Of a stretch of DNA of 64,000 bases, positions 1 to 64,000 are shown one piece after another. Numbering within the stretch: position 1 is the stretch's first letter; each line of letters begins with the position of its first letter. This DNA comes from Isoetes taiwanensis (Eukaryota > Streptophyta > Lycopodiopsida > Isoetales > Isoetaceae): contig JAJEKV010000023.1 of the NCBI GenBank assembly GCA_021234155.1, positions 2,594,557-2,658,556 of the forward strand, read 5' to 3'. The translations under genes and the position numbers were made by a program. The notes beneath the pieces are model-generated. The model was given only the letters and a program-made list of their open reading frames with translations. It was not told where the DNA came from and searched no databases.

Positions 1-680
1 TCAATAACATCATCATCACATGGGGGATCCTACCCAATGGCTCGGACTCCAGGGTATGGACTGATGGCTTGGGCTTCCAGAAGTCATTGCAGACAGAGTT
101 TATAAGAATGGATTGGGCTGGCATAGAAACATGGTTGTTGGGTAGTCCACTCCATCTGCCCCTCCCGTGCACACTTTGCAGAGTAGGTTGAAGAGTCTTG
201 GGAGTGGACCATAGCCTGCCGGGTGCGTAGCCAGAGAGGCTACTGCTGGGTTGCATCTCCCCAGTCCCCATGAGGCAGGAGGAGAGTCTTCTCCCCTCCA
301 GAGGCATGCATGCCCATCACAGACGGCTAGAGGGCCATTGCCCATATTCGACTTGAACCTCATTGAAGGTGACACATCAATCAAGAGGTGTCGAGCTCAT
401 GCCTTGCCCACACGCGGTGGCAAACCATTAAGCCTAGCCCACTTAGATCTCCGGTAGGCTTTACACACCAGAGGGATCAGTCAGTGATGGGACAAGTCCC
501 CCTTATTCCACCGGTCTAGCCCCACCGCCCACAACCCGGCGGGCTCTTGTACACGGGCCGCATTAATTGGGAATTAATGAGGTTATTCAGGATCATCTGC
601 TACTGAAGCTTTTAGGGTCTCTACCCCCCCCTTCCCACATACATAGGAGAGCATAGAATGGAACATCATCATCATCAAAG
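1..680 (-). other. Unassigned unit bounded by CAT-repeat tracts
   Basis: CATCATCATCA-type tracts lie at 8-17 and 664-677, so the unit is bounded by the same trinucleotide on both sides. Read on the minus strand it ends in a GATGATGATG-type tail, as a non-LTR element or SINE might. A minus-strand reading frame at 100-384 contains a cysteine-bearing segment but matches no family I recognise. It appears to have been inserted into or beside the LTR that follows. A simple coincidence of CAT repeats is possible. The window edge hides any continuation. Confidence 0.25.
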
Positions 681-1273
681 AACTGAAATACTGAATAAGA
701 TCTAATCTATCTTACCTAAACATACATAATTAGGTTCCTTCGTTACGGCTGGTGATCTTAGGATCTACAAGACTGCTAAGACTGATCTAACATACTATAT
801 CTCATTGTCAGGCTAAGAGTCGGCTTTGCACAACAGAATCACAGTTTACCTGATCCTTGGCTTGCTCCAACTCCTCGAATCGTGTCCATGCCTTTGTTCT
901 TGCTGAAGACGGCTGCTTCTGAGGAATCTAATGTGCAAAAGCGGCTCAGCGGCGTCTGGCAATGCGGAATGGCAGCTTGCCTTGGCCGGAATGGCTCAGG
1001 GAAGCCAAAATGCGAAAATGGAAAAGGTTTAGGGTTTCCCCTTTTGTTCCCTATACATGAACTTTTAGGGTTAGGTTAGAAGGGACCAAATGGGGCATTG
1101 CCACTTGGCAAGGGGGGTTTAATTGCATACGTTTAATATACATGTGCAACATACGAGGTTGCCCCCTAGGCGCAACTCTTTACGGCTCTCAAGTACTTGT
1201 CATGGTGACATGTACATGTGATGTGGCAGTATAATATACGTATTCGGACCGTATGTTATGCTGGAATGTCACA
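681..1273 (-). repeat. Probable 3' LTR of decayed Ty3/gypsy element
   Basis: Read on the minus strand, a purine-rich tract (GGTGGGGAGAT) at about 1274-1285 is followed by TGTGACATTCC, the usual polypurine tract to LTR start. This fixes the high-coordinate edge at 1273. The low-coordinate edge is not fixed, because no second LTR copy was found and the CAT-flanked unit abuts it. The stretch has no convincing coding potential; the small frame at 882-1079 is inside the LTR and is probably noise. Confidence 0.45.
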
Positions 1274-2149
1274 ATCTCCCCACCTTGAATTGATGCTGTC
1301 CTCAGCATCACGCATCTCCCCACCTTGGAAACCTGCATACCCTGCAATAGGTTTGATGCATATAATTTTATAACACAATTATCCCAAGGTAATATTTAAG
1401 TTTAATTTTTCATAACACATCCGTGCTCAATACCATACTATGATAAGGGGATCTTTCACCCTCTTACTTTATCATCTATTATTCACAAAATTTTATGGTT
1501 TACACCATTATCATTAACATACTTCCGAAATTCTCTAATTAAGGTTCCATATCATCTCCTTGCAACACATTATGACAAGTTTCCGCAGTGCGACCTTCCT
1601 GCCACTAGACTTCCCTATTGGCCGGCAGGTCCAACACTACATCAGTATACATTTAATTATTTTAAAGTTGGTTATTAGGGAACCACCCATTAATTACAAT
1701 TTATATGGATGCAAGGCTAATCTCCCGGCATAGGAAGATTATGTTTCTTCTATCTTGGCCGTGGAGACAACGCCTTATCATGCTTAAGATGATCCCTCAT
1801 GCCTACACCTTTAGTTGCCTTTGGCGTGAAGGATAGCATTCTTCCCGTAGTAGGCATTGACTAGAGGTGCTTTCCTATCAATGCATGCATGAATGACCTC
1901 TTATCTCTCAAGTTCGTCTACTTCCGTGGGACGGAAGTAGACTTTTTAATCTACCTCACACTCACCTATCGGTTTGGTGTCGACTACTTTGGTGACGAGC
2001 TGACCCTTGCATTGCTCCATGAATTGGGGGTACTGCTTCTCCAACTCTGATTATAGTACCCACGTAGGTAAGCGCGTCCATTTCACTAGGTATTGGAGAA
2101 ATTGAGATCTTCTTGTCTTCTTTTAGGACCTGTCAAGAAGAACCTCTGG

Positions 2150-3059
2150 GATGATTTCAAGCTTCCAGTAACTCTGTGTCTCCAATACTTCCTCTGGATT
2201 AGGAGTGTGCCTCTTCAGAAGACTTACATGGAAGACTCTATGGATTTTAATATGCGCTGGCAGTAGGATTGGCTACCTACTCTTTTGGTTATCCTGAATG
2301 GCCCAGCCCATCTTGGAGCAAGTTTCTTGCAATTGCCGATGCGGAGCTTCGCGTGCTTGACTTTGATCTTCAACCATACGTTGTCCCCAACCTAGAATTC
2401 CCTTACCGTTCTGTGCTTATCGGCTATGCTTCTCGCTGCTAGGAGATATCCTCTCACCTCCTCCACTAGCTGCTGCATATCCGATAACATCTGCTGAGAC
2501 TGGATTGTGCCACGTATCTGGTGTCAAGCATTGATACCCATAATTTATCATGAAGGGTGACATCTGGGAAGATTCTTGTTTGGTGCTATTATAGGCGAAC
2601 TCCACCAAGTGAATAAAATCATCCCATTTCGACTGCTTGTTCCAGACATAGTTTCTCAGCATGTCTTCTATGATTCGATTTGTGCGCTCCGTCTGTCCAT
2701 CCGTCTGAGGATGATATGCCGCACTCATGGAGAGCTTCGTATGAATCGTGCTGAACAAGTCTTGTCAGAATGCGCTCATGAACTTTGAATCTCTATCCGA
2801 GATCTCTCAGCATCCTATAGAGTCTAAAGATCTCTTTGGTGAACAATACGACAGTGTCTAATGCCGTGTCTGTGGTCCTGCACGGCACGAAATGTGCCAT
2901 CTTCGACAACTTGTCCACCACCACCATTAGGGCATCTTTGCCCCTTATGGTTCTCGGGAGCCCTGTGATAAGGTCCATGCTTATTACCTCCCATTTCGCA
3001 TTCGGCACAGGCAATGACTCTAAAGTTGTTCCGCCTTCGTCTGCTGACATAGCTGGCAC
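2150..3059 (-). pseudogene. pol: Gypsy integrase and chromodomain remnant
   Basis: Frames at 2793-3059 and 2417-2758 contain the integrase core: SMDLITGLP with the first catalytic Asp, then AYHPQTDGQTERTNR with the catalytic Glu. The segment between the two frames, where the second Asp belongs, is frame-shifted. Further along, near 2200-2400, a GDNVWLK and LAPRWAGPFRI stretch matches the integrase C-terminal domain. A chromodomain-like stretch follows. All pieces are disrupted. Confidence 0.75.
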
Positions 3060-3205
3060 TCTCGAATATACCTGGCTATTTGCTTCTTCATGCTGGACCA
3101 GAAGTAGCTGCTTCTGATCTTAAAATAGGTCTTCATAAAACCTGCGTGTCCGGCTATTGGGCTATTGTGTGTGTCATGGAGTATCAACTTCCTGACTCCT
3201 GATGA

Positions 3206-3826
3206 CTATGATACACACAATTTGTTTTTGTGGTATAATAGGTTACCTTCCTTCCTACAATGTTTGAAGGTTTCCCTCTCTTTGTCTGTTCTCGCCTCTT
3301 TAGAAAGGCTTGCCCATGCTTCCTTGAAATCTCGGTCTAGAGGCAACGTCTCTTCTATCTTCTTGCCAAACTCACTGGTAAGTGTTGATATGGCGTTGCT
3401 GTGGACTCTTATCGTCACGGGATGCCTTGAGAGCGCGTCCGCAACCACATTGAGCTTGCCTGGCTTGTACACGATGACAAAGTCGTACTCCTCCAGGAAC
3501 TCCATCCATCTCCTTTGCCTCAAGTTGAGATGTGGTTGGGTGGAGACATATTGTAGACTCTGATGGTCTATATCCAATTGGAACTTCCTTCCCAATAGAT
3601 AATGCCTCCATATTCTCAATGCTCTCACCACTGCTAGCAACTCCTGGTCATGGGTTGGGTAGCGCATTTCGGCGTCGTTCATCTTCCTTGAATCATACGC
3701 TACCACCCTCCCTTCCTGCATCAAGACCCCTCCTGTTGCAATCTTGCTGGCATCTGTTGCCACTAACTTATCTTTCTCTGGATCCGGCAAGACTAAGAAT
3801 GGCGCAGTCGTTATAGCTTCCTTCAA
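3206..3826 (-). pseudogene. pol: Gypsy RNase H domain remnant
   Basis: This 206-residue open stretch on the minus strand carries the RNase H domain that follows reverse transcriptase in Ty3/gypsy. Visible landmarks are ATDAS near the start, YPTHDQELLAVV, WRHYLLG, DHQSLQYV and the C-terminal NVVADALSRHP. It ends in the linker to the integrase zinc-binding region. The frame is separated from the upstream reverse transcriptase by stops at about 3830-3970. Confidence 0.8.
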
Positions 3827-3971
3827 CTTCTCAAATGCTACATGGGCCTTCCTTTGCTAATGACTCGCCCAATTTTTTATCTTTTCTGCTTTGGTGAGGT
3901 CCGTCAATGGTACTGCTACTTTTCCAAAGTTCTTGCTATAATACCCCGCTAAGCTGAGGAAGCTCCTGACT

Positions 3972-5337
3972 TCATGGTGCTGGCCAATCAATTACCGATT
4001 CAATCTTTGCAGGGTCGGTGGAAATCCCTTCTGCTGTGATTATATGCCCCAAGTACTCTACTCTTTCTGTCGCGAAGTGACACTTGGATAGTTTCGCATA
4101 AAGCTGATGCCTCCTCAACTTTTCACGTATCTTCCTCAAGTGTTGGGCATGCTCCTCTAAGGATTTGCTGTAGACTAGAATGTCATCAAAGAAAACTATG
4201 ATGAATGTATCTAGAAACTTGCGAAAAACATCGTTCATGAGCCTTATGAAAGTTGCTGGAGCGTTGGGCAATCCAAACGGCATCATTGTGAACTCATAAT
4301 GGCCATATCTCGTCCTGAATATAGTCTTATGGATGTCCTCTTCCTTGATTCTGATCGGGTGATAGCTTGACCTCAAATCTATCTTGAGAAAACCTTCGCT
4401 CCCTGCAGTTGATCCATCAAATCATCTGATCGAGATAGCGCGTACTTGTTCTTGATGGTGTGCTTGTTCAATTGACGATAGTCAATGCACGTTCTGAGAC
4501 TTCCATCCTTCTTCTTGACAAAGAGTATTGGCGCTCCAAATGGGGAGACACTAGGTCTTATAAACCCTAGGTCTAGCAACTCATGCAATTGCTTCTTCAA
4601 TTCCATCAACTCCTGTGGTGACATTCTATAGGGCGCCTTACTTGTTGGCTTCGTTTCTGGCTCAAGTGCTATTTCACACTCAACTCCTCTGTAAGGTGGA
4701 AGTTGCTTAATCTCATCTGGGCATAAATCATGGAATTCCTTCACCAACTTGGCTATAGGCTTTGGCAGCTTGCTCAATGCTTTGGCCTCCTTGTCTTCCT
4801 TTGCCTCTTGCTCGTCAACTTTAAGCTTAAAGACATAGGCCACTTGCGTGATTGGGGTGGCCTCTTTACCTGTTATCTCAATGACCTTGCCATCTGGCAT
4901 CGTTATGGTTACTTTTCGCTTCCCACAATCAATCACGGCTCCATCCGGTCCAAGGTATTCCATGCCTATGATCAAGTCGTACTTGCCGATGTTCATCACT
5001 TCTGCTCCCATTCCAACTTGATACCTGGCAAGTCTATGTCGAAGTTGATCCTCTTCCTTGCTGTGTGTCGGATTGCCTCACTTGCCAATACAACCGGTCT
5101 ATGCTTGGACTTCAAAGGCTTCAGCTTCAACATCTCTACCATCCTTGGCGAAGCAAAATTGTGGGTACTTCCTGTGTCTATCAACACTATGAAGGACTTG
5201 GCCCGGACTTTCCCAATCGTCGAAATGACTTGGTACTGACTCTCAGCATTCTCGGAGTCAATAGCAGCAAAGATGTGGCACTCACCCTGGATGTAGTCTC
5301 GAGCATCTTCTTCGTCGATCTTCGGGGTGTCTCCCAT
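3972..5337 (-). pseudogene. pol: Gypsy protease and reverse transcriptase remnant
   Basis: The minus-strand frame at 4996-5337 has the aspartic protease signature I-D-T-G-S-T-H-N-F. It runs through 4379-5011 and 3972-4376 into reverse transcriptase with [27 protein letters not shown] and the catalytic F-F-D-D-I-L-V-Y. The enzyme would copy element RNA into cDNA. Catalytic Asp residues survive, but the frame changes at about 5000 and 4378, so the polyprotein is broken. Confidence 0.8.
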
Positions 5338-6143
5338 CTGCTAACGCCGCATTCATCACAAATGGGCAGTTATGTGTCCGATGTCCTGGCTGGAAGCACC
5401 TGAAGCACAACTGCTTTTCAATACATTGCTGCCTCTTCTCCTTGGGGATGGACTGTAAGAACTGCTTCACTGCTTTGGAGTAGTTTGAACCACTTGCTTG
5501 CTCCTTATCCTTGAAACTGACCTGCTTCTTGTCCTGCTTGCCAAAATTTGCACTGCCTTGCTTTCCATAATTTGCGTTGTATTGAGGTCTCGTAGCTGCT
5601 GGGCTTGTTGCTCTTGGGTTGTAGCTTCCTATAGCCCTCCCCTTGTCCTGATAGTACTGTTGCCTCTGCCCACTCCCTTGAGGTCCTGTTCCTTGTAAGC
5701 TCACTGCCTTAAACTCTGCTTCTGACACTGTTCTGGGGTTTATTGCTCTCACCAGCTTCCTGATCTCCTCGTTCAAGCCTTCAATGTACCCCCATTACAT
5801 GTCTTTCACTCAATTTTGGCACATAGAGCCTCAGCCTCATGAACTCTTTGGTGTATTTCTGGACTGTCTTATTGCCCTGCTCCAACCTGCAGAACTATTG
5901 CATCATATGCCACTTGTGTTCCCTCAGCACGTAATGTCGCTTAAATGCCTTGGAGAACTTCTTGAATCTGCAGCTATCTCTGCTTAGCCCATGGGCTTTG
6001 GCATAGCCTTTCCACCAAATTCTGGATGCTACCCTGCCCTTGTCCTTATCCTTCATGCTATAAGCGTTCCCATACTCTCTCATTTCGTCCAACCAAGCTT
6101 TGGCTTCCATTCCAGACCTGTTGTCCCCTGAGAATTGTTCCAA
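5282..6143 (-). pseudogene. gag: Gypsy gag remnant with CCHC zinc knuckle
   Basis: Two minus-strand frames (5895-6143 and 5282-5776) cover the capsid and nucleocapsid of a gypsy Gag, which packages element RNA into particles in the cytoplasm. The upstream piece has the W-L-D-E-M-R-E capsid-like stretch. The downstream piece has a CCHC knuckle, C-F-R-C-F-Q-P-G-H-R-T-H-N-C (spacing CX2CX4HX4C), for RNA binding. The frame breaks between 5776 and 5895. No start codon can be chosen with confidence. Confidence 0.7.
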
Positions 6144-6385
6144 CTTCCTGGCTTTCTATGCATTGCTCAGTGCCGAGTCGACTTTCTTCTCATAGTCGGC
6201 TTCCATTCTGCCAGATGGTCACTTTCAAAGGATATGCTCAACATGGAAATGGAAGGCAGTGTGCATTCGTGTATGTAATCTGACAAAAGCAAGCAACATG
6301 TATAGGGCTACCACGATACCAAGTTATTTTTGTGAGAAAGTTATTTTTGTGAGGTGTCTGATTGCATGCATCAAGGTAGCAGTGT

Positions 6386-6830
6386 ATGAAGGTGGGAATC
6401 CTTAAAAGGGAATACGTTGTAGAGTACATTGATGGGAATAGTCTTATGGATGTGTATTTTCAATGTGGGAGCAGAGGAGATGCTTATCAAAATTTTGACC
6501 AAATTCGTGCAAGGGATGATGTCTGGAATATGAAGCCTGCAGGAACCACACAACATGAAGCTAGCAGAGATGTATCAGTCATATCCCAAATGCAACTTCA
6601 AACATGTACTCAATCTGGAAATGGTATAGGAGATCTTGGTCTCTACTGGCAAATGCAGCAGACGGGTGTAAAGCAAAGCCAAGGAACTTTTATCATGCTT
6701 CTTATTATGTGTTCCACCATAGCAGCCCTCAACCGAGGAAAATGGATTCATGCTAAGATGCACACGGAGATATGTATGAATGGGAGTACACAACTGCAGC
6801 AAAATTGTCTCTTCCTGCAGCATGTGGAGG
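6386..6830 (+). pseudogene. Pentatricopeptide-repeat (PPR) protein fragment
   Basis: The frame reads like degenerate plant PPR repeats: GNSLMDVYFQCGSRGDAYQNFDQ corresponds to the usual SLIDMYAKCG..DA..VFD unit, and LGLYWQMQQTGVKQSQGTF with IAALNRGKWIHAKM corresponds to the next unit. PPR proteins bind organellar RNA in mitochondria or plastids and are very numerous in land plants. Key spacing is damaged and the stretch continues into unrecognised sequence after about 6830. No gene structure surrounds it, so I call it a pseudogene fragment carried in with repeats. Confidence 0.55.
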
Positions 6831-8608
6831 CTTTAGCAGCATATGTGAATGATGCTTTAAATATGAGGAATGTTGCACCAGTCGGGTTTTCAGAGACACG
6901 TGGTTTAGGAGGATCTACGCGCTACATTTGTTGTGTCTTCAAAGGTGATGCCATGCATGCAACAGTAGGGAAGCAACATCTAGAACAGGTGAACTAGGGA
7001 GTTTTCCTTATGAAGGATCTACAATATGTTACTTATGAATATGAACATAATTTTCTTAAATCCAATCTGGAGATCCTTGAATTGGGCATGGATGAGACAC
7101 TTCCGCTCGTTCCAGACCAAGATTTGTTAACAGGTGGTGGTTGCACTATAGTTGCCAGCAATACATATGCTAAGCATGCACAAGGTCAGGCAAAGGGATC
7201 ACTCGCTAAGATGCTTGGTGATCCACAAGAGACAATTCTAAGTGAAACATATGTGCAGCTTACAATTTTGTGCTTTTAGAACTTTTGCTTGCTGTGGCAG
7301 CACAATTGCACTAACAAGAATTGGTCAGATACCTCCACATAAGAAATTTGACAGGGTAAAGTTTGATGTTAATGCATGTGAATGGGAAGCACAAATGGAT
7401 GTCAGAACTCACAATCAAGTTGTAGGAGTTGTATCTTCTACATACTATCCCGTGGCGCAATGGGAGCATGTTATTGAGGAGCATGAGTAAATTAAGCAAG
7501 AGAAATCATTCTGGATACAAGATGGGTCTGAAATTTTTCTCATGGTGCACAAGGAAAGAGCAGGTTTGGCTACGGCTATGGTCAGGCAGTATGAGAGTCT
7601 GTTCAGGATGGATAGGACCATATTTGGATTGGAACATTTGCCAAAGGCTTCTAATGCATGTGGCGCTGACAAAGCAAACAATGGATCACCTAGGGGGGAC
7701 ATCATAGTAATTGGGTCCGAACTCATAAGAAAGGACACTGGGAACAGAACATAACATGTATTGACAGTCCAGAAGCAAGCAAGGAAGAGAAGACATTATA
7801 CTTCAAGATGCAAGGGAGAGAATATAGCAACAGAATAAGCGGAAGTAGAGAAGAAGAGGTACTTTGATGTCAGGCTTAAGATCACAACAGGAATATTATG
7901 TACCGAGACAAACCAGCAAAGGGTTGATAGCTATGATATTCTTCTCCATAGCTCAAAATATCTTAACCAGCATTTTGTGCAGCCCATTGAAGCGGTTTGG
8001 TTGCTACAACTTAGCAATTCGCATGCGCATTGGAAAAGGGCACAGATTCACATTTTAAAGCAAGTGGACAGTCATGCCAACAAGTGGGATTTTTGTATGA
8101 ATCGCTCAGCAAAGTGGACAGTTGGAATTTTTGTGTTAATCGCTCAGGAAAGTGGACAGTTGCTAGGAAACAGGAGTTTTGCAATCATCATGTGGCAAAA
8201 GGGATTTTGCATTCTAAAGCAAAGCAGAAACAAGTGGACAATTTTTCTTTATTCTTGTGTTGCCTCCTTAATAGGCCAAATCTGCATGACAGGCCGATTC
8301 TGTGTCATAATGCAAGGGAAATTTGATTTTGGATGGGCATTTTTAGAGACATTATATCTCTGGCAGGGTCTTTGACAATGACAGCAGCTACTGGCAAGTG
8401 TGAATTCATTGAAGGGGAGCTGTTCGATACATTACTTGTTGGAAAGGCTAACAGTTACCTAAAGGGGAGCATTAGTTGACAGCTAGCTAAGGGGGGGCAT
8501 TACTTCATTGGAAAGTCTTTAACAGATGGGGAGCTTATTTTGATGAGTATTAGTGTAGGATAGGATTGATTTCTGTAACTTCTAAATAGTCATCTTCTTG
8601 AGGGGGAG
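6831..8608 (+). other. Unassigned DNA ending in copia-type 3' region
   Basis: Short plus-strand frames at 7010-7279, 7242-7490 and 7542-7754 show no family I recognise. From about 8400 the sequence has several short purine tracts (AGGGGAGC, AAGGGGGGGC) and ends in a polypurine tract at 8601-8608 just before an LTR. This suggests a decayed Ty1/copia 3' end, but no polymerase motifs survive. Confidence 0.35.
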
Positions 8609-8839
8609 TGTTGGAATATAACAAGAGATAACATTATTGTATTAGCTGTTGTGCTAGATATGCTAGCCGTTATCATTAGGTTGTAAGTCAGCATCTATTA
8701 GTGGCAAGAATTTACTAGTCATTATTAGTGGTTCCGAGATTTCAGGAACTCCTACATATGTACGACATCCAGTTGTGAATCAAAATAGAGAGGTTCACAA
8801 TTTCTTCAATTCATTTTCTAATATGTAGCTTGTAGAACA
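8609..8839 (+). repeat. Ty1/copia-type 3' LTR
   Basis: A polypurine tract AGGGGGAG is followed immediately by TGTTGGAATATAACAAG, the common start of plant copia LTRs. The repeat can be closed at a terminal CA at 8838-8839, giving about 231 bp, typical for copia. No partner LTR was seen in the window, so the element is truncated upstream. Confidence 0.6.
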
Positions 8840-10135
8840 CTTATATGCGATCATTTTTATTAGCTCTATATTACTACCTTGAGAGCTGCTAGGTCATGCA
8901 AATGGCCGTTTTAGTGCCAGTCCTAGAGCCATTTTGAGGAAAGCCCCATATGCAATATGCATTGTCTGCCTTGATTTCCATGCCATAATTTTCTTAAGAG
9001 AAAGTCTTAAAGTGAAAATCGATCCCAAAGTTCTCCAGATCTAGCAAATCCCACACCTACTCCGCCCAATTTCTTTTTAACAAACCACAACAAAAAGCAG
9101 CATTTTCTCAAGTAACGGATTCAATTGGATTCGAAATATTCCATACCATAGTTTTGAGTACGGATATATGCAAGAGGATTTAAACCTCAACTCCACCCAA
9201 CCAAAGAAGATTGGGTCAATCGCCCACAAACCGAGCAGAGGAATATCGAGTTTTTATGGACATGACTATTTTTATTCCACTGTTCTACACCACACGGTCT
9301 CTTACACGTGTCCAAGTTAGTAGTATAGATGACATCAGCATGGTTGTTAACGCACAGACGCAAGAACGTGCCTATTTAAGACTTCGAGCTAATGAAGTGC
9401 GCATCAGAAGTGGAGGCAGGGCAAGGACCCGTATCAATCAGAGGCAGACTTAAACAAAATACTTCAAACAAAATGAAATACGAACAAAATTTATCTCTGC
9501 ATTATATAAGAGTGAAAGCATCATTTAGGGTCTGAAGCTTCGAGTAGCATTAAGGCATTAGCATCTGAAGCTCGATTAGCACCTAGAGACAAACTGAAAC
9601 AGGAAAGAGCCCAAAATCTGGAAGAGAATTTCAGAAAGATAATAGAAGAAATTCGAAGATTCTTGTGTTGCCATACCCTTGCTTTGCTTTCATTTGCTTC
9701 AACCTAATTAGTAGATCTGCCTCAGGTTCGATCTTGGTTCGGGAAATTTTTGGACTACTCAAGGAAAATTTCCTGCATTTCCTACAGTAACCCGCTAATT
9801 GCCAATTCCTGCCTACAATTTCCTGTAATTTTAAAACCAAGTAGCTAGTTTCCTACTATTTAAAGTTTTGTCTACAATTTCCTACATATTATAAACAAAC
9901 AAGCAAATTTGAAATTTAAAATCTTATAAATCATAATACATATTCAATGTAAAGTACACATATTAAGGCCTCGAATACATAAGGGATACATGCTTATCTT
10001 TAAGCGCAAAATAGGTTGTAGCCGTAGCAACTTGTATTCTATAAACCAGAATTATTGCATGTAACTCATTATCTAATCAAAACAATATCCCTAAAACAAT
10101 GTAACCTGTAACCTAGATTACTCTGTACCTCTCTG
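8840..10135. other. Unassigned interval, one possible minus-strand exon
   Basis: No gene is clear here. A minus-strand frame at 9631-9840 has repeated GGAAATTGTAGG-like words around it and could be an exon or noise. A plus-strand frame at 9211-9453 lies in sequence with a TATTTAAG box at about 9373, which might be an LTR promoter. Neither matches a known family. Confidence 0.25.
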
Positions 10136-10762
10136 TTCCTTCGCAAGCTCTGGGATGCAGAGGCTCTGACGCACGTTAAGCTGGCACACTATCAGCAACA
10201 AGTCAATCCTAGGCTCACAAGAGGCCCACACCAGTACTTGTACACCCAGCTGCCCATGAAGAAGCGCAGACTTATAGCTTCCATTCGCACGGGTGCACAT
10301 CGCCTCCGCATTAAAACAGGGCGTTGGGCTCGGGAAGCACGAGAGCAAAGGCTTTGCCAGTGTTGCCACCAGGGCGCGATTGAGGATGAATGTCTTACCC
10401 TCCAGATCTGCCCAGCATTGCCCATATCCGAGAGAGGTATGTTCGACTACTAGTGCCTAGCCAGCCGTTGCATCAGTTATTGACTACAGCGTCAGTGGGT
10501 TTGTTGGGGTCATACCTCCAGGAGGTTATGGATGCACGGACTCGTTTGTGTCCTACGGGACGGTCTTGAACTGTCCTATGCAATTGTACAGTGTGCCAGC
10601 ATGCTTATTACTGCTAAGGTTTTTCCCTCGAAAACCCTTCGGGGCGGGGGTTTTTTAATCCTGTCAGTAATACGCTTGCTGCTCTCTTTTTGTTTGGGTC
10701 CCATAGGCCAATTGGTCTCCGTGGACGCTAAAAACCTATTCTATTCTATTCTATTCTTTTTT
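10136..10762 (+). mobile_element. 5'-truncated LINE, family 1 copy 1
   Basis: The plus strand encodes the C-terminal end of LINE ORF2: PMKKRRLIASIRTGAHRLRI, GRWAREAR and a CQCC...C cysteine cluster. The same stretch is found in the copies at 14899-20961 and 34567-36875. The 3' end carries the family stem-loop, the shared sequence around ATTGGTCTCCGTGGACG, and a (TATTC)n tail to about 10762. The 5' edge at about 10136 is where similarity to the longer copy begins. Confidence 0.8.
10631..10657 (+). other. LINE 3'-UTR stem-loop with UUCG loop
   Basis: AAAACCC-TTCG-GGG followed by a G-rich and T-rich run folds into a strong hairpin about 110 bp before the 3' end. The same hairpin occurs at 14996-15033 and 34666-34700 in the other two copies of the family. 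In LINEs such structures can be recognised by the reverse transcriptase; that role is inference here. Confidence 0.55.
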
Positions 10763-11486
10763 CTTGCACTTGAGGAGCTGCTTGGCAAGCATGGACAAGA
10801 GAAATTTGCAACAGATGTACACTAATGAAGATAGGATTTACAACATCTTTCAGTGCTTTGACCTGTATATCTTTCAGTGCTCTGACCTGTATATCTTTCA
10901 GTGCTCTGACCTGGATAACAAATATGCAAGTGATCATATTCTGTTACATCAAATATGTGGAAAATATATAGCAAAACTATAACATATATAGATTTAATAT
11001 AAGAGAGCATAGCAGAATAAAACCACGACATCGAAACAAAGATGAATATATCTATAGCAAGCTTTGCACAACACAACTACAGCATACACAGATTCAATGT
11101 AAGAGCAGATGGCATAATAGAACCATAACATTTAAACATAGACAAAATATATCCATACCAAGCTTTCAATCTATTTCAAATCAGGTCAGAAAAGAACCAT
11201 ACAATATGTATTAAATACAATCCAATTTAAACACAAACTGCATAAGAGGATAAGAACATACTTGCGGAATTCTTCGCTGTCGCCTTTACTAGTAGAGCGC
11301 ATTCTAAAAACACTTTCTGAAAACAGGGAGAGTAGGCCATGCTGCATCCATTGTCTGGCGCCTTGAGAGGGTATTTCTTGCTTGTAGAAACAAAATACGA
11401 AATAAAAGACAAGATTGAAGATGCCATGACTATTTGCTTTGTTGGAATGCATCATACCATCATTTGATAAAAGCAACACTCACCAG
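10763..11486 (-). other. Possible exons of an unassigned minus-strand gene
   Basis: On the minus strand, ATGCTGCTG ending near 11484 meets a good donor (GTGAGTG). A possible exon spans about 11270-11390 and another ends against the LINE at 10763. Between them, a TTATCCAG acceptor precedes a triplicated 24-bp unit that stays open in frame. The predicted peptides are not recognisable, so this may be a lineage-specific gene or a non-coding transcript. The LINE at 10136-10762 abuts the last stretch. Confidence 0.25.
10844..10915 (-). repeat. Three tandem copies of a 24-bp unit
   Basis: Units at 10844-10867, 10868-10891 and 10892-10915 differ by only one to three bases. On the minus strand each reads as the eight residues VRALKDIQ or close to it, and each unit begins with CAG-GTC, so every unit border mimics a splice junction. 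Confidence 0.8.
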
Positions 11487-12144
11487 CAGCATGTAAAATT
11501 TGTACTAGAGGATGCTGCTCTCACGAAATGATAGAAGAGTGCTGCTTTATGTCAGTCATTCCTCAAGCTCTGCTCATTACTATCATTCCTCCTTTTGCTA
11601 TCGTTCCTCGTTCTGTTCAATGCAACCAACCATAATGGAAGAACCGAGCCACGACAGCGGCATTGTGTCTGTATTGGTCACAAGAGAAAACAAAGGGAGG
11701 GAAGAGAAATCTGCAGCGACATGTTCGACGCCATCCTCTATAACTATATTAACCCTAAGACAACCCTAAAAAAATGGACATTTAAAATTGAGTGCTCGTG
11801 GAATTTTCGAGAAAATAAGTTACATAAAGTTAAAATTTTGCCACTTTTTATCGCGTAACTAATTTTTCCTAAAAAGTTGAATTTCTGGTCGGGGGTGGAT
11901 CCATGGAACATTTTGGTAACAAGAGTTTTTTGAGATTTGCACAGTAGGTTGCTATTGTTCCGGGGAATTTCCGGAACCAAGCTTCGATCGATCTGCTTCA
12001 AAATGATTTGCTTTAAGCTACACGTGGCGTGATGTGGCGTGATTATTGCACTTTAGGTCTGTAAGACTAAAAAAATCATAAGAAGACCCATATACCTAAG
12101 TGTCCTCCTCAACAAATAGTTGTTCTCCAAAAATTAGGGTTCCG
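11487..12144. promoter_or_regulatory. Intergenic region upstream of EMI1-type gene
   Basis: No supported coding sequence. The last 30 bases before the EMI1-type start contain an AAAATTAGGGTT element like the plant telo-box/UTR motif. CCCTAA-type words near 11752-11770 could belong to a divergent minus-strand transcript. No clear TATA box was picked out. Confidence 0.25.
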
Positions 12145-12656
12145 ATGGACGAGACGCCAAAGTCTCCGGCAAAACAGCGCGCCTTCTCCTGCACGCCATA
12201 TCTGGATGTGGTTTACTTCTGCTACTGTAAGCATCTCGGCCGCAGCTCTAGTTCTTGTTTTGCATTAGTACGTGAATAAAAAAAATGGAAGCCTTTTATA
12301 TTTTTCCTAGTATTCGTCCTACTATCATGTAGACAGCATTTGATGAGAAGCTCATGGTCTACAGCGCCTGTGTATCAAATGACACAGTATTACCGCGAAG
12401 GCACATTTGACAATTGCAAAGCAAAATGGACAGATTTATTCGACTGTTTTTCTCTGAAAACAAAGCCCACTGCAGAAGCTCAGGTAGCTTGTGGATACTG
12501 CCCATTCCATTTCTTTCTAATTTTTGAGACGATACCTTGTTTATTCTTCAGGCTATTCTTAAAAAGCGCGAGGAAGAGAAGCCACATATATGGGAATTCA
12601 GGACTCCTGAAGAAGCATCACAACATTGGAATGCTCAATACAAAGAACAAGCTTAG
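12145..12656 (+). CDS. EMI1/DUF3128-type twin-CX9C protein, three exons
   Basis: Exons are 12145-12226, 12365-12483 and 12552-12656, with GT-AG borders (T|GTAAGC, TACAG|C, CAG|GTAGC, TTCAG|G) and matching phases, giving 101 residues. The protein has two CX9C pairs, C16/C26 and C45/C55, with SPVYQMTQYYREG between them. This matches the Emi1/C22orf39 family. Such twin-CX9C proteins are usually imported into the mitochondrial intermembrane space and oxidised by Mia40, and yeast Emi1 is linked to early meiotic induction; localisation here is inference. The C-terminus carries KPHIWEFRTPEEAS, also family-like. The start is the first ATG in frame after a leader-like AT-rich stretch. No disabling change is visible, so it is probably a functional host gene. 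Confidence 0.8.
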
Positions 12657-13616
12657 CATATACAATTAAGGTAAAATACATCAGCCATTTTTATTACGAA
12701 GGGACTGTAGAGATGTGCAGCAATTCTCCAAGTTGTTAGATCGTATAGGGATGTTGCAGGCTGGAAAAGTAAAATTTTCTGCATTTAGGTCATCCTTTTG
12801 CATCTTCTTAAAACATTGTAAAGCCAACACCTTGTCGATTTTGGGTATATCTTACAATTATTGGATTCCAGGATACTGCATTTCTAGTGGGTAAAATATC
12901 AGAATACTTTGGTTGCCCCTTTTAGGACTTTTGGGGTTTGCATGCTGATCTTACCAGAAAACACGCATATTTGTAAGTACCTCATTGATTCCCCTGCATA
13001 GGTGCAAAGAATATTGCCAACAAATATCTGGGACATTAATTATTTTATGGCATATCAAGATTTATAGTTTATAATAAACAACCTTTTTTTTTTTTGCCTT
13101 GAAGACAAGTCAAACTATTGTTGGATAGTTTACACATCAATGATACTGGGCTGACCATTTAGCATGCAAGTTTTTGTCATATTCTTCGACTTACTGCACG
13201 TTGAGATGAATCGTCTTGCTTCCTAATGCAGTCTTTGTAAGTTATGTAGATGCTGGCTTTGTTAAAGCTATCTTCACCAAAAAACAGAAAATACATAATT
13301 TTCTATTTATTTCAGCCAAGAATTTGATCCATTCCTTCACAATCATATTCATGGATTACATTTGAAAATTTTGATATGGAGCTCCTCCATGCAATTCATG
13401 CTGAGGAGTGGGGACAGCTTTCTTGTTTGGCCCCCCTACCAACTTGGCATCAAATCTGGGCCTCCAATTGGAGCATTCAACAGTGGGATATAATGTCACG
13501 TCAGTAGGGGGCCTAATGCTGGGCACAGAAGTTGCGACATTCATGCAAGAATGCAAGAATTCAATTTGGCGTCAGTTTTTAAAGTAAAGGTTAAGAAAAT
13601 GTCTGCACACTTCAAA
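12657..13616. other. Non-coding interval
   Basis: Contains the 3' flank of the EMI1-type gene, T-rich tracts and no reading frame I can support. A TTATTTCAG acceptor-like site at about 13316 has no plausible partner. Confidence 0.4.
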
Positions 13617-13754
13617 ACCGATTGGCCAGAAATTCGAAGGTGTTGGTTCATCTTCTTGGGAAAATGAACATGAAGGGGAAGCTTAACCGATTGGGCAGAA
13701 ATTTCAAGGTGTTGGTTCATCTTCTTGGTAAAATGAACATGAAGGGGAAGCTTA
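13617..13754 (+). repeat. Tandem duplication of a 69-bp unit
   Basis: Two copies starting ACCGATTGG at 13617 and 13686 share GGTGTTGGTTCATCTTCTTG and AATGAACATGAAGGGGAAGC with a few substitutions. No coding role is apparent. Confidence 0.8.
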
Positions 13755-14001
13755 ACGCCAGTACATATGTTGCTTACACGTTGCTTACATGAACGTATGT
13801 TGCTTACATGAAAGGGTATTACGGACCCTTAACAACTTGGCCCTCAGGTTTTAATGCTAAGATCAAGCCGTTGTAGTGGTGTTACCCACCAGTAACACAT
13901 TAGAAAGTGCATGCATAAACACATAGTTTGTTATTCCAAATGGCCATAAACAAAAAACTACCATAAAACCATTACAAAACCACCATAAAACTCTCCGGCG
14001 T

Positions 14002-14898
14002 TGTGATGTGAATTGTATTGTGCTTTTATCTTTGGATTATATTAAATAAATAATGAAGAGATGATATGGCATAATGATGACTTGGCAGTTGGTAATTCAA
14101 GAGAAGTTAGAATTTGGAAAACAGAATGTAAGAAAGGGGAAGGAGAGAAGAGCCAACGGAACAAGAAGAAAAAAAAAAGATAATCAAGGATTTGAAGAAA
14201 CTATTTAGAGGTAACACAATATTCTATGTCCTAAAGGAAAAAGAAGTAATCTGTTTGATACAAACTATGGAATAAAGAGGAAGGAATTAATCTAAAGAGA
14301 TAGTCTTATCTCAAATCCGAGGTTTCTATCTCAATTCTTTGCCAACAAGATGTTATTTACTGCTCGATAGTCTTATCTCAAATCCGGCTCTTCCATATAA
14401 TCCACCTACTTTAATACCTATGACAAACAAGAAAAACAAGAAAAAAAAAAAAAAAAAAAAAAACAAAGCCTTATATCTCTGTTTTCATAGCATTCAGTGT
14501 TCAGTCGCTGCTGTGTTCAGTCGCTGCTGTATTCGCCTTTTAGGGTTCGTTGAAATTGAAAAAGGAGGTAAGAGGTTTCTTTTGTTATTCCATTCTAATA
14601 TAAAGTTTAAAGGATATATGACTTTTTTAATAAAAAAGAAAAAGTAGTTTTGGTTTAGTGGTTAAGGGCTTTGTCTCTTGGCTTAATGGCGAGGGTTCAA
14701 GCCCGAGCAAAATTATGAGTTTTTAAGATTGTCTATGGTTCGTGGTATCTTACCTTTTTCAAAGTCTTTGATATATTTGTCTATGTCTTACCTTTTCCAA
14801 AGTCTTTGATATTTACTTATAGCTTATCTGGGCAATAATTATGTCAATCCTTCTGAGTTAGAGTGTCTTTGAGTTGCTTATAAATATATTTTACAGGA
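14002..14898 (+). repeat. Long gypsy LTR (copy C), left part
   Basis: The stretch from about 14100 to 14898 is repeated in the LTRs of the head-to-head gypsy copies (27500-28160 minus, 28540-28690 plus), including the words ATTTACTTATAGCTTAT and ACAGGAATGTTAGA. A likely start is TGTGATGTGAATTG at about 14002. It is cut at 14898 by a LINE, and the LTR resumes at 20962. Confidence 0.65.
14651..14704 (+). promoter_or_regulatory. Pol III A- and B-box pair (tRNA-like) inside LTR
   Basis: TGGTTTAGTGG at 14651-14661 matches the A box and GGTTCAAGCCC at 14694-14704 matches the B box, with the spacing of a small tRNA or tRNA-derived SINE. A second copy lies in opposite orientation at 27726-27779 in the related LTR. 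No full cloverleaf is evident. Confidence 0.5.
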
Positions 14899-15099
14899 AT
14901 GTTAGAATAGAATAGAATAGTTTTTTTATCGTCCACTGAGACCAATCGGCCTATGGGACCCAGAAGGAGCGCAGCAAACTTATTACTGTCCGGGTTAAAA
15001 AACCCCCGCCCCGAAGGGTTTTCGAGGGAAAAACCATGGCAGTAATAAGAATGCTGTCAAACTGTACAAGTATACATCATCATGAAATAAATGTGTATG

Positions 15100-18000
15100 T
15101 ACATGTCAAGTGCGTGCCCGAGGACATAGCTGATCTCGCATGTCCATGACCTCCTGAAGGTATGATCCTAGCATCCGTACGGATGCCGTGCTCAATGTCA
15201 CATGTAGCGGCCGGCCGGGCGACCAACTTTCGGCAAAGATAGCGTCCGGATTTGATCATATGCTGGGCAACTTTGAAGGGTATGAGATTCATCCTCAATG
15301 ACTCCCATTTGGCAGCATTGACAGAGCCTGTCCTGACGTGGCTCACCAATCCATCTGCCTGTCTCAATTCGAAGATGATGTGCCCCTGTGCGAATGGAGG
15401 CAATGAGTCTGCGTCTTTTCATGGGCAAGTGGGTGCGCAGGTAGCATTGTGGGCCTCGTTCCAATGTGGGATTTATGTGGCGCTGGTAGTGTGTTGTCTT
15501 GACCTGTTCAAGGGCGCTGGCATCCCAAAGCTTGCTGATGAAGCAAGCGTCAAGATATTGCCTCAAGCTATGGCGATCTGCCTCTGTTGCACATGTATGC
15601 ACCTCGTGCTCCTCGCACATTCCATCTAGCCATCCATTGAGCTCTCTTTTCCCTCCCTAAAGATGCCTTGAGGCGCTGTGGCCCCATTGCCATGATATAA
15701 GCTAGTTTTGGGAGACGAGCATCGTCCCATGTTGACCACCTTCCGAAATAGACAATGTGGCGATCAAGGGCCGCCCTCGAAGAGGCAAGAATCCTCGCTT
15801 CCGCAGTAGAATTTGATATGGGACCGTGGACTTCACCCCTAGTGCTCGTACCAAGAAGGCTTTCTCGCACCGCCCAAGTCATTCCAAGTAGCGAGGGATA
15901 CTCATCGGGCCCCATACTTCAACCCCGTATAAAAAGGACAGGCTCCACTAAGACTTTGAACAGTGTGGACCGATGGGTCCAATCATACAACTCCGCTCTA
16001 TGACTATTGTTTTGCATTGCATATAGTGCTTTCCAGCCCGCCAGTAACTTCGTGAGTCGTATGGATGTGTCCCGGTGCATAGTAGACGGAAACTCCACTC
16101 CCAAATATTTGTATGTGGATGCTACTTCCACATTCTCGCCCTCGAATCGGAAGGAGGGGATCCTCTACCGTCGTGAAGATGATATGAAAACCACCTTAGT
16201 CTTGGCCAAGTTGACGTGCATATCGATAAACTTGACAAAATGTGTCCGTGGCATCGAGATGTCGTTGCATGTCCGGTGGTGTGTAAGCTAGAGGTCCATA
16301 TCATCGCGATATATTAACCGCTTGATGATCCGGTAGAGAAGGTGAGCCCCGCCGCCCCATTATCGCCAAGCCGCTCTCCAATTGATCAATGTAAAGCCCA
16401 AACAATGTTGGGGAGAGAGGGCATCCCCGGCGAACCCCGATACTACTATCAAATGGATGGCTTGTCGGCAGCAACCGACCCGGCATCTTTCATAAAGCTC
16501 AGACATCGCATTCTCGCAAATCTATCGAACCCCCAAATTGCCGCAATCTTGCCCATAGTTTTTCCCGAGGCACGGTGTCAAATGCCTTTGCAAAATCCAC
16601 GGCAGCAACAATATAGATCCCGACGGCGGTTCCTGCCGCTTCAACCGAGCTTCGCAATGTGAAGATGTGGTCAATGGTTGAGTGTCGGGTCTCAATCCTC
16701 GCCTCGGGTGAGGGCCCAGTATCTCGCCCTCCTCGCCCACCCGGCTAACCGCCGCCGAGAATCCCAAAGAAATTTTGCAAACACCGAACTGACCATGATT
16801 GTTCGGTAATTGGCTGGGCAGTGCGGGTCACCTGCCTTATAGATGGGAACAACTCTGCTATTGGTCCACTGCATCGGGAAGCCTTCCTGTAATGCCTTGT
16901 TGAACAAGGCAGTCAGCACTGGTATTATGGACGGCCCTGCCCACTTAAGCAATTCTGCCTGCATGCCATCCAGGTCCGGGGCTTTCCCATTGGCAAGACG
17001 CTGTAAGCCTTGTTCCACGCCCTCAATCGTGGATTTCCAAAGATCGGGCCTTCTTGCGGGTAATGTCGCATGTGCACCCCGAGGGTCATATAGTCGTTGC
17101 AAGTATTGCCTCCATCGCCGGGAGTGATGTTCCCTATGGGTCAGATCGGCTTTCTAAGAACCCTTCGCCGGAAGGTCCCGGGTGACGCCTGTGAGATAAA
17201 ACATTTCCCTTTGATGTGCTGCAATGTACCTGGCTTTCTTAGCTTTAAGGAAGACGCGGTATTGTCTGACTGCATGTGGGCGTAAAGCAGGGTCTGTGAC
17301 TTGGCGGAGCAAGCGTTTGTGTTCCTTGCACTCTGCATCAAACCATTGATTACGTGGGAAGGTTGTGTTCCTGGAGGTCCGTCGCGGGCGGCTTATCCCA
17401 AAGCATCCCTCTGCCAGGGTCCTAAGCACATCGGGCCACCGGTAGGGTCATCTGTTGCTCTAGTGTAGGATATTGCAAAATTTCTGCCAGTCATCTATAA
17501 GCATCCGGGCATAAGCCCCGCATGTTCATAATCCAATCGCAAATGTGAGGCATGTGAGGAGCCAGTGGGCACGGGGGTTCGCACAACCTGCCAAGCCAAC
17601 TTCAAGTAAAGTGGTAAGTGGTCTGAGTCGATCTCTTCATCCCTATTAGTTGTTCCCACCTGGAAGTGCTTGACGACATGCATATCCTGCTCAGGCACCA
17701 GCACATAGTCCACCACACTAGATCCTCCCCCCTGGTTTTCCTGTCTACAAGTGCTCTTGCGGGTGGACGGCCACTGTGCCAGTCCATTGCAGATTACCAG
17801 GTCAAAGATACCACAGAGCAAAAGCAATTGTCTACCATAGCGTGTGACCTGATTGTCATCTGATGTCCGTGGCCAAGCTGCTTCTGCAGGACGCAGCTGC
17901 AATATATCATCAGTCAAGGGATCAAATCTCATGGGTTGTTCTACCCCGGTGCGCGCATTGAAGTCTCCAAGGAGTATGACATTTGCCTAACCGCTTATCT

Positions 18001-18421
18001 TTGGCCAGATGTCATCATATAGATCGACATAGGGGTCCAGCCTATCCACATCCGAGTGGATGTGATAGAAGTTGCTTTCTGCATGTGGAAAGTAGCAGGC
18101 TGCCACAAAGAGGGGTCTGCTACTGCAGTTTTGCACACGCACCCACAAGTACCGGTTGTGCTTGTCTGTCTTGAACAAGGAAACTGACTGTGCCAAGGCC
18201 GTTCGATAGTAGCAGGCAACTCCCCCATGCCCCCGCTTTCCTGTGCAATCATTGAAGATTGAGTAGCGCTGGTATCCTGGCAAGTCGGGTATCCTGTGGT
18301 CCCCGCATGCTCCCATGTTTCCATAAGGAAGATCAGATCCATATCCGCAGCAATGAGTTGAGACTATCTCCCTTCCGCCATGGGAAGCCCCGACAATTTC
18401 GTGAGACCATCGCGGAGGCAC
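15100..18421 (-). pseudogene. LINE ORF2 (endonuclease and reverse transcriptase), broken
   Basis: Minus-strand frames give an apurinic-type endonuclease (DLIFLMETWEH, LLGDFNART, SVVDYVLV, SDHLPLYL) at 17495-18421, then reverse transcriptase (GKAPDLDGM, KAGDPHCPANYRTI, GCPLSPTLFGLYIDQL) at 16300-17102. The catalytic tetrad reads YRDD instead of YADD at about 16302-16313, followed by a stop. The C-terminal cysteine cluster CQCC...H...C is at 15250-15320. The product would nick target DNA and prime reverse transcription. At least five frame changes disable it. Confidence 0.8.
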
Positions 18422-18619
18422 AATTCCTATTTGTCGGCCAGGGCGCAGTTTGGGGATTCAAAGCGGCAAAGCAGAAGGGGATGGCGCGAGAAGTAGAGGC
18501 GCTCGAGATGTGCGAACAAATGAAGGTGAAGCAACTTGAGCGTCGCGGGGCCAGAAGCGCGAAGAAGTGGCATGGTCGAGCCGCCGGAGGGTTAGCGTGA
18601 TTCGCAGCAAAGATTTGGT

Positions 18620-19990
18620 GGCTTGAAAATTTGCATCTTACCCCGATCAGTCCCGCGGCTCCTCCACATGCGAATGCTTTTAACTTTGGCCAACTTCGTT
18701 ACTGCGGTCTTCTTGTTGGGCTGGGGTCGTCTCGGTCAACATACAAGGCGGTTCCCTTCACCCTACCACGGGCGTAGGATAGCCGCTTTCACTTGGCGCA
18801 TCTCGTCTTGTGAACGGACTACCCGTGGGGCGGTCTGGGGTCTTTGGCCCATGGCGTCTCGCCCTAATAATATGTACTTGGCGGGGAATGTCATTCGAGC
18901 AAGAATCAACATTTGCAGCCGGGTTAATGAGGTCCTCCCCGCCTCTTACGTAGAGGGCCACGTACCACCACATTGTGGCTTCTCCGCCTCAGCTCCTGGA
19001 ACTCTCTGATTTTTGGGTCAATCCTGCCCGGCACAACAGGAGTTGTTTGTTGTCGGCGGAGCATAGGCTGTGGCCTACGTTGGGGTGGGGGTGGCATAGC
19101 GTGGCTTGGGGGTGCAGTAGCAGACGGTCCTGGCTGACACCTTGCAGACTCTTGGGCGGGGGACTCTAGTGGCGGTATAGCGGTCTCTCCTTCCTGGGCC
19201 GGGAGCTTAGCTCCTGCTGAAATTGTTGCTGCCTTTTCAATTCACGCATGCACCGCTGCAATTGCTCATGAGCCTCTGCATTGAGGCCCTTGCCTTGTTC
19301 AGTGATGGCTGCCCTCAGCTCCTGCACCTTCCGATCTCGAGCTGCGGAGCTATGCTCCAGATTCTGCAAGCGAGAGTCCAGCATAGGGTTCATTGCAGAG
19401 GCCACTTCTTGTGTCTCAACCCTAGTTTGAAGGGCTCTCAATTGTGACTGGCTCTCTTCAAAAGCGACCTGAACTTTTAAGCATCACAATGCTTGCCTCC
19501 TCGACCTCCTCGATTGAAGGCGGAGATGGTTGCCATTGTCTCTTGCTCAACATGTTGCTTTTCCTGTGTCATGGTTTCAATGGTGGTGGACATGGAATCC
19601 ATGCGGGCCTGCATGTCGACAAGACTCTTCTTGTCCTTCGCCTTCCGAGAGTGCACTAGGCGAAGGCCATCTTCTAGGTGTTTGTATCGCGGGTCTCCAT
19701 GCCGTAAACACGCCGCTTTTCAATGGCCACCGCTTCTTGAGCAATTTGGGTGCGGAGGCCTGCATTTCCTCTGCCAAGCAAGCAATTCGAGCTTTGTTGC
19801 CCTCTGCCATTGCTTGAACCTGTTTCCAGTGCTCCTCAACTGCCTGGTTTGGTGGTGGTGAAGCCCTGATAACGACTTGCCGCTAGGCTAGAGTATCTGT
19901 CATAGGCTGTCGAGCTATATTTGTTGCCGAGACTTTGCCCGCTTCTCTTTTCAATGTGCACCTATCAATTTTGCCGGGTGTCATCCGGTG
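18620..19990 (-). pseudogene. LINE ORF1 remnant with coiled coil
   Basis: Minus-strand frames at 19166-19441 and 19577-19810 are rich in Glu, Gln, Lys, Ala and Leu with heptad-like spacing (for example RKVQELRAAITEQGKGLN), as in LINE ORF1 coiled coils that trimerise the RNA-binding protein. Near 18758-18973 a less clear stretch may be the RNA-binding part. The reading frame shifts repeatedly. The position directly upstream of ORF2 supports the assignment. Confidence 0.55.
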
Positions 19991-20159
19991 CAGCGATTGG
20001 GGATGGCATCTATGTACTCTCCCAATAGAAGTTTTGCTGCCATATCTGCGCTAGGTAGAGGGGATCACATATATGCACCATCCACATACATATCGTGGGG
20101 TTGGATGAAGGGACGCCAGGCTCGTCCGACTTTCTATCACTTTGGAGTTGCCATGAATA

Positions 20160-20605
20160 GGGTGTCACCCTCTACGGGCGCTTGTCCGAAAGCCTCCAAG
20201 CACTTTGATCACGCACAACCTCTCGTCCCTTTACTGACGCCTTGTCAAAGCTTCCACGTCGGCAGCGGTAGCGGGCTTCCAAGTGCAAGAAGCAAGTCGC
20301 GGGCTCTTTCACCTTTACGGACACACAATGCGAAAGTGTTAAAGTGCATAAATCAAGCCAGCGACCTCAAGTTCAACCTCTGCCACCTTACGGACACTTG
20401 TGCGAAATGAAACCTCTGTCCCTTCTGACAGACGCCTTCGTCCGAAAGCTTCCACGCGGTCGGGAAGCGCAGGGCTTCCAAGTGCAAGAAGCAAGTGCGG
20501 GCTCTTTCACCTTACGGACAATTTTGTCCAAAGTGTTCAAGTGCATAAATCAAGTGCACCTCAAGTTCAACCTCTGCCACCTTCTGGACACTTGTGCGAA
20601 ATGAA
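20160..20605 (-). repeat. LINE 5'-UTR tandem monomers of about 194 bp
   Basis: The stretch containing CACTTGTGCGAAATGAAA occurs at about 20395 and again 194 bases later at about 20589. The words CTTCCAAGTGCAAGAAGCAAGT and CTCAAGTTCAACCTCTGCCACC recur with the same offset, and a third, diverged partial copy precedes them at 20160-20240. Position at the 5' end of the LINE resembles promoter monomers in other LINEs. Confidence 0.65.
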
Positions 20606-20961
20606 AATAAGCAATGGCTTTCCCTCTTCTGGGCGGCCGCCCGCAAGGCTTTAGCATGTAAATGTTTTAATCCAAGGTGATTGGATGGTATCACACCCTT
20701 TGAATCCTGCCTTAAAATCGGGTTGCAAAAACTGGATGTTTTCTCCTCTCAGATCTTAAGCAAATTGGATAAACCATATGTCTTTAGAATCATCACAGAA
20801 CAAGCATTCTAATGATATGCATTGCTCCCAAAACAGAGCTGCAGATCAATAGATATGAAGAAAAGTATATAGTGCTGAAAAATAGAACAATGGAAACCCT
20901 AAATCCAGCACTGAAAATCTGTTGTTTTCACTCTGAAATCCTGTTCAAACATCAGCAACAT

Positions 20962-21105
20962 AAAATATCTTTGAAGGGCAATATATAGAACAAGTAAAAA
21001 TGTTCAAACTTGACAGTTAAATGGAATTGAACTTCCATTATGTTGCTAGCCTAATTGCACCTTGGTCTGCCCACAGGTCTCTGGAGAGACTAAGCAGAAA
21101 CCGAG
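20962..21105 (+). repeat. Long gypsy LTR (copy C), right part
   Basis: AGGGCAATATATAGAACAAG through GAAACCGAGGCCACGA matches the LTR at 28690-28825 in the same orientation. It then joins abruptly, at about 21106, to gag sequence in the opposite orientation, so a rearrangement breakpoint lies here. Confidence 0.7.
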
Positions 21106-23042
21106 GCCACGACATAAAGCAGATGACTTCTTTTGTGCTTGAGAACTTTCTTTCCCTTGGCTCATAGGCATAGATGATGCGGTATCATCTTCTTTATTCC
21201 TTTTCCTCCTCCTAGAGTGCGAGCTTAGGGGCATCGAAGACTCTCGTTGGTGGCTTCTCCCACTATTTGTTCTCAATACTTGTGGACCTCCCACATCTCC
21301 CTGTTTTTTTAATCAGGATTAAGAAAATTCCCCCTTAAATAGTTTGCAAATTTATGATCTCTAACCTGTCTTTGTCCTTGTCACAGATTTTCAATTTGCA
21401 TTTGCAGATTTTGCATTTGCTCTGTGCTAACTCGATTCAGATCAGTAAGTTGGTTCTCTATGCTTGTTTGAAAACTTAAGAAAGCTTGCAACATAGAGGA
21501 TTCTAAAGTTTTTCTTATTGCGTCAAAACTACTCCCCTCTCGATTGGCATTACTACAGCACGATGAGGACTAGATATATGTTCCCTTGGAGGTAGTTCCA
21601 TCTGGAGAATACATAAAAATTTCGTACTCAATGAACTCTCTAGATCTATCGAAATAACATCAAACTATCTGAACTTTCAAAACAGATTCCTATCATGTTG
21701 TAGAGGCCATGACATAGTCACCACATTCCTTACCTATTACCCATGCCCTCATTCATTCAATTTATTGTTTTGCATCCATTAAGCGGCTATATCATGAACT
21801 AGGTAAATTAACTAATGTCACACGAAAATTTTAACATTAACAGTTAGCAAACCACCAGTTGCCCATTCCAGTCCTACACTTGTAAGACATGCCTCTACAC
21901 CTTGAGTTTCCTCAAGTTAGAAGGGGAAGCAACATGTTTCTTTACATAGCCATATGCTACCCACTGGTGGATTGACCCCCCACAACCATAGCTTCGCTAC
22001 TTCGAGTTTCACGGGTTCCGCAGGTGCCACATATGTGTCCAGCATGTCCTGCGTGTCCAGCGTTTCACTCTGCTATAATTGTGTCAGATCTACATAGGCA
22101 TATCCTATGTGTTTACAATGCTTACCGTTAATAGCAGGCATCCTATGGTATTTAAATGTGGGCTACAATTTGTCCTTTACATCCCAATATTGCAAGTCCA
22201 TGTACATAAAACATTAACCCCAAGTTAATTACAAAGGAAAAATTAGAGATTATGTCATGGTTCTCCATCATGGTTGGGAATCAATTGTTATGAGCGTAAC
22301 AATGGTATAAGGATAGTTTTAGTAGTGAATATTGTGGCGTGTACATACCCTAACATAAGGTAGTTTATTGCCTTGCTTAACCATTATTCATTAAGCAAAC
22401 TGACATTGTCTATTCCATCACTTCTAAACTATTGTAAACAATAGGAAAATAGTGGATTGTTATATTTTATGTGACAAGAGGATTCTAGGTTGAGAGTTCC
22501 AATTTTCAGTTGCATCGTGAGTTTCTCGAGGAGTTGACAAAGTACTAGATATTAAAAGAAAATAGATAAAGACCCTAAACGCAAGTAGTAATGACACGAG
22601 CTCTACCTATACTAGGTGAAACATTATTCTTTAACATATTACTATTCTTTGCTATACGGTGTTTTGTCTCACGATTCATGATACAATCATAACCCCACTA
22701 TAACCTCATTTGTGGAGTTAGGATTCTTAGGAATAACCATTATGCTTTATGAATTGCACCTACCTATACTAGACTATAGGATACTCCAACACCATGTTCA
22801 ACATGTTACTATTGTGTATCTCTATCTCAAGTTCTATAATAGAAAGTGCTCCATTTAGGAATGAAAAAATAGCCTTTATACCTTAGAAATAGTGTATTGG
22901 CATTGAAAGTCATTTTGTGATGGCTTATACCATAAAATCATTGTAGATAAAAAGTGCTTTGAGTTGAAATGTCACAAATTTTTTTATTTTATTTTATAAA
23001 CAATAACTAGGTTCAATCTGTGATTGGCTCTGATACCAATTT
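21106..23042 (-). mobile_element. Gypsy copy A, leader and gag start (minus strand)
   Basis: The minus strand of this stretch is nearly the same as the plus strand of 29068-31040. It includes the primer-binding site at 23027-23038 (complement of TGGTATCAGAGC), a long untranslated leader, and the first part of gag at 21046-21294 with S-H-S-R-R-R-K-R-N-K. No polymerase follows, because the element is cut at 21106 by the inverted LTR fragment. Confidence 0.75.
23027..23038 (-). promoter_or_regulatory. Primer-binding site, initiator Met tRNA type
   Basis: The minus strand reads TGGTATCAGAGC, the standard plant retrotransposon primer-binding site complementary to initiator Met tRNA. It lies four bases from the LTR edge at 23043. 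Confidence 0.85.
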
Positions 23043-23073
23043 TGTGACGGTCCTTCGCCCGACACCGATTAAT
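23043..23073 (-). repeat. Gypsy copy A LTR, end next to PBS
   Basis: TGTGACGGTCC... to CCGATTAAT matches in reverse the end of the LTR at 29037-29067. It is cut at 23073 by the LINE; the rest of this LTR resumes at 27181. Confidence 0.75.
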
Positions 23074-23162
23074 TGTGTGGCAGACATATCAATTTCAAAA
23101 AAATCTAGTGAAGGTGCGTCTGGCTGCCCTTTAGGGTTTCGGGAGGCATCGGAATCCCCCTG

Positions 23163-23873
23163 ATGGGGAAAGCGAGCAAGAAGGTCGCAGGGTCTCCCAC
23201 AAAGGGGGACCTTATTGAATACGAAGGAGAAGTGCTGGTAGTCTTAGATGATCTGAAAAGGGAGATGACAGAATTGAAGAAATTGCTAGAGACTGTGGTG
23301 GAGAAAACCATGATCTCAAGAGGGAAAATGCTGAACTTAGAGCTGCTTTGACTCCTCAGATGAATTCCACAGCATTACAGGAAAGAATTGACACACTAGA
23401 GGGTAATTTGGCATAGTTGGTTGCAAATGCAACCAAAGAACAGATTTCTCTACATCATGACAGGGTGGAGGCAGAGAATTCAGAGCAGAAAGCAAGGGCT
23501 TGTAATCTCAAAATTTCAGGATTACCAGAAGAGGAAGATGAAAATGTAAATCTGGCGGTTGAGCAATTCTTTCGAGAAACCATGCGGTTACATGAACCAC
23601 AAATGGTACACTGTAGAAGGCTTGGCAAACCTGGCAACTATGCAACCCATCCTTGTAAAATTTAGAGATACAGATGCACGTGACCGGGTGATGCACAATC
23701 GTTCTGTGCTTAAAGGCTGTAAGCTTTGGTTAGATCCAGATCTTACACCAGCCCAGATAGAGGCCAGAAAAAAGGAATGGATTACGGTAAGAGAGGGAAG
23801 AGACAAGGGGTATGTCGCGTATCTGGATAGACTAGGCAAAGCAGTCATCACAGATAAGAAGCACAGAGCATGA
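23163..23873 (+). pseudogene. LINE ORF1p-like RNA-binding protein, frameshifted
   Basis: The frame from ATG 23163 gives a lysine-rich start and a heptad-rich segment (DDLKREMTELKKLLETVVEK). It is followed after a frame change by ARACNLKISGLPEEEDENV, CRRLGKPGNYATHP and ILVKFRDTDARDRVM. This is the order coiled coil then RRM-like domain seen in L1-type ORF1 proteins, which bind element RNA. Frame changes at about 23350-23417 and near 23640 break it. Confidence 0.65.
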
Positions 23874-23883
23874 AGTAAGGACC

Positions 23884-26800
23884 TTGCGGGTGCTAGCCTG
23901 GAACGTCCATGGATTATCTCAAGCAAAAGTATATGCTGCTGAGAGCTTGTGGAACCAGACCGATTTAGTTTTATTGTCTGAAACATGGGAACATCAATCT
24001 CGGAACTTACCACAAATTCAAGGCTTTTATTTAGTTGACTCAGCTTGGAATGTGAAGGAATCTGGGGTTGGCAGAGGGAATGGAGGATTAGCAGTATATA
24101 TTCGTAATGAATTTAAGGATAATGTGACAATTATGTCAAAGCATTCTTGTAACCAATTCATTTGGCTCAGAATTGAATGTGGTGGTAAGCTAGCTTATGT
24201 AGCCACATGCTACTTTGCGCCACTAAATATGAAATTGTATACGCAGAAAGGGATGGATAAGGAAAAGCCATTGCATGATCTTACGAAAACAGCTCTAGAA
24301 TATAGAAAAACATGAGACATTTTACTTGTTGGAGACTTTAATGCACGAACCAAAGGGATGCAAGCAATCTCCTATGAACATGCAAAACCAGGAGACAAGC
24401 TTCTTCTTGAGCGAGAAGATTCGAACTTCATCAGGAGATCAAATGATAAGATTAAAAACGGTATGGGTGATTTCTTGCTTGAATTTGCCACGGTTTGTGG
24501 AATGAAAATCTTGAATGGTATTAGTAAGTTTAAAGATTCAAACGAGTCCACATGCTTTACTCCCACGGGGGATAGTACTGTTGATTACTTGCTAGCTCTG
24601 GAATCAGATTCTATGGTTAAGAGCTTTAGAATTTTGGAAAAAACTGCAGAATCTGATCATGCATGCCTTTTGTTCGAGCTGGATATGGAAATATGTAAAG
24701 GATTACAACGAGATATGTTTATACCGAAGCTGAAACTAGACTATAGTAAAAAGGAAATGTTTCAGAATAAACTTACAGTGCTGCTTGAACAAACTTCGTG
24801 GGCAGGGGAAGTAGAAGGAGATTCGGACACGTTAGCAAACATATTGAAGGCAGCGGCAAGTAGCAGTTTTGGGTATACTAAGAAGAGGTCGAATGGTTTA
24901 CCGTGCAATAGCTGGTGGGATTTAGAATGTAAAGAGGCAAGAAATCGTATTCCCAAAGGATGCAAGGTGAAACCGGTATGGTATAAGCGGTTGATCAGAA
25001 TGAAAAAGAGAAAATATTATGCTAAAAGGCAAACTGAACTGGGGGATCTTTTCAAGAAACAACCAAAATTATTTTGGACTAAACTATTAAGGAGGCCAGA
25101 TAGTACGCAGCTAGACATAAATGACCTGGTCCAACTGGTAAAAGAGTTATACTTTTGTAATGATGCACTTAGTATGGATGTCGCAGAAGTTAAAGAGGAC
25201 ATTTTGTCAAAGAGGATGTGTATAGGCAACTCAAGAGAATGCATAATGGTAAGGCTGCTGATTTTTCGGGTATACCGGCTGAGCTCATTAAGTGGGCAGG
25301 AGATGATATAATTAACAAACTCACAGAATTACTGAATAAAGCAGTCCAGCAAGGTTTACCAAAAGCTTGGTGCGAATGTAAGGTGGTTCCCATTCATAAG
25401 TTGGGCAGTAAAAAGGAGGCTAAGAACTATAGAACTATAATGATTGGGAGTGTTTTTTCAAAGCTTTTAGGAGGCATGTTGGAGCATAAGATCAGTACTT
25501 GGGCTGATGAAAATGGGAAAAGGGCACATTCTCAAGCAGGTTTTAGAAAGAATCATAGCACGTTGGATCATCTGCTTACATTGAGAGTGATGATTGAGCG
25601 GGCAAAGGGGCCTAGGAAGGCTCTATTTCTAGCCTTTATTGACTTCTCGAAGGCATTTGACACTGTGCCTCGAGAAGGTTTGGGTGCTAGGATGGAGAGA
25701 TTGGGAGTTCCATTTGCTAGCACGTCTATATGAAGAAGTCCTGGCCAAGTTGTCAACGGAGATGCCTACTGAGATTAGGAGCACAATTGGATTCCGTCAG
25801 GGGTGCCCATTGTCCCCGACGTTGTTTGGTTTATACATAGATGAATTGGAAGAATGGCTCAGGGCCAACGGGCATGTAGGCTCCAAACTAGGTGATTTTG
25901 TGATTCAGCTTTTGCTGTACGCAGATGATGTTGTGTTATTGTCCGAGTCCCCAGAAGGGCTCCAGAAACATTTGGAGATTCTCAGTGCATTTTGTAGTCA
26001 ACGTAAGATGAAGATGAATTTGTCAAAGTCTAAAATAATGGTATTTGGTACCATTAAGAGGCCACGTTTTCTATACCAGGGGGAAGAACTCGAAACTGTG
26101 GACTGCTACAAGTATCTTGGTCTTGAGGTATGCTCTAATTACAAATGGAAAACATGTGTGAGGAAACGAATTGTAGGGGGAAAATCAGCTCTGTATGCCC
26201 TTTTTTCTAGATGCCATAAAATGTCATTGGATAGTTGGGGGCTAAAAAAGATGTTGTTTAAGACCTTAGTACAGACGGTGGTATTGTACGGTGTTCCCAT
26301 ATGGGGGGCTTCCATCTCTAGAAAACTCTGGAGCGAGGTGGAACAAGTGTTGAAGATATTCATTCAAGAAGAGCTAGGAGTCAGAAAGCAAATTCCTTAT
26401 GCTATATTACTGGCTGAAACTGGTCTGTTGCCTCTAGAAGCTGAAGCGATATGTCTGACTGTTAATTTTGTGAATAGACTAAGGAAGATGGATGATAATA
26501 GGCTGCCGAAAATGGCAATGGAACATTCGGGTACCTTGGGCTGGTATCACAATGTACTTGAATGGGTTAAGAGCTGGGGGTTTTCAGATGCAATTTTTAC
26601 TGACTCTGAATTAGGGGTTCGGGAGATGATACAGGATCAGGTAGTCAGAAAGATTTGGGCAGATAAGGGCACTAGGATGACCTTCTATCAGCAGGAAGTA
26701 AATCCTATGTTGGTATATGCAGACCAGGACTATCTAAATGCACCTATGTCCAGGCATATGAGATACATTATTGCTAAGTACAGGACAGGATCACATTCTC

Positions 26801-27051
26801 TAGGGATAGAAACAGGGAGATGGGCTCGAATACCGCGAGAAGAAAGAGTTTGCATAATATGCCAGTCGGGGGAGGTAGAAACTGAGGACCACGTTTTTAT
26901 ACATTGCAGTGCTTATGAAGACATTAGAGAGAGACACAACATTGCATATCCAGATTTTCATTTACTTTTGTCGTTAGATCCTAGAATATTGTGTAGTTTC
27001 TTAAAAGATGTCGATTCTCATCGAAACTTGTTGATAAAATTGAACACGTGA
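23884..27051 (+). pseudogene. LINE ORF2 (endonuclease, RT, zinc cluster), nearly intact
   Basis: The endonuclease begins VLAWNVHGLSQ, then LLSETWEH, an in-frame TGA at about 24313, VGDFNARTKG, STVDYLLALESD and ESDHACLL. Reverse transcriptase follows: NGKAADFSGIPAEL, KKEAKNYRTIMIGS, AFIDFSKAFDTVP, FRQGCPLSPTLFGLYID and intact YADDVVLL at about 25918. The C-terminus has CIICQSGEVETEDHVFIHC, a CCHC-type cluster. Breaks lie at about 24313, 25240 and 25710. The protein would nick DNA and carry out target-primed reverse transcription. Confidence 0.85.
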
Positions 27052-27100
27052 TGTAGTTAGTTGCTCCATGACCTTCAAGGTCCTTAAGGGGCATGATAAT

Positions 27101-27102
27101 AA

Positions 27103-27180
<78 letters not shown>
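27101..27180 (+). repeat. (TTA)n LINE tail, about 26 units
   Basis: An uninterrupted run of ATT/TTA units directly follows the LINE 3' UTR and stops at the resumption of the gypsy LTR, so it is the element tail rather than an independent microsatellite. Confidence 0.85.
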
Positions 27181-27182
<2 letters not shown>

Positions 27183-28155
27183 TCAAATACATAACACAAA
27201 TACTTCAGGATCCACGGGTATCGACCCAAAACCCAAAATAGCATGTTGCGGCATCTCTGAGCTACTAGTCTCTAACTCATTAGACAACCTTCATCTAGGT
27301 GCAACTCGACATAACTAATGCCAAGTCCTCACTAGCGAGCTTCATCAGTGCCCACGCGCTAGTGTCGAGTGACTAGCACTCGTGGCCTATTTCTGCTTAG
27401 TCTCTCCGGGGAGCTGTGGGCAGACCACGGTGCAACTAAGCTAGCAACATGATGGAAGTTCAATTCCATTTAACTGTCAAATTTGAACATTTTTACTTGT
27501 TCTATATATTTCCCTTCTAACATTCCTGTAAAGTGTATCTATAAGCAACTCAAGGACACTCTAACTCAGAAGGATTGACATAATTATAACCCATATAAGC
27601 TATAAGTAAATATCAAAGACTTTGGAAAAGGTAAGACACCACGAACCATAGACAAATATATCAAAGACTTTGAAAAAGGTAAGATACCACGAACCATAGA
27701 CAATCTTAAATTCTTGATTTTGCTCGGGCTTGAACCATCGCCATTAAACCAAAAGACAAAGCCCTTAACCATTAAACCAAAATAAATTTTGTTTTGATTA
27801 AAAAAACAATTCATTTATCATTTAAACTTTATATTAGAATGGAATAACAAAAGAAATATCTTGCTTCCTTTTCTAATTTCGATGAACCCTAAAGGGCAAA
27901 TACAGCAGCGGCGGGACAGTATAAGCGGTCGAACGCTGAATGCTATGGAAACAGCAGAGATATAAGACTTTGTTTTTATTTTTATTTCTTCCTTTCTTGT
28001 CTGTCGTTATTAAAGATAGAAGCATCGTGGCATAGGTCCTTATATCCGACCAGGAAGATAGCATCGACAAAGAATTGGAAGAGCGGATTTGAGATAAGGC
28101 TATCGAAATCAGGGACAAGCGAATAAGATATTGTTGAATAAGAGGTTGCCGTAAT
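27181..28155 (-). repeat. Gypsy copy A LTR, main part
   Basis: On the minus strand this matches the LTRs at 28680-29067 and 14100-14898. Together with 23043-23073 it forms one LTR split by the LINE. Its far end near 28155 merges with the repeated segments of the adjoining LTR B, so the border is approximate. Confidence 0.65.
27726..27779 (-). promoter_or_regulatory. Pol III A- and B-box pair, second copy
   Basis: The complement of 27769-27779 reads TGGTTTAATGG (A box) and of 27726-27736 reads GGTTCAAGCCC (B box), as in the LTR copy at 14651-14704. Confidence 0.45.
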
Positions 28156-28540
28156 CACGGACTGAGATAGAAACCTCTGCCAAAATCAGAGACTGGGGTA
28201 GAAATTATTATGCAACATGTTCTTGATCTGTGGGCTTTGCTTTTATTTTTATTTTTATTTCTTCCTTTCTTATTAGCAGCAGGTAGAAATTATTAGCAGC
28301 GTGTTCTTGATCTGTGCCTATAGATTTAGAAAACAGAACGTAAGAAAGGGGAAGGAGAGAAGAGCCAACGGAACAAGAAGATGCCGCGGGAATCACGGAC
28401 TGAGATAGAAACCTCTGCCGAAATCAGAGACTGAGGTAGAAATTGTTATGCAACATGTTCTTGATCTGTGCCTATAGATTTAGAAAACAGAACGCAAGAA
28501 AGGGGAAGGAGAGAAGAGCCAACGGAACAACGGAACAAGA
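28156..28540 (+). repeat. Duplicated LTR segments at head-to-head junction
   Basis: CGGACTGAGATAGAAACC...TGTTCTTGATCTGTG occurs at about 28156 and 28395, and AAAGGGGAAGGAGAGAAGAG occurs at about 28348 and 28498. The same words are in LTR C at about 14130. This is the junction where LTR A and LTR B meet start to start. Confidence 0.65.
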
Positions 28541-29067
28541 AGATATTTTTGTCTATGGTTCGTGGTATTTTATGTTTTTCAAAGTCTTCGATATTTACTT
28601 ATAGCTTATATGGGTTATAATTATGTCAATCTTTATGAGTTAGTGTCCTTGAGTTGTTTATAGATACACTTTACAGGAATGTTAGAAGGGCAATATATAG
28701 AACAAGTAAAAATGTTCAAACTTGACAGTTAAATGGAATTGAACTTCCATCATGTTGCTAGCCTAGTTGCACCTTGGTCTGCCCACAGCTCTCCGGAGAG
28801 ACTAAGAAGAAACCGAGGCCACGAGTGCTAGTCACTCGTCACTAGCAAATGGGCACTGATAAAGCTCGCTAGTGAGGACTTGGCATTAGTCACGTCGAGT
28901 TGCACTTAGATGAATGTTGTCTCATGAGCTAGAGGCCAGTAGCTCAGGGATGCCGCAACATGCTATTTTGGGTTTTGGGTCGATACGCATGTTCTGCACC
29001 TAAGGATCCTGAAGTATTTGTGTTATGTATTTAAGTATTAATCGGTGTTGGGCAGAGGGCCGTCACA
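28541..29067 (+). repeat. Gypsy copy B LTR (right end)
   Basis: The LTR ends CGTCACA at 29067, four bases before the primer-binding site. It matches LTR A in reverse and LTR C in the same orientation. Compared with copy C it lacks the middle part carrying the Pol III boxes. Confidence 0.7.
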
Positions 29068-29071
29068 AAAT

Positions 29072-29083
29072 TGGTATCAGAGC
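29072..29083 (+). promoter_or_regulatory. Primer-binding site, initiator Met tRNA type
   Basis: TGGTATCAGAGC, four bases after the LTR end, as in copy A. Confidence 0.85.
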
Positions 29084-30517
29084 CAATCATGGGTTGAACC
29101 TAGTTATTGTTTATAAATAAAAATAAAAATAAAAATAAAAAAAAAAAATAAAAATAAAAAATTGTGAGATTTGAACTCAAAGCGCTTCTTATCTACAATG
29201 ATTTTATGGTATAAGCTATCACAAAATGACTTTCAATGCCAATACACTATTTCTAAGGTATAAAGGCTATTTCTTCATTCCTAAAGGAGCACTTTCTATT
29301 ATAGAATTTGAGATAGAGATACAAAATAGTAACATGTCTGAACATGGTGTTGGAGTATCATAGTCTAGTATAGGTAGGTGCAATTCATAAAGCGTAATGG
29401 TTATTCCTAACTCCACAAATAAGGTTATAGTGGGGTTATGATTGTATCATGAATCGTGAGACAAAACACCATATAGCAAAGAATAGTAACATGTTAAAGA
29501 ATAATTTTAGATTATTTTATCACCTAATATATGTAGATCTCGTGTCATTACTACTTGTGTTTAGGGTCTTTATCCATTTTCTTTTGATATCTAGTACTTT
29601 GTCACCTCCTCGCGGAACTCATGATGCACCTGAGAGTTGGAACTCTCAACCTAGAATCCTCTTGTTACATAAAATATAACAATCCACTATTTTCCTATTG
29701 TTTACAATAGTTTAGAAGTGATAAAATAGACAGTGTCAGTTTGCTTAATGAATAACGGTTAAGCAAGGCAATAAACTACCTTATCTTAGGGTATGTACAC
29801 GCCACAATATTCACTACCAAAACCATTCCTATACCATTGTTATGCTCATAACAATTGCTTCCCAACCATGATGAAGAACCATGACATAATCTCTAATTTT
29901 TCCTTTGTAATTAACTTGGGGTTAATGTTTGTATGTACATGGACTTGCAATATTGGGATGTAAAGGACAAGCTGTAGCCCACATTTAAATACCATAGGAT
30001 GCATGCCATTAACAGTAAGCATTGTAAACACATAGGATATGCCTATGTGGATCTGACACAATTATAGCAGAGCGAAATGCTGGACATGCTGGACATATAT
30101 GTGGCACCTGTGGAACCCGTAGAACCCGAAGTAGAGAAGATATGGTTGTGGGGGGTCAATCCACCAGTGGGTAGCATATAGCTATGTAAAGCAACATGCT
30201 GCTTTCCCTTCCAACTTGAGGAAACTCAAGGTGTAGAGGCAGGTCTTACAAGTGTAGGACTGGAATGGGCAACTGGTGGTTTGCTAACTGTTAATGTTAA
30301 AATTTTCGTGTGACATTAGTTAATTTACCTAGTTCATGATATGGTCGCTTAATGGATGCAAAACAATAAATTGAATGAATGAGGGCATGGGTAATAGGTA
30401 AGGAATGTGGTGACTATGTCATGGCCTCTACAAGAATTATGAAAGCAAAAATATGATAGGAATTTGTTTTGAAACTTTAGATAGTTTGATGTTATTTCGA
30501 TAGACCTAGAGAGTTCA

Positions 30518-31574
30518 TTGAGTACGAAATTTTTATGTATTCTCCAGGTGGAACTACCTCCTAGGGAACATATATCTAGTCCTCATCGTGCTGCTAGTAA
30601 TGCCAATCGAGAGAAGAGTAGTTTTGACGCAATGAGGAAAACTTTAGAATCCTCTATATTGCAAGCTTTGTTAAGTTTCCAAACAAGCATAGAGAACCAA
30701 CTTACTGATCTGAATCGAGTTAGTGCAAAGCAAATGCAAAACCTGCAAATGCAAATTGAAAATCTGCAACAAGGACAAAGACAGGTTAGAGATCATAAAT
30801 TTGCAAACTATTTAAGGGGGAATTTCCTTAATCCCGATTGAATAAATAGGGAGATGTAGGAGGTCCACAAGTATTGAGAACAAATAGTGGGAGAAGCCAC
30901 CAACGAGAGTCTTCGATGCCCCTAAGGTCGCACTCTAGGAGGAGCAAAAGGAATAAAAGTAGATGATACAACATCATCTATGTCTATGAGCCAATGGAAG
31001 GAAAGTTCTCAAGCACAAAAGAAGTCATCTGCTTTAAAGGAGATTTCCTACATATACAAGTTGGAACTATTTGATGGTTTTGATAAGGATGGAGTTAAGA
31101 CAGAAGCTTGGATTCAGAAAGCCAAAAATTATTTTATTGTAAGACAAGTTCCTAAAGAAGAAAAGGTGGGAGTAGTGGCATTGAGTTTGATTGGGAATGC
31201 TTTAATATGGTGGAATCGTCATAAGATAGCACATAAGGTGACTGATGAGGAAGTAGCTTGGGAGACTTTCAAGGAACTCTTCGTATCAAAATATTGTCCA
31301 CCTTCCTTTTATATTATACAGATGAATAAATTCATGGAGTGTAAACAGAAAGGGAAATCATTGGATAACTATATACAAGAATTCTCCACTTTGGAACGAC
31401 ATTGTCCAAGGTTAGATTCAAAGGCAAGAAATTCTGTTAAGCAAGCATCATTCTATACACTAAGTATTATAAAAAATAATTAGTCGCAGGAATTAGTTAG
31501 TCGCTTCGTGCAAGGACTAAATATGGAGCTTAAAAAGTTAGTTGGATGTGATCAACTTACCTTAGCACAAGGCT
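30518..31574 (+). pseudogene. gag: Gypsy gag (capsid) pseudogene
   Basis: A first frame (30518-30841) has a heptad-rich stretch, QLTDLNRVSAKQMQNLQMQI. A second (30980-31483) has the capsid signature: ISYIYKLELFDGFDKDG, GNALIWWNRHK, WETFKELFVSKY, and KQKGKSLDNYIQEFSTLERH, typical of the Retrotrans_gag family. The protein would form cytoplasmic particles. The frames are offset and the second ends in a stop at 31483, and the following DNA is interrupted. Confidence 0.75.
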
Positions 31575-32940
31575 CGAATATGTAGCATAATAACAGGGGG
31601 TTTTCTTTGTGTTTTTGTACGCTTTTCACTAAGGTTTTCCTATGATTTCGTGATGTATTCAAATGGATGTACTAATGCGTACATCTAGAGTGCACCATTT
31701 CCAAGCCATTGATTTTAGCTTTTTTTTTTCAACGGTCAACAACCAATGGCTCACAACAAAAGCCCTTTTTTTGTGCGTGTGGTGCATAATGGTCAACAAC
31801 CAATGGCTCACAACAAAAGCTCTCTTTTTGTGTGTGTGGTGCATAATGGGCACATGAAGGGCTTGAAGGGCGCATGTAGTGCAGTTTCCCCACTGGCAAC
31901 GCATTTCTTATCATAACTTTTGATCCAGAGCTCTGTTTGAGATGATTTTTATTGCGTTGGAAAGCTCTCTCCGAGATCTTTTTGATAGCATATGATATTG
32001 ATATGTTTTGGTTAAGTTATCTATGCTAAAACAGCAATTTTTCGGCCGGGTTTGGTAGGCTTTCACATCCTACCAGCTGATTAATACATGATTGCGCTAT
32101 TGGATATTGTTTTATGGCTCATTCCGAATGAAGCTTGCAAAAAATTACCATGCATTTTTAGATTTTGAGGCAGTTATTAAGCAAATTCCAAGGCTTCTAG
32201 ATCCTTGTGCTAACAAGCAGAAAAGTTTCCCACTTTGGTTTCTCACCACAAGAATCCATGGAGGCCAAAGGCTGCTGTTAAATTCCAGTTGAAAAATGTT
32301 TGTGTATGGGTGTTGCAAACTTTATGACTTTCAGAATAATGGGATCAATATGCTCTATCTTTATGGTAACTTTTACTTATGTTCTATTTGTTTATTGTGA
32401 TGAAATTCAAAAGCTACAGGTGATGAAAGCCTCAAATGAATTCTAGTTTTTTTCTGGTTTGAATTCTAAATTTTTTGTCACACCGGGGGAGGGAGGGGAC
32501 GTCCCTAAGGCCCCGAAGGGGCCAAAAAAATTTTTTTTGCAACACAAACCATTAACATCCAACATATAAATATTAAATCCCCCAACACATAACAACCATT
32601 GACATTAACAACCAACACATAACTACCGTTGATATTAATTAACACAACCATTGGGTCCAACACATTTAAATTAAAACCCCCCTTAAACCCCCTTTGGTTT
32701 TGGTGCATATTCACACGGGGGGTGACGTAGGGCAGCGAGAGCCCTCATAATTGTATTTTGCACGTACGAAATCAACACCATATAGTATTCCGCTTGAAAT
32801 TTTATAGTATTTTGCAAATCTTGTTATACAGTATAGCAAATTTTGTACTTGCATACCCCACAAACGAGGAACTTTACGTACGATGTAGATTAAGGAATAA
32901 GGGGTGAATATGCCTATCCAACAGCCACAAAGGAGAAATT
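31575..32940. other. Insertion of unknown type inside gypsy B gag
   Basis: The gag is interrupted between about 31575 and 32940. The insert has a 57-bp tandem duplication, a GC-rich G-tract region at about 32481-32520, and short repeats of AACACATAACAACC near 32580-32660. No terminal repeats or reading frames could be recognised. Confidence 0.35.
31734..31850 (+). repeat. Tandem duplication of a 57-bp unit
   Basis: GGTCAACAACCAATGGCTCA followed by CAACAAAAG, T-rich and GTGTGGTGCATAAT segments occurs at 31734 and 31791, a 57-base period, with a few substitutions. Confidence 0.8.
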
Positions 32941-33001
32941 TCCAAAAGAATTATAGAGATGAATCAAACTCCAAACTTTTCATAATGCCCCTAAGTTATC
33001 T

Positions 33002-33743
33002 TTGAATGCAATGTCACAGATGGATGAAGAAAAGAAGAAAGTTGAATATGATAAGTGCATGAAGAAAAATTTATGTTTTTACTGTAAGCAAAAGGAGCAT
33101 AGGGCACGTTTTCGCCCTAAGGAGAATAACTCAAATGCCAAGGTTCAAGGATCTCAAAATGTTGGGCCAATGAGAGCTCATCAAGCAAGTCTCATGGATT
33201 TAGAAGAAAATATGCAAGTTCGTGCAGCAGTCGATCAAGGGACAACGTAACTGCAGGCACATGTAGTGCAGGTTGAAGGTAAAATCAATGAAGTTCCTTT
33301 TAGTATTTTGATTGATATGGGAGCCACTCATAATTTTATTTCACCAAGGCTTAAGAATGGGTGAATACTAACCAATAAACCTTAAGAATGGTAAAAATGC
33401 TGATGGCAAGTGAAAAGCTACTAGTGAGTATGTACATGCATTAAAATGGAAAGTGCAAGTAATGCCTACAATTGCAAATTTCCATGTGCTTCAGCTAGGC
33501 TGATATGCTATGATTATAGGCATGGAATGGCTTAGTGAGGTGCAAGATTGTCATGAAAGAGTTGTGAGAGTAAAATCTAAGGAACATCAAGAGCTATATA
33601 CACTGGAAGAATTGAATAAGCAGTATTTTACTCCTAAGCCCATTTGTAGCAAATCAAGTGGTCAATTAGGAAGCATGAAAGGTTGGGGTTGCTTGTACTC
33701 AAAGGGTTGCATTCAATATGATGACAACATGTATATGTATTGA
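33002..33743 (+). pseudogene. Gypsy zinc knuckle and protease remnant
   Basis: KNLCFYCKQKEHRAR is a damaged CCHC knuckle (the last Cys is missing). At about 33299 the frame reads FSILIDMGATHNFISPRL, an aspartic protease whose DTG has become DMG, and later AMIIGMEWLSE closes the protease-like domain. Stops and small deletions separate the pieces. Nothing recognisable as reverse transcriptase follows. Confidence 0.65.
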
Positions 33744-33760
33744 CTATTGGTCTAAAGCTT

Positions 33761-34566
33761 TTCTTAGTTTTTTCAATGATTCCTTGATGTCTTATAGATC
33801 ACTACAACTTTATTGTTCAAACTTCCCTTTCCTTTGAGTTCTTCATCCCATTGCCCAAGACTTCATGCGAGCCCTTGTTGAAAAATGTTGCTTTTTTATT
33901 TACATATTATACAATTTCATCAAACTCAGAGTTATACATCTAGAGTAACAAAATCTAATAGATTTATTTTATTGTCTACATTTTTCTTTAGCTTATTATA
34001 TGTCTAGAGTAACAAAATTTAGCACAATTATTTTATCACCGATATTTTTCTCTAGCTTATTTGAATCAAGTGTTATAATAAACATTGAAAGTGACAACAT
34101 TTTTTCAACACAGATAAGTTACGCAGCCATTAGCCTTCAAGAAAGGAAAATTTATGATCCATCAAAGCTTCTCCATCGCAATGTTAGTTCTCATTATTAA
34201 GTCATGCTAATGATTTTTGTTGCATCTTTGGGAACCTGCAAATTCCTAATGTTGGATTGCCTAAGCTCTGTAGAAACGCTAGACTCTGTGACATGAATAT
34301 CTCACCCAATTTGCCGGCCATTGAACTTGCAAAAACAATCCAGATTAGAAATGACTGATGTCAATGCTGAAGAATTCTGCAATTAAAATAATCCGGATTA
34401 GAAAAGTGTGATGTGAATGCTAAGAAACTCTTCCAAAGAGGAGGAAAGGATTTTTGCCTTAGAAAATCTAGCCTATTATTTTGACAACAATGTCGACTTA
34501 TTGTTGCCTAATAGACTTGCATTCTCAAGAAATAGAATTACCATGGTTGATTGACAAAAAACTGTG
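33761..34566. other. Unassigned interval
   Basis: TCTAGAGTAACAAAAT followed by a TTATTTTAT stretch is tandemly repeated at about 33940 and 34001. A short plus-strand frame at about 34340-34560 (DVNAEEF, CDVNAKKLF) hints at a leucine-rich-repeat pseudogene but is too weak to call. Confidence 0.3.
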
Positions 34567-36875
34567 ATAGAATAGAATAGAATAGAATTGTTTTTATCGT
34601 CCACGGAGACCAATCGGCCTATGGGACCCAATACAAAAAGCGCAGCAGTCACATTACTGCCCGGATTAAAAAACCCCCGCCCCGAAGGGTTTTCGAGGGA
34701 AAAACCGTGGCAGCAATAAGACTGCTGACACCAATTAAATGGTTGACTGGGGGCATATCTGAGCCCTCAAGTCCAGTACTTCCTGAATGTATGATTCGAG
34801 TGAGCGCACCGAAGTCGTGCCCAGTATCATGTGTAGCGGCTCATCAGGTCTAATCAACTGAGCATAGCGTGTCCGAATCTGATCATATGCTGGGCAGCTC
34901 TGGAAAGTGTGACACTCATCCTCAACAGCTCCCGTCTGGCAGCACTGACAAACCCCATCCTGACGTGGCTCCCCAATCCATCAACCTGTCTCAATCCGGA
35001 GATGGTAAGCACCTGTGCGAATGGAGGCGATATGCCTGCGCTTTTTCATGGGCAGATGTGAACGTAGGTAGCGCTGCGGGCCTCGTTCTAATGTGGGATT
35101 TATGTGCTGCTTATAATGTGCTGTTTTAACTTGCTCCAGAGCCCCGGAATCCCAAAGCTTGCTGGAGAAACAAGCATCAAGGTAACATCTCAGGCTGTCA
35201 TGATCTGCCTCTGTTTCTACCTGGATGCACATGTGCTCCTGGACATTCCATCTAGTTTGCCACTGCACTCTTTTATCCTTCCAACAATTCTTGAGTCGTT
35301 GTGGTCCCATTGCCACTGCATAAGCCAAGTGCGGTAGACGATCATCATCCATATTTACCACCTTCTGGAAATAGACGATGTGTCTATCAAGGGCCGCTCG
35401 CTGAAGTGGCAGGAAACCTGTCTCCTGCAACAAAATTTGATAAGGGACCGTGGATTTCACTCCGAGTGCCCGTGCTAAGAAGGCCTTCTGCACCTGTTCT
35501 AAGTCGCTCCAAGTAGCAAGGGACACCACTGGGCCCCAGACTTCAACTCCGTACAAAAGAACGGGCTCTACCAATACCCTGAACAGATGTGCCTGATGCC
35601 CCCAATCATATAGTTCTGCTCTGTGGTTATTGTTCTCCATTGCATAGAGTGCTTTCCAGCCTGCTGCTACACGCAATCATATGGAAGTGTCCCAGCATAG
35701 TGTAGAAGGAAACTCCACTCCCAGATACTTGTAGGTGGGTGTCACCTCCACTTGTTGCCCTCGATAAGTGAATGAAGGGGGCCTTGGATGGCGCGAGGAT
35801 GAGATTAGGACCACCTTGGTCTTGGCCAGATTGACGTTCATGTCTGTGGCTTCGGCGTAATGTATCCAGAGCATCTAAGTGAGACTGCATATCCTCTGGA
35901 GTGTGAGCTAAGAGGTCAACATCATCTGCATAGATGAGTTGTCTGATGTCCTGATGCAAAAGTTGGGTCCCGCCACCCCCGTTGTCCATGAGCCAGTGTT
36001 CCAACTGGTCAATGTACAGACCAAACAATGTTGGGGAAAGCGGACATCCCTGGCGGACCCCAATACTGCTAGTGAATGGTTGTCCCGTCATCCGCATCCG
36101 CCCTCGCATAACTCTCGCACAACCTCGTGATAATCGCATTTTGCATATCCACAGAACCTCTAGTTGCCGCAATCTTTCCCATAACTTTTCCCCGAGGCAC
36201 GGTGTCAAAAGCCTTCGCAAAGTCAACAAAGCAACAATACAGTCCCGGCGGTTTACGCTATCCTCAACCAAAGTCCTCAATGTGAAGATATGATCAATGG
36301 TTGAATGCCGGGTCTGAACCCTGCTTGTGTGAGAGAGACACTGTTATTTCCACCCACCGGTCAACTGTTGCTCAATAAAGCCAGCTAGCAGTTTGGCAAA
36401 CACCGAACTGACCATGATTGTTCGGTAATTGGTTGGACTATGTGGATCTCCTGCCTTGTAAATGGGGACAACTCGCTTGTGGTCCATCTGGGGAATCCTT
36501 CCCAGTGGCCTCTGTTGAACATAGTGGTTAGGACTGGTACCATAGGCTCCCCCCCCCACTTGAGCAACTCGCACCGCATACCATCCAGGTCCGTTGCTTT
36601 CCCATTGGCCAAACGCTGCAGACCCTGGGTAACATCATCCTCTGTGATTTCTAATGTCGGACCATTCTGTGGGGGTATGAGTGCTCGTGTCCCTTGAGGA
36701 TCATAGAGTTGATGCAGGTATTGTTCCCACTGCTCATTAGTGATGTTCCCCGTAGGCTGGGCTGGCTTTCGAAGAACCTTGCGCCAAAAGATTCTAGGAT
36801 GGCTTTTCAACATGGAACACATTTCCCTTTGATGACGTGCAATGTACTGAGATTTCTTTGCAATGTACTGAGAGG
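34567..36875 (-). mobile_element. 5'-truncated LINE, family 1 copy 3
   Basis: The (TATTC)n tail lies at about 34568-34590, then the shared ATTGGTCTCCGTGGACG sequence and stem-loop (34666-34700). Minus-strand frames at 34981-35676, 35627-36280 and 36385-36822 give reverse transcriptase with RQGCPLSPTLFGLYIDQL, LIYADDVDLL and the end domain PMKKRRHIASIRTGAYHLRI. The endonuclease is absent, so truncation is at about 36875. Frame changes split the polymerase. Confidence 0.85.
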
Positions 36876-39800
36876 ATGATGTGACAATTCTTCTTGCTCG
36901 CTCTTAGAAACTGTGGCAATACTTACATGCTTGAGGCCGTAGAATGCAACATGTCCAAAAGACCTGTAAAGTCAATGAGAAATTAGATGCATATTTAACA
37001 AAAATAGATTATACTCACTTCATCAGTATTTGCAAAAAAATCGTACTTGCAATACAACCAACTATTGTTGCAAGATCATCATTATTCATAAGCTTTCAGG
37101 TATTCATAACCTTTCCAGTTGGATCATGAAAATCTTACTAGGTGAACACAAAATTTAGTCAGTTAAGTATAATAAAACATGAAGCCAAACTAATGAAGAG
37201 CACTTCTAAGATCTATACTACCAGTTTATTAACATTTAAGTATTTAGTTGCAACACCTATTTCAAGAGCCAGCTAACTATTTCTCGATTTTCAGTTCATC
37301 AATTGGAGATGACATAACAATTTGTCTATAATCTAATGCAAGAAATGATCCTAAATACTATGGCATAAAGACTAAATGCTAAATTACCACTCATGATGTG
37401 TTAAAACTGTAAAACCATCAGCAACATGGACAACAGAAATAAAATTGTAACCTCTAAGAGCATTTCCTACAAAGGAAAGTGCACACTTTTGATTTACAGT
37501 AACATACCTTATCGGACTCTTGTGTATTAAGGGAGAGTCCCTTTTTTTTGTTATCATTACTAGAGGAGTACGATAACTAGTTAGCAGTACTGGAGCAGTA
37601 CAGATAACTAATTATCAATACTAGTTCAACCAAGACTAAAGGATCGATGCCCTAAATCTAGCCAAGACTAAAGTATGGATGTTATAAATATATGCCATGG
37701 CCTACAGGAATGCCACTGTGCTCCTGCTGGCTGTTGCAAATGCCCTCTTAAATCATGTTGTTGCTGTTCTGCCGGCCATCTCCACTGCTCGATCGGCCAT
37801 CTCCACAATCTACCGAAACCTAAAAAATGAAAAAGAAAAGAAAAATGACAAATGTCGACAAAATAAAAGGAAAAAAAAGGAGACAAATTTTGACATTGAT
37901 AAGCCTGATAAGGCGGTTATCCATCTTCGCTTTGGATGTTACCTTTGATAAGAGCCTCGGCCCTAACGGCCTCGGCTGTTATCAGACACGTACAGACTCG
38001 GCCCTCGCAGGCCTCGTTTGATGTGTCCAAAAATGCGTGTCCTCAGCTGTACATCCTCAGCCAAATATTTGGCATGTAAGGCCGAGGCCCTGGTCTTCGG
38101 CCTTAGCGGGCCACGACCTTATGTGCCAAATATTTGGCCTCGGACGTACAACCTCGACCATGCATTTTTTATTATCAGCCTTAGCTAGACCGATAACCTT
38201 ACTTGACGGGATCACAAAATAAGAAGCTATGTTTTTTTTGGATACTGGTATAAGCAATTTTTTTAACATGTGGAAAGAAATTTGATAGGTTTTCAAGAAA
38301 GGCAGACGGGCCCAGGACTGAAATAATGAAAGCATTCAATACAAAAAACCATCAGGAACCGAAGTTTAAAAATGGCTCGAAAAAAATGAGTGACGTATAA
38401 AACTGGAGCATTTGGCAATGATTAGGTGGCTGTTTCGTCGAAAGAATCCGAATCTTGGCCTGAGAAATTTTAGGGTGCAGCACCTCATCAATGCCCAATT
38501 TGTTACCAACAATTTGAATTTACCAACAGACTTGAGGCAACAGTAAGAAATTGAATCCAAGGACTTAGAGCCGATTGCATGTCGCCAACTCTCCTCTGGA
38601 AACAACTGCAGCATCGTATGGAAAAGTTTCCTATCCTAAAGGCTATTTGCCCTGGCTGATAATGGCGCGGAAATACCAAAAACGAAATTAGGGAAAAAAA
38701 CAAAAAATGTATTAGAATTATATATACAAGAATTTGTCGCGGCGGCATTCGCCGCCACTGTGTTGTGCTTTTTAGTTTGTATTTTGCAAAAGATAAATAG
38801 AGTATGACGTTCATTTAATACCGCCATCGCTTACATTTTTTATGTGTTGCACTCAAAGCCCTGGAGTTGGCAACCTTGGGCACAACACCAAACAAATTGT
38901 GTCGAAGTCCCATTACTCAGAATAATTCTCAAGGAGTAGACCAACTTTTTTAATTGTCCACTAGCCATGTCTAGCCAAGTTTACATGTCCTAGATATTGT
39001 CAAACAGATACAATTCATTTTTTTCCCAACATGGCATGTTTCCATGCCAAAAATATTGCAACGGATGTAAAAGTACCTGGAGCTACAAAAGTAGAGGTAA
39101 AAGCTTCAAGACCAGATGCAAAAACTTCGGAATGAGGTAAATTCATCGAAAATGCAAGTAAATTCGTTGGAATGAGAGGTAAATCTGTCACTTTTGAACT
39201 TTGATAGGGATTCAGGGAAAGAAATTGTCCCAAATGGCACAGTGCTACTTGCGGATAAGGTAGAACGCAACCCAAATTGCTTTTACATCATGACAATCTT
39301 TAGGTACAACAAAAATTAAATATGGATAGAACATGCATCAAATTTACGATGCATCATAAATCAATTAAAATCTATGAAAAAGATGCATGTGAAAAAGACT
39401 TGCTTGCTTCATCTAAAGTACTTGATCAAATATTGGCAACAGAACACAATTGCCTTGGGAGGACCAGTTTGCCTCGTCCACCACTAGAGAATGGTCATCA
39501 TAACGTATCTTTCACTATTGCCCTTTATGTGATAGAGTCCTAGGAATGATATTCTTGAATAATTTTTTATGTGGTCATTTAAGACGAACATTTTGAATAA
39601 TTTCTTATGTGGAGGTCATTTAAGACGAACATCTCTATGTCACTAGGAAGATGTATTTGCAACTTGCACTATGGCACTTGATCAGCATTCTATTGCAAGC
39701 ATTCTATTGCAAGCTACGCATCTGTAAGCCCATGTTGAGCATTCTATTGCAATTCCATCTGTAAGCCCATGTTGCATGGATTCTCTGTTTCTTCAAGAAT

Positions 39801-41292
39801 GCCCTCTAAAGTTGAATCCTATAACAACGCTAAGAAGCTAGCCTTGCTCTTTGTAGTCATGTCGACATTATCTAAAGAAAACTCGATTCATTATCCAAAG
39901 TTTGTTATTACCTGTTGTTTTAAAAGCCATTCTTCTTCCAGGACAGTACCGAGTGCCACATATAAAACAGCGTAGCTAGAAATAAGTATTCTACAGTTAG
40001 ATTGTACCATCAGTTCAGTGTTTATGGCCTCATTTATTGGCCTAAAATTTCAACAAAAACAAAATAGAATGTTACATGAATTGAGTTCTATCCCAGAGAT
40101 TGCGCTTCTGATAACAAAGGTGGATTAATATTTCTATTTTTATATCAATGCAGATTCTTAGTGCTCTTTCTAGAGAGGCATGTTGAAAGAGGGGCATGTT
40201 GCCAAAAACATGGTAAGAGGTATATACTGACAATGCAAAATCCATCTTAGATAATAGAACAAAGTTTTGTCATGTAGGGCACATCCTAAAATTGACTTTC
40301 TACAAATCTCAGTCTTACAACATGTGCAATGCGAGGAGATGGAATAAGTTTAAAGTTGGTTGACATGAATAACACCAGTATATTACAAATTGATGGAAAA
40401 CTGGGTTGTCATGAACTGATAACATGATCATTTAGTTCTTGAAGTCCTTGAGTAATGTGAATGAAATTGCATCAATTGAGCCCTTTCTGTAGTGAAAAAA
40501 AGGGACCAAAGAATATAATTATTTTAAAAGTTCAAGGTGCATCAGAGGAGTACCTTATTAAACTCCCACAGTAAAGTTAGAGAGTTAGACATTGGCAAAC
40601 ATCTGATACATGCTTGGGAGCAGACCTAGGTCACCTATCCAACAAAGAGCTAGATCGAGAATTGCAAAATAACAGGCTCCAAAACTAATTAACCCAATTT
40701 TTGTAATACATCAAATGCCTTCTGACCTAATAATACAATGAAACGGATAAGTATGTTAGACAACATATGAAACCGTATAACTTAAGATGATAAACATTTT
40801 TTTTTTTTTTTTTTTTTTTTGGAGTCAAGGTGGGGTTCATATTCATACTAAAATCTTAAATACATATGGGGTATACCATAGATGGCATACATAAACATGA
40901 GCCAAGCAAAACCAAGCAAAGATGATAAACATGAGCCAAGCAAAACCAAGCCATTATCTACTGTGCATTTCTTCTATTCTAGAAATTAAGTATAAGATCC
41001 ATATACATTCTCTTATATTTTGAATGATTTTCAAAATTAAATTAATGATCACAATCATGAAATTTACTCCAGCAGCACGCAATTGCAAGATGCATAAAAG
41101 CACATAATGATTGTCCACTTTTGCAACTGACAACAGTTTAAATGGAAGAAAAGAAAGACCTACAGATCTCCACTTACAAAATGAATGCCATGGCTTAGAT
41201 GGACCTTCTTAAACCGGCATTGTTTTATCCATAGCTACTCGCCCAGCCATGAGAAGATGCAAACCCTAAGTCTTTTCTTCTTGTACTGCAGT
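36876..41292. other. Mostly unassigned DNA with weak exon candidates
   Basis: On the minus strand a short open piece at about 36926-36960 is framed by TTTACAG and GTAAGTATT, and another near 37110-37130 reads FHDPTGK before a GTTATG donor, so part of a minus-strand gene may lie here, with LINE copy 3 in an intron. An A-rich stretch, a (T)n tract at 40799-40820 and a GC-rich palindromic section (37950-38160) are present. No gene can be assigned. Confidence 0.3.
38048..38151. repeat. Inverted repeat with nested ATATTTGG palindromes
   Basis: Arms at 38060-38084 and 38114-38138 match at 22 of 25 positions in reverse complement, and each begins or ends with the palindrome GCCAAATATTTGGC. Surrounding GGCCTCGGC words add further pairing. 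It could be a small foldback element. Confidence 0.6.
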
Positions 41293-41297
41293 TTCTC
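41293..41297 (+). repeat. Target site duplication TTCTC, left
   Basis: TTCTC directly precedes the 5' LTR and is repeated at 60042-60046 after the 3' LTR, as expected for a 5-bp gypsy target duplication. Confidence 0.85.
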
Positions 41298-41535
41298 TGC
41301 TATATGCCTAAGACGTGGATGGGCAAAAAGGCTTTAGGCCTTTTTAGGCCATGTGGCTCTTTGGGCTTTGGTCCAAAGAGGGCTTTGGTCCAAGGAGGGC
41401 TTTGGTCCAAAGATGGACCAAAGGGGCGTGCATGCTATATAGTAGCTCGGGGGGAGAGCTCTGGGGCAGCTGTGTCATAGCTGAGGGCCCGTGGTTGGGT
41501 GGTGAGATAGCGTGCCACGTCAAGAGTCCATTTTA
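41298..41535 (+). repeat. 5' LTR of gypsy element D
   Basis: 238 bp starting TGCTATATGCC and ending CCATTTTA, so the 3' terminus is TA rather than CA. It contains four near copies of GGCTTTGGTCCAAAGA in tandem. A Met-tRNA primer-binding site follows one base later. Confidence 0.9.
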
Positions 41536-41536
41536 G

Positions 41537-41548
41537 TGGTATCAGAGC
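41537..41548 (+). promoter_or_regulatory. Primer-binding site, initiator Met tRNA type
   Basis: TGGTATCAGAGC one base after the 5' LTR. Confidence 0.9.
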
Positions 41549-41559
41549 ACCAAGTTTCG

Positions 41560-43133
41560 ATGGCCGGTTCCCCTGCCAATGTTAACTTGGAAGATGAAGA
41601 GCTCAAGGAAAAACTTTTTGAGCTAGAGCATGATAATTCGCTCATGAGAGAAAAACTTGCAGCTGCCGAGGCTCGAATTGCGGAGCTGCAAGAACTGGAT
41701 TCTCTGCGAGCGCAGGTGGCGCAGTTGCAGCAAGCTGCAGGGCGTCCACGTAGTGGCATCAAAACGGGTGCCAACGTCAAAATTGAATTCAAAAAGTATT
41801 CCACTGCCACTAATCCGGGATTTGAATTCATATTTTGCTAAGACTAAGGATGACGAAGACACTCAGTTATATTTTGCTGAGCGTCATCTGGATGGGGTTG
41901 CAAAGGACTGGTGGCTGGATATCCAGAAGAACCAGCCAGTCGATCAACCTATTGTTACCTTTGCGGAATTTGAAAAGCAAATCAAAAATCGTTTTTTGGG
42001 TCATAATTGGGAGCGAGATCTTATTGCTGAATGGAATAAGTTGACCCAACAAAACACGGAAACTGTTAGAGCCTTTGCCGCACGAGTTTTAAAGAAAGGA
42101 CTTCAGCTTAGTAAAAATGATACTGAGAAGTCTGAAAAACTCATGGGTGGGGTTCATCGTTGGGTACGGGCAAAGCTCGACCTGCAAGTTGCCAATCTTT
42201 CTTTTGGTGAGCTCTGTAAGATGGCAGAGAAAGTAGAGGAGGAAGGTTTGGCCCTTACTGAAGCCATTAATGCTCAACGTGGCCTCAAAGTTTCTATGAA
42301 AGAGGCGAGTGGTTTTCGGGATAAATCAATGGGATCTGCTCCAGGGTCTGGGCCATTCAAACGGCCGCATACAGACGTTGCAGATAATGAACCTGTTGGG
42401 GCCAAAGAGCCAAAGGAATCGTATCAAGCACGCAAGAAGCGGCTTATGCGGGAAGATAAGTGTTTTGTTTGTTATTCAACTGATCATAAGTTTTATGAAT
42501 GCCCTACTTATTTGGAAAAGAAGAAAGGGGAACGAAAGGAAGCTACACCTACTCTTAAGTCTGGGACTAAGAAAGAGGATAAAAGTAAAAAAGTAGCTTC
42601 TGTTCGCGGAGATGGAAAAGGGAAGAAGGTGGCTACGGTCCGGGAAAAATCGGATATGGATTCTGTTGAGAATAGTAGTCTCTTACGATTTTGGGCTACT
42701 ATTCAAGATCAAAAAGTACATGTCTTATTCGATCCGGGCAGTGAGTTTGATTTTATTTCTGCTCGCTTGGTGAAAGAACTAAAATTAACTTCTATTCCTT
42801 TATCAAGTGATGTAGAATTAGCTTCTGCTTTCTTGAATGTTACCCCTCCGCCTTCTTCATTTATGGTCAAGGATGTTGAATTTCAATTGCAGGGATATAT
42901 CTGTAAACGTTCTTTCATGGTTTCTGACCTTGGAGGTATGGATATTATTCTAGGCATGCCATGGCATAAGGCTATTAATCCTCTTATAGATTGAAAAGCG
43001 GGTATTGTTATGTTATCCTTGGAAGGGGGTAAAAAGACCTTCAAGTTTGTGAAGGATGATATTGTGTCCCCTATTCCCACAGTTTCTGTTGTACAGTTTA
43101 AACGTTTGGCAATGAAAACTCATTTTGTGTATT
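41560..43133 (+). pseudogene. gag: Gag and protease of gypsy element D
   Basis: From the ATG at 41560 the frame gives a heptad-rich start (EELKEKLFELEHDNSLMREK), changes frame at about 41800-41840, and continues as capsid (DWWLDIQKNQ, AFAARVLKKGLQLSKND), a CCHC knuckle (CFVCYSTDHKFYEC) and an aspartic protease (LFDPGSEFDFISARL, with DPG in place of DTG). A TGA stop at about 42992 sits before KAGIVMLSL. The frame is then cut at 43133 by the DNA transposon and resumes at 56852. Confidence 0.85.
43130..43133 (+). repeat. Target site duplication TATT, left
   Basis: TATT at 43130-43133 and 56848-56851 flank the inserted DNA transposon. Removing the insert with one TATT rejoins the gypsy frame through THFVY and LVVLHSK. 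Confidence 0.8.
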
Positions 43134-43164
43134 AACCATCATCCAATTAAATTGGGATTATGTC
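43134..43164 (+). repeat. Left terminal inverted repeat
   Basis: 31 bases beginning AACCATCATCCAATTAAATT and ending TTATGTC. It pairs with 56817-56847, with mismatches at two positions (C/T and A/T). A half palindrome AAATCACGCC lies just inside at 43172-43181. Confidence 0.85.
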
Positions 43165-43470
43165 AACTCCAAAATCACGCCAACCTGCTATTGTCTTCTA
43201 GGGGGTTTTTGTTTTTTTTAATCTTTTTTTTTTTACTTCAAAAATAACATAAGGTTGCGATTCACGTGTGACTTTTCATATGCGAATTGAAATATGCAAA
43301 AATGAAGAGCAAGTTGCTAACATAGATGAGACCAAAATTGCTTGCTCGATAGATGATAATATTAGGTTTGATAATAACAGATTGCATTATTTGCGAGACA
43401 ATTCCAAACTCGAAATTATCGATACATGGCACAAATATCATACAAAAATATCATATATTCCAATAAAACA

Positions 43471-44107
43471 TTAAGGGATCAATCCATGTTTTTCCACGTG
43501 TTTAACAAGGTGTGGTTCCATGTCAGCCGTTCTATCCAGTTCTGGGTATGAATCTAACACTTCATCCACCGTCATCCCCATAGCCAAATTATGCATAATA
43601 GACACAAACTTCACCAGAAAATCATCTGTCGCAAAGTTTTTTGGATCGTAAGATGGTGGATTCAGGGCCTGCGTTTGATTGTAGAAGCATTTGAGAGCAT
43701 CATCATCCACTATGATTATATCATCCTTATTCTCGATACCAAGTTCGTTTATCATGTTACTCAAGTGTTTGATGAAGATAGGCTTGCCTGTTGGATCCTT
43801 GGGATTAGTGAACTTCACACATTTGTTCTGATCCCAAAAGGTCAACCAATGTCTACGCATTTCCCCCAGTGCCTCCAAAGTATCCTTGATGTTCCTTAGT
43901 TCCATGGATGACCAAATACCAACTCGAAATAACTTGAATGCCTCATCTAGCATCTCCTTCAAGTGCGGCCGCGGATAGATCCATTTGGTGTTTGATTCTA
44001 CTGGTGTCTGATGAAACTGATCTCTAGCCACTTTATTTTTCGGAAAAGTCTTGCAAAGGACTCCATTTAGGTCGAACACCACAACCTTCTTAGAAACGCA
44101 ATGGAAG
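43471..44107 (-). pseudogene. FCP1/NIF-like HAD phosphatase domain
   Basis: About 212 residues with HAD motif 1 (D-L-N-G-V), motif 2 (IWSSM) and motif 3 (IIIVDDDALKCF) in the order of small CTD phosphatases, which remove phosphate from serine in proteins such as RNA polymerase II. The second Asp of motif 1 is Asn here, which may weaken catalysis. The stretch is open from about 44082 to the TAA at 43471. A TTTCAG acceptor at about 44108-44113 joins it to the upstream exon, but one base out of phase, so this is either a lesion or a separate gene. Confidence 0.6.
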
Positions 44108-44162
44108 CTGAAACATCAAACATGTATCCGGTCAACAAGATACGATAACACAAACAATACAA

Positions 44163-44299
44163 ACGCGCCAAGCGTGATTTGAGATAGTCAATCAAATCGC
44201 GCCCGGCGTGATTTAGTTTGACAACGAAAAATAATCAAAGCACGCCTGGCGCGATTTAATTCAAAGGTAATACAAATTAAATCACGCGTGGCGCGATTT
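44163..44299. repeat. Palindrome cluster 1, four sites in intron
   Basis: Near-palindromes of the type AAATCACGCCTGGCGTGATTT at 44163-44180, 44194-44215, 44238-44257 and 44279-44299, all in the intron between the methyltransferase-like and HAD-like parts. Centres lie about 34-43 bases apart. One example is AATCGCGCCCGGCGTGATTT. Confidence 0.8.
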
Positions 44300-44411
44300 A
44301 AATGGGCAAGGCCATACCTATCATCTTCGCCTTTGCCGTCGCATCATTCTCCCCTTCGCCACCCTTAATCTTCGCCTTCTTCTTCTCGACCGTTAGAATT
44401 GTTATTTTCTA

Positions 44412-45287
44412 TTAGTTCCGCAAGTCCTTCACAACCGACATTATTTTACTATTGATTTGGCAAACCTGCGGAATCACTAGAGCCGCCTTGGTTGCCTTCG
44501 GTTCGGTTTCCCTCACAATTACTTCATTGTTAACCTGTGAATCTACTCTATTGTTGCTTGCATCACCCGCAATGTGGGCAAAGATATTCCCTAAGTTCGC
44601 CGCCATCACAGTACTTTGAGCAGCCAGTTTAGCAGCTATTTGTTCATTACTGCTTTCCTTATCAGGCTGCAGATTACTAGTTCCCTCACCAGAAGCAATG
44701 TCCACTTTCGAATTGGACAAGTCTACGAGACTTTTGATTGCTGATGATTTCAGGTTGCCATAAGGGCCTTTAGGAGATTTGGCAAGCACATGCATGAGGA
44801 ATGGTTCAAGAAAGTCTTTGGCCTGCCCATCACTCACAAAGCAGTGACATCTTCTTGCACCCATAAGAGCCTCTGCAATAATATAACCTCCAACATGAAG
44901 CTCCAAGCAGGTTGTATCAATTGGAGCAAATGCCTCGACGAGGTAAGCAGCCATAGACGGGGGAAATCCATTTTTATTTAAGGGGCCCTTCTCCTTAGTT
45001 TGTAGCTCGTACTTGATTTCCCCACTTAGGAGGGGGTCCCGATCCTCATCCTCTTCTGACTCATCCTGTTCTGACTGATCCTGATCCGTATGAAAGAATA
45101 TAGTTCTTAAGTCTGGATCATCTAGAAGAAAACATTCCCATGCACTGCTATTGTCACCCTTGGCCTTAGCAATATCATATTCCTCGTCTGACAGCATAGA
45201 TATCATAATAAAGATCACATGTTCCATCTTTCGTTCTGTTCGCAGCTCATTATCCTTAACATCATATATTAGGCATCCCTCCCATAA
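44412..45287 (-). pseudogene. Methyltransferase-like exon segment
   Basis: The open stretch continues from GLWEGCLIYDVKDNELRT through SMLSDEEYDIA, an acidic DQSEQDESEEDEDRD segment, and PPSMAAYLVEAFAPIDTTCL followed by ELHVGGYIIAEAL and ARRCHCFVSDGQAKDFLEPF. The order substrate-facing helix, then a glycine-bearing loop, then an acidic end of strand resembles motif I of N6-adenine/N4-cytosine DNA methyltransferases. No clear DPPY motif was found, so the assignment is weak. It is followed by a low-complexity KKKAKIKGGEGE segment before a GTATGG donor. Confidence 0.4.
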
Positions 45288-45340
45288 CCCGATTGGGTTC
45301 CGCGGACGTTAAAAATTTCTTCCTTCCTTCCTTCCTTCCT
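45288..45340 (+). mobile_element. Short LINE 3'-end fragment with TTCC tail
   Basis: ATTGGGTTCCGCGGACGTTA followed by AAAA and a (TTCC)n tail matches the family 1 LINE 3' ends (ATTGGTCTCCGTGGACG) apart from a few bases. It interrupts the minus-strand coding frame; the frame is open on both sides. It is a severely 5'-truncated insertion of about 50 bases. Confidence 0.6.
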
Positions 45341-46441
45341 AATAACTTTGAGGCACTCCAGATCATGAGCAGCAGATAGTGCATGCAGATGTGACTCACC
45401 AAAAGGACAAACGATGACAATAGTGAAGGACCTCTCAGTTGTCAATCCTATACAAAATCTGGTAAAGAAGTCTTTGTAGTCCTTCCGTTCATGCCCATAT
45501 CTCCTCTCCCACCCCCCCCCAATACAAAGAGTGATATATTTTTAAGGCCGAAGTTGATTCCCGCAAGAGACCTTTGTACCCAATGGAGACTGAATCTTGG
45601 ACAGGCCGTCTTCTCCAAAGAATCTTCTTCACAAGGGCCACTTTTCTTCTCAACTCGACCAAGTACCTTAGGGGTAGAGTCTCCTTATGTTTTGTATTTT
45701 TAGCCTTCCAATTCTTTTAGGAAGTCCTTTGACCAGAATACAAACTTCTTGATGTCATCATTCTTGACCTTGTATTTGTCCAAAGAATCCAATTTCAGAT
45801 AATGCCACATCCCCCGATAGCCTTTGTAACTCAGCTCCTACAGCTGACTTCATTGTACGTACATCCTTTACATGGCTGCAGCACTCAACGAAGGACATCC
45901 TATCCTTGGTGAAAGCACCCTTCTTGTATAAGACTTCCTTCTTTAAGCACTGGTCTAAAACCCAAATGGTCTCAGCGTCGTCTAGCCCCTGAGTCTTTCT
46001 CATCTCTGTCACATTCAAGTCAAAGATGCTTACATCAACAGGAGGCACCCTACCCATAGTATCTGGCAGCTTCCTTTGTGCATAAGCGTCCCAGAATTCA
46101 TTCCACTTTTGCCATATTGCATCCTTACAAAACACAATCTTATACGAGTCTGTTGGGCCTGACCTGCTAGATGAGCTTTCAGAAGGATCTGCAATGTCAT
46201 CACCACCTTTTTTCTTTGATTTTCTTGCAGTTTTCTTCTTCTCCTGTATAATTGTCTGCGACAGAGTCCGCTCCAGCAGCTTGAAAGCCTCAGACTTTGA
46301 CCCGCCCTGTCTGGTGGGTAATGGGCAGCCATATTCCACCCACTATTGACGGGCGTGGCGCAGTTGCTCCACGTATGGACTGCCAAAAGTACAGGCATTG
46401 AATTAGTATCAGAGATTTCAATAGAAAAGATCAACCGCAAA

Positions 46442-46620
46442 GCACGCCTGGCGTGAAATGAATTAAATACCAATGCAATTCATGCCAGGCGTGCTCTAAC
46501 ATTTCACGCCTGGCCTGAACTGGTTTGATTTGATTGCACGCCTGGCGTGATTTGGTTTCATTACAGGAAATCACGCCTGGCGTGAATTGGTTTCATTTGA
46601 ATGAACGCCTGGCGTGAATA
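46442..46620. repeat. Palindrome cluster 2, six sites in intron
   Basis: Sites at 46442-46458, 46479-46495, 46501-46519, 46536-46553, 46571-46588 and 46603-46620, for example TCACGCCTGGCGTGAATT. Centres are about 25-36 bases apart. The cluster almost fills the intron between exon 2 and exon 3 of the ParB-like gene. Confidence 0.85.
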
Positions 46621-47840
46621 TGAAAGTGCTAACATCCTAACACAGTTAGTTACCTTTTGTATAGAAATGTCTTCCCCATTTCATTCAAAGTTGCACTAAT
46701 CTCAGCCAAATCTGCAGGTGAAGTATTGGCATCCAAGATACGACACCTCCTATACGCATAGTGATTGTAGAACGCGTTTTGGCCTGTTTGTTCTGCCTGC
46801 CTGATGAGGGCCTTCTGTGCCTCAACAGAATGCTGCCCGTCGATGACGACGAATTTAATGTTATCCTTTAACATTACGTCCTCGAAGTTCGTCCACTCAG
46901 CGGGCTTGTTCGAGATCATATCCCAAGGTAACACATCCGCTGGCATAGGCATTTGACCTGGATTACTAATCATGCTCTGAACAATCTCCATGGCATGTGC
47001 TGGATCATATCTTCTGCTAACATAAATGGAGCTTGGTGAACGGATGAGGGACTTCACATGGATCGCAAAAGTTTCCTTAAGACCCAATGGATAATGGTCA
47101 GCGTACTTATTCAGCTTGTTCATGGCCTCTAGCTGCGCCACCCTGTCCTGTTCATTCTCAAAAACAGAAGCCTCCATGCCTTCGACAACTGCAGGTTGAA
47201 CATCCTTCCCTAGATCTAGGACCCTCTTAGAAGCTTTCAAGTCAGCTAATTCCCTAGCTTGCTGCAAATAGTGACTTGGTGTCGGTTTAGTGAACATGCC
47301 TCTACGCACAGCTGTAACCCCTTGGCAAATAGATATTGGCGTAACTGCTACATTGGTTGGCCAACCATACTTAAAACATGTCTCACCGTTCACATCTGTC
47401 TTCATGAACGTATCCTTGTATGCAGTAGCTCTACAGTGAGTAAGTCTGAGCAGATCTTTCTTCTGCTTCTGTGTAATCTCCAAGAGCAATTTGCAGTTGG
47501 TGTCATCTTCTTCCTCACAAGAGATTAGGATCCCTTGTTTGGTCATCTTGTCTGCTTCCTTTTTCCTCGAGAAGAGAGTTAAGTCGAGCTTGCCATTTGT
47601 CTTGGCAAGGTCAACGTACCACTCGGCACCCTCGTCCATTTCCTCTTCAGGGCAGGCAGGGTCAGTGGTTGCTATAAGAATCGGCCCTTCATCATCTAAG
47701 GTGAGATCATATGGTACTGCATCTGGGTCGTCTACCCTTGACTTCTTGGCAGGATTAGAACCCGAATTATTAGGGGTTTTCTTCCTCTTGGCCACTGCAA
47801 AAGAAGATGAACATTTTTTATAGTACTTTTCAGAACAGGA

Positions 47841-47930
47841 GATCACGCTTGGCGTGCATTTAAACCTAAATTAGTACAATTCACGCTTGGCGTGTTGGTA
47901 GCTCCTATTCTTGACCATGCTATGCGTGAT
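47841..47930. repeat. Palindrome cluster 3, three sites in intron
   Basis: GATCACGCTTGGCGTGCATT at 47841-47861, AATTCACGCTTGGCGTGTTGG at 47878-47898 (one base variant of the consensus) and a diverged ACCATGCTATGCGTGAT at 47914-47930, in the intron after exon 1. Centres about 34-37 bases apart. Confidence 0.8.
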
Positions 47931-48383
47931 TTTGAAACTAAATTAGTTTGCATCCACATTTTAAGCTACATACCCTTTATGAATCCATATTTCACACTAT
48001 TTAACCTCATTGAACATTGCTATCTCCAACTGTCTAACACCGCTATATTCTATATATAAAACAGAGCAAAATTATGTTCTACAAAACGGACAATCAGAGC
48101 ATTAACTGATGGTAATACTTAAAATTCATGCAAAACATAATAACTCAAACTCATGCAAAGCATATTAACTGAAGGCAAGGAAATATCTCAAATTCATGCA
48201 AGCATAATACTCTCCACACAGTGTGTATTCTGTGGCAAATTAAATACCTTGAATAGGGTTCTGTGTATTCTGTGTATTCTGATCAACGTCCTCTGAAACT
48301 TGAGAAGAGCCGGGTTTTGAGATTCCTCTTCCACCGCTTCCTCTGCCCCGTCCGCCTCGACCACCTCTGGTTTTAGAAGACAT

Positions 48384-48748
48384 CTCCGGAGTCGCCTAGT
48401 AACAGAGTCGGAAGGTCGCCGATCTGGCCTCCGAAGCCGCGAAGAAATAGCTTTTTCTACCTGTACGAGAAATAGCGTTTTCTACCTGCACGAGAGAAAT
48501 TTGAATTTCAAGAAAACACAAAATGCAGTTTCGAAATATTCTTGACACATACAAATAATAATGACGAAGACCCGTCCGCCGACTTCTTTCATTAAGTTTT
48601 TAAAAACCAATCTACCCAAAATGTATCCCGCCAAATTTATCCCGCCTAAACGTAGTTAACCTAATCTTTCTTCTAATTCGAATTTTTCCCGACCGCCAGA
48701 GTTTCCATAGCGCCTGTGATTTCGAGAACTTAAATCAGCTTCTCAAGA
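48384..48748. promoter_or_regulatory. Divergent promoter of ParB-like and transposase genes
   Basis: The two start codons (48383 minus, 48749 plus) lie head to head 365 bases apart, so a shared control region is likely. It contains CCCGCC-type words (for example ATCCCGCCAAATTTATCCCG) but no copy of the palindrome. Confidence 0.4.
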
Positions 48749-49139
48749 ATGGCTACAGAATTCTGGTACTCATCTCATTCATATAGCTTGAACATTAATT
48801 TCCAATAGTAGGTGTCTGAATAGCAATTTTCTCGCGAGTAATCGAAAATGAATGTTTCATGTTAACTACAAATCGTAAAAAGAAAAGTAGGATTATGCAA
48901 GATCGACTCCATCGATCCGACCGTATGCTTGCCATGGAATTCCGCCGAGGGATAAGTATGTCCGAAGTTACAATTGATTAATCGGCTTCTACCGGATGAA
49001 GCTTTACCTCGCAGACACCCCGGTGGGGATACGGTTGGAGAAAGTGTTGGAACATTTGTTGCATGGCCAAGAAACCGCTTAAAAAAGGTATGTAACATGT
49101 ATTACATTGTAGAAATATAGAAGTAGACAAAATTTGTTG

Positions 49140-49872
49140 TATTCATTGGAAAAAGTTTACAATTGTATATAATCTGGATAAACTGGATAAACCGGACAAA
49201 ATCCCGCACCATCTTGTTTCAAGCCCGGGCCATTGAGTAGCCGGGCTATCGATATCTCCCATTTCCATAGCTGGGCATAGTGAACTGATCGTAAAAAACC
49301 CCAAAGAAAAACACCGTGCTCTAGCTCCACCTCCCTCGCCGCTTCCACCTCCACCTCCTCGCCCCTCCTCCCCGCTCCACCTCCTGCTCCATTGGTTGAA
49401 CCTCCAATGCATCGTATACCGCCTGCGGTAGTGGTTCCATTGGTTGAGCCATCTCCATTGCATCGTATACCGCCTGTGGTAGTGGTTCGTGTTGGGGCAT
49501 CCGAGCATAGAGGCTAACCACTAAGAAACGCAGCCCTCATTTTGAATCTCGAAGCCGACGGATGCGAGATTCACTCTCGATCAATGCATGTACCGCATTC
49601 TCGGCGATTAGATAAGAGGGCCAGCCTCCCGCGATTGCAAGGGCCCCGAGCCCGATCTGTCATTGCCCTCAAGGCTCTGCCGCCATCATCATTACTTGAT
49701 CCAAGTACTCCGTGGGTTGCAAGACCGGTGCTCCAAATGGACCGGGTGCTCTCGGCCGCGGTTCAACCGACCGAGATTGGAGCCAAACCGAGCTGGGTCG
49801 TGGTGATTGCTGGCCCAAATGTAATTCCAATGCATCTTCGCCACCAACCGGGTGATTAATGTAACTTGGCAT
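49140..49872 (-). pseudogene. Hypothetical minus-strand gene in transposase intron
   Basis: From ATG at 49872 the frame reads MPSYINHPVGGEDALELHLG and EPRPRAPGPFGAPVLQP, stops at about 49670, and continues in shifted frames through EPLPQAVYDAMEMAQPM and EPLPQAVYDALEVQPM, a 51-bp tandem duplication (49409 and 49460). No family is recognised. Two palindromic sites lie just upstream of the ATG at 49901-49967. Confidence 0.3.
49409..49510 (-). repeat. 51-bp tandem duplication, 17-residue repeat
   Basis: GCATCGTATACCGCCTG recurs at 49409 and 49460 with GGTAGTGGTTC after it; on the minus strand this encodes two copies of a 17-residue unit containing EPLPQAVYDA. Confidence 0.7.
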
Positions 49873-49900
49873 CTATCAATAGGAAGTGAGCGAGTATCGG

Positions 49901-49967
49901 TTCACGCCGGCGTGTTATATTTATTTATTTATAAACTTAGAAACTAAGAGACACGCCCGGCGTGTTT
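49901..49967. repeat. Palindrome cluster 4, two sites
   Basis: TTCACGCCGGCGTGTT at 49901-49916 and ACACGCCCGGCGTGTTT at 49951-49967, both almost perfect palindromes, immediately 5' of the minus-strand frame that starts at 49872. Confidence 0.8.
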
Positions 49968-50021
49968 AGCGTAAAAGTTGAAAGTAGGGATAGGAAAAAC
50001 TATACATGCTGCTGACTCGTT

Positions 50022-50130
50022 GAGAGGGAGAAAAAAAGCATATGCGGATAGATAATAATTTAAAACAAATTGCCCGGCCTTTATCTATTTACTTATCTAT
50101 CCGCATGTGTTTTTTTTCCCTCCCTCACGA
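50022..50130. repeat. Foldback with 30-bp arms
   Basis: The arm GCATATGCGGATAGATAA at about 50038-50055 pairs with TTATCTATCCGCATGTG at about 50091-50107, and flanking GAGGGAG and CCCTCCCTC extend the pairing to about 30 bases per side. Confidence 0.65.
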
Positions 50131-50176
50131 GTGCACGCCGAAATCGGTATTCATGTTGAAGGCTAAGGTTAGCATA

Positions 50177-50195
50177 AAACACGCTTAGCGTGTTT
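50177..50195. repeat. Palindrome site AAACACGCTTAGCGTGTTT
   Basis: A near-perfect palindromic copy at 50177-50195. The following CGTGTTTCAAATATTATCTT is repeated once in tandem. Confidence 0.75.
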
Positions 50196-50337
50196 CAAAT
50201 ATTATCTTTCGCGTGTTTCAAATATTATCTTTCAGATTTTTCTAAAGCTTTCTACTACACTTATTCATAATAGAAACTTGCATGCAATAGCATGATTAAT
50301 TCAGGAAGAGAAACTCAAGAATTTACTCGAAACAAAA

Positions 50338-50402
50338 AGAAGCAGATGAAGTTTATAAAAAACTATTCTGGTTTTCATAAACATCATCTGCTTCCTCTCC
50401 TC
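50338..50402. repeat. Hairpin with about 17-bp stem
   Basis: GAAGCAGATGAAGTTTAT at about 50339 pairs with ATAAACATCATCTGCTTC at about 50377, leaving a loop of about 20 bases. It overlaps a possible short minus-strand frame starting ATG at about 50446. Confidence 0.55.
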
Positions 50403-50692
50403 GAAAGCAAATGCAAAAGCTTGTCTTCTTGGATTAAACCCGCCATTGAGATGAAACTTAAAACTAAATGAAAACTAACCTTGAGTTCTCGAGGTCGGAA
50501 GGATTCAAGAACGGAGGACTATGCTTGTGGTTTTAATTCGAGGCTTTTCGATTCGCAGACCTTAGTCCTCTGCGCTACAGATGCTCTGTAAACTAAAAGG
50601 CGAGTCTTTTAGTAAGTTAGGAATTGCCAAAACCAAACATCTAACATTGTTGAATATAAATCTGCTCACCAAGATTTCGTGAGGGCGGATCC

Positions 50693-50842
50693 AAACACGC
50701 CAGGTTTAAAACCGCAAAAATCGTATGAAGGAAGGAAGAAAATGTAGGAACTTTGAGAGCGTGAAATGGATTTATATAGGCATAATTAGAAATAAGTTAG
50801 CGTGAATAATTGATTGCTTGAATTAACATGCCTGGCGTACGG
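50693..50842. repeat. Diverged palindrome sites near promoter module
   Basis: AAACACGCCAGGTTT at 50693-50707 keeps one half, and AACATGCCTGGCGTACGG at 50825-50842 keeps both halves with changes. Confidence 0.5.
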
Positions 50843-50845
50843 TCT
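50753..50845 (-). promoter_or_regulatory. Promoter-like module, copy 1
   Basis: On the minus strand a palindrome (about 50825-50842) is followed by a CCTATATAAATCC box (about 50770-50782) and then TTCACGCTCTCAA. The same arrangement, with clear sequence similarity, is at 51950-52038. Confidence 0.5.
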
Positions 50846-51542
50846 TCCCGCCAGACATGACATGTATATGGTATATATGGAGAATGTTGCATTTCATGCA
50901 ATAAATTCTCACGGCATTTTATTCCATTTATTGCATTTGAAAAAATAGAATTTATAAATTTTATATAGGCTAAATTAAAAATGATTTTAAAGGCAAAATT
51001 ATCAAGGCTAAAAAATGACTTGTAAGGTTGGGAAATTGTTTTAGGTCGTATAGGAAAATTTCCTATGGTTACTGTGATGAATCAGAGATTTCTCATGTGG
51101 TTGATTTATAGTGTTCCCGAGACTTTGTTGAGACAAAATTATTTTAGAGAAAACTGCAGACGAACAGGAGACAAAATAATTGGAGAAAACAGTTGGATTT
51201 AATTCAAATAATTTTATGTACAGAAAAACTGTTCGAAGAACACTGTTTGAAGAAAATTTTATGAAAACTGTTTGATTTCATTCATAAAAGTTATATGTAC
51301 AGCAGGTAAGCCCGAAGGCTTGTAAGCAGGTGCCGAAGGCTTTTCACAAAATTACATGAAAAATATGCCCGGAGGGGTGTCCAAAGCTTCTGTAGCAAAC
51401 CAAAAAACAAAAGGGGCCGCCCGGGATCTGCATCATTGATCTTCCACGTCTGCAACAAAGAAGAAAGAAAGGTGTTAGAAAAGAAAGAAAGGTGAAAAAA
51501 AAAAAAAAAAGCAGACATGCAAGCCTGGCTCATCTCTCAACC

Positions 51543-51915
51543 ATTCTAAAAACTGGTCGAATTGTCGACCTTCCTCCTCATCTTCTTCCTCCGCCCCTCC
51601 TCCTCTTTAGAGATTTCATTCTCTGTTTCAGGGTCAAGCCAACCCTGAAGCAGAGCAGTCATGTGCTCTTGAGAGGACATCTCCTCCTCTTCCTCCAACT
51701 CCTCCTCTTCCTCCTCTTCATCAGAGGAGGAATCAGAGGAGCTCAACTCCTCCTCTTCCATGTCCAATTCCTCCTCTTCCTCCTCTTCATCGAGGAGGAA
51801 TCGAGAGAGAATTGGGCAAGAAAAATCTATGGGGGATAGAGGGGGTTCTTCAACCCGACGTCTCTTTGACGAGACCTCGGGTTCTTCATGAAGTTCGAGC
51901 CGAGGTCAACGCCAT
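51543..51915 (-). pseudogene. Acidic protein with nuclear-localisation-like cluster
   Basis: From ATG at 51915 (context GCCGCCATGG on the minus strand) there is an early frame change at about 51885, then an open stretch reading ELHEEPEVSSKRRRVEE, LSPIDFSCPILSRFLL, and long Glu runs with SSSDSSSDEEEEEEE, ending EGRRKKMRRKVDNSTSF at a TAG. KRRRVE and RRKKMRRK could direct nuclear import; the acidic run could bind histones or basic proteins. It may be spliced to a further exon after a TTTGTTGCAG acceptor at about 51445. No family is recognised. Confidence 0.45.
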
Positions 51916-51949
51916 GGCGGCGTAAAAAAAAAAATTGGACGTAATGGAG

Positions 51950-52038
51950 GTCTTGAGAGCGTGAACCGGTTTATATAGGGTTAATTAGAAATTAGCTGTG
52001 AATAATTTATTGCCTCAAATAACACGCCAGCGTCATTT
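51950..52038 (-). promoter_or_regulatory. Promoter-like module, copy 2, of acidic gene
   Basis: Minus strand: palindrome copy AACACGCCAGCGTCATTT (52021-52038), spacer with TTATTCAC, then CCTATATAAACC (about 51968-51979), about 55 bases upstream of the ATG at 51915. The module is homologous to 50753-50845. Confidence 0.55.
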
Positions 52039-53788
52039 AAATTCCCCCTTGACTATATCATCTAGGGTGTATTATTATGGATAATAAATTCTCACGCCTA
52101 TCACCTATATGTCTTTTTTTTTCAGAATCATATATCCAAATTTTCGATAATTAAAATTAGGATATATTTATATAAATGTCATTTCCTTGTTGTTGCCACG
52201 AAAATTCTTGTTTTAAATGATTTCGTTTACGCCCATTGTTATTATTATATTAAACCAATTTCTTGCTTTTAAAAAAATTTGATTTACCTCTACATATTCC
52301 ATAAATGTAATGTGACTTTTTTTTATCTTATGGTGTAATAATTTTTTCCTACTCATTGACTAAAAAGGGTGCAATTTGCCTAGGTCAATGGTGCCTCTCC
52401 AACTCAAGATGGTGTGCAACATATTGAAAAGAGCAATATCAATGAAAAGCCAACTCCTAGCAAGAATGTTGAAGAAAAACAATTAGTCCTCTATAGTAGG
52501 GTGCAATGGAGGAACAAGAAGGTGAGAATCATGCACAAGTGCAACAAGGAAATAGTAGGCCAAGGAGTCATTGTGCTAGCAGATCCTGGTCAAGTTGTTA
52601 ATGATGAAAGGCTAGGGGAAGACAATATTGGTATTGCAATTTTGATGTTGGAAGACAACTGGAAAGGTAAAGGTTTGGGTGACAAGGAATGTTTTGGTTG
52701 TGTCAAGCAATTGGAGGTTCCTTGCATCATGGCATGGCCTATAAGTAGTATTCAATTTGTGGAGGATTATATTTTTCCGAGCCCCGAGGTTGTTGGGGAC
52801 AATGATTGTCTTGATATTGATCCATTGGCGGTTGGAACTCTAAACCTAGGCAAAAGGGGAGAAGTATCGGTTGCCGGACATTATCCTAGCAAAAGAGCCA
52901 AGTTGAATAGTGACACCAAATGTGAGACAATGGTGAAGGTTAGGGGCTCAGTTGTTGTTGGAGTGCTTGTATGCAATTCTTTACAATAGAACAATTGGTG
53001 GAAGCAAGAGCCACTTTTCAAGAGTACAATTGTTGATGAGAGGAGGACCTACATGTACACAATCTTCGAGCATGCACTTCAAGATGAAAGAAACCCAAAC
53101 AGAAAAAAAGATACCCTTTGCTAGGCAAATGGATATGTGCAAAGCCATGGCAGTAGTATCCATGCAATTCCAACTTCTTCATGGCATAATTGGCAAAAAA
53201 AAAAAGTGAGGGGGGAAACAGGATTGCTTTACATGGAAATAATGGTTTGTTGAGACCAACAAACTAGGACCTTGGCGCCAGGGGAGATATTTGAAAAATA
53301 TATTGATTTCAATGCAGAGTCTATGCCACACAAAAGTAGAAGGGATGAAAAGGGAAGAGCAAATGTTGAGAAAAGGTTGCCATCACATTGTACTCAAAAG
53401 AGTATTTTGGAAGAAGTGAATTCCCTACTTCGAGAATTGGGAATTCTTCCAATATCCCAACCTAGCTTTAGTAGGTTATGGAAGAAGCATTTCAATCATG
53501 TCACCATAGCAACTTCAAACAACTTTGCAAAGTGCAATTTATGTGCTAAGTTGAAGGAAACTCTTGATAAGACTGTGCAACCTAGTCAAAGGGCTAGGAT
53601 AAGGGAGCATATGAAGGACCATATGACTGACCAACTATCATGTAGATCATGTTATTGGATGTGGAGGACTTTATCCGCATTGGAACCCAATAACTATTTA
53701 TGTATTATACATGACAAGATGGACCAGCAAAAGACTTGTCTTCCACAATTCAAGTACATACCAAAGTCATGTGGAAGATCATACCCTT

Positions 53789-55134
53789 CAGCGAAAATTT
53801 TAGCGGCCCCGGCGGGCCATTTGGCCACAAATTACAGGTTGAGGAAAAATGCGACGGCCGACTTGAGTAGGATGCCTTACCTACGGACTACATGCAGATT
53901 CGCCATTTCGTGGCACTTTATTGCCTATTACGACATTAGAATGGCCAATTAAATGTTTGCTAATTGGAGTGGTATTGACTTTGGGGCCAATTTAGTCCCA
54001 AGTGAGAACTAGATATACTTATGGAATGGCCATTTAGGCCACTTCGCCAAATCCTGTAATGCCTTAACTTCGCCAAATCTTAACTCATTAAGAGGCCTCC
54101 TCATAAATTCATCACTTATGGGGGGCTAACATTATTAGAAATTTTATATCTACCGACTAGAAATAATCTCGTTCTTTTCAAAAATCAAATGCCGAGGCAC
54201 TTTTCAATCCTCTTTACGAAGACTTCGGCATCCGATTTCCAATTCAAATTCAAATTCGTACAACATGTAACTTAAATACATTTATATAGGGTAGCAACTT
54301 CTTTATGTTCAGACAACTAGCTCTATATTTAATAAGAATCTAGCTAAAAATCGCCATTTGAGCTACACATTATTAGATATTGGAAAATTTACCAAAATAC
54401 CCTTAATTGTTGACTAAATTCCCAAAAAAACCCTTTATATATTTGAAATTCCCAAAATGCCCTTGATTTTTTAGTATTTTACCAAAAAGCCCTTTTCCAC
54501 CAATAAAAGCCTGCAAATTTCTCAAATTGCCCTTTTCCACCAATATCCTGCACGTTTTCACAATAGACATTTGGGTATGGTTCTTGCGGTTATTACATAA
54601 TAATATCTAGGTTCCAAAAACTATAGCAACAATGGTTGAATTCATCAGATGCTTCTTTTGGCAAGCTCCATATGCTAAATCTTTGGAGGCCTTGTAAGAT
54701 ATCCAAAACATGAGGACAGTCAATAATGTGTTTTGAAGATTATATTTCTAAATTGTTGTGATCTGTAAGGAACACTTCCATCTGTGTAAAGAATGATCGC
54801 ATATTGTAAAAATGTGCAAGTTATTAATGGAACGGGGCAATTCGCAAGCCTTTTAGATGGAAAAGGCCTATTTGGGAAAATAGTTAAAAATTAAGGGCAT
54901 TTTGGGAATTTCAAAAATACAAAGAGCTTTTTGGAAATTTAGTCAACAATTAAGGGCATTTTTGTAAATTTCCCATAGATATTTGGTTCAAAAATCGTCA
55001 ATTGGGTTGCAGCCACATTAGAAATGAATAGGAAAAATGGCCAGTTTAGGCTACACTTTTGGGGGCATATTTTACAAGGAATGGCCAATTCATTATACTT
55101 ATACAAAATTATAGGTCCCTTAAAATTTTCCCTG
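53789..55134. mobile_element. hAT-type MITE in transposase gene
   Basis: The ends CAGCGAAAATTTT (53789) and AAAATTTTCCCTG (55134) are inverted repeats with the CAG...CTG ends typical of hAT elements, flanked by perfect 8-bp duplications ATACCCTT at 53781-53788 and 55135-55142. Taking out the element with one ATACCCTT restores the transposase frame across the site. The 1346-bp element has no transposase of its own and contains a second MITE. Confidence 0.85.
54382..54974. mobile_element. MULE-like MITE nested in hAT MITE
   Basis: Terminal inverted repeats of more than 40 bases (GGAAAATTTACCAAAATACC and its complement) at 54382 and 54974 are flanked by 9-bp sequences TTAGATATT (54373-54381) and ATAGATATT (54975-54983), one base apart. 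Long repeats with a 9-bp duplication suggest a Mutator-type non-autonomous element. Confidence 0.75.
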
Positions 55135-56816
55135 ATACCCTTTACAGATCTCAATGACTGGGGCAATCTTGCATGGGCAGAATCAAACCTACTATGGCCA
55201 TTTTAGTTTGGAGTTGTGGAGTGATGGTCCAGATTTTCATATTGGGAGTATCATGAGGTGTTTGAGAAACTATGAAAATGGATACAATGGTCACCTCCAG
55301 GACCTTACAGCTAGCCAGGCACTACATAGAGCATTGTTAGATGGAAACCCTAACAATATTGAAAAGTTCAGCAAGGCAAGGTTTAGGAAGCATGGGTCTA
55401 ATGAAAATCTTGGACCTTCAACTTCACGTGCTAAACCTCAAGATCTACCCAAAAGGTTTCTCTTGCAACTTGATAATTGTGCTGGCCAAAATAAGAACAG
55501 GTGGATGTTTTCTTTCCTATCCTACTTAACAGCTGTGGGGATATTTGAAAGAGTTAATTTAGGGTTTCTTATGCCCGGGCATACCCATGAGGATGTGGAT
55601 GCATTATTTGGCAAATATAGTTGTATATTGAAGCAGAACAAAGGACCAACTTTCCTAGGCTAATGGAAATCTTGCATGAATGCACTACTCCAAACCCTAT
55701 AGCTTCTCTCATAGAAGAAGTGCCCGATTGGAAGAGCTTTGTGGATGGTTATACATTGGATCTTGAAGGTCATTCCAGGCCTCTGCAGTTCACTTTTTGG
55801 GTGAGAGATGGGATTCCAATCTTCCAATGGAAGATGAGACCTTCAGAGGATGAGTGGAGAGGAGGGGAGGAAATATGGCGTCGAGATGAGAATGGCAAGC
55901 CTATGATACCTCTAGGTCAACCAAAAGCTTTAAAACCTAGTGAAGAAGTGAAGCAATTGGGATTGACTAAGGAAGGAATCCAAGACTATATAAAGCATTG
56001 GCAAACCAATCCAGATGACACCAACCGTGCCTTGGTGGCTTACTGAAGAAGGTGATTAACCCGTTGGGGAGATAGACACATCCTCGATGAATTGAAAGAA
56101 GGGTGGTTGCCTAAAACTAGGTGGAAGACCTTAGCAGGTGCTGAGGATTTTGATGACACTGTAAGTAGCATTCGCAAGCAATATGCTCCTCCTCCTTCTG
56201 ACAAACACTATGTTGGTCCTAAGAACAATAGGCCAAAGTTTCTAGGCATGGATGCTTATGAACCTTCCAATCGACTTGGAATGCCACCAATTTGTGGTAG
56301 TAAAGCCAGCCAGATTTAGATACATATCCAAAGTGTGGTTGGGGTTCACTATCTCCTCGATATTTGCAAAGAAGAAGGTAATATTAACTTCAACCATGTG
56401 CGGGTGGAATGGTGGTGTCCAAAGGCATCGCTTGACCAACGATCGGATAAAAGAAAGGTACTTTCGGTTGTTGGACAAAGAAATGGAGGAGAAATCCGAA
56501 AGTGATCCCGATCTTTGGCTAGACTATGAAAGTGTTTTGTACTCATGGACTCCAAACACTATTCCAGCTAGAAATGCGAGAATTACAATACCTCAGGATG
56601 TCAGGAAGAAGGCTATGATATCATTGGGGGTGCTTGAAGAAAGTTGAATAACTATGTAAATTTTTGTTATCACGTTTTTATGATATGGTGCTATATTGTG
56701 AAATATTGACTATTTTGTAAATAACATGATATTACGTTTTCATAATTTTGAGGTGAAATGTGTGAATTTGAATATGCTACTAAAAACATGCAATATGAAA
56801 TTTGTCCCAAAATTAA

Positions 56817-56847
56817 GACATAAACCCAATTTAATTGAATGATGGTT
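56817..56847 (-). repeat. Right terminal inverted repeat
   Basis: The reverse complement begins AACCATCATTCAATTAAATT and ends TTATGTC, matching the left end at 29 of 31 positions. TATT follows at 56848-56851. Confidence 0.85.
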
Positions 56848-56851
56848 TATT

Positions 56852-59757
56852 TGGTGGTTTTGCATTCTAAGATAGATGTATCCCCATTAAATGAGCGTCA
56901 AACAATCTTTTTGCATTATTTTGATGATGTCTTTTCAAATGAAATTCCACAAACTTTGCCACCCCAACGTTTGGAGGACCACAGGATTGATCTTCTTCCT
57001 GGGAAAGAACCTCCTAATCAAGCTCCTTATCGGAGAATGCATGGCCAACAAGTTGAGATTAGACGCCAGCTTGATGAGTTGCTTCAAGCTGGATTGATCC
57101 GCCATAGTTCTTCACCTTTTGGTGCTCCTGTCTTGTTGGTTAAGAAAAAAGATAATTCCTGGCGCATGTGTATAGATTATCGCGCTTTGAATAAGATAAC
57201 CATAAAGAATCGGTTTCCTATACCAAGGGCGGATGATTTGTTTGATCAACTCCAAGGTGCCACAGTTTTTAGCCGTCTTGATCTTAAGTCCGGGTATTGG
57301 CAACTTAAGGTTGCGCCTGAAGATGTTCATAAGACTGCGTTTAGGACAACCTTTGGACATTATGAGTTTTTGGTCATGCCATTTGGACTTACAAATGCGC
57401 CAGCTTCTTTTGCGAGGCTAATGGGGCGAATATTTGAAGATGTGCATGGCGTTTATGTTGTCATGTTCTTTGATGACATATTAGTTTTTAGTAAGTCCGA
57501 GGAAGATCATTACTTGCATTTGCGGGAGGTTTTCCGTCGGTTAAGGGAGGAGTCTATTACTCTTAATCCTAAGAAAAGTATCTTTTTCCAATCGGAAATT
57601 GAATATTTGGGTCATATTGTTTGCACTGAGGGTCTTAAAGTTGATCCCAGTAAGGTACAAGCAATTGTGGATTGGCCTGTACCTACTTCACTTGCTGCAT
57701 TGCGTTCCCTTCTGGGTTTATGCAGTTATTATAGGAAGTTTGTACAGAATTTTGCTCGTTTAGCTTCAGATTTATATTTGTTGCTACGAAAAGATGTTCC
57801 TTTTCAATGGAATCATAATCATCAGTTTGCTTTCCAAGTTTTAAAGGATGCCATGGTTAATCCTCCCCGTTTCGCGTTTGCAAAGTTTGGTCTACCTTTC
57901 TTGTTATGTGTTGATGCAAGTGGTGTGGCTTTGGGCGCGGTTTTGATGCGTGATGGTCATCCTATTGCTTATGAGAGTCGGAAGTTTTCCGACACGGAAA
58001 GTAGATATAGTGTTTATGATAAGGAATTTCCGGTCATCATTCATGCTTTGAAAGTGTGGCGACACTATCTTATAGGGTCAACAGTTCATATTTTGACCGA
58101 CCACCAAAGCATTAGGCACATTGTTTCACGTAAAAACATTATCGGAAAAGCGCTTGAAATGGGTTGCTTTTATGCAAATATGATTTCTCGATGGATTATC
58201 GCCCTGGTAAAGAGAATGTTGTAGCTGATGCTTTAAGTAGACGTTATACAGTTTGTTCTCTTTCTATAGCACAATCCAACCATTTGGAGGGAATGAAACC
58301 ATTGTATGCCACTGACCCTGATTATAAGGATATTTGGTTATTAGCTCAAAGTGGCAATGCATATGGATATAAGATCGTTAATGGGTTCTTGTATAAAGGT
58401 CCAAAGCTATGCATTGTGCGGAACTTTCGGTCACTTATTCTTAAAGAAGTCCATGATGCACCTACATCATGGGGTCATCGTGGCGTGGGGGCAACTTTGG
58501 CAAAGCTTGAACCATACTTTATTTGGCCTGGATTGCGGAGAGATGTTTTGGTTCATATTCGGCATTGTGTTACTTGTCAACGGATAAAGAAAGTGAACAA
58601 GAAACCTCATGGTGTTCCTTTATCCTTGCCTATTCCGGAGGCAAAGTGGGAACAGATCACTATGGATTTTATTGTTGCTCTTCCTCCTAGTTCTCGCAAG
58701 AACACTGTCATTTGGACAATTGTTGATTGTTTAACTAAGCACGCTCATTTTATTCCTTGTTCGGATAAGTTGACGGCTTATAGTGCGGCTACGCTCTTTA
58801 TCAAAGAGATATTTAGGCTACATGGGTTGCCAAAGATTATTATATCTGATCGTGATACAAAGTTTACTAGTAAATTCTGGAAGGCATTGTTTATGCAATT
58901 GGGGACCGAGTTAAGGTTCTCCACTGCGTTTCACCCAGAAACTGATGGACAATCCGAGGGGGTCAATAAAGTTATTTGTTCCATCTTAAGGGGGTTTGTC
59001 AATGAACATCAAGGTCATTGGTCAGCCTACCATAAAGATGACCCCTTTTCAGGCGGTCTATGGTCAGCCTGTACGGGAGCCACTCTTTCGAGTGTGTGAG
59101 GATGTTCCAGCTGCTGATGATTTGGTTATTGAGCATAAGGATCTCATAGACTTGCTTCAAGCTCGTATTCGAGATGCTCAAGCATCTTTTGCGAATAAAT
59201 CATCTAAGTTGCGGCAATCAATGGTTTTTAAGGAAGGAGATTGGGTATGGATGAGGATCCATAAAGGCCACTTTAAGAAAGATGCGCGCAAGAAGGATCT
59301 TAAGTTGGCACCCCGTTTCCATGGACCATTTCAAGTTATTAAAGTGGTCAATGAGAATGCATATCAATTAAGATTGCCTCAAGGTTGGAAAATGCATGAT
59401 GTAGTGAATGTTTCATTCCTAAAGGCTTATCATGGTAAGGAGTTACCTCAACTTGGGAGGTTAACTGAGCCAGAATTGATTGATGATTCCGAAGTTCTAG
59501 AGCCGGAAATAATTTTGGCGGATAAATCCACTAGTGGTTCAAGACAATATTTGGTTAAGTTCGCTCACAAACCTTTGGAGGACGCTTCATGGGTGTGTGG
59601 CAATGTTTTAGAAGCTTATCTGGATATTCTTAGGGAATATAAAGATCGGAAAGCAAAGGAAGCCGAGGGACAAGAGGAAGTCCAAGCACAGGCTTCTACT
59701 AGCCGGCCTAAGCGAGGGCCAAGGAAGGATTATGCTCGGATGGCTAAAGGTATTTAG
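56852..59757 (+). pseudogene. pol: Gypsy D reverse transcriptase, RNase H and integrase
   Basis: The frame resumes with NERQTIFLHYFDDVF. Landmarks are LVKKKDNSWRMCIDYRALN, FGLTNAPASFARLMG, catalytic F-F-D-D-I-L-V-F, RNase H CVDASGVALGAV and DHQSIRHIV. Integrase has an HHCC-type finger, DFIVALPPSSRKN, SDRDTKFTSKFW and ETDGQSEGVN; frame changes lie at about 58190 and 59090. The C-terminal SRQYLVKFAHKPLEDASWV is chromodomain-like, as in chromoviruses, which target heterochromatin. It would reverse-transcribe and insert element DNA but is broken. Confidence 0.85.
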
Positions 59758-59791
59758 ACACCCTTTTGCAGCAGAGGACTGCTGCAATGTC

Positions 59792-59804
59792 AAGAGGGGG
59801 GGAA
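59792..59804 (+). promoter_or_regulatory. Polypurine tract of gypsy element D
   Basis: AAGAGGGGGGGAA directly precedes the 3' LTR, the expected primer for plus-strand DNA synthesis. Confidence 0.8.
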
Positions 59805-60041
59805 TGCTATATGCCTAAGACGTGGATGGGAAAAAAGGCTTTAGGCCTTTTTAGGCCATGTGGCTCTTTGGGCTTTGGTCCAAAGAGGGCTTTGGTCCAA
59901 GGAGGGCTTTGGTCCAAAGATGGACCAAAGGGGCGTGCATGCTATATAGTAGCTCGGGGGAGAGCTCTGGGGCAGCTGTGTCATAGCTGAGGGCTCGTGG
60001 TTGGGTGGTGAGATAGCGTGCCACGTCGAGAGTCCATTTTA
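59805..60041 (+). repeat. 3' LTR of gypsy element D
   Basis: 237 bp starting TGCTATATGCC and ending CCATTTTA. Compared with the 5' LTR I count three substitutions and one G fewer in a G run. TTCTC follows at 60042-60046. Confidence 0.9.
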
Positions 60042-60923
60042 TTCTCTCTCATCTCATAAAATTAGCTGAAATCTGGAGCTTCATGTTCCTGATCAACGGC
60101 CGACAACATGAAACAGATTAATAAGGAAAGGTAAGTTAACACAAGCAATCAAAACATCTCAGTAAACCATCGAAACAACTCATTGTCAAGTAAGTAAATC
60201 CTTTTTGGACCCTATGATCTTCAGACGTAGAAACCTACCTTGTGGGTTCATCTGCTCACTAGGCAAAACTGTGCTTGTCCGCGCCAATATGGACTCGCAT
60301 CCAAAACACCGGAGTAAATTGCTGTCAAACTGTTGCTAATGGGCATGCCATTGCTTCAAATTTCAGGGTGTACACGGGAATTCTTCTACAGCAGCGCCGA
60401 TCAAATCTAATCAAATCGGATCTTTCTGATGCCTCCCTAAAATTCAAGAAAAGCACCATCGTTGGGAAATTTTTTTTGCAACACCTTTCTAATAACAAAT
60501 AGATTGCTTGGCAGAACACAAGAACCAGAGTTTCCTTTAAAAAAGAATTGATTGTTTCTTGATTGCCTCTTGCTTATTACTTATTAAGGAGCCTCCAGGC
60601 TGTACGTGGTCTTCTCGTGCTTTTTGCAACCTCAATTCTGTTCCATGGCACTGGAACCCTGCCGAAATTGAAAACCCAGTCACAACTCTTCTTAGATTTT
60701 TTCGTGGTTTTTGCAGCTTAAACTCTGTTCTAGGCACTGGAATCCAGCCGAAACTAAAAACCCAGCTTCAGTTTAGGACTAAAACCCCAACCTAACTCTA
60801 ACAGTAACTTCAGTCTGCACAAACGCCATCTTTTAAACCTGCGACGGGTGCCACAGGGAACGACAGCTCACAACCGCCCACAACTGCCCCGTGCCTGGGA
60901 TTTAATATAGAATAGAAAAGTAC
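60042..60923. other. Flank with possible minus-strand exons
   Basis: On the minus strand, GATCAG followed by GAACATGAAGCTCCAG at about 60090-60107 and a short piece before a GTAGGTTTC donor at about 60240 look like exon borders, but no protein can be assembled. An 87-bp tandem duplication occupies about 60618-60790. Confidence 0.3.
60618..60790 (+). repeat. 87-bp tandem duplication
   Basis: TGCAACCTCAATTCTGTTCC at 60625 and TGCAGCTTAAACTCTGTTCT at 60712 start two diverged copies that share GGCACTGGAA and GCCGAAA. Confidence 0.65.
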
Positions 60924-60961
60924 CAGGGCAAGCCGTGCTGATCTATGGATTCGCAGTCCAT
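60924..60961 (-). CDS. Possible first coding exon of heat-shock-type gene
   Basis: Minus strand: GCGCCATGG context, then MDCESIDQHGLP and a CCTG|GTACTT donor. It lies about 110 bases below a TATAAAA box and 130-210 bases below heat-shock elements. The short peptide matches no family I can name, and later exons were not found; the gypsy element D may lie in an intron of this gene. Confidence 0.3.
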
Positions 60962-61069
60962 GGCGCCTTTGAATGGATCAATCAGGTGCCAGTTCAGAAC
61001 TCTCCACAAAAGCCCTTTCTAACGAACTACCTCCGCCAACCTCTCCCTCTTCCTCTTCGCCTCTTCCTA

Positions 61070-61076
61070 TTTTATA
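61070..61076 (-). promoter_or_regulatory. TATA box, minus strand
   Basis: TATAAAA on the minus strand, between the heat-shock elements (61093-61174) and the ATG at 60961. Confidence 0.5.
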
Positions 61077-61092
61077 TGATGCGGTACAATCC

Positions 61093-61174
61093 GGAAGCTT
61101 CTGGAACAGTGCGCTCAAGGCCTTCCAGAACTTGCACGAACCTTCAACTCGAAGCTTTCAAGAAACTTCGAGAG
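61093..61174. promoter_or_regulatory. Heat-shock element cluster
   Basis: GAAGCTTCTGGAA at 61094-61106 is a perfect three-unit element; TTCCAGAA at 61123-61130 and GAACCTTC at 61138-61145 are two-unit elements; and TTCAAGAAACTTCGAGA at 61157-61173 has three full units and one near unit. Such arrays bind heat-shock transcription factor trimers. Being symmetric, they could serve the minus-strand exon at 60961, a plus-strand transcript, or both. Confidence 0.65.
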
Positions 61175-61299
61175 ATACTATAATCTTAGGTGTCAAGTTC
61201 TGAAAACGTTAATCTCCCCTTCATATTTTAGAAGCTTACACGTGTGTAATTACCTTTAAGCTGCCCCTTTATCCTCCATATTACAATCAATCTTGTTAA

Positions 61300-64000
61300 T
61301 TTGGGATTTTCAGGTGTGGAGAAAAATGTTTTTGGAATTTGTTTTAAGTTATTTTGCTATGATTTTGGGGATTTTGGCCACCGGGAAAGAAAAACCGATT
61401 TCCAAAAATCAGGAAACTTTCTTTGGCTATGATTTATGATTTCGATTAATTTGCTCTTCCCAATCTTCTTCTGCATATCAATATCGATATGCTCCCTTCA
61501 AATTATCGGCATGCATATGCCAAAGATCGGCGATGTATTACATAGGGATTAATGTTTAGTGGCTAACCGATCTGTAGAATGAGTTTGTGGCTTGCAGGTC
61601 GGATTTGATCTCTAGATAAAGGGTTTTATGTGGTTCGTTGATGCTTTCTGTCTAATATGCTGCTCATAATATTTCAGATCGTCATTTCATAACCAAGGAG
61701 GCTGGGTTTTGCTTCATGGAGAACCAGGTGATATGTCAGACCAAAGCTTAACCCCGTTATGGCGAACATAGACTTTTCTGCTATTCTGGATCCGGAAAAA
61801 AGGTCAATCACATGTCCATCTCTATATTTTGTCGCACAGGCAGAAGTAAACGATGGGTGTTCCGATTTTTACTTGATGTTCGAAGAATATTAAAGATGGC
61901 CTTAAGCCCCTTCTCTGTTTCTTTGAAATTATATCACTACTATCTTTGGGGAGCTGGAGCGTTTATGTAATGGTGAGGGATGGATGGAGCCACAAATATA
62001 TTCCTGACTATGATCTCAGATGCTATGGTAAGCATTACCTTGCACTATTTTTTTGTAATGATAAATTACAAAACTGCATATGACGTCTAGGAATTTATAA
62101 GCTGCCTAGCATCGGATACCATTCTTGCCCTGCAATAGTTTGGCATAACAAATGCAATAATTAGCATTTGTAGATATAATATATTCGATAAGGAAAATAG
62201 TCTTTATAACCCAAGCTCTTCAGATAAACATTTGAGCTTCAATCCTGTTTTGGATTTGTTCAAACATGACTGTTTAAACATGCCTGATCGTTTGATTAAT
62301 GATCCCTTTCTGCAAGATGTCTGCTGGTTACTATGCAATCGAGACTGGATTCTCACTGTTTATAGCCTTCTTGATCTAGGCAGCCATTACATCATTACAT
62401 CTTTATGTAGAACTATCTGCATGATATAGAACTTTCTAAGACTAAGGCAGAATGTGTAGACTTAGATCTAAGTGAAAAAGGTCAGATTAATCTAATCTAT
62501 ATTTTATGCTCCTTTCCCTGGCATATTGTATGCTCCTTTACCTAGCATATTTTATGCTTCTTTGCCTAGCATGGGAAACTATTCTTGCCCTACAAGAGTT
62601 TGACACAGCAAATGCAATACTTAGCAGACTTAGCATCATTATGTCTAAAGGTTACATTAATCTAATTTATATTTTATGTTCCTTTGATATATTGCTCTAA
62701 TATTTTCATCTCTTTTGGCCGCTTATTTGCAGAATATGCTGGGATGCTGGAGAGAGTATTATTTTTACTAACTACTCTTGCATCAGGAGAGTTTTGCTAG
62801 GACGGGCACATATTCTGGATGTTAAACAGGTAGCACGAGAACAAATCATAGTTGATCAAATGCAGGAGTTTGATGGAACTCAATAGTTACCACTCATGCC
62901 AGAACTATCACGTATATTGGATGTTAGGCAGTCCTAGCATATTATATGCTTCTTTGCCTAGCATGGGAAACAATTGACACAGCAAATGCAATATTTAGCA
63001 TTTGCAGATATAATCTTTTCTTATACATTTGGTAAGAAGAATAGTATTTACGACCATAGCTATTAAGGTAAATATTTGAGCTTTATTCCTACTTAGCACC
63101 TGTTGAAACATGACTAATTATCTGATTAATGACTTCTTTTCTCAGAGGGCACCCGCTGGTTACTATGCAAGACAGATTCTTACTTGCTTATAACCTTCCT
63201 AATCTATCCAAATTGTTACATCTTTACATCTAGATTACATCATTACATCGTTACATGCCATAATACGGATGAGAACAAGGCCAAATATGTAGACATGGAT
63301 CCAAATAAAGCATCTATTAAAGGTCAGATTAATGTAATCTATGTTCTATGCTCCTTTGCCTTGCTTTGACTCATTCTTTGAATCTTTTATACTGTTGGAT
63401 GGTATCTGTGGCATTCTCAGGATAGATCTCTATGTTGCACACTCTGATACAGCTATACAATATTTACCAAGGCCTTCACCATTGTAAGTTGCTTTTTTTG
63501 AAGCCTTCTTGCATTGCGTAGTTGGATTTGATGTTGAAAATGAAACTTTTGTAAATTTCCTCCCATATCTTGATCATTATTAAGCTTGACCAATCGCTCT
63601 GCCCCAAATTACAGCCTCTTTCCATATTGTGACTGCCATGCAGCATGCTACATATCAGTTAATTCTATCCAGCTCCAAAATGATCCGGCTATTGGCTAAC
63701 TTCACTTTAGATCACCGGTTTAATTTAACTTTTGAGTGCACAACTTTTTTAAATTATTTACTTTCACTTCCTGCTATTTCAATTTTGTAGAGTTCATTTT
63801 GCAAATATTGGAGGCAAATGGGCCAACCAAAACACATTGTTTTGAAGGTTTGAAGGCATATTCTTCAGCGAACGTTTTTATTACCAAATGGTCAGTAGTA
63901 GCAGGCTTTTATTTCTTGGTTAGTTGATTCTTCTATATTCAGATCCTTCAGGAGAACATAGAGACTTTGGTGTCTATATAGACAACCATATTTCGTTTTG
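61300..64000. other. Non-coding DNA with diverged repeats and possible plus-strand exons
   Basis: On the plus strand, an open piece at about 61678-61728 is bordered by TTTCAG and CAG|GTGATA, and another ends at about 62028 before GTAAGC, so a spliced transcript is possible. Two diverged direct repeats of about 430 bp lie at 62090-62520 and 62935-63360, offset about 832 bases (CTGGTTACTATGCAA at 62324 and 63156). No protein could be recognised. Confidence 0.3.

Follow-up and report, generated by a model that had tools for sequence, protein, structure and literature searches.

Palindrome arrays in the non-coding parts of an Isoetes taiwanensis DNA transposon: putative self-recognition sites for its accessory protein

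In a 64,000-nt stretch of Isoetes taiwanensis DNA, here called the window (genome 1.66 Gb; all positions are coordinates within the window), copies of the palindrome TCACGCC-N-GGCGTGA are crowded into introns and gene flanks, which raises the question of what they belong to and what might read them. The original prediction counted about 19 copies, found none in a coding exon, and considered a parS-like role attractive, with transposase or repressor binding as the alternative.

Matches to TCACGCCNGGCGTGA at up to three mismatches number 15 in the window as compared with 0.73 expected (100 shuffles, largest count 4), and 14 of them lie at 44163-50860. Weight matrices were also built with each cluster left out in turn; of the 17 sites withheld in this way, 16 outscored every position outside the element, 47915 being the sole exception. 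The full matrix gives 17 sites, and two further ones without the centre base, 49902 and 52022, bring the total to the predicted 19. Three of the single sites listed earlier were recovered (50177, 50825 and 52021, here 50179, 50826 and 52022), whereas the fourth, 50693, is a half-site only (50695). Predicted exons, whose splice sites were read by eye, contain none of the 17 matrix sites; introns hold 13, with centres inside the clusters 24-43 bp apart, close to the spacing foreseen. Among the 7195 palindromic 6-gap-6 words occurring at least four times, CACGCC-N-GGCGTG ranks first by observed/expected ratio (20x), and core identity in the window is 0.81 versus 0.28-0.29 for the spacers. Helical phasing of the window sites is weak (resultant 0.40 at 10.5 bp). 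The CpG observed/expected ratio is 0.98 in the intergenic part and 0.28-0.58 in gene bodies, except exon A (0.83).

All the palindromes are enclosed by a DNA transposon defined by its terminal inverted repeats (Table 1). The left end was recovered in other copies too, the DNA alignments starting exactly at 43134 in 10 of 20 loci (L005-L024). The transposon is inserted in a young Ty3/gypsy element; read by eye, the gypsy reading frame runs on across the empty site. DUF7869 is the sole transposase type found in the element, and a MITE-like insert lies inside its gene, within 53953-55135. The probable target site duplication recalls the Sola superfamily, as it is 4 bp long, TATT flanking the window copy at either end, and that of Sola2 is 4 bp (PMC3627910). 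Transposase and accessory gene are divergent, on opposite strands, in the window copy and in 19 of 19 neighbouring accessory/transposase pairs among the typed matches (34 of 109 accessory and 28 of 150 transposase matches, chosen partly for mutual proximity). The accessory gene is present in at least a hundred copies in one genome. An Rfam scan of 41000-60500 and a tRNA scan of the whole window came back empty.

Table 1. Features of the transposon and its palindromes (window coordinates).
Feature	Position	Strand	Basis
TATT, probable 4-bp target site duplication	43130..43133; second copy 56848-56851		read from sequence
DNA transposon, 13.7 kb	43134..56847		terminal inverted repeats
Left terminal inverted repeat, AACCATCATCCAATTAAATTGGG...	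43134..43164	+	94% match to right end
Exact half-site TCACGCC adjoining left repeat	43175..43181	+	motif scan
Exon E, NIF/HAD phosphatase domain	43471..44107	-	PF03031, E 1.4e-15
Intron 3, sites 44163, 44197, 44240, 44282	44108..44317	-	predicted, junction phase uncertain in window copy; sites by weight matrix
Exons C + D region, stop and frame changes in window copy	44318..46379	-	read from sequence
Intron 2, sites 46442, 46480, 46504, 46536, 46571, 46603	46380..46653	-	predicted; sites by weight matrix
Exon B, weak ParB/DndB-like region, IDGQHS box	46654..47794	-	ORF without stops; weak profile matches
Intron 1, sites 47843, 47881, 47915	47795..48247	-	predicted; sites by weight matrix
Exon A, RGG-rich start	48248..48383	-	ORF and splice motifs, by eye
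Palindromes between the genes, 49902 (lacking the centre base) and 49951	49902..49965		motif scan
Intergenic palindrome ACACGCTTAGCGTGT	50179..50193		motif scan, weight matrix
Intergenic full-matrix sites	49951, 50179, 50826, 50846		weight matrix
Promoter-like copy 1, TATA-bearing, palindromes 50826 and 50846	50752..50860	-	promoter role by eye
Promoter-like copy 2, related to copy 1, palindrome 52022 upstream of TATA box	51952..52035	-	promoter role by eye
DUF7869 transposase gene, broken	52384..56647	+	PF25273, E 9.4e-30
Right terminal inverted repeat	56817..56847	-	comparison of terminal inverted repeats

Genome-wide, sites at up to two mismatches number 8081 versus 1016 for a reversed control. 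Exon B of the accessory gene was matched in all 20 loci fetched around exact sites (weakly in L005: 36%, E 3.4e-7), and only 1 of the 206 sites in these loci lies in detected coding sequence (56.7 of 200 kb; shuffle mean 3.15). In copies picked by protein, sites follow exon B in 20 of 20, in arrays of 1 to 15 matrix sites, and in the 18 of these copies with exon C placed, 8.3 kb of intron hold 163 sites and 5.3 kb of coding sequence none. The sites are part of the element, occupy the same positions in its other copies and are commoner than in the genome background, so the motif is neither equally common elsewhere nor missing from other copies, and the predicted enrichment stands.

The spacing of sites across copies has a mode of 32 bp, and between array units the core is retained while the spacers diverge, identities in adjacent 32-bp units being 0.92 and 0.60, respectively (84 pairs). 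Between close copies the picture depends on the intron: in intron 3 the core (0.81) is less conserved than the spacer (0.94), the reverse of intron 1 (0.94 versus 0.91), and across introns the cores have slightly fewer substitutions and more indels than the remaining intron. Intron 3 cores at first seemed rich in indels. The idea that the palindromes are a breakage hot-spot was dropped because other CpG/GC-rich 13-mers of the element are more variable than the cores, with 0.110 versus 0.076 substitutions and 0.052 versus 0.028 indel events per bp in 16 loci, though either may include unpolished read errors.

In the accessory protein, weak profile matches to DndB (PF14072, E 0.01) and to a ParB-like family (phrog_1033, E 0.077) fall on the same stretch of exon B, the similarity to ParB being below threshold; the resemblance was not found in a profile search with the divergent accessory protein L045, nor did a PDB profile search yield a ParB match. 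Read by eye, the box in this region is DGQHS in the window copy, L045 and L017 and DGHHS in L046. The likeness of the exons C/D region to a DNA methyltransferase is by eye only, the accessory protein having no Pfam match to one, and DSKT or DSRT stands at the place where the methyltransferase DPPY is expected (by eye). Structure models are of low confidence (mean pLDDT 33 and 39). Relatives of exon B were found neither in viral_contigs or genome_contigs nor in phages or plasmids, and phages yielded none for the D piece.

The palindrome differs between families of the element. In family A, to which the A-type palindrome CACGCCNGGCGTG belongs, it is as described above; in two diverged relatives, families B and C, it has changed. 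In family B (L045, L046) 16 of 25 sites have a CGCGC half, compared with 8 of 123 among 12 close copies (p 6e-9 by Fisher test on half-site counts, the sites not being independent). The same half is present in only 6 of 23 sites of L008, L012 and L016, which are nearest to family B by protein and were picked for having an A-type site. Family C, represented by 5 kb of a single copy chosen because it lacks A-type sites (L047), carries two exact CGCGCC-N-GGCGCG sites (AAACGCGCCNGGCGCGTTT), of which the 20 loci L005-L024 have none. Its core is changed in both halves, and its transposase piece is 86% identical while accessory exon C is 53% identical. The motif has thus changed in relatives with diverged accessory proteins, palindrome type varying alongside the accessory protein across three families, the third known from one copy.

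These arrays are element-specific, non-coding, multi-copy and of variable length, and we are confident, short of certainty, that they serve as binding arrays, putatively for a dimeric DNA-binding protein. It is likely that some protein of the element reads them. The leading candidate would be the same transposon's accessory protein, ParB/DndB-like, degenerate methyltransferase-like and bearing a NIF phosphatase; we lean towards this assignment, and only modestly because family C was selected for its lack of A-type sites and family B is mixed. We propose that the accessory protein would recognise its own family through the density of sites in introns and promoters and would keep the recognised DNA expressible, much as VANC proteins do on VANDAL transposons. 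That the outcome would be anti-silencing, by derepression and not autorepression, we rate slightly below an even chance, and the combined reading, self-recognition arrays read by the accessory protein with a VANC-like outcome, seems to us evenly balanced.

Repressors often bind palindromes as dimers, and the accessory protein could instead be an autorepressor that binds promoters and introns and keeps the element's expression and copy number down. Two related promoter-like stretches carry sites 50826 and 52022 a short way upstream of their TATA boxes, which would suit such a role; we nevertheless consider it unlikely, as the majority of the window sites are intronic and an array of 15 units in one intron seems longer than repression requires. 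Less probable is a host factor, either a transcription factor or a repressor, exploited by the element or harming it. The short core could suit one, and binding by a protein of the element is likewise conjectural, but every one of the 20 loci retrieved around exact sites matches the element's own gene, and the motif differs among families within one genome, where host factors are common to all.

It is also conceivable, at a slightly lower probability still, that the intron arrays act in RNA, forming long hairpins for splicing, small-RNA production or its evasion. The intron 2 arrays also make long inverted repeats; in L025 the folding energy of intron 2, -231 kcal/mol with a 49-bp perfect stem, is far lower than in shuffles (z -19.3), all 20 protein-picked copies fold below a null in which sites are kept and spacers shuffled (z -3.5 to -17.6), and the acceptor-nearest site lies at a similar distance, about 48-62 nt, in all three introns. 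Yet intron 2 of the window copy reaches only z -1.7 on the spacer-shuffle null, and several sites are intergenic, two of them lying a short way upstream of a TATA box. Changes in the arms, scored in 8 copies, tend to affect one side (4 matched versus 20 one-sided or different), and a hairpin kept by compensatory change was therefore rejected, the arms supporting no more than an old inverted duplication.

Subterminal repeats bound by transposase occur in other plant elements, and one half-site (43175) does lie beside the left terminal inverted repeat. Use of the palindromes as transposase binding sites in transposition, as the original prediction also allowed, is however very improbable: in the window copy the nearest one is about 1 kb from the left end and 4.8 kb from the right end, among 11 left-type ends measured the distance is 0.96-1.11 kb in nine and 3.2-4.3 kb in the other two, and the family C motif changed despite the similarity of the transposase piece. 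Neutral, functionless minisatellite-like repeats would account for the common ancestry of the units, visible in the 60% spacer identity, and for the variable intron 3 cores, but we give them the least credence in view of the retained core within arrays, the family C core altered in both halves and the absence of sites from coding sequence.

Self-recognition through the arrays invites comparison with several known systems. Clustered palindromes together with a weakly ParB-like protein recall ParB/parS, but a parS-like role in segregation was rejected, as the ParB match is weak, the element is dispersed and chromosomal, and no ParA-like ATPase was matched among the element ORFs scanned; ParB CTPases carry a GERR (CTP-binding) box, in place of which the Isoetes protein, by eye, has DGQHS. 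Fungal TET/JBP DNA transposons share a DNA-modification type of accessory gene, although, in the passages of PMC12730594 considered here, the enzyme differs from the Isoetes accessory protein. Algal transposons are, in passages of PMC12477816, likewise large DNA transposons with an accessory gene on the strand opposite the transposase, and their ParB-like/methyltransferase accessory proteins were proposed to bind and modify their own element. Unlike these, as far as the same passages describe them, the Isoetes protein is weakly ParB-like, lacks a methyltransferase profile match and has a NIF phosphatase. Those passages do not name the target sites, whereas candidate target arrays are visible in the Isoetes element, and candidate sites are now at hand for such transposon proteins. 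With many natural copies and three site variants, binding specificity and co-evolution become directly testable.

A further precedent is provided by the VANC21 motif arrays of Arabidopsis (PMC5735166). In VANDAL/VANC as in Isoetes, a short motif is packed densely into the non-coding DNA of one transposon family, introns and intergenic parts included (PMC5735166, PMC10398659), arrays grow and shrink (1 to 15 units among Isoetes copies), and related families differ in the motif along with an element-encoded protein other than the transposase. The systems differ in that the VANDAL transposase is MULE-type and that of Isoetes DUF7869 (PF25273), the element being unrelated and its accessory protein of another kind; in that VANDAL has one-orientation YAGTATTAY arrays and Isoetes a 13-21-bp palindrome; and in that binding and hypomethylation are surmised for the Isoetes element. 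We therefore suggest, tentatively, that the Isoetes arrays may represent an independently evolved second sequence-specific self-recognition system in eukaryotic transposons, in which a catalytically degenerate ParB/methyltransferase-derived protein fused to a CTD-type phosphatase would bind the arrays and keep introns and promoters active, protein and palindrome co-diversifying (CACGCC, mixed and CGCGCC half-sites). If the system is indeed VANC-like, sequence-specific anti-silencing arose more than once.

The original prediction described palindromes of the form TCACGCC-N-GGCGTGA confined to introns and gene flanks, and motif search, weight matrix and word statistics all find them at the described places and above chance. 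The full weight matrix scores 17 palindromes in the window, two more lacking the centre base, and sites occur in all three predicted introns of the accessory gene and in the intergenic region. With the matrix trained without the respective cluster, 16 of the 17 held-out sites scored above every position outside the element, the exception being 47915. Outside the palindromes the three introns have a GC content of only 28-31%, and 29 of their 35 CpGs lie inside palindromes. Two related promoter-like stretches in the intergenic region each carry a palindrome just upstream of the TATA box. Splice sites of the accessory gene were placed by eye from GT/AG motifs and reading frames, the boundaries used in scripts lying within about 8 bases of the final ones.

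Features of the transposon and its surroundings in the window
Feature	Position	Strand	Remarks
Second gag of Ty3/gypsy type	30926-31483		PF03732
Reverse-transcriptase-like ORFs	34476-36903	-	LINE-like by eye; Pfam negative for the two pieces scanned
34-bp inverted repeat	43131-43164 / 56817-56850
Intergenic region	48134-51100		Between the two genes; CpG observed/expected about 1.0
Near-perfect hairpin fold	50285-50448		z -7.19; miRNA- or MITE-like; no Rfam match at gathering threshold
Very acidic ORF	51546-51905	-	Possibly a third gene of the element, below a promoter-like stretch that carries a palindrome
DUF7869 transposase gene		+	PF25273, E 9.4e-30; broken, holds MITE-like insert
Insert in transposase gene	54425-54932		MITE-like; inverted repeat, arms 84% complementary
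Accessory gene (predicted, single)		-	RGG-rich exon A; exon B with IDGQHS box; exons C, D; exon E
NIF phosphatase domain		-	Accessory exon E; E 1.4e-15

The inverted repeat marks the ends of the transposon. It is also present in other copies by direct search, and DNA alignments start exactly at 43134 in 10 of 20 loci fetched around exact palindromes. TATT flanks the window copy at both ends, and by eye a gypsy reading frame runs on across the insertion site. As the LTRs of this gypsy element are nearly identical (234 of 237 aligned positions, plus one gap column), the window copy jumped after a young retrotransposon had landed.

With up to two mismatches allowed, the genome (1.66 Gb, 1110 contigs) has 8081 matches to the palindrome and 1016 to its reversed control. 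Of 39 grouped exact places among the matches listed, 20 were taken with 10 kb around each, and accessory exon B was matched at all 20 by tblastn, tying the palindromes to the element; the match at locus L005 is partial (36%, E 3.4e-7). The matrix finds 206 sites in these loci, where 20 shuffles give 3.15 on average and 12 at most, and a single site (L009:9163) overlaps detected coding sequence, which makes up 56.7 of the 200 kb. Since these loci had been picked by motif, copies were also picked by protein: a search with exon B, in which 108 of 5956 candidates were scored, listed 109 matches. Twelve close and eight diverged copies were selected from these by hand, and some 750 bp following exon B were retrieved for each. 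All 20 carry palindromes, 174 sites in total, against a shuffle mean of 0.78 (50 shuffles, largest 3). In the 18 copies in which exon C was placed, 163 sites fall in the 8295 bp before it and none in the 5283 bp after it. Site numbers range from 1 to 15 per copy, the poorest being L043 with one and L038 with two.

Of 113 neighbouring site pairs no more than 60 bp apart in the motif-picked loci, 41 are spaced by 32 bp, the modal distance. Across 84 pairs of adjacent 32-bp units, identity is 92% for the 13-bp core and 60% for the spacer, so the units are of common descent and the core has been preserved. Between 11 aligned copies, the intron 1 core is more conserved than its spacer (0.94 vs 0.91), but that of intron 3 is less so (0.81 vs 0.94), which counts against a kept core. 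Over 16 loci, substitutions and indel events per bp are 0.076 and 0.028 in the cores of all introns, 0.085 and 0.021 in the remaining intron sequence, and 0.110 and 0.052 in CpG/GC-rich 13-mers from other parts of the element; the variable cores are likely due to mutation pressure on CpG-dense DNA or to errors in its assembly.

It is conceivable, if rather improbable, that the inverted intron arrays act at the RNA level. Arrays in intron 2 are often inverted; that of copy L025 (290-758) is a long inverted repeat folding with a 49-bp perfect stem, long stems occur in several other copies, and all 20 protein-picked copies fold more stably than a null in which the sites stay in place and only the spacers are shuffled (z -3.5 to -17.6; 25 shuffles per copy). 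However, on the same null the window's own intron 2 is weak (z -1.7), most changes in one arm have no counterpart in the other in the eight copies compared, and some palindromes lie outside introns.

Families of the element, which we labelled A, B and C, differ in motif, the comparison covering three families, the third as 5 kb of one copy. In family B (L045, L046; exon B 55-57% identical) sites tend to be asymmetric, CACGCC vs GGCGCG. Of 25 family B sites, 16 contain a CGCGC half, vs 8 of 123 sites from twelve close copies (by half-sites, 24 and 16 vs 190 and 8; Fisher p 6e-9, array units not being independent). In L008, L012 and L016, chosen for having an exact A-type site, exon B is mostly 78-88% identical to that of L045 and 6 of 23 sites have this half. 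Family C comes from a transposase-piece match, 86% identical to the window's, on a contig (C423) chosen knowing that it had no exact A-type site among the matches listed, so that the absence of the A type is by choice and the C type is not. The stretch upstream, L047, holds CGCGCC-N-GGCGCG twice exactly and three times more with up to two mismatches (300 shuffles: mean 0.013, largest 1), one site lying by eye inside intron 1 of family C's own accessory gene. From distance and orientation we infer that the transposase piece and L047, which lie 2 kb apart, form one element. At L048, 2.3 kb beyond L047, lies an exon C that aligns with the window's along 88 residues at 53% identity (E 1.8e-27). 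Exact A-type sites number 68 in the 20 motif-picked loci, two in L045 and one in L046; exact C-type sites are absent from all of these. Thus in family C both palindrome halves have changed and the accessory exon is far diverged, while the transposase piece is close.

A dimeric DNA-binding protein would leave such a pattern, the core being near-symmetric with an odd centre, kept between units as spacers drift and different in each half in family C. The transposase is an unlikely reader because the palindromes are distant from the element ends, the nearest lying 0.96-1.11 kb inside at 9 of 11 measured ends, 3.2-4.3 kb at the other two and 4.8 kb from the right end of the window copy. A host factor is unlikely because families within one nucleus differ in motif. 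By elimination of both, the accessory protein remains the candidate reader. As to its proposed ParB-like nature, one stretch of exon B resembles both a ParB-like PHROG (E 0.077) and DndB (E 0.01), both weakly, and a profile search matched the divergent L045 protein to neither. By eye exon D resembles a methyltransferase, a likeness without support from any profile.

CpG observed/expected is 0.98 over the intergenic region and 0.28-0.58 in gene bodies, except 0.83 in exon A. This profile is consistent with reduced methylation of the intergenic region over a long time, but would also follow from the capture of other DNA. Our literature search, largely of openly readable papers, found none on target arrays of such accessory proteins. 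From Ectocarpus an accessory protein of ParB-like/methyltransferase type is described, lying opposite to a Sola1 transposase, with the suggestion that such proteins may bind and modify the transposon they belong to (PMC12477816). The described precedent is VANC21, an element-encoded protein that binds motif arrays in the intronic and intergenic DNA of the family it belongs to, leading to hypomethylation (PMC5735166, PMC10398659).
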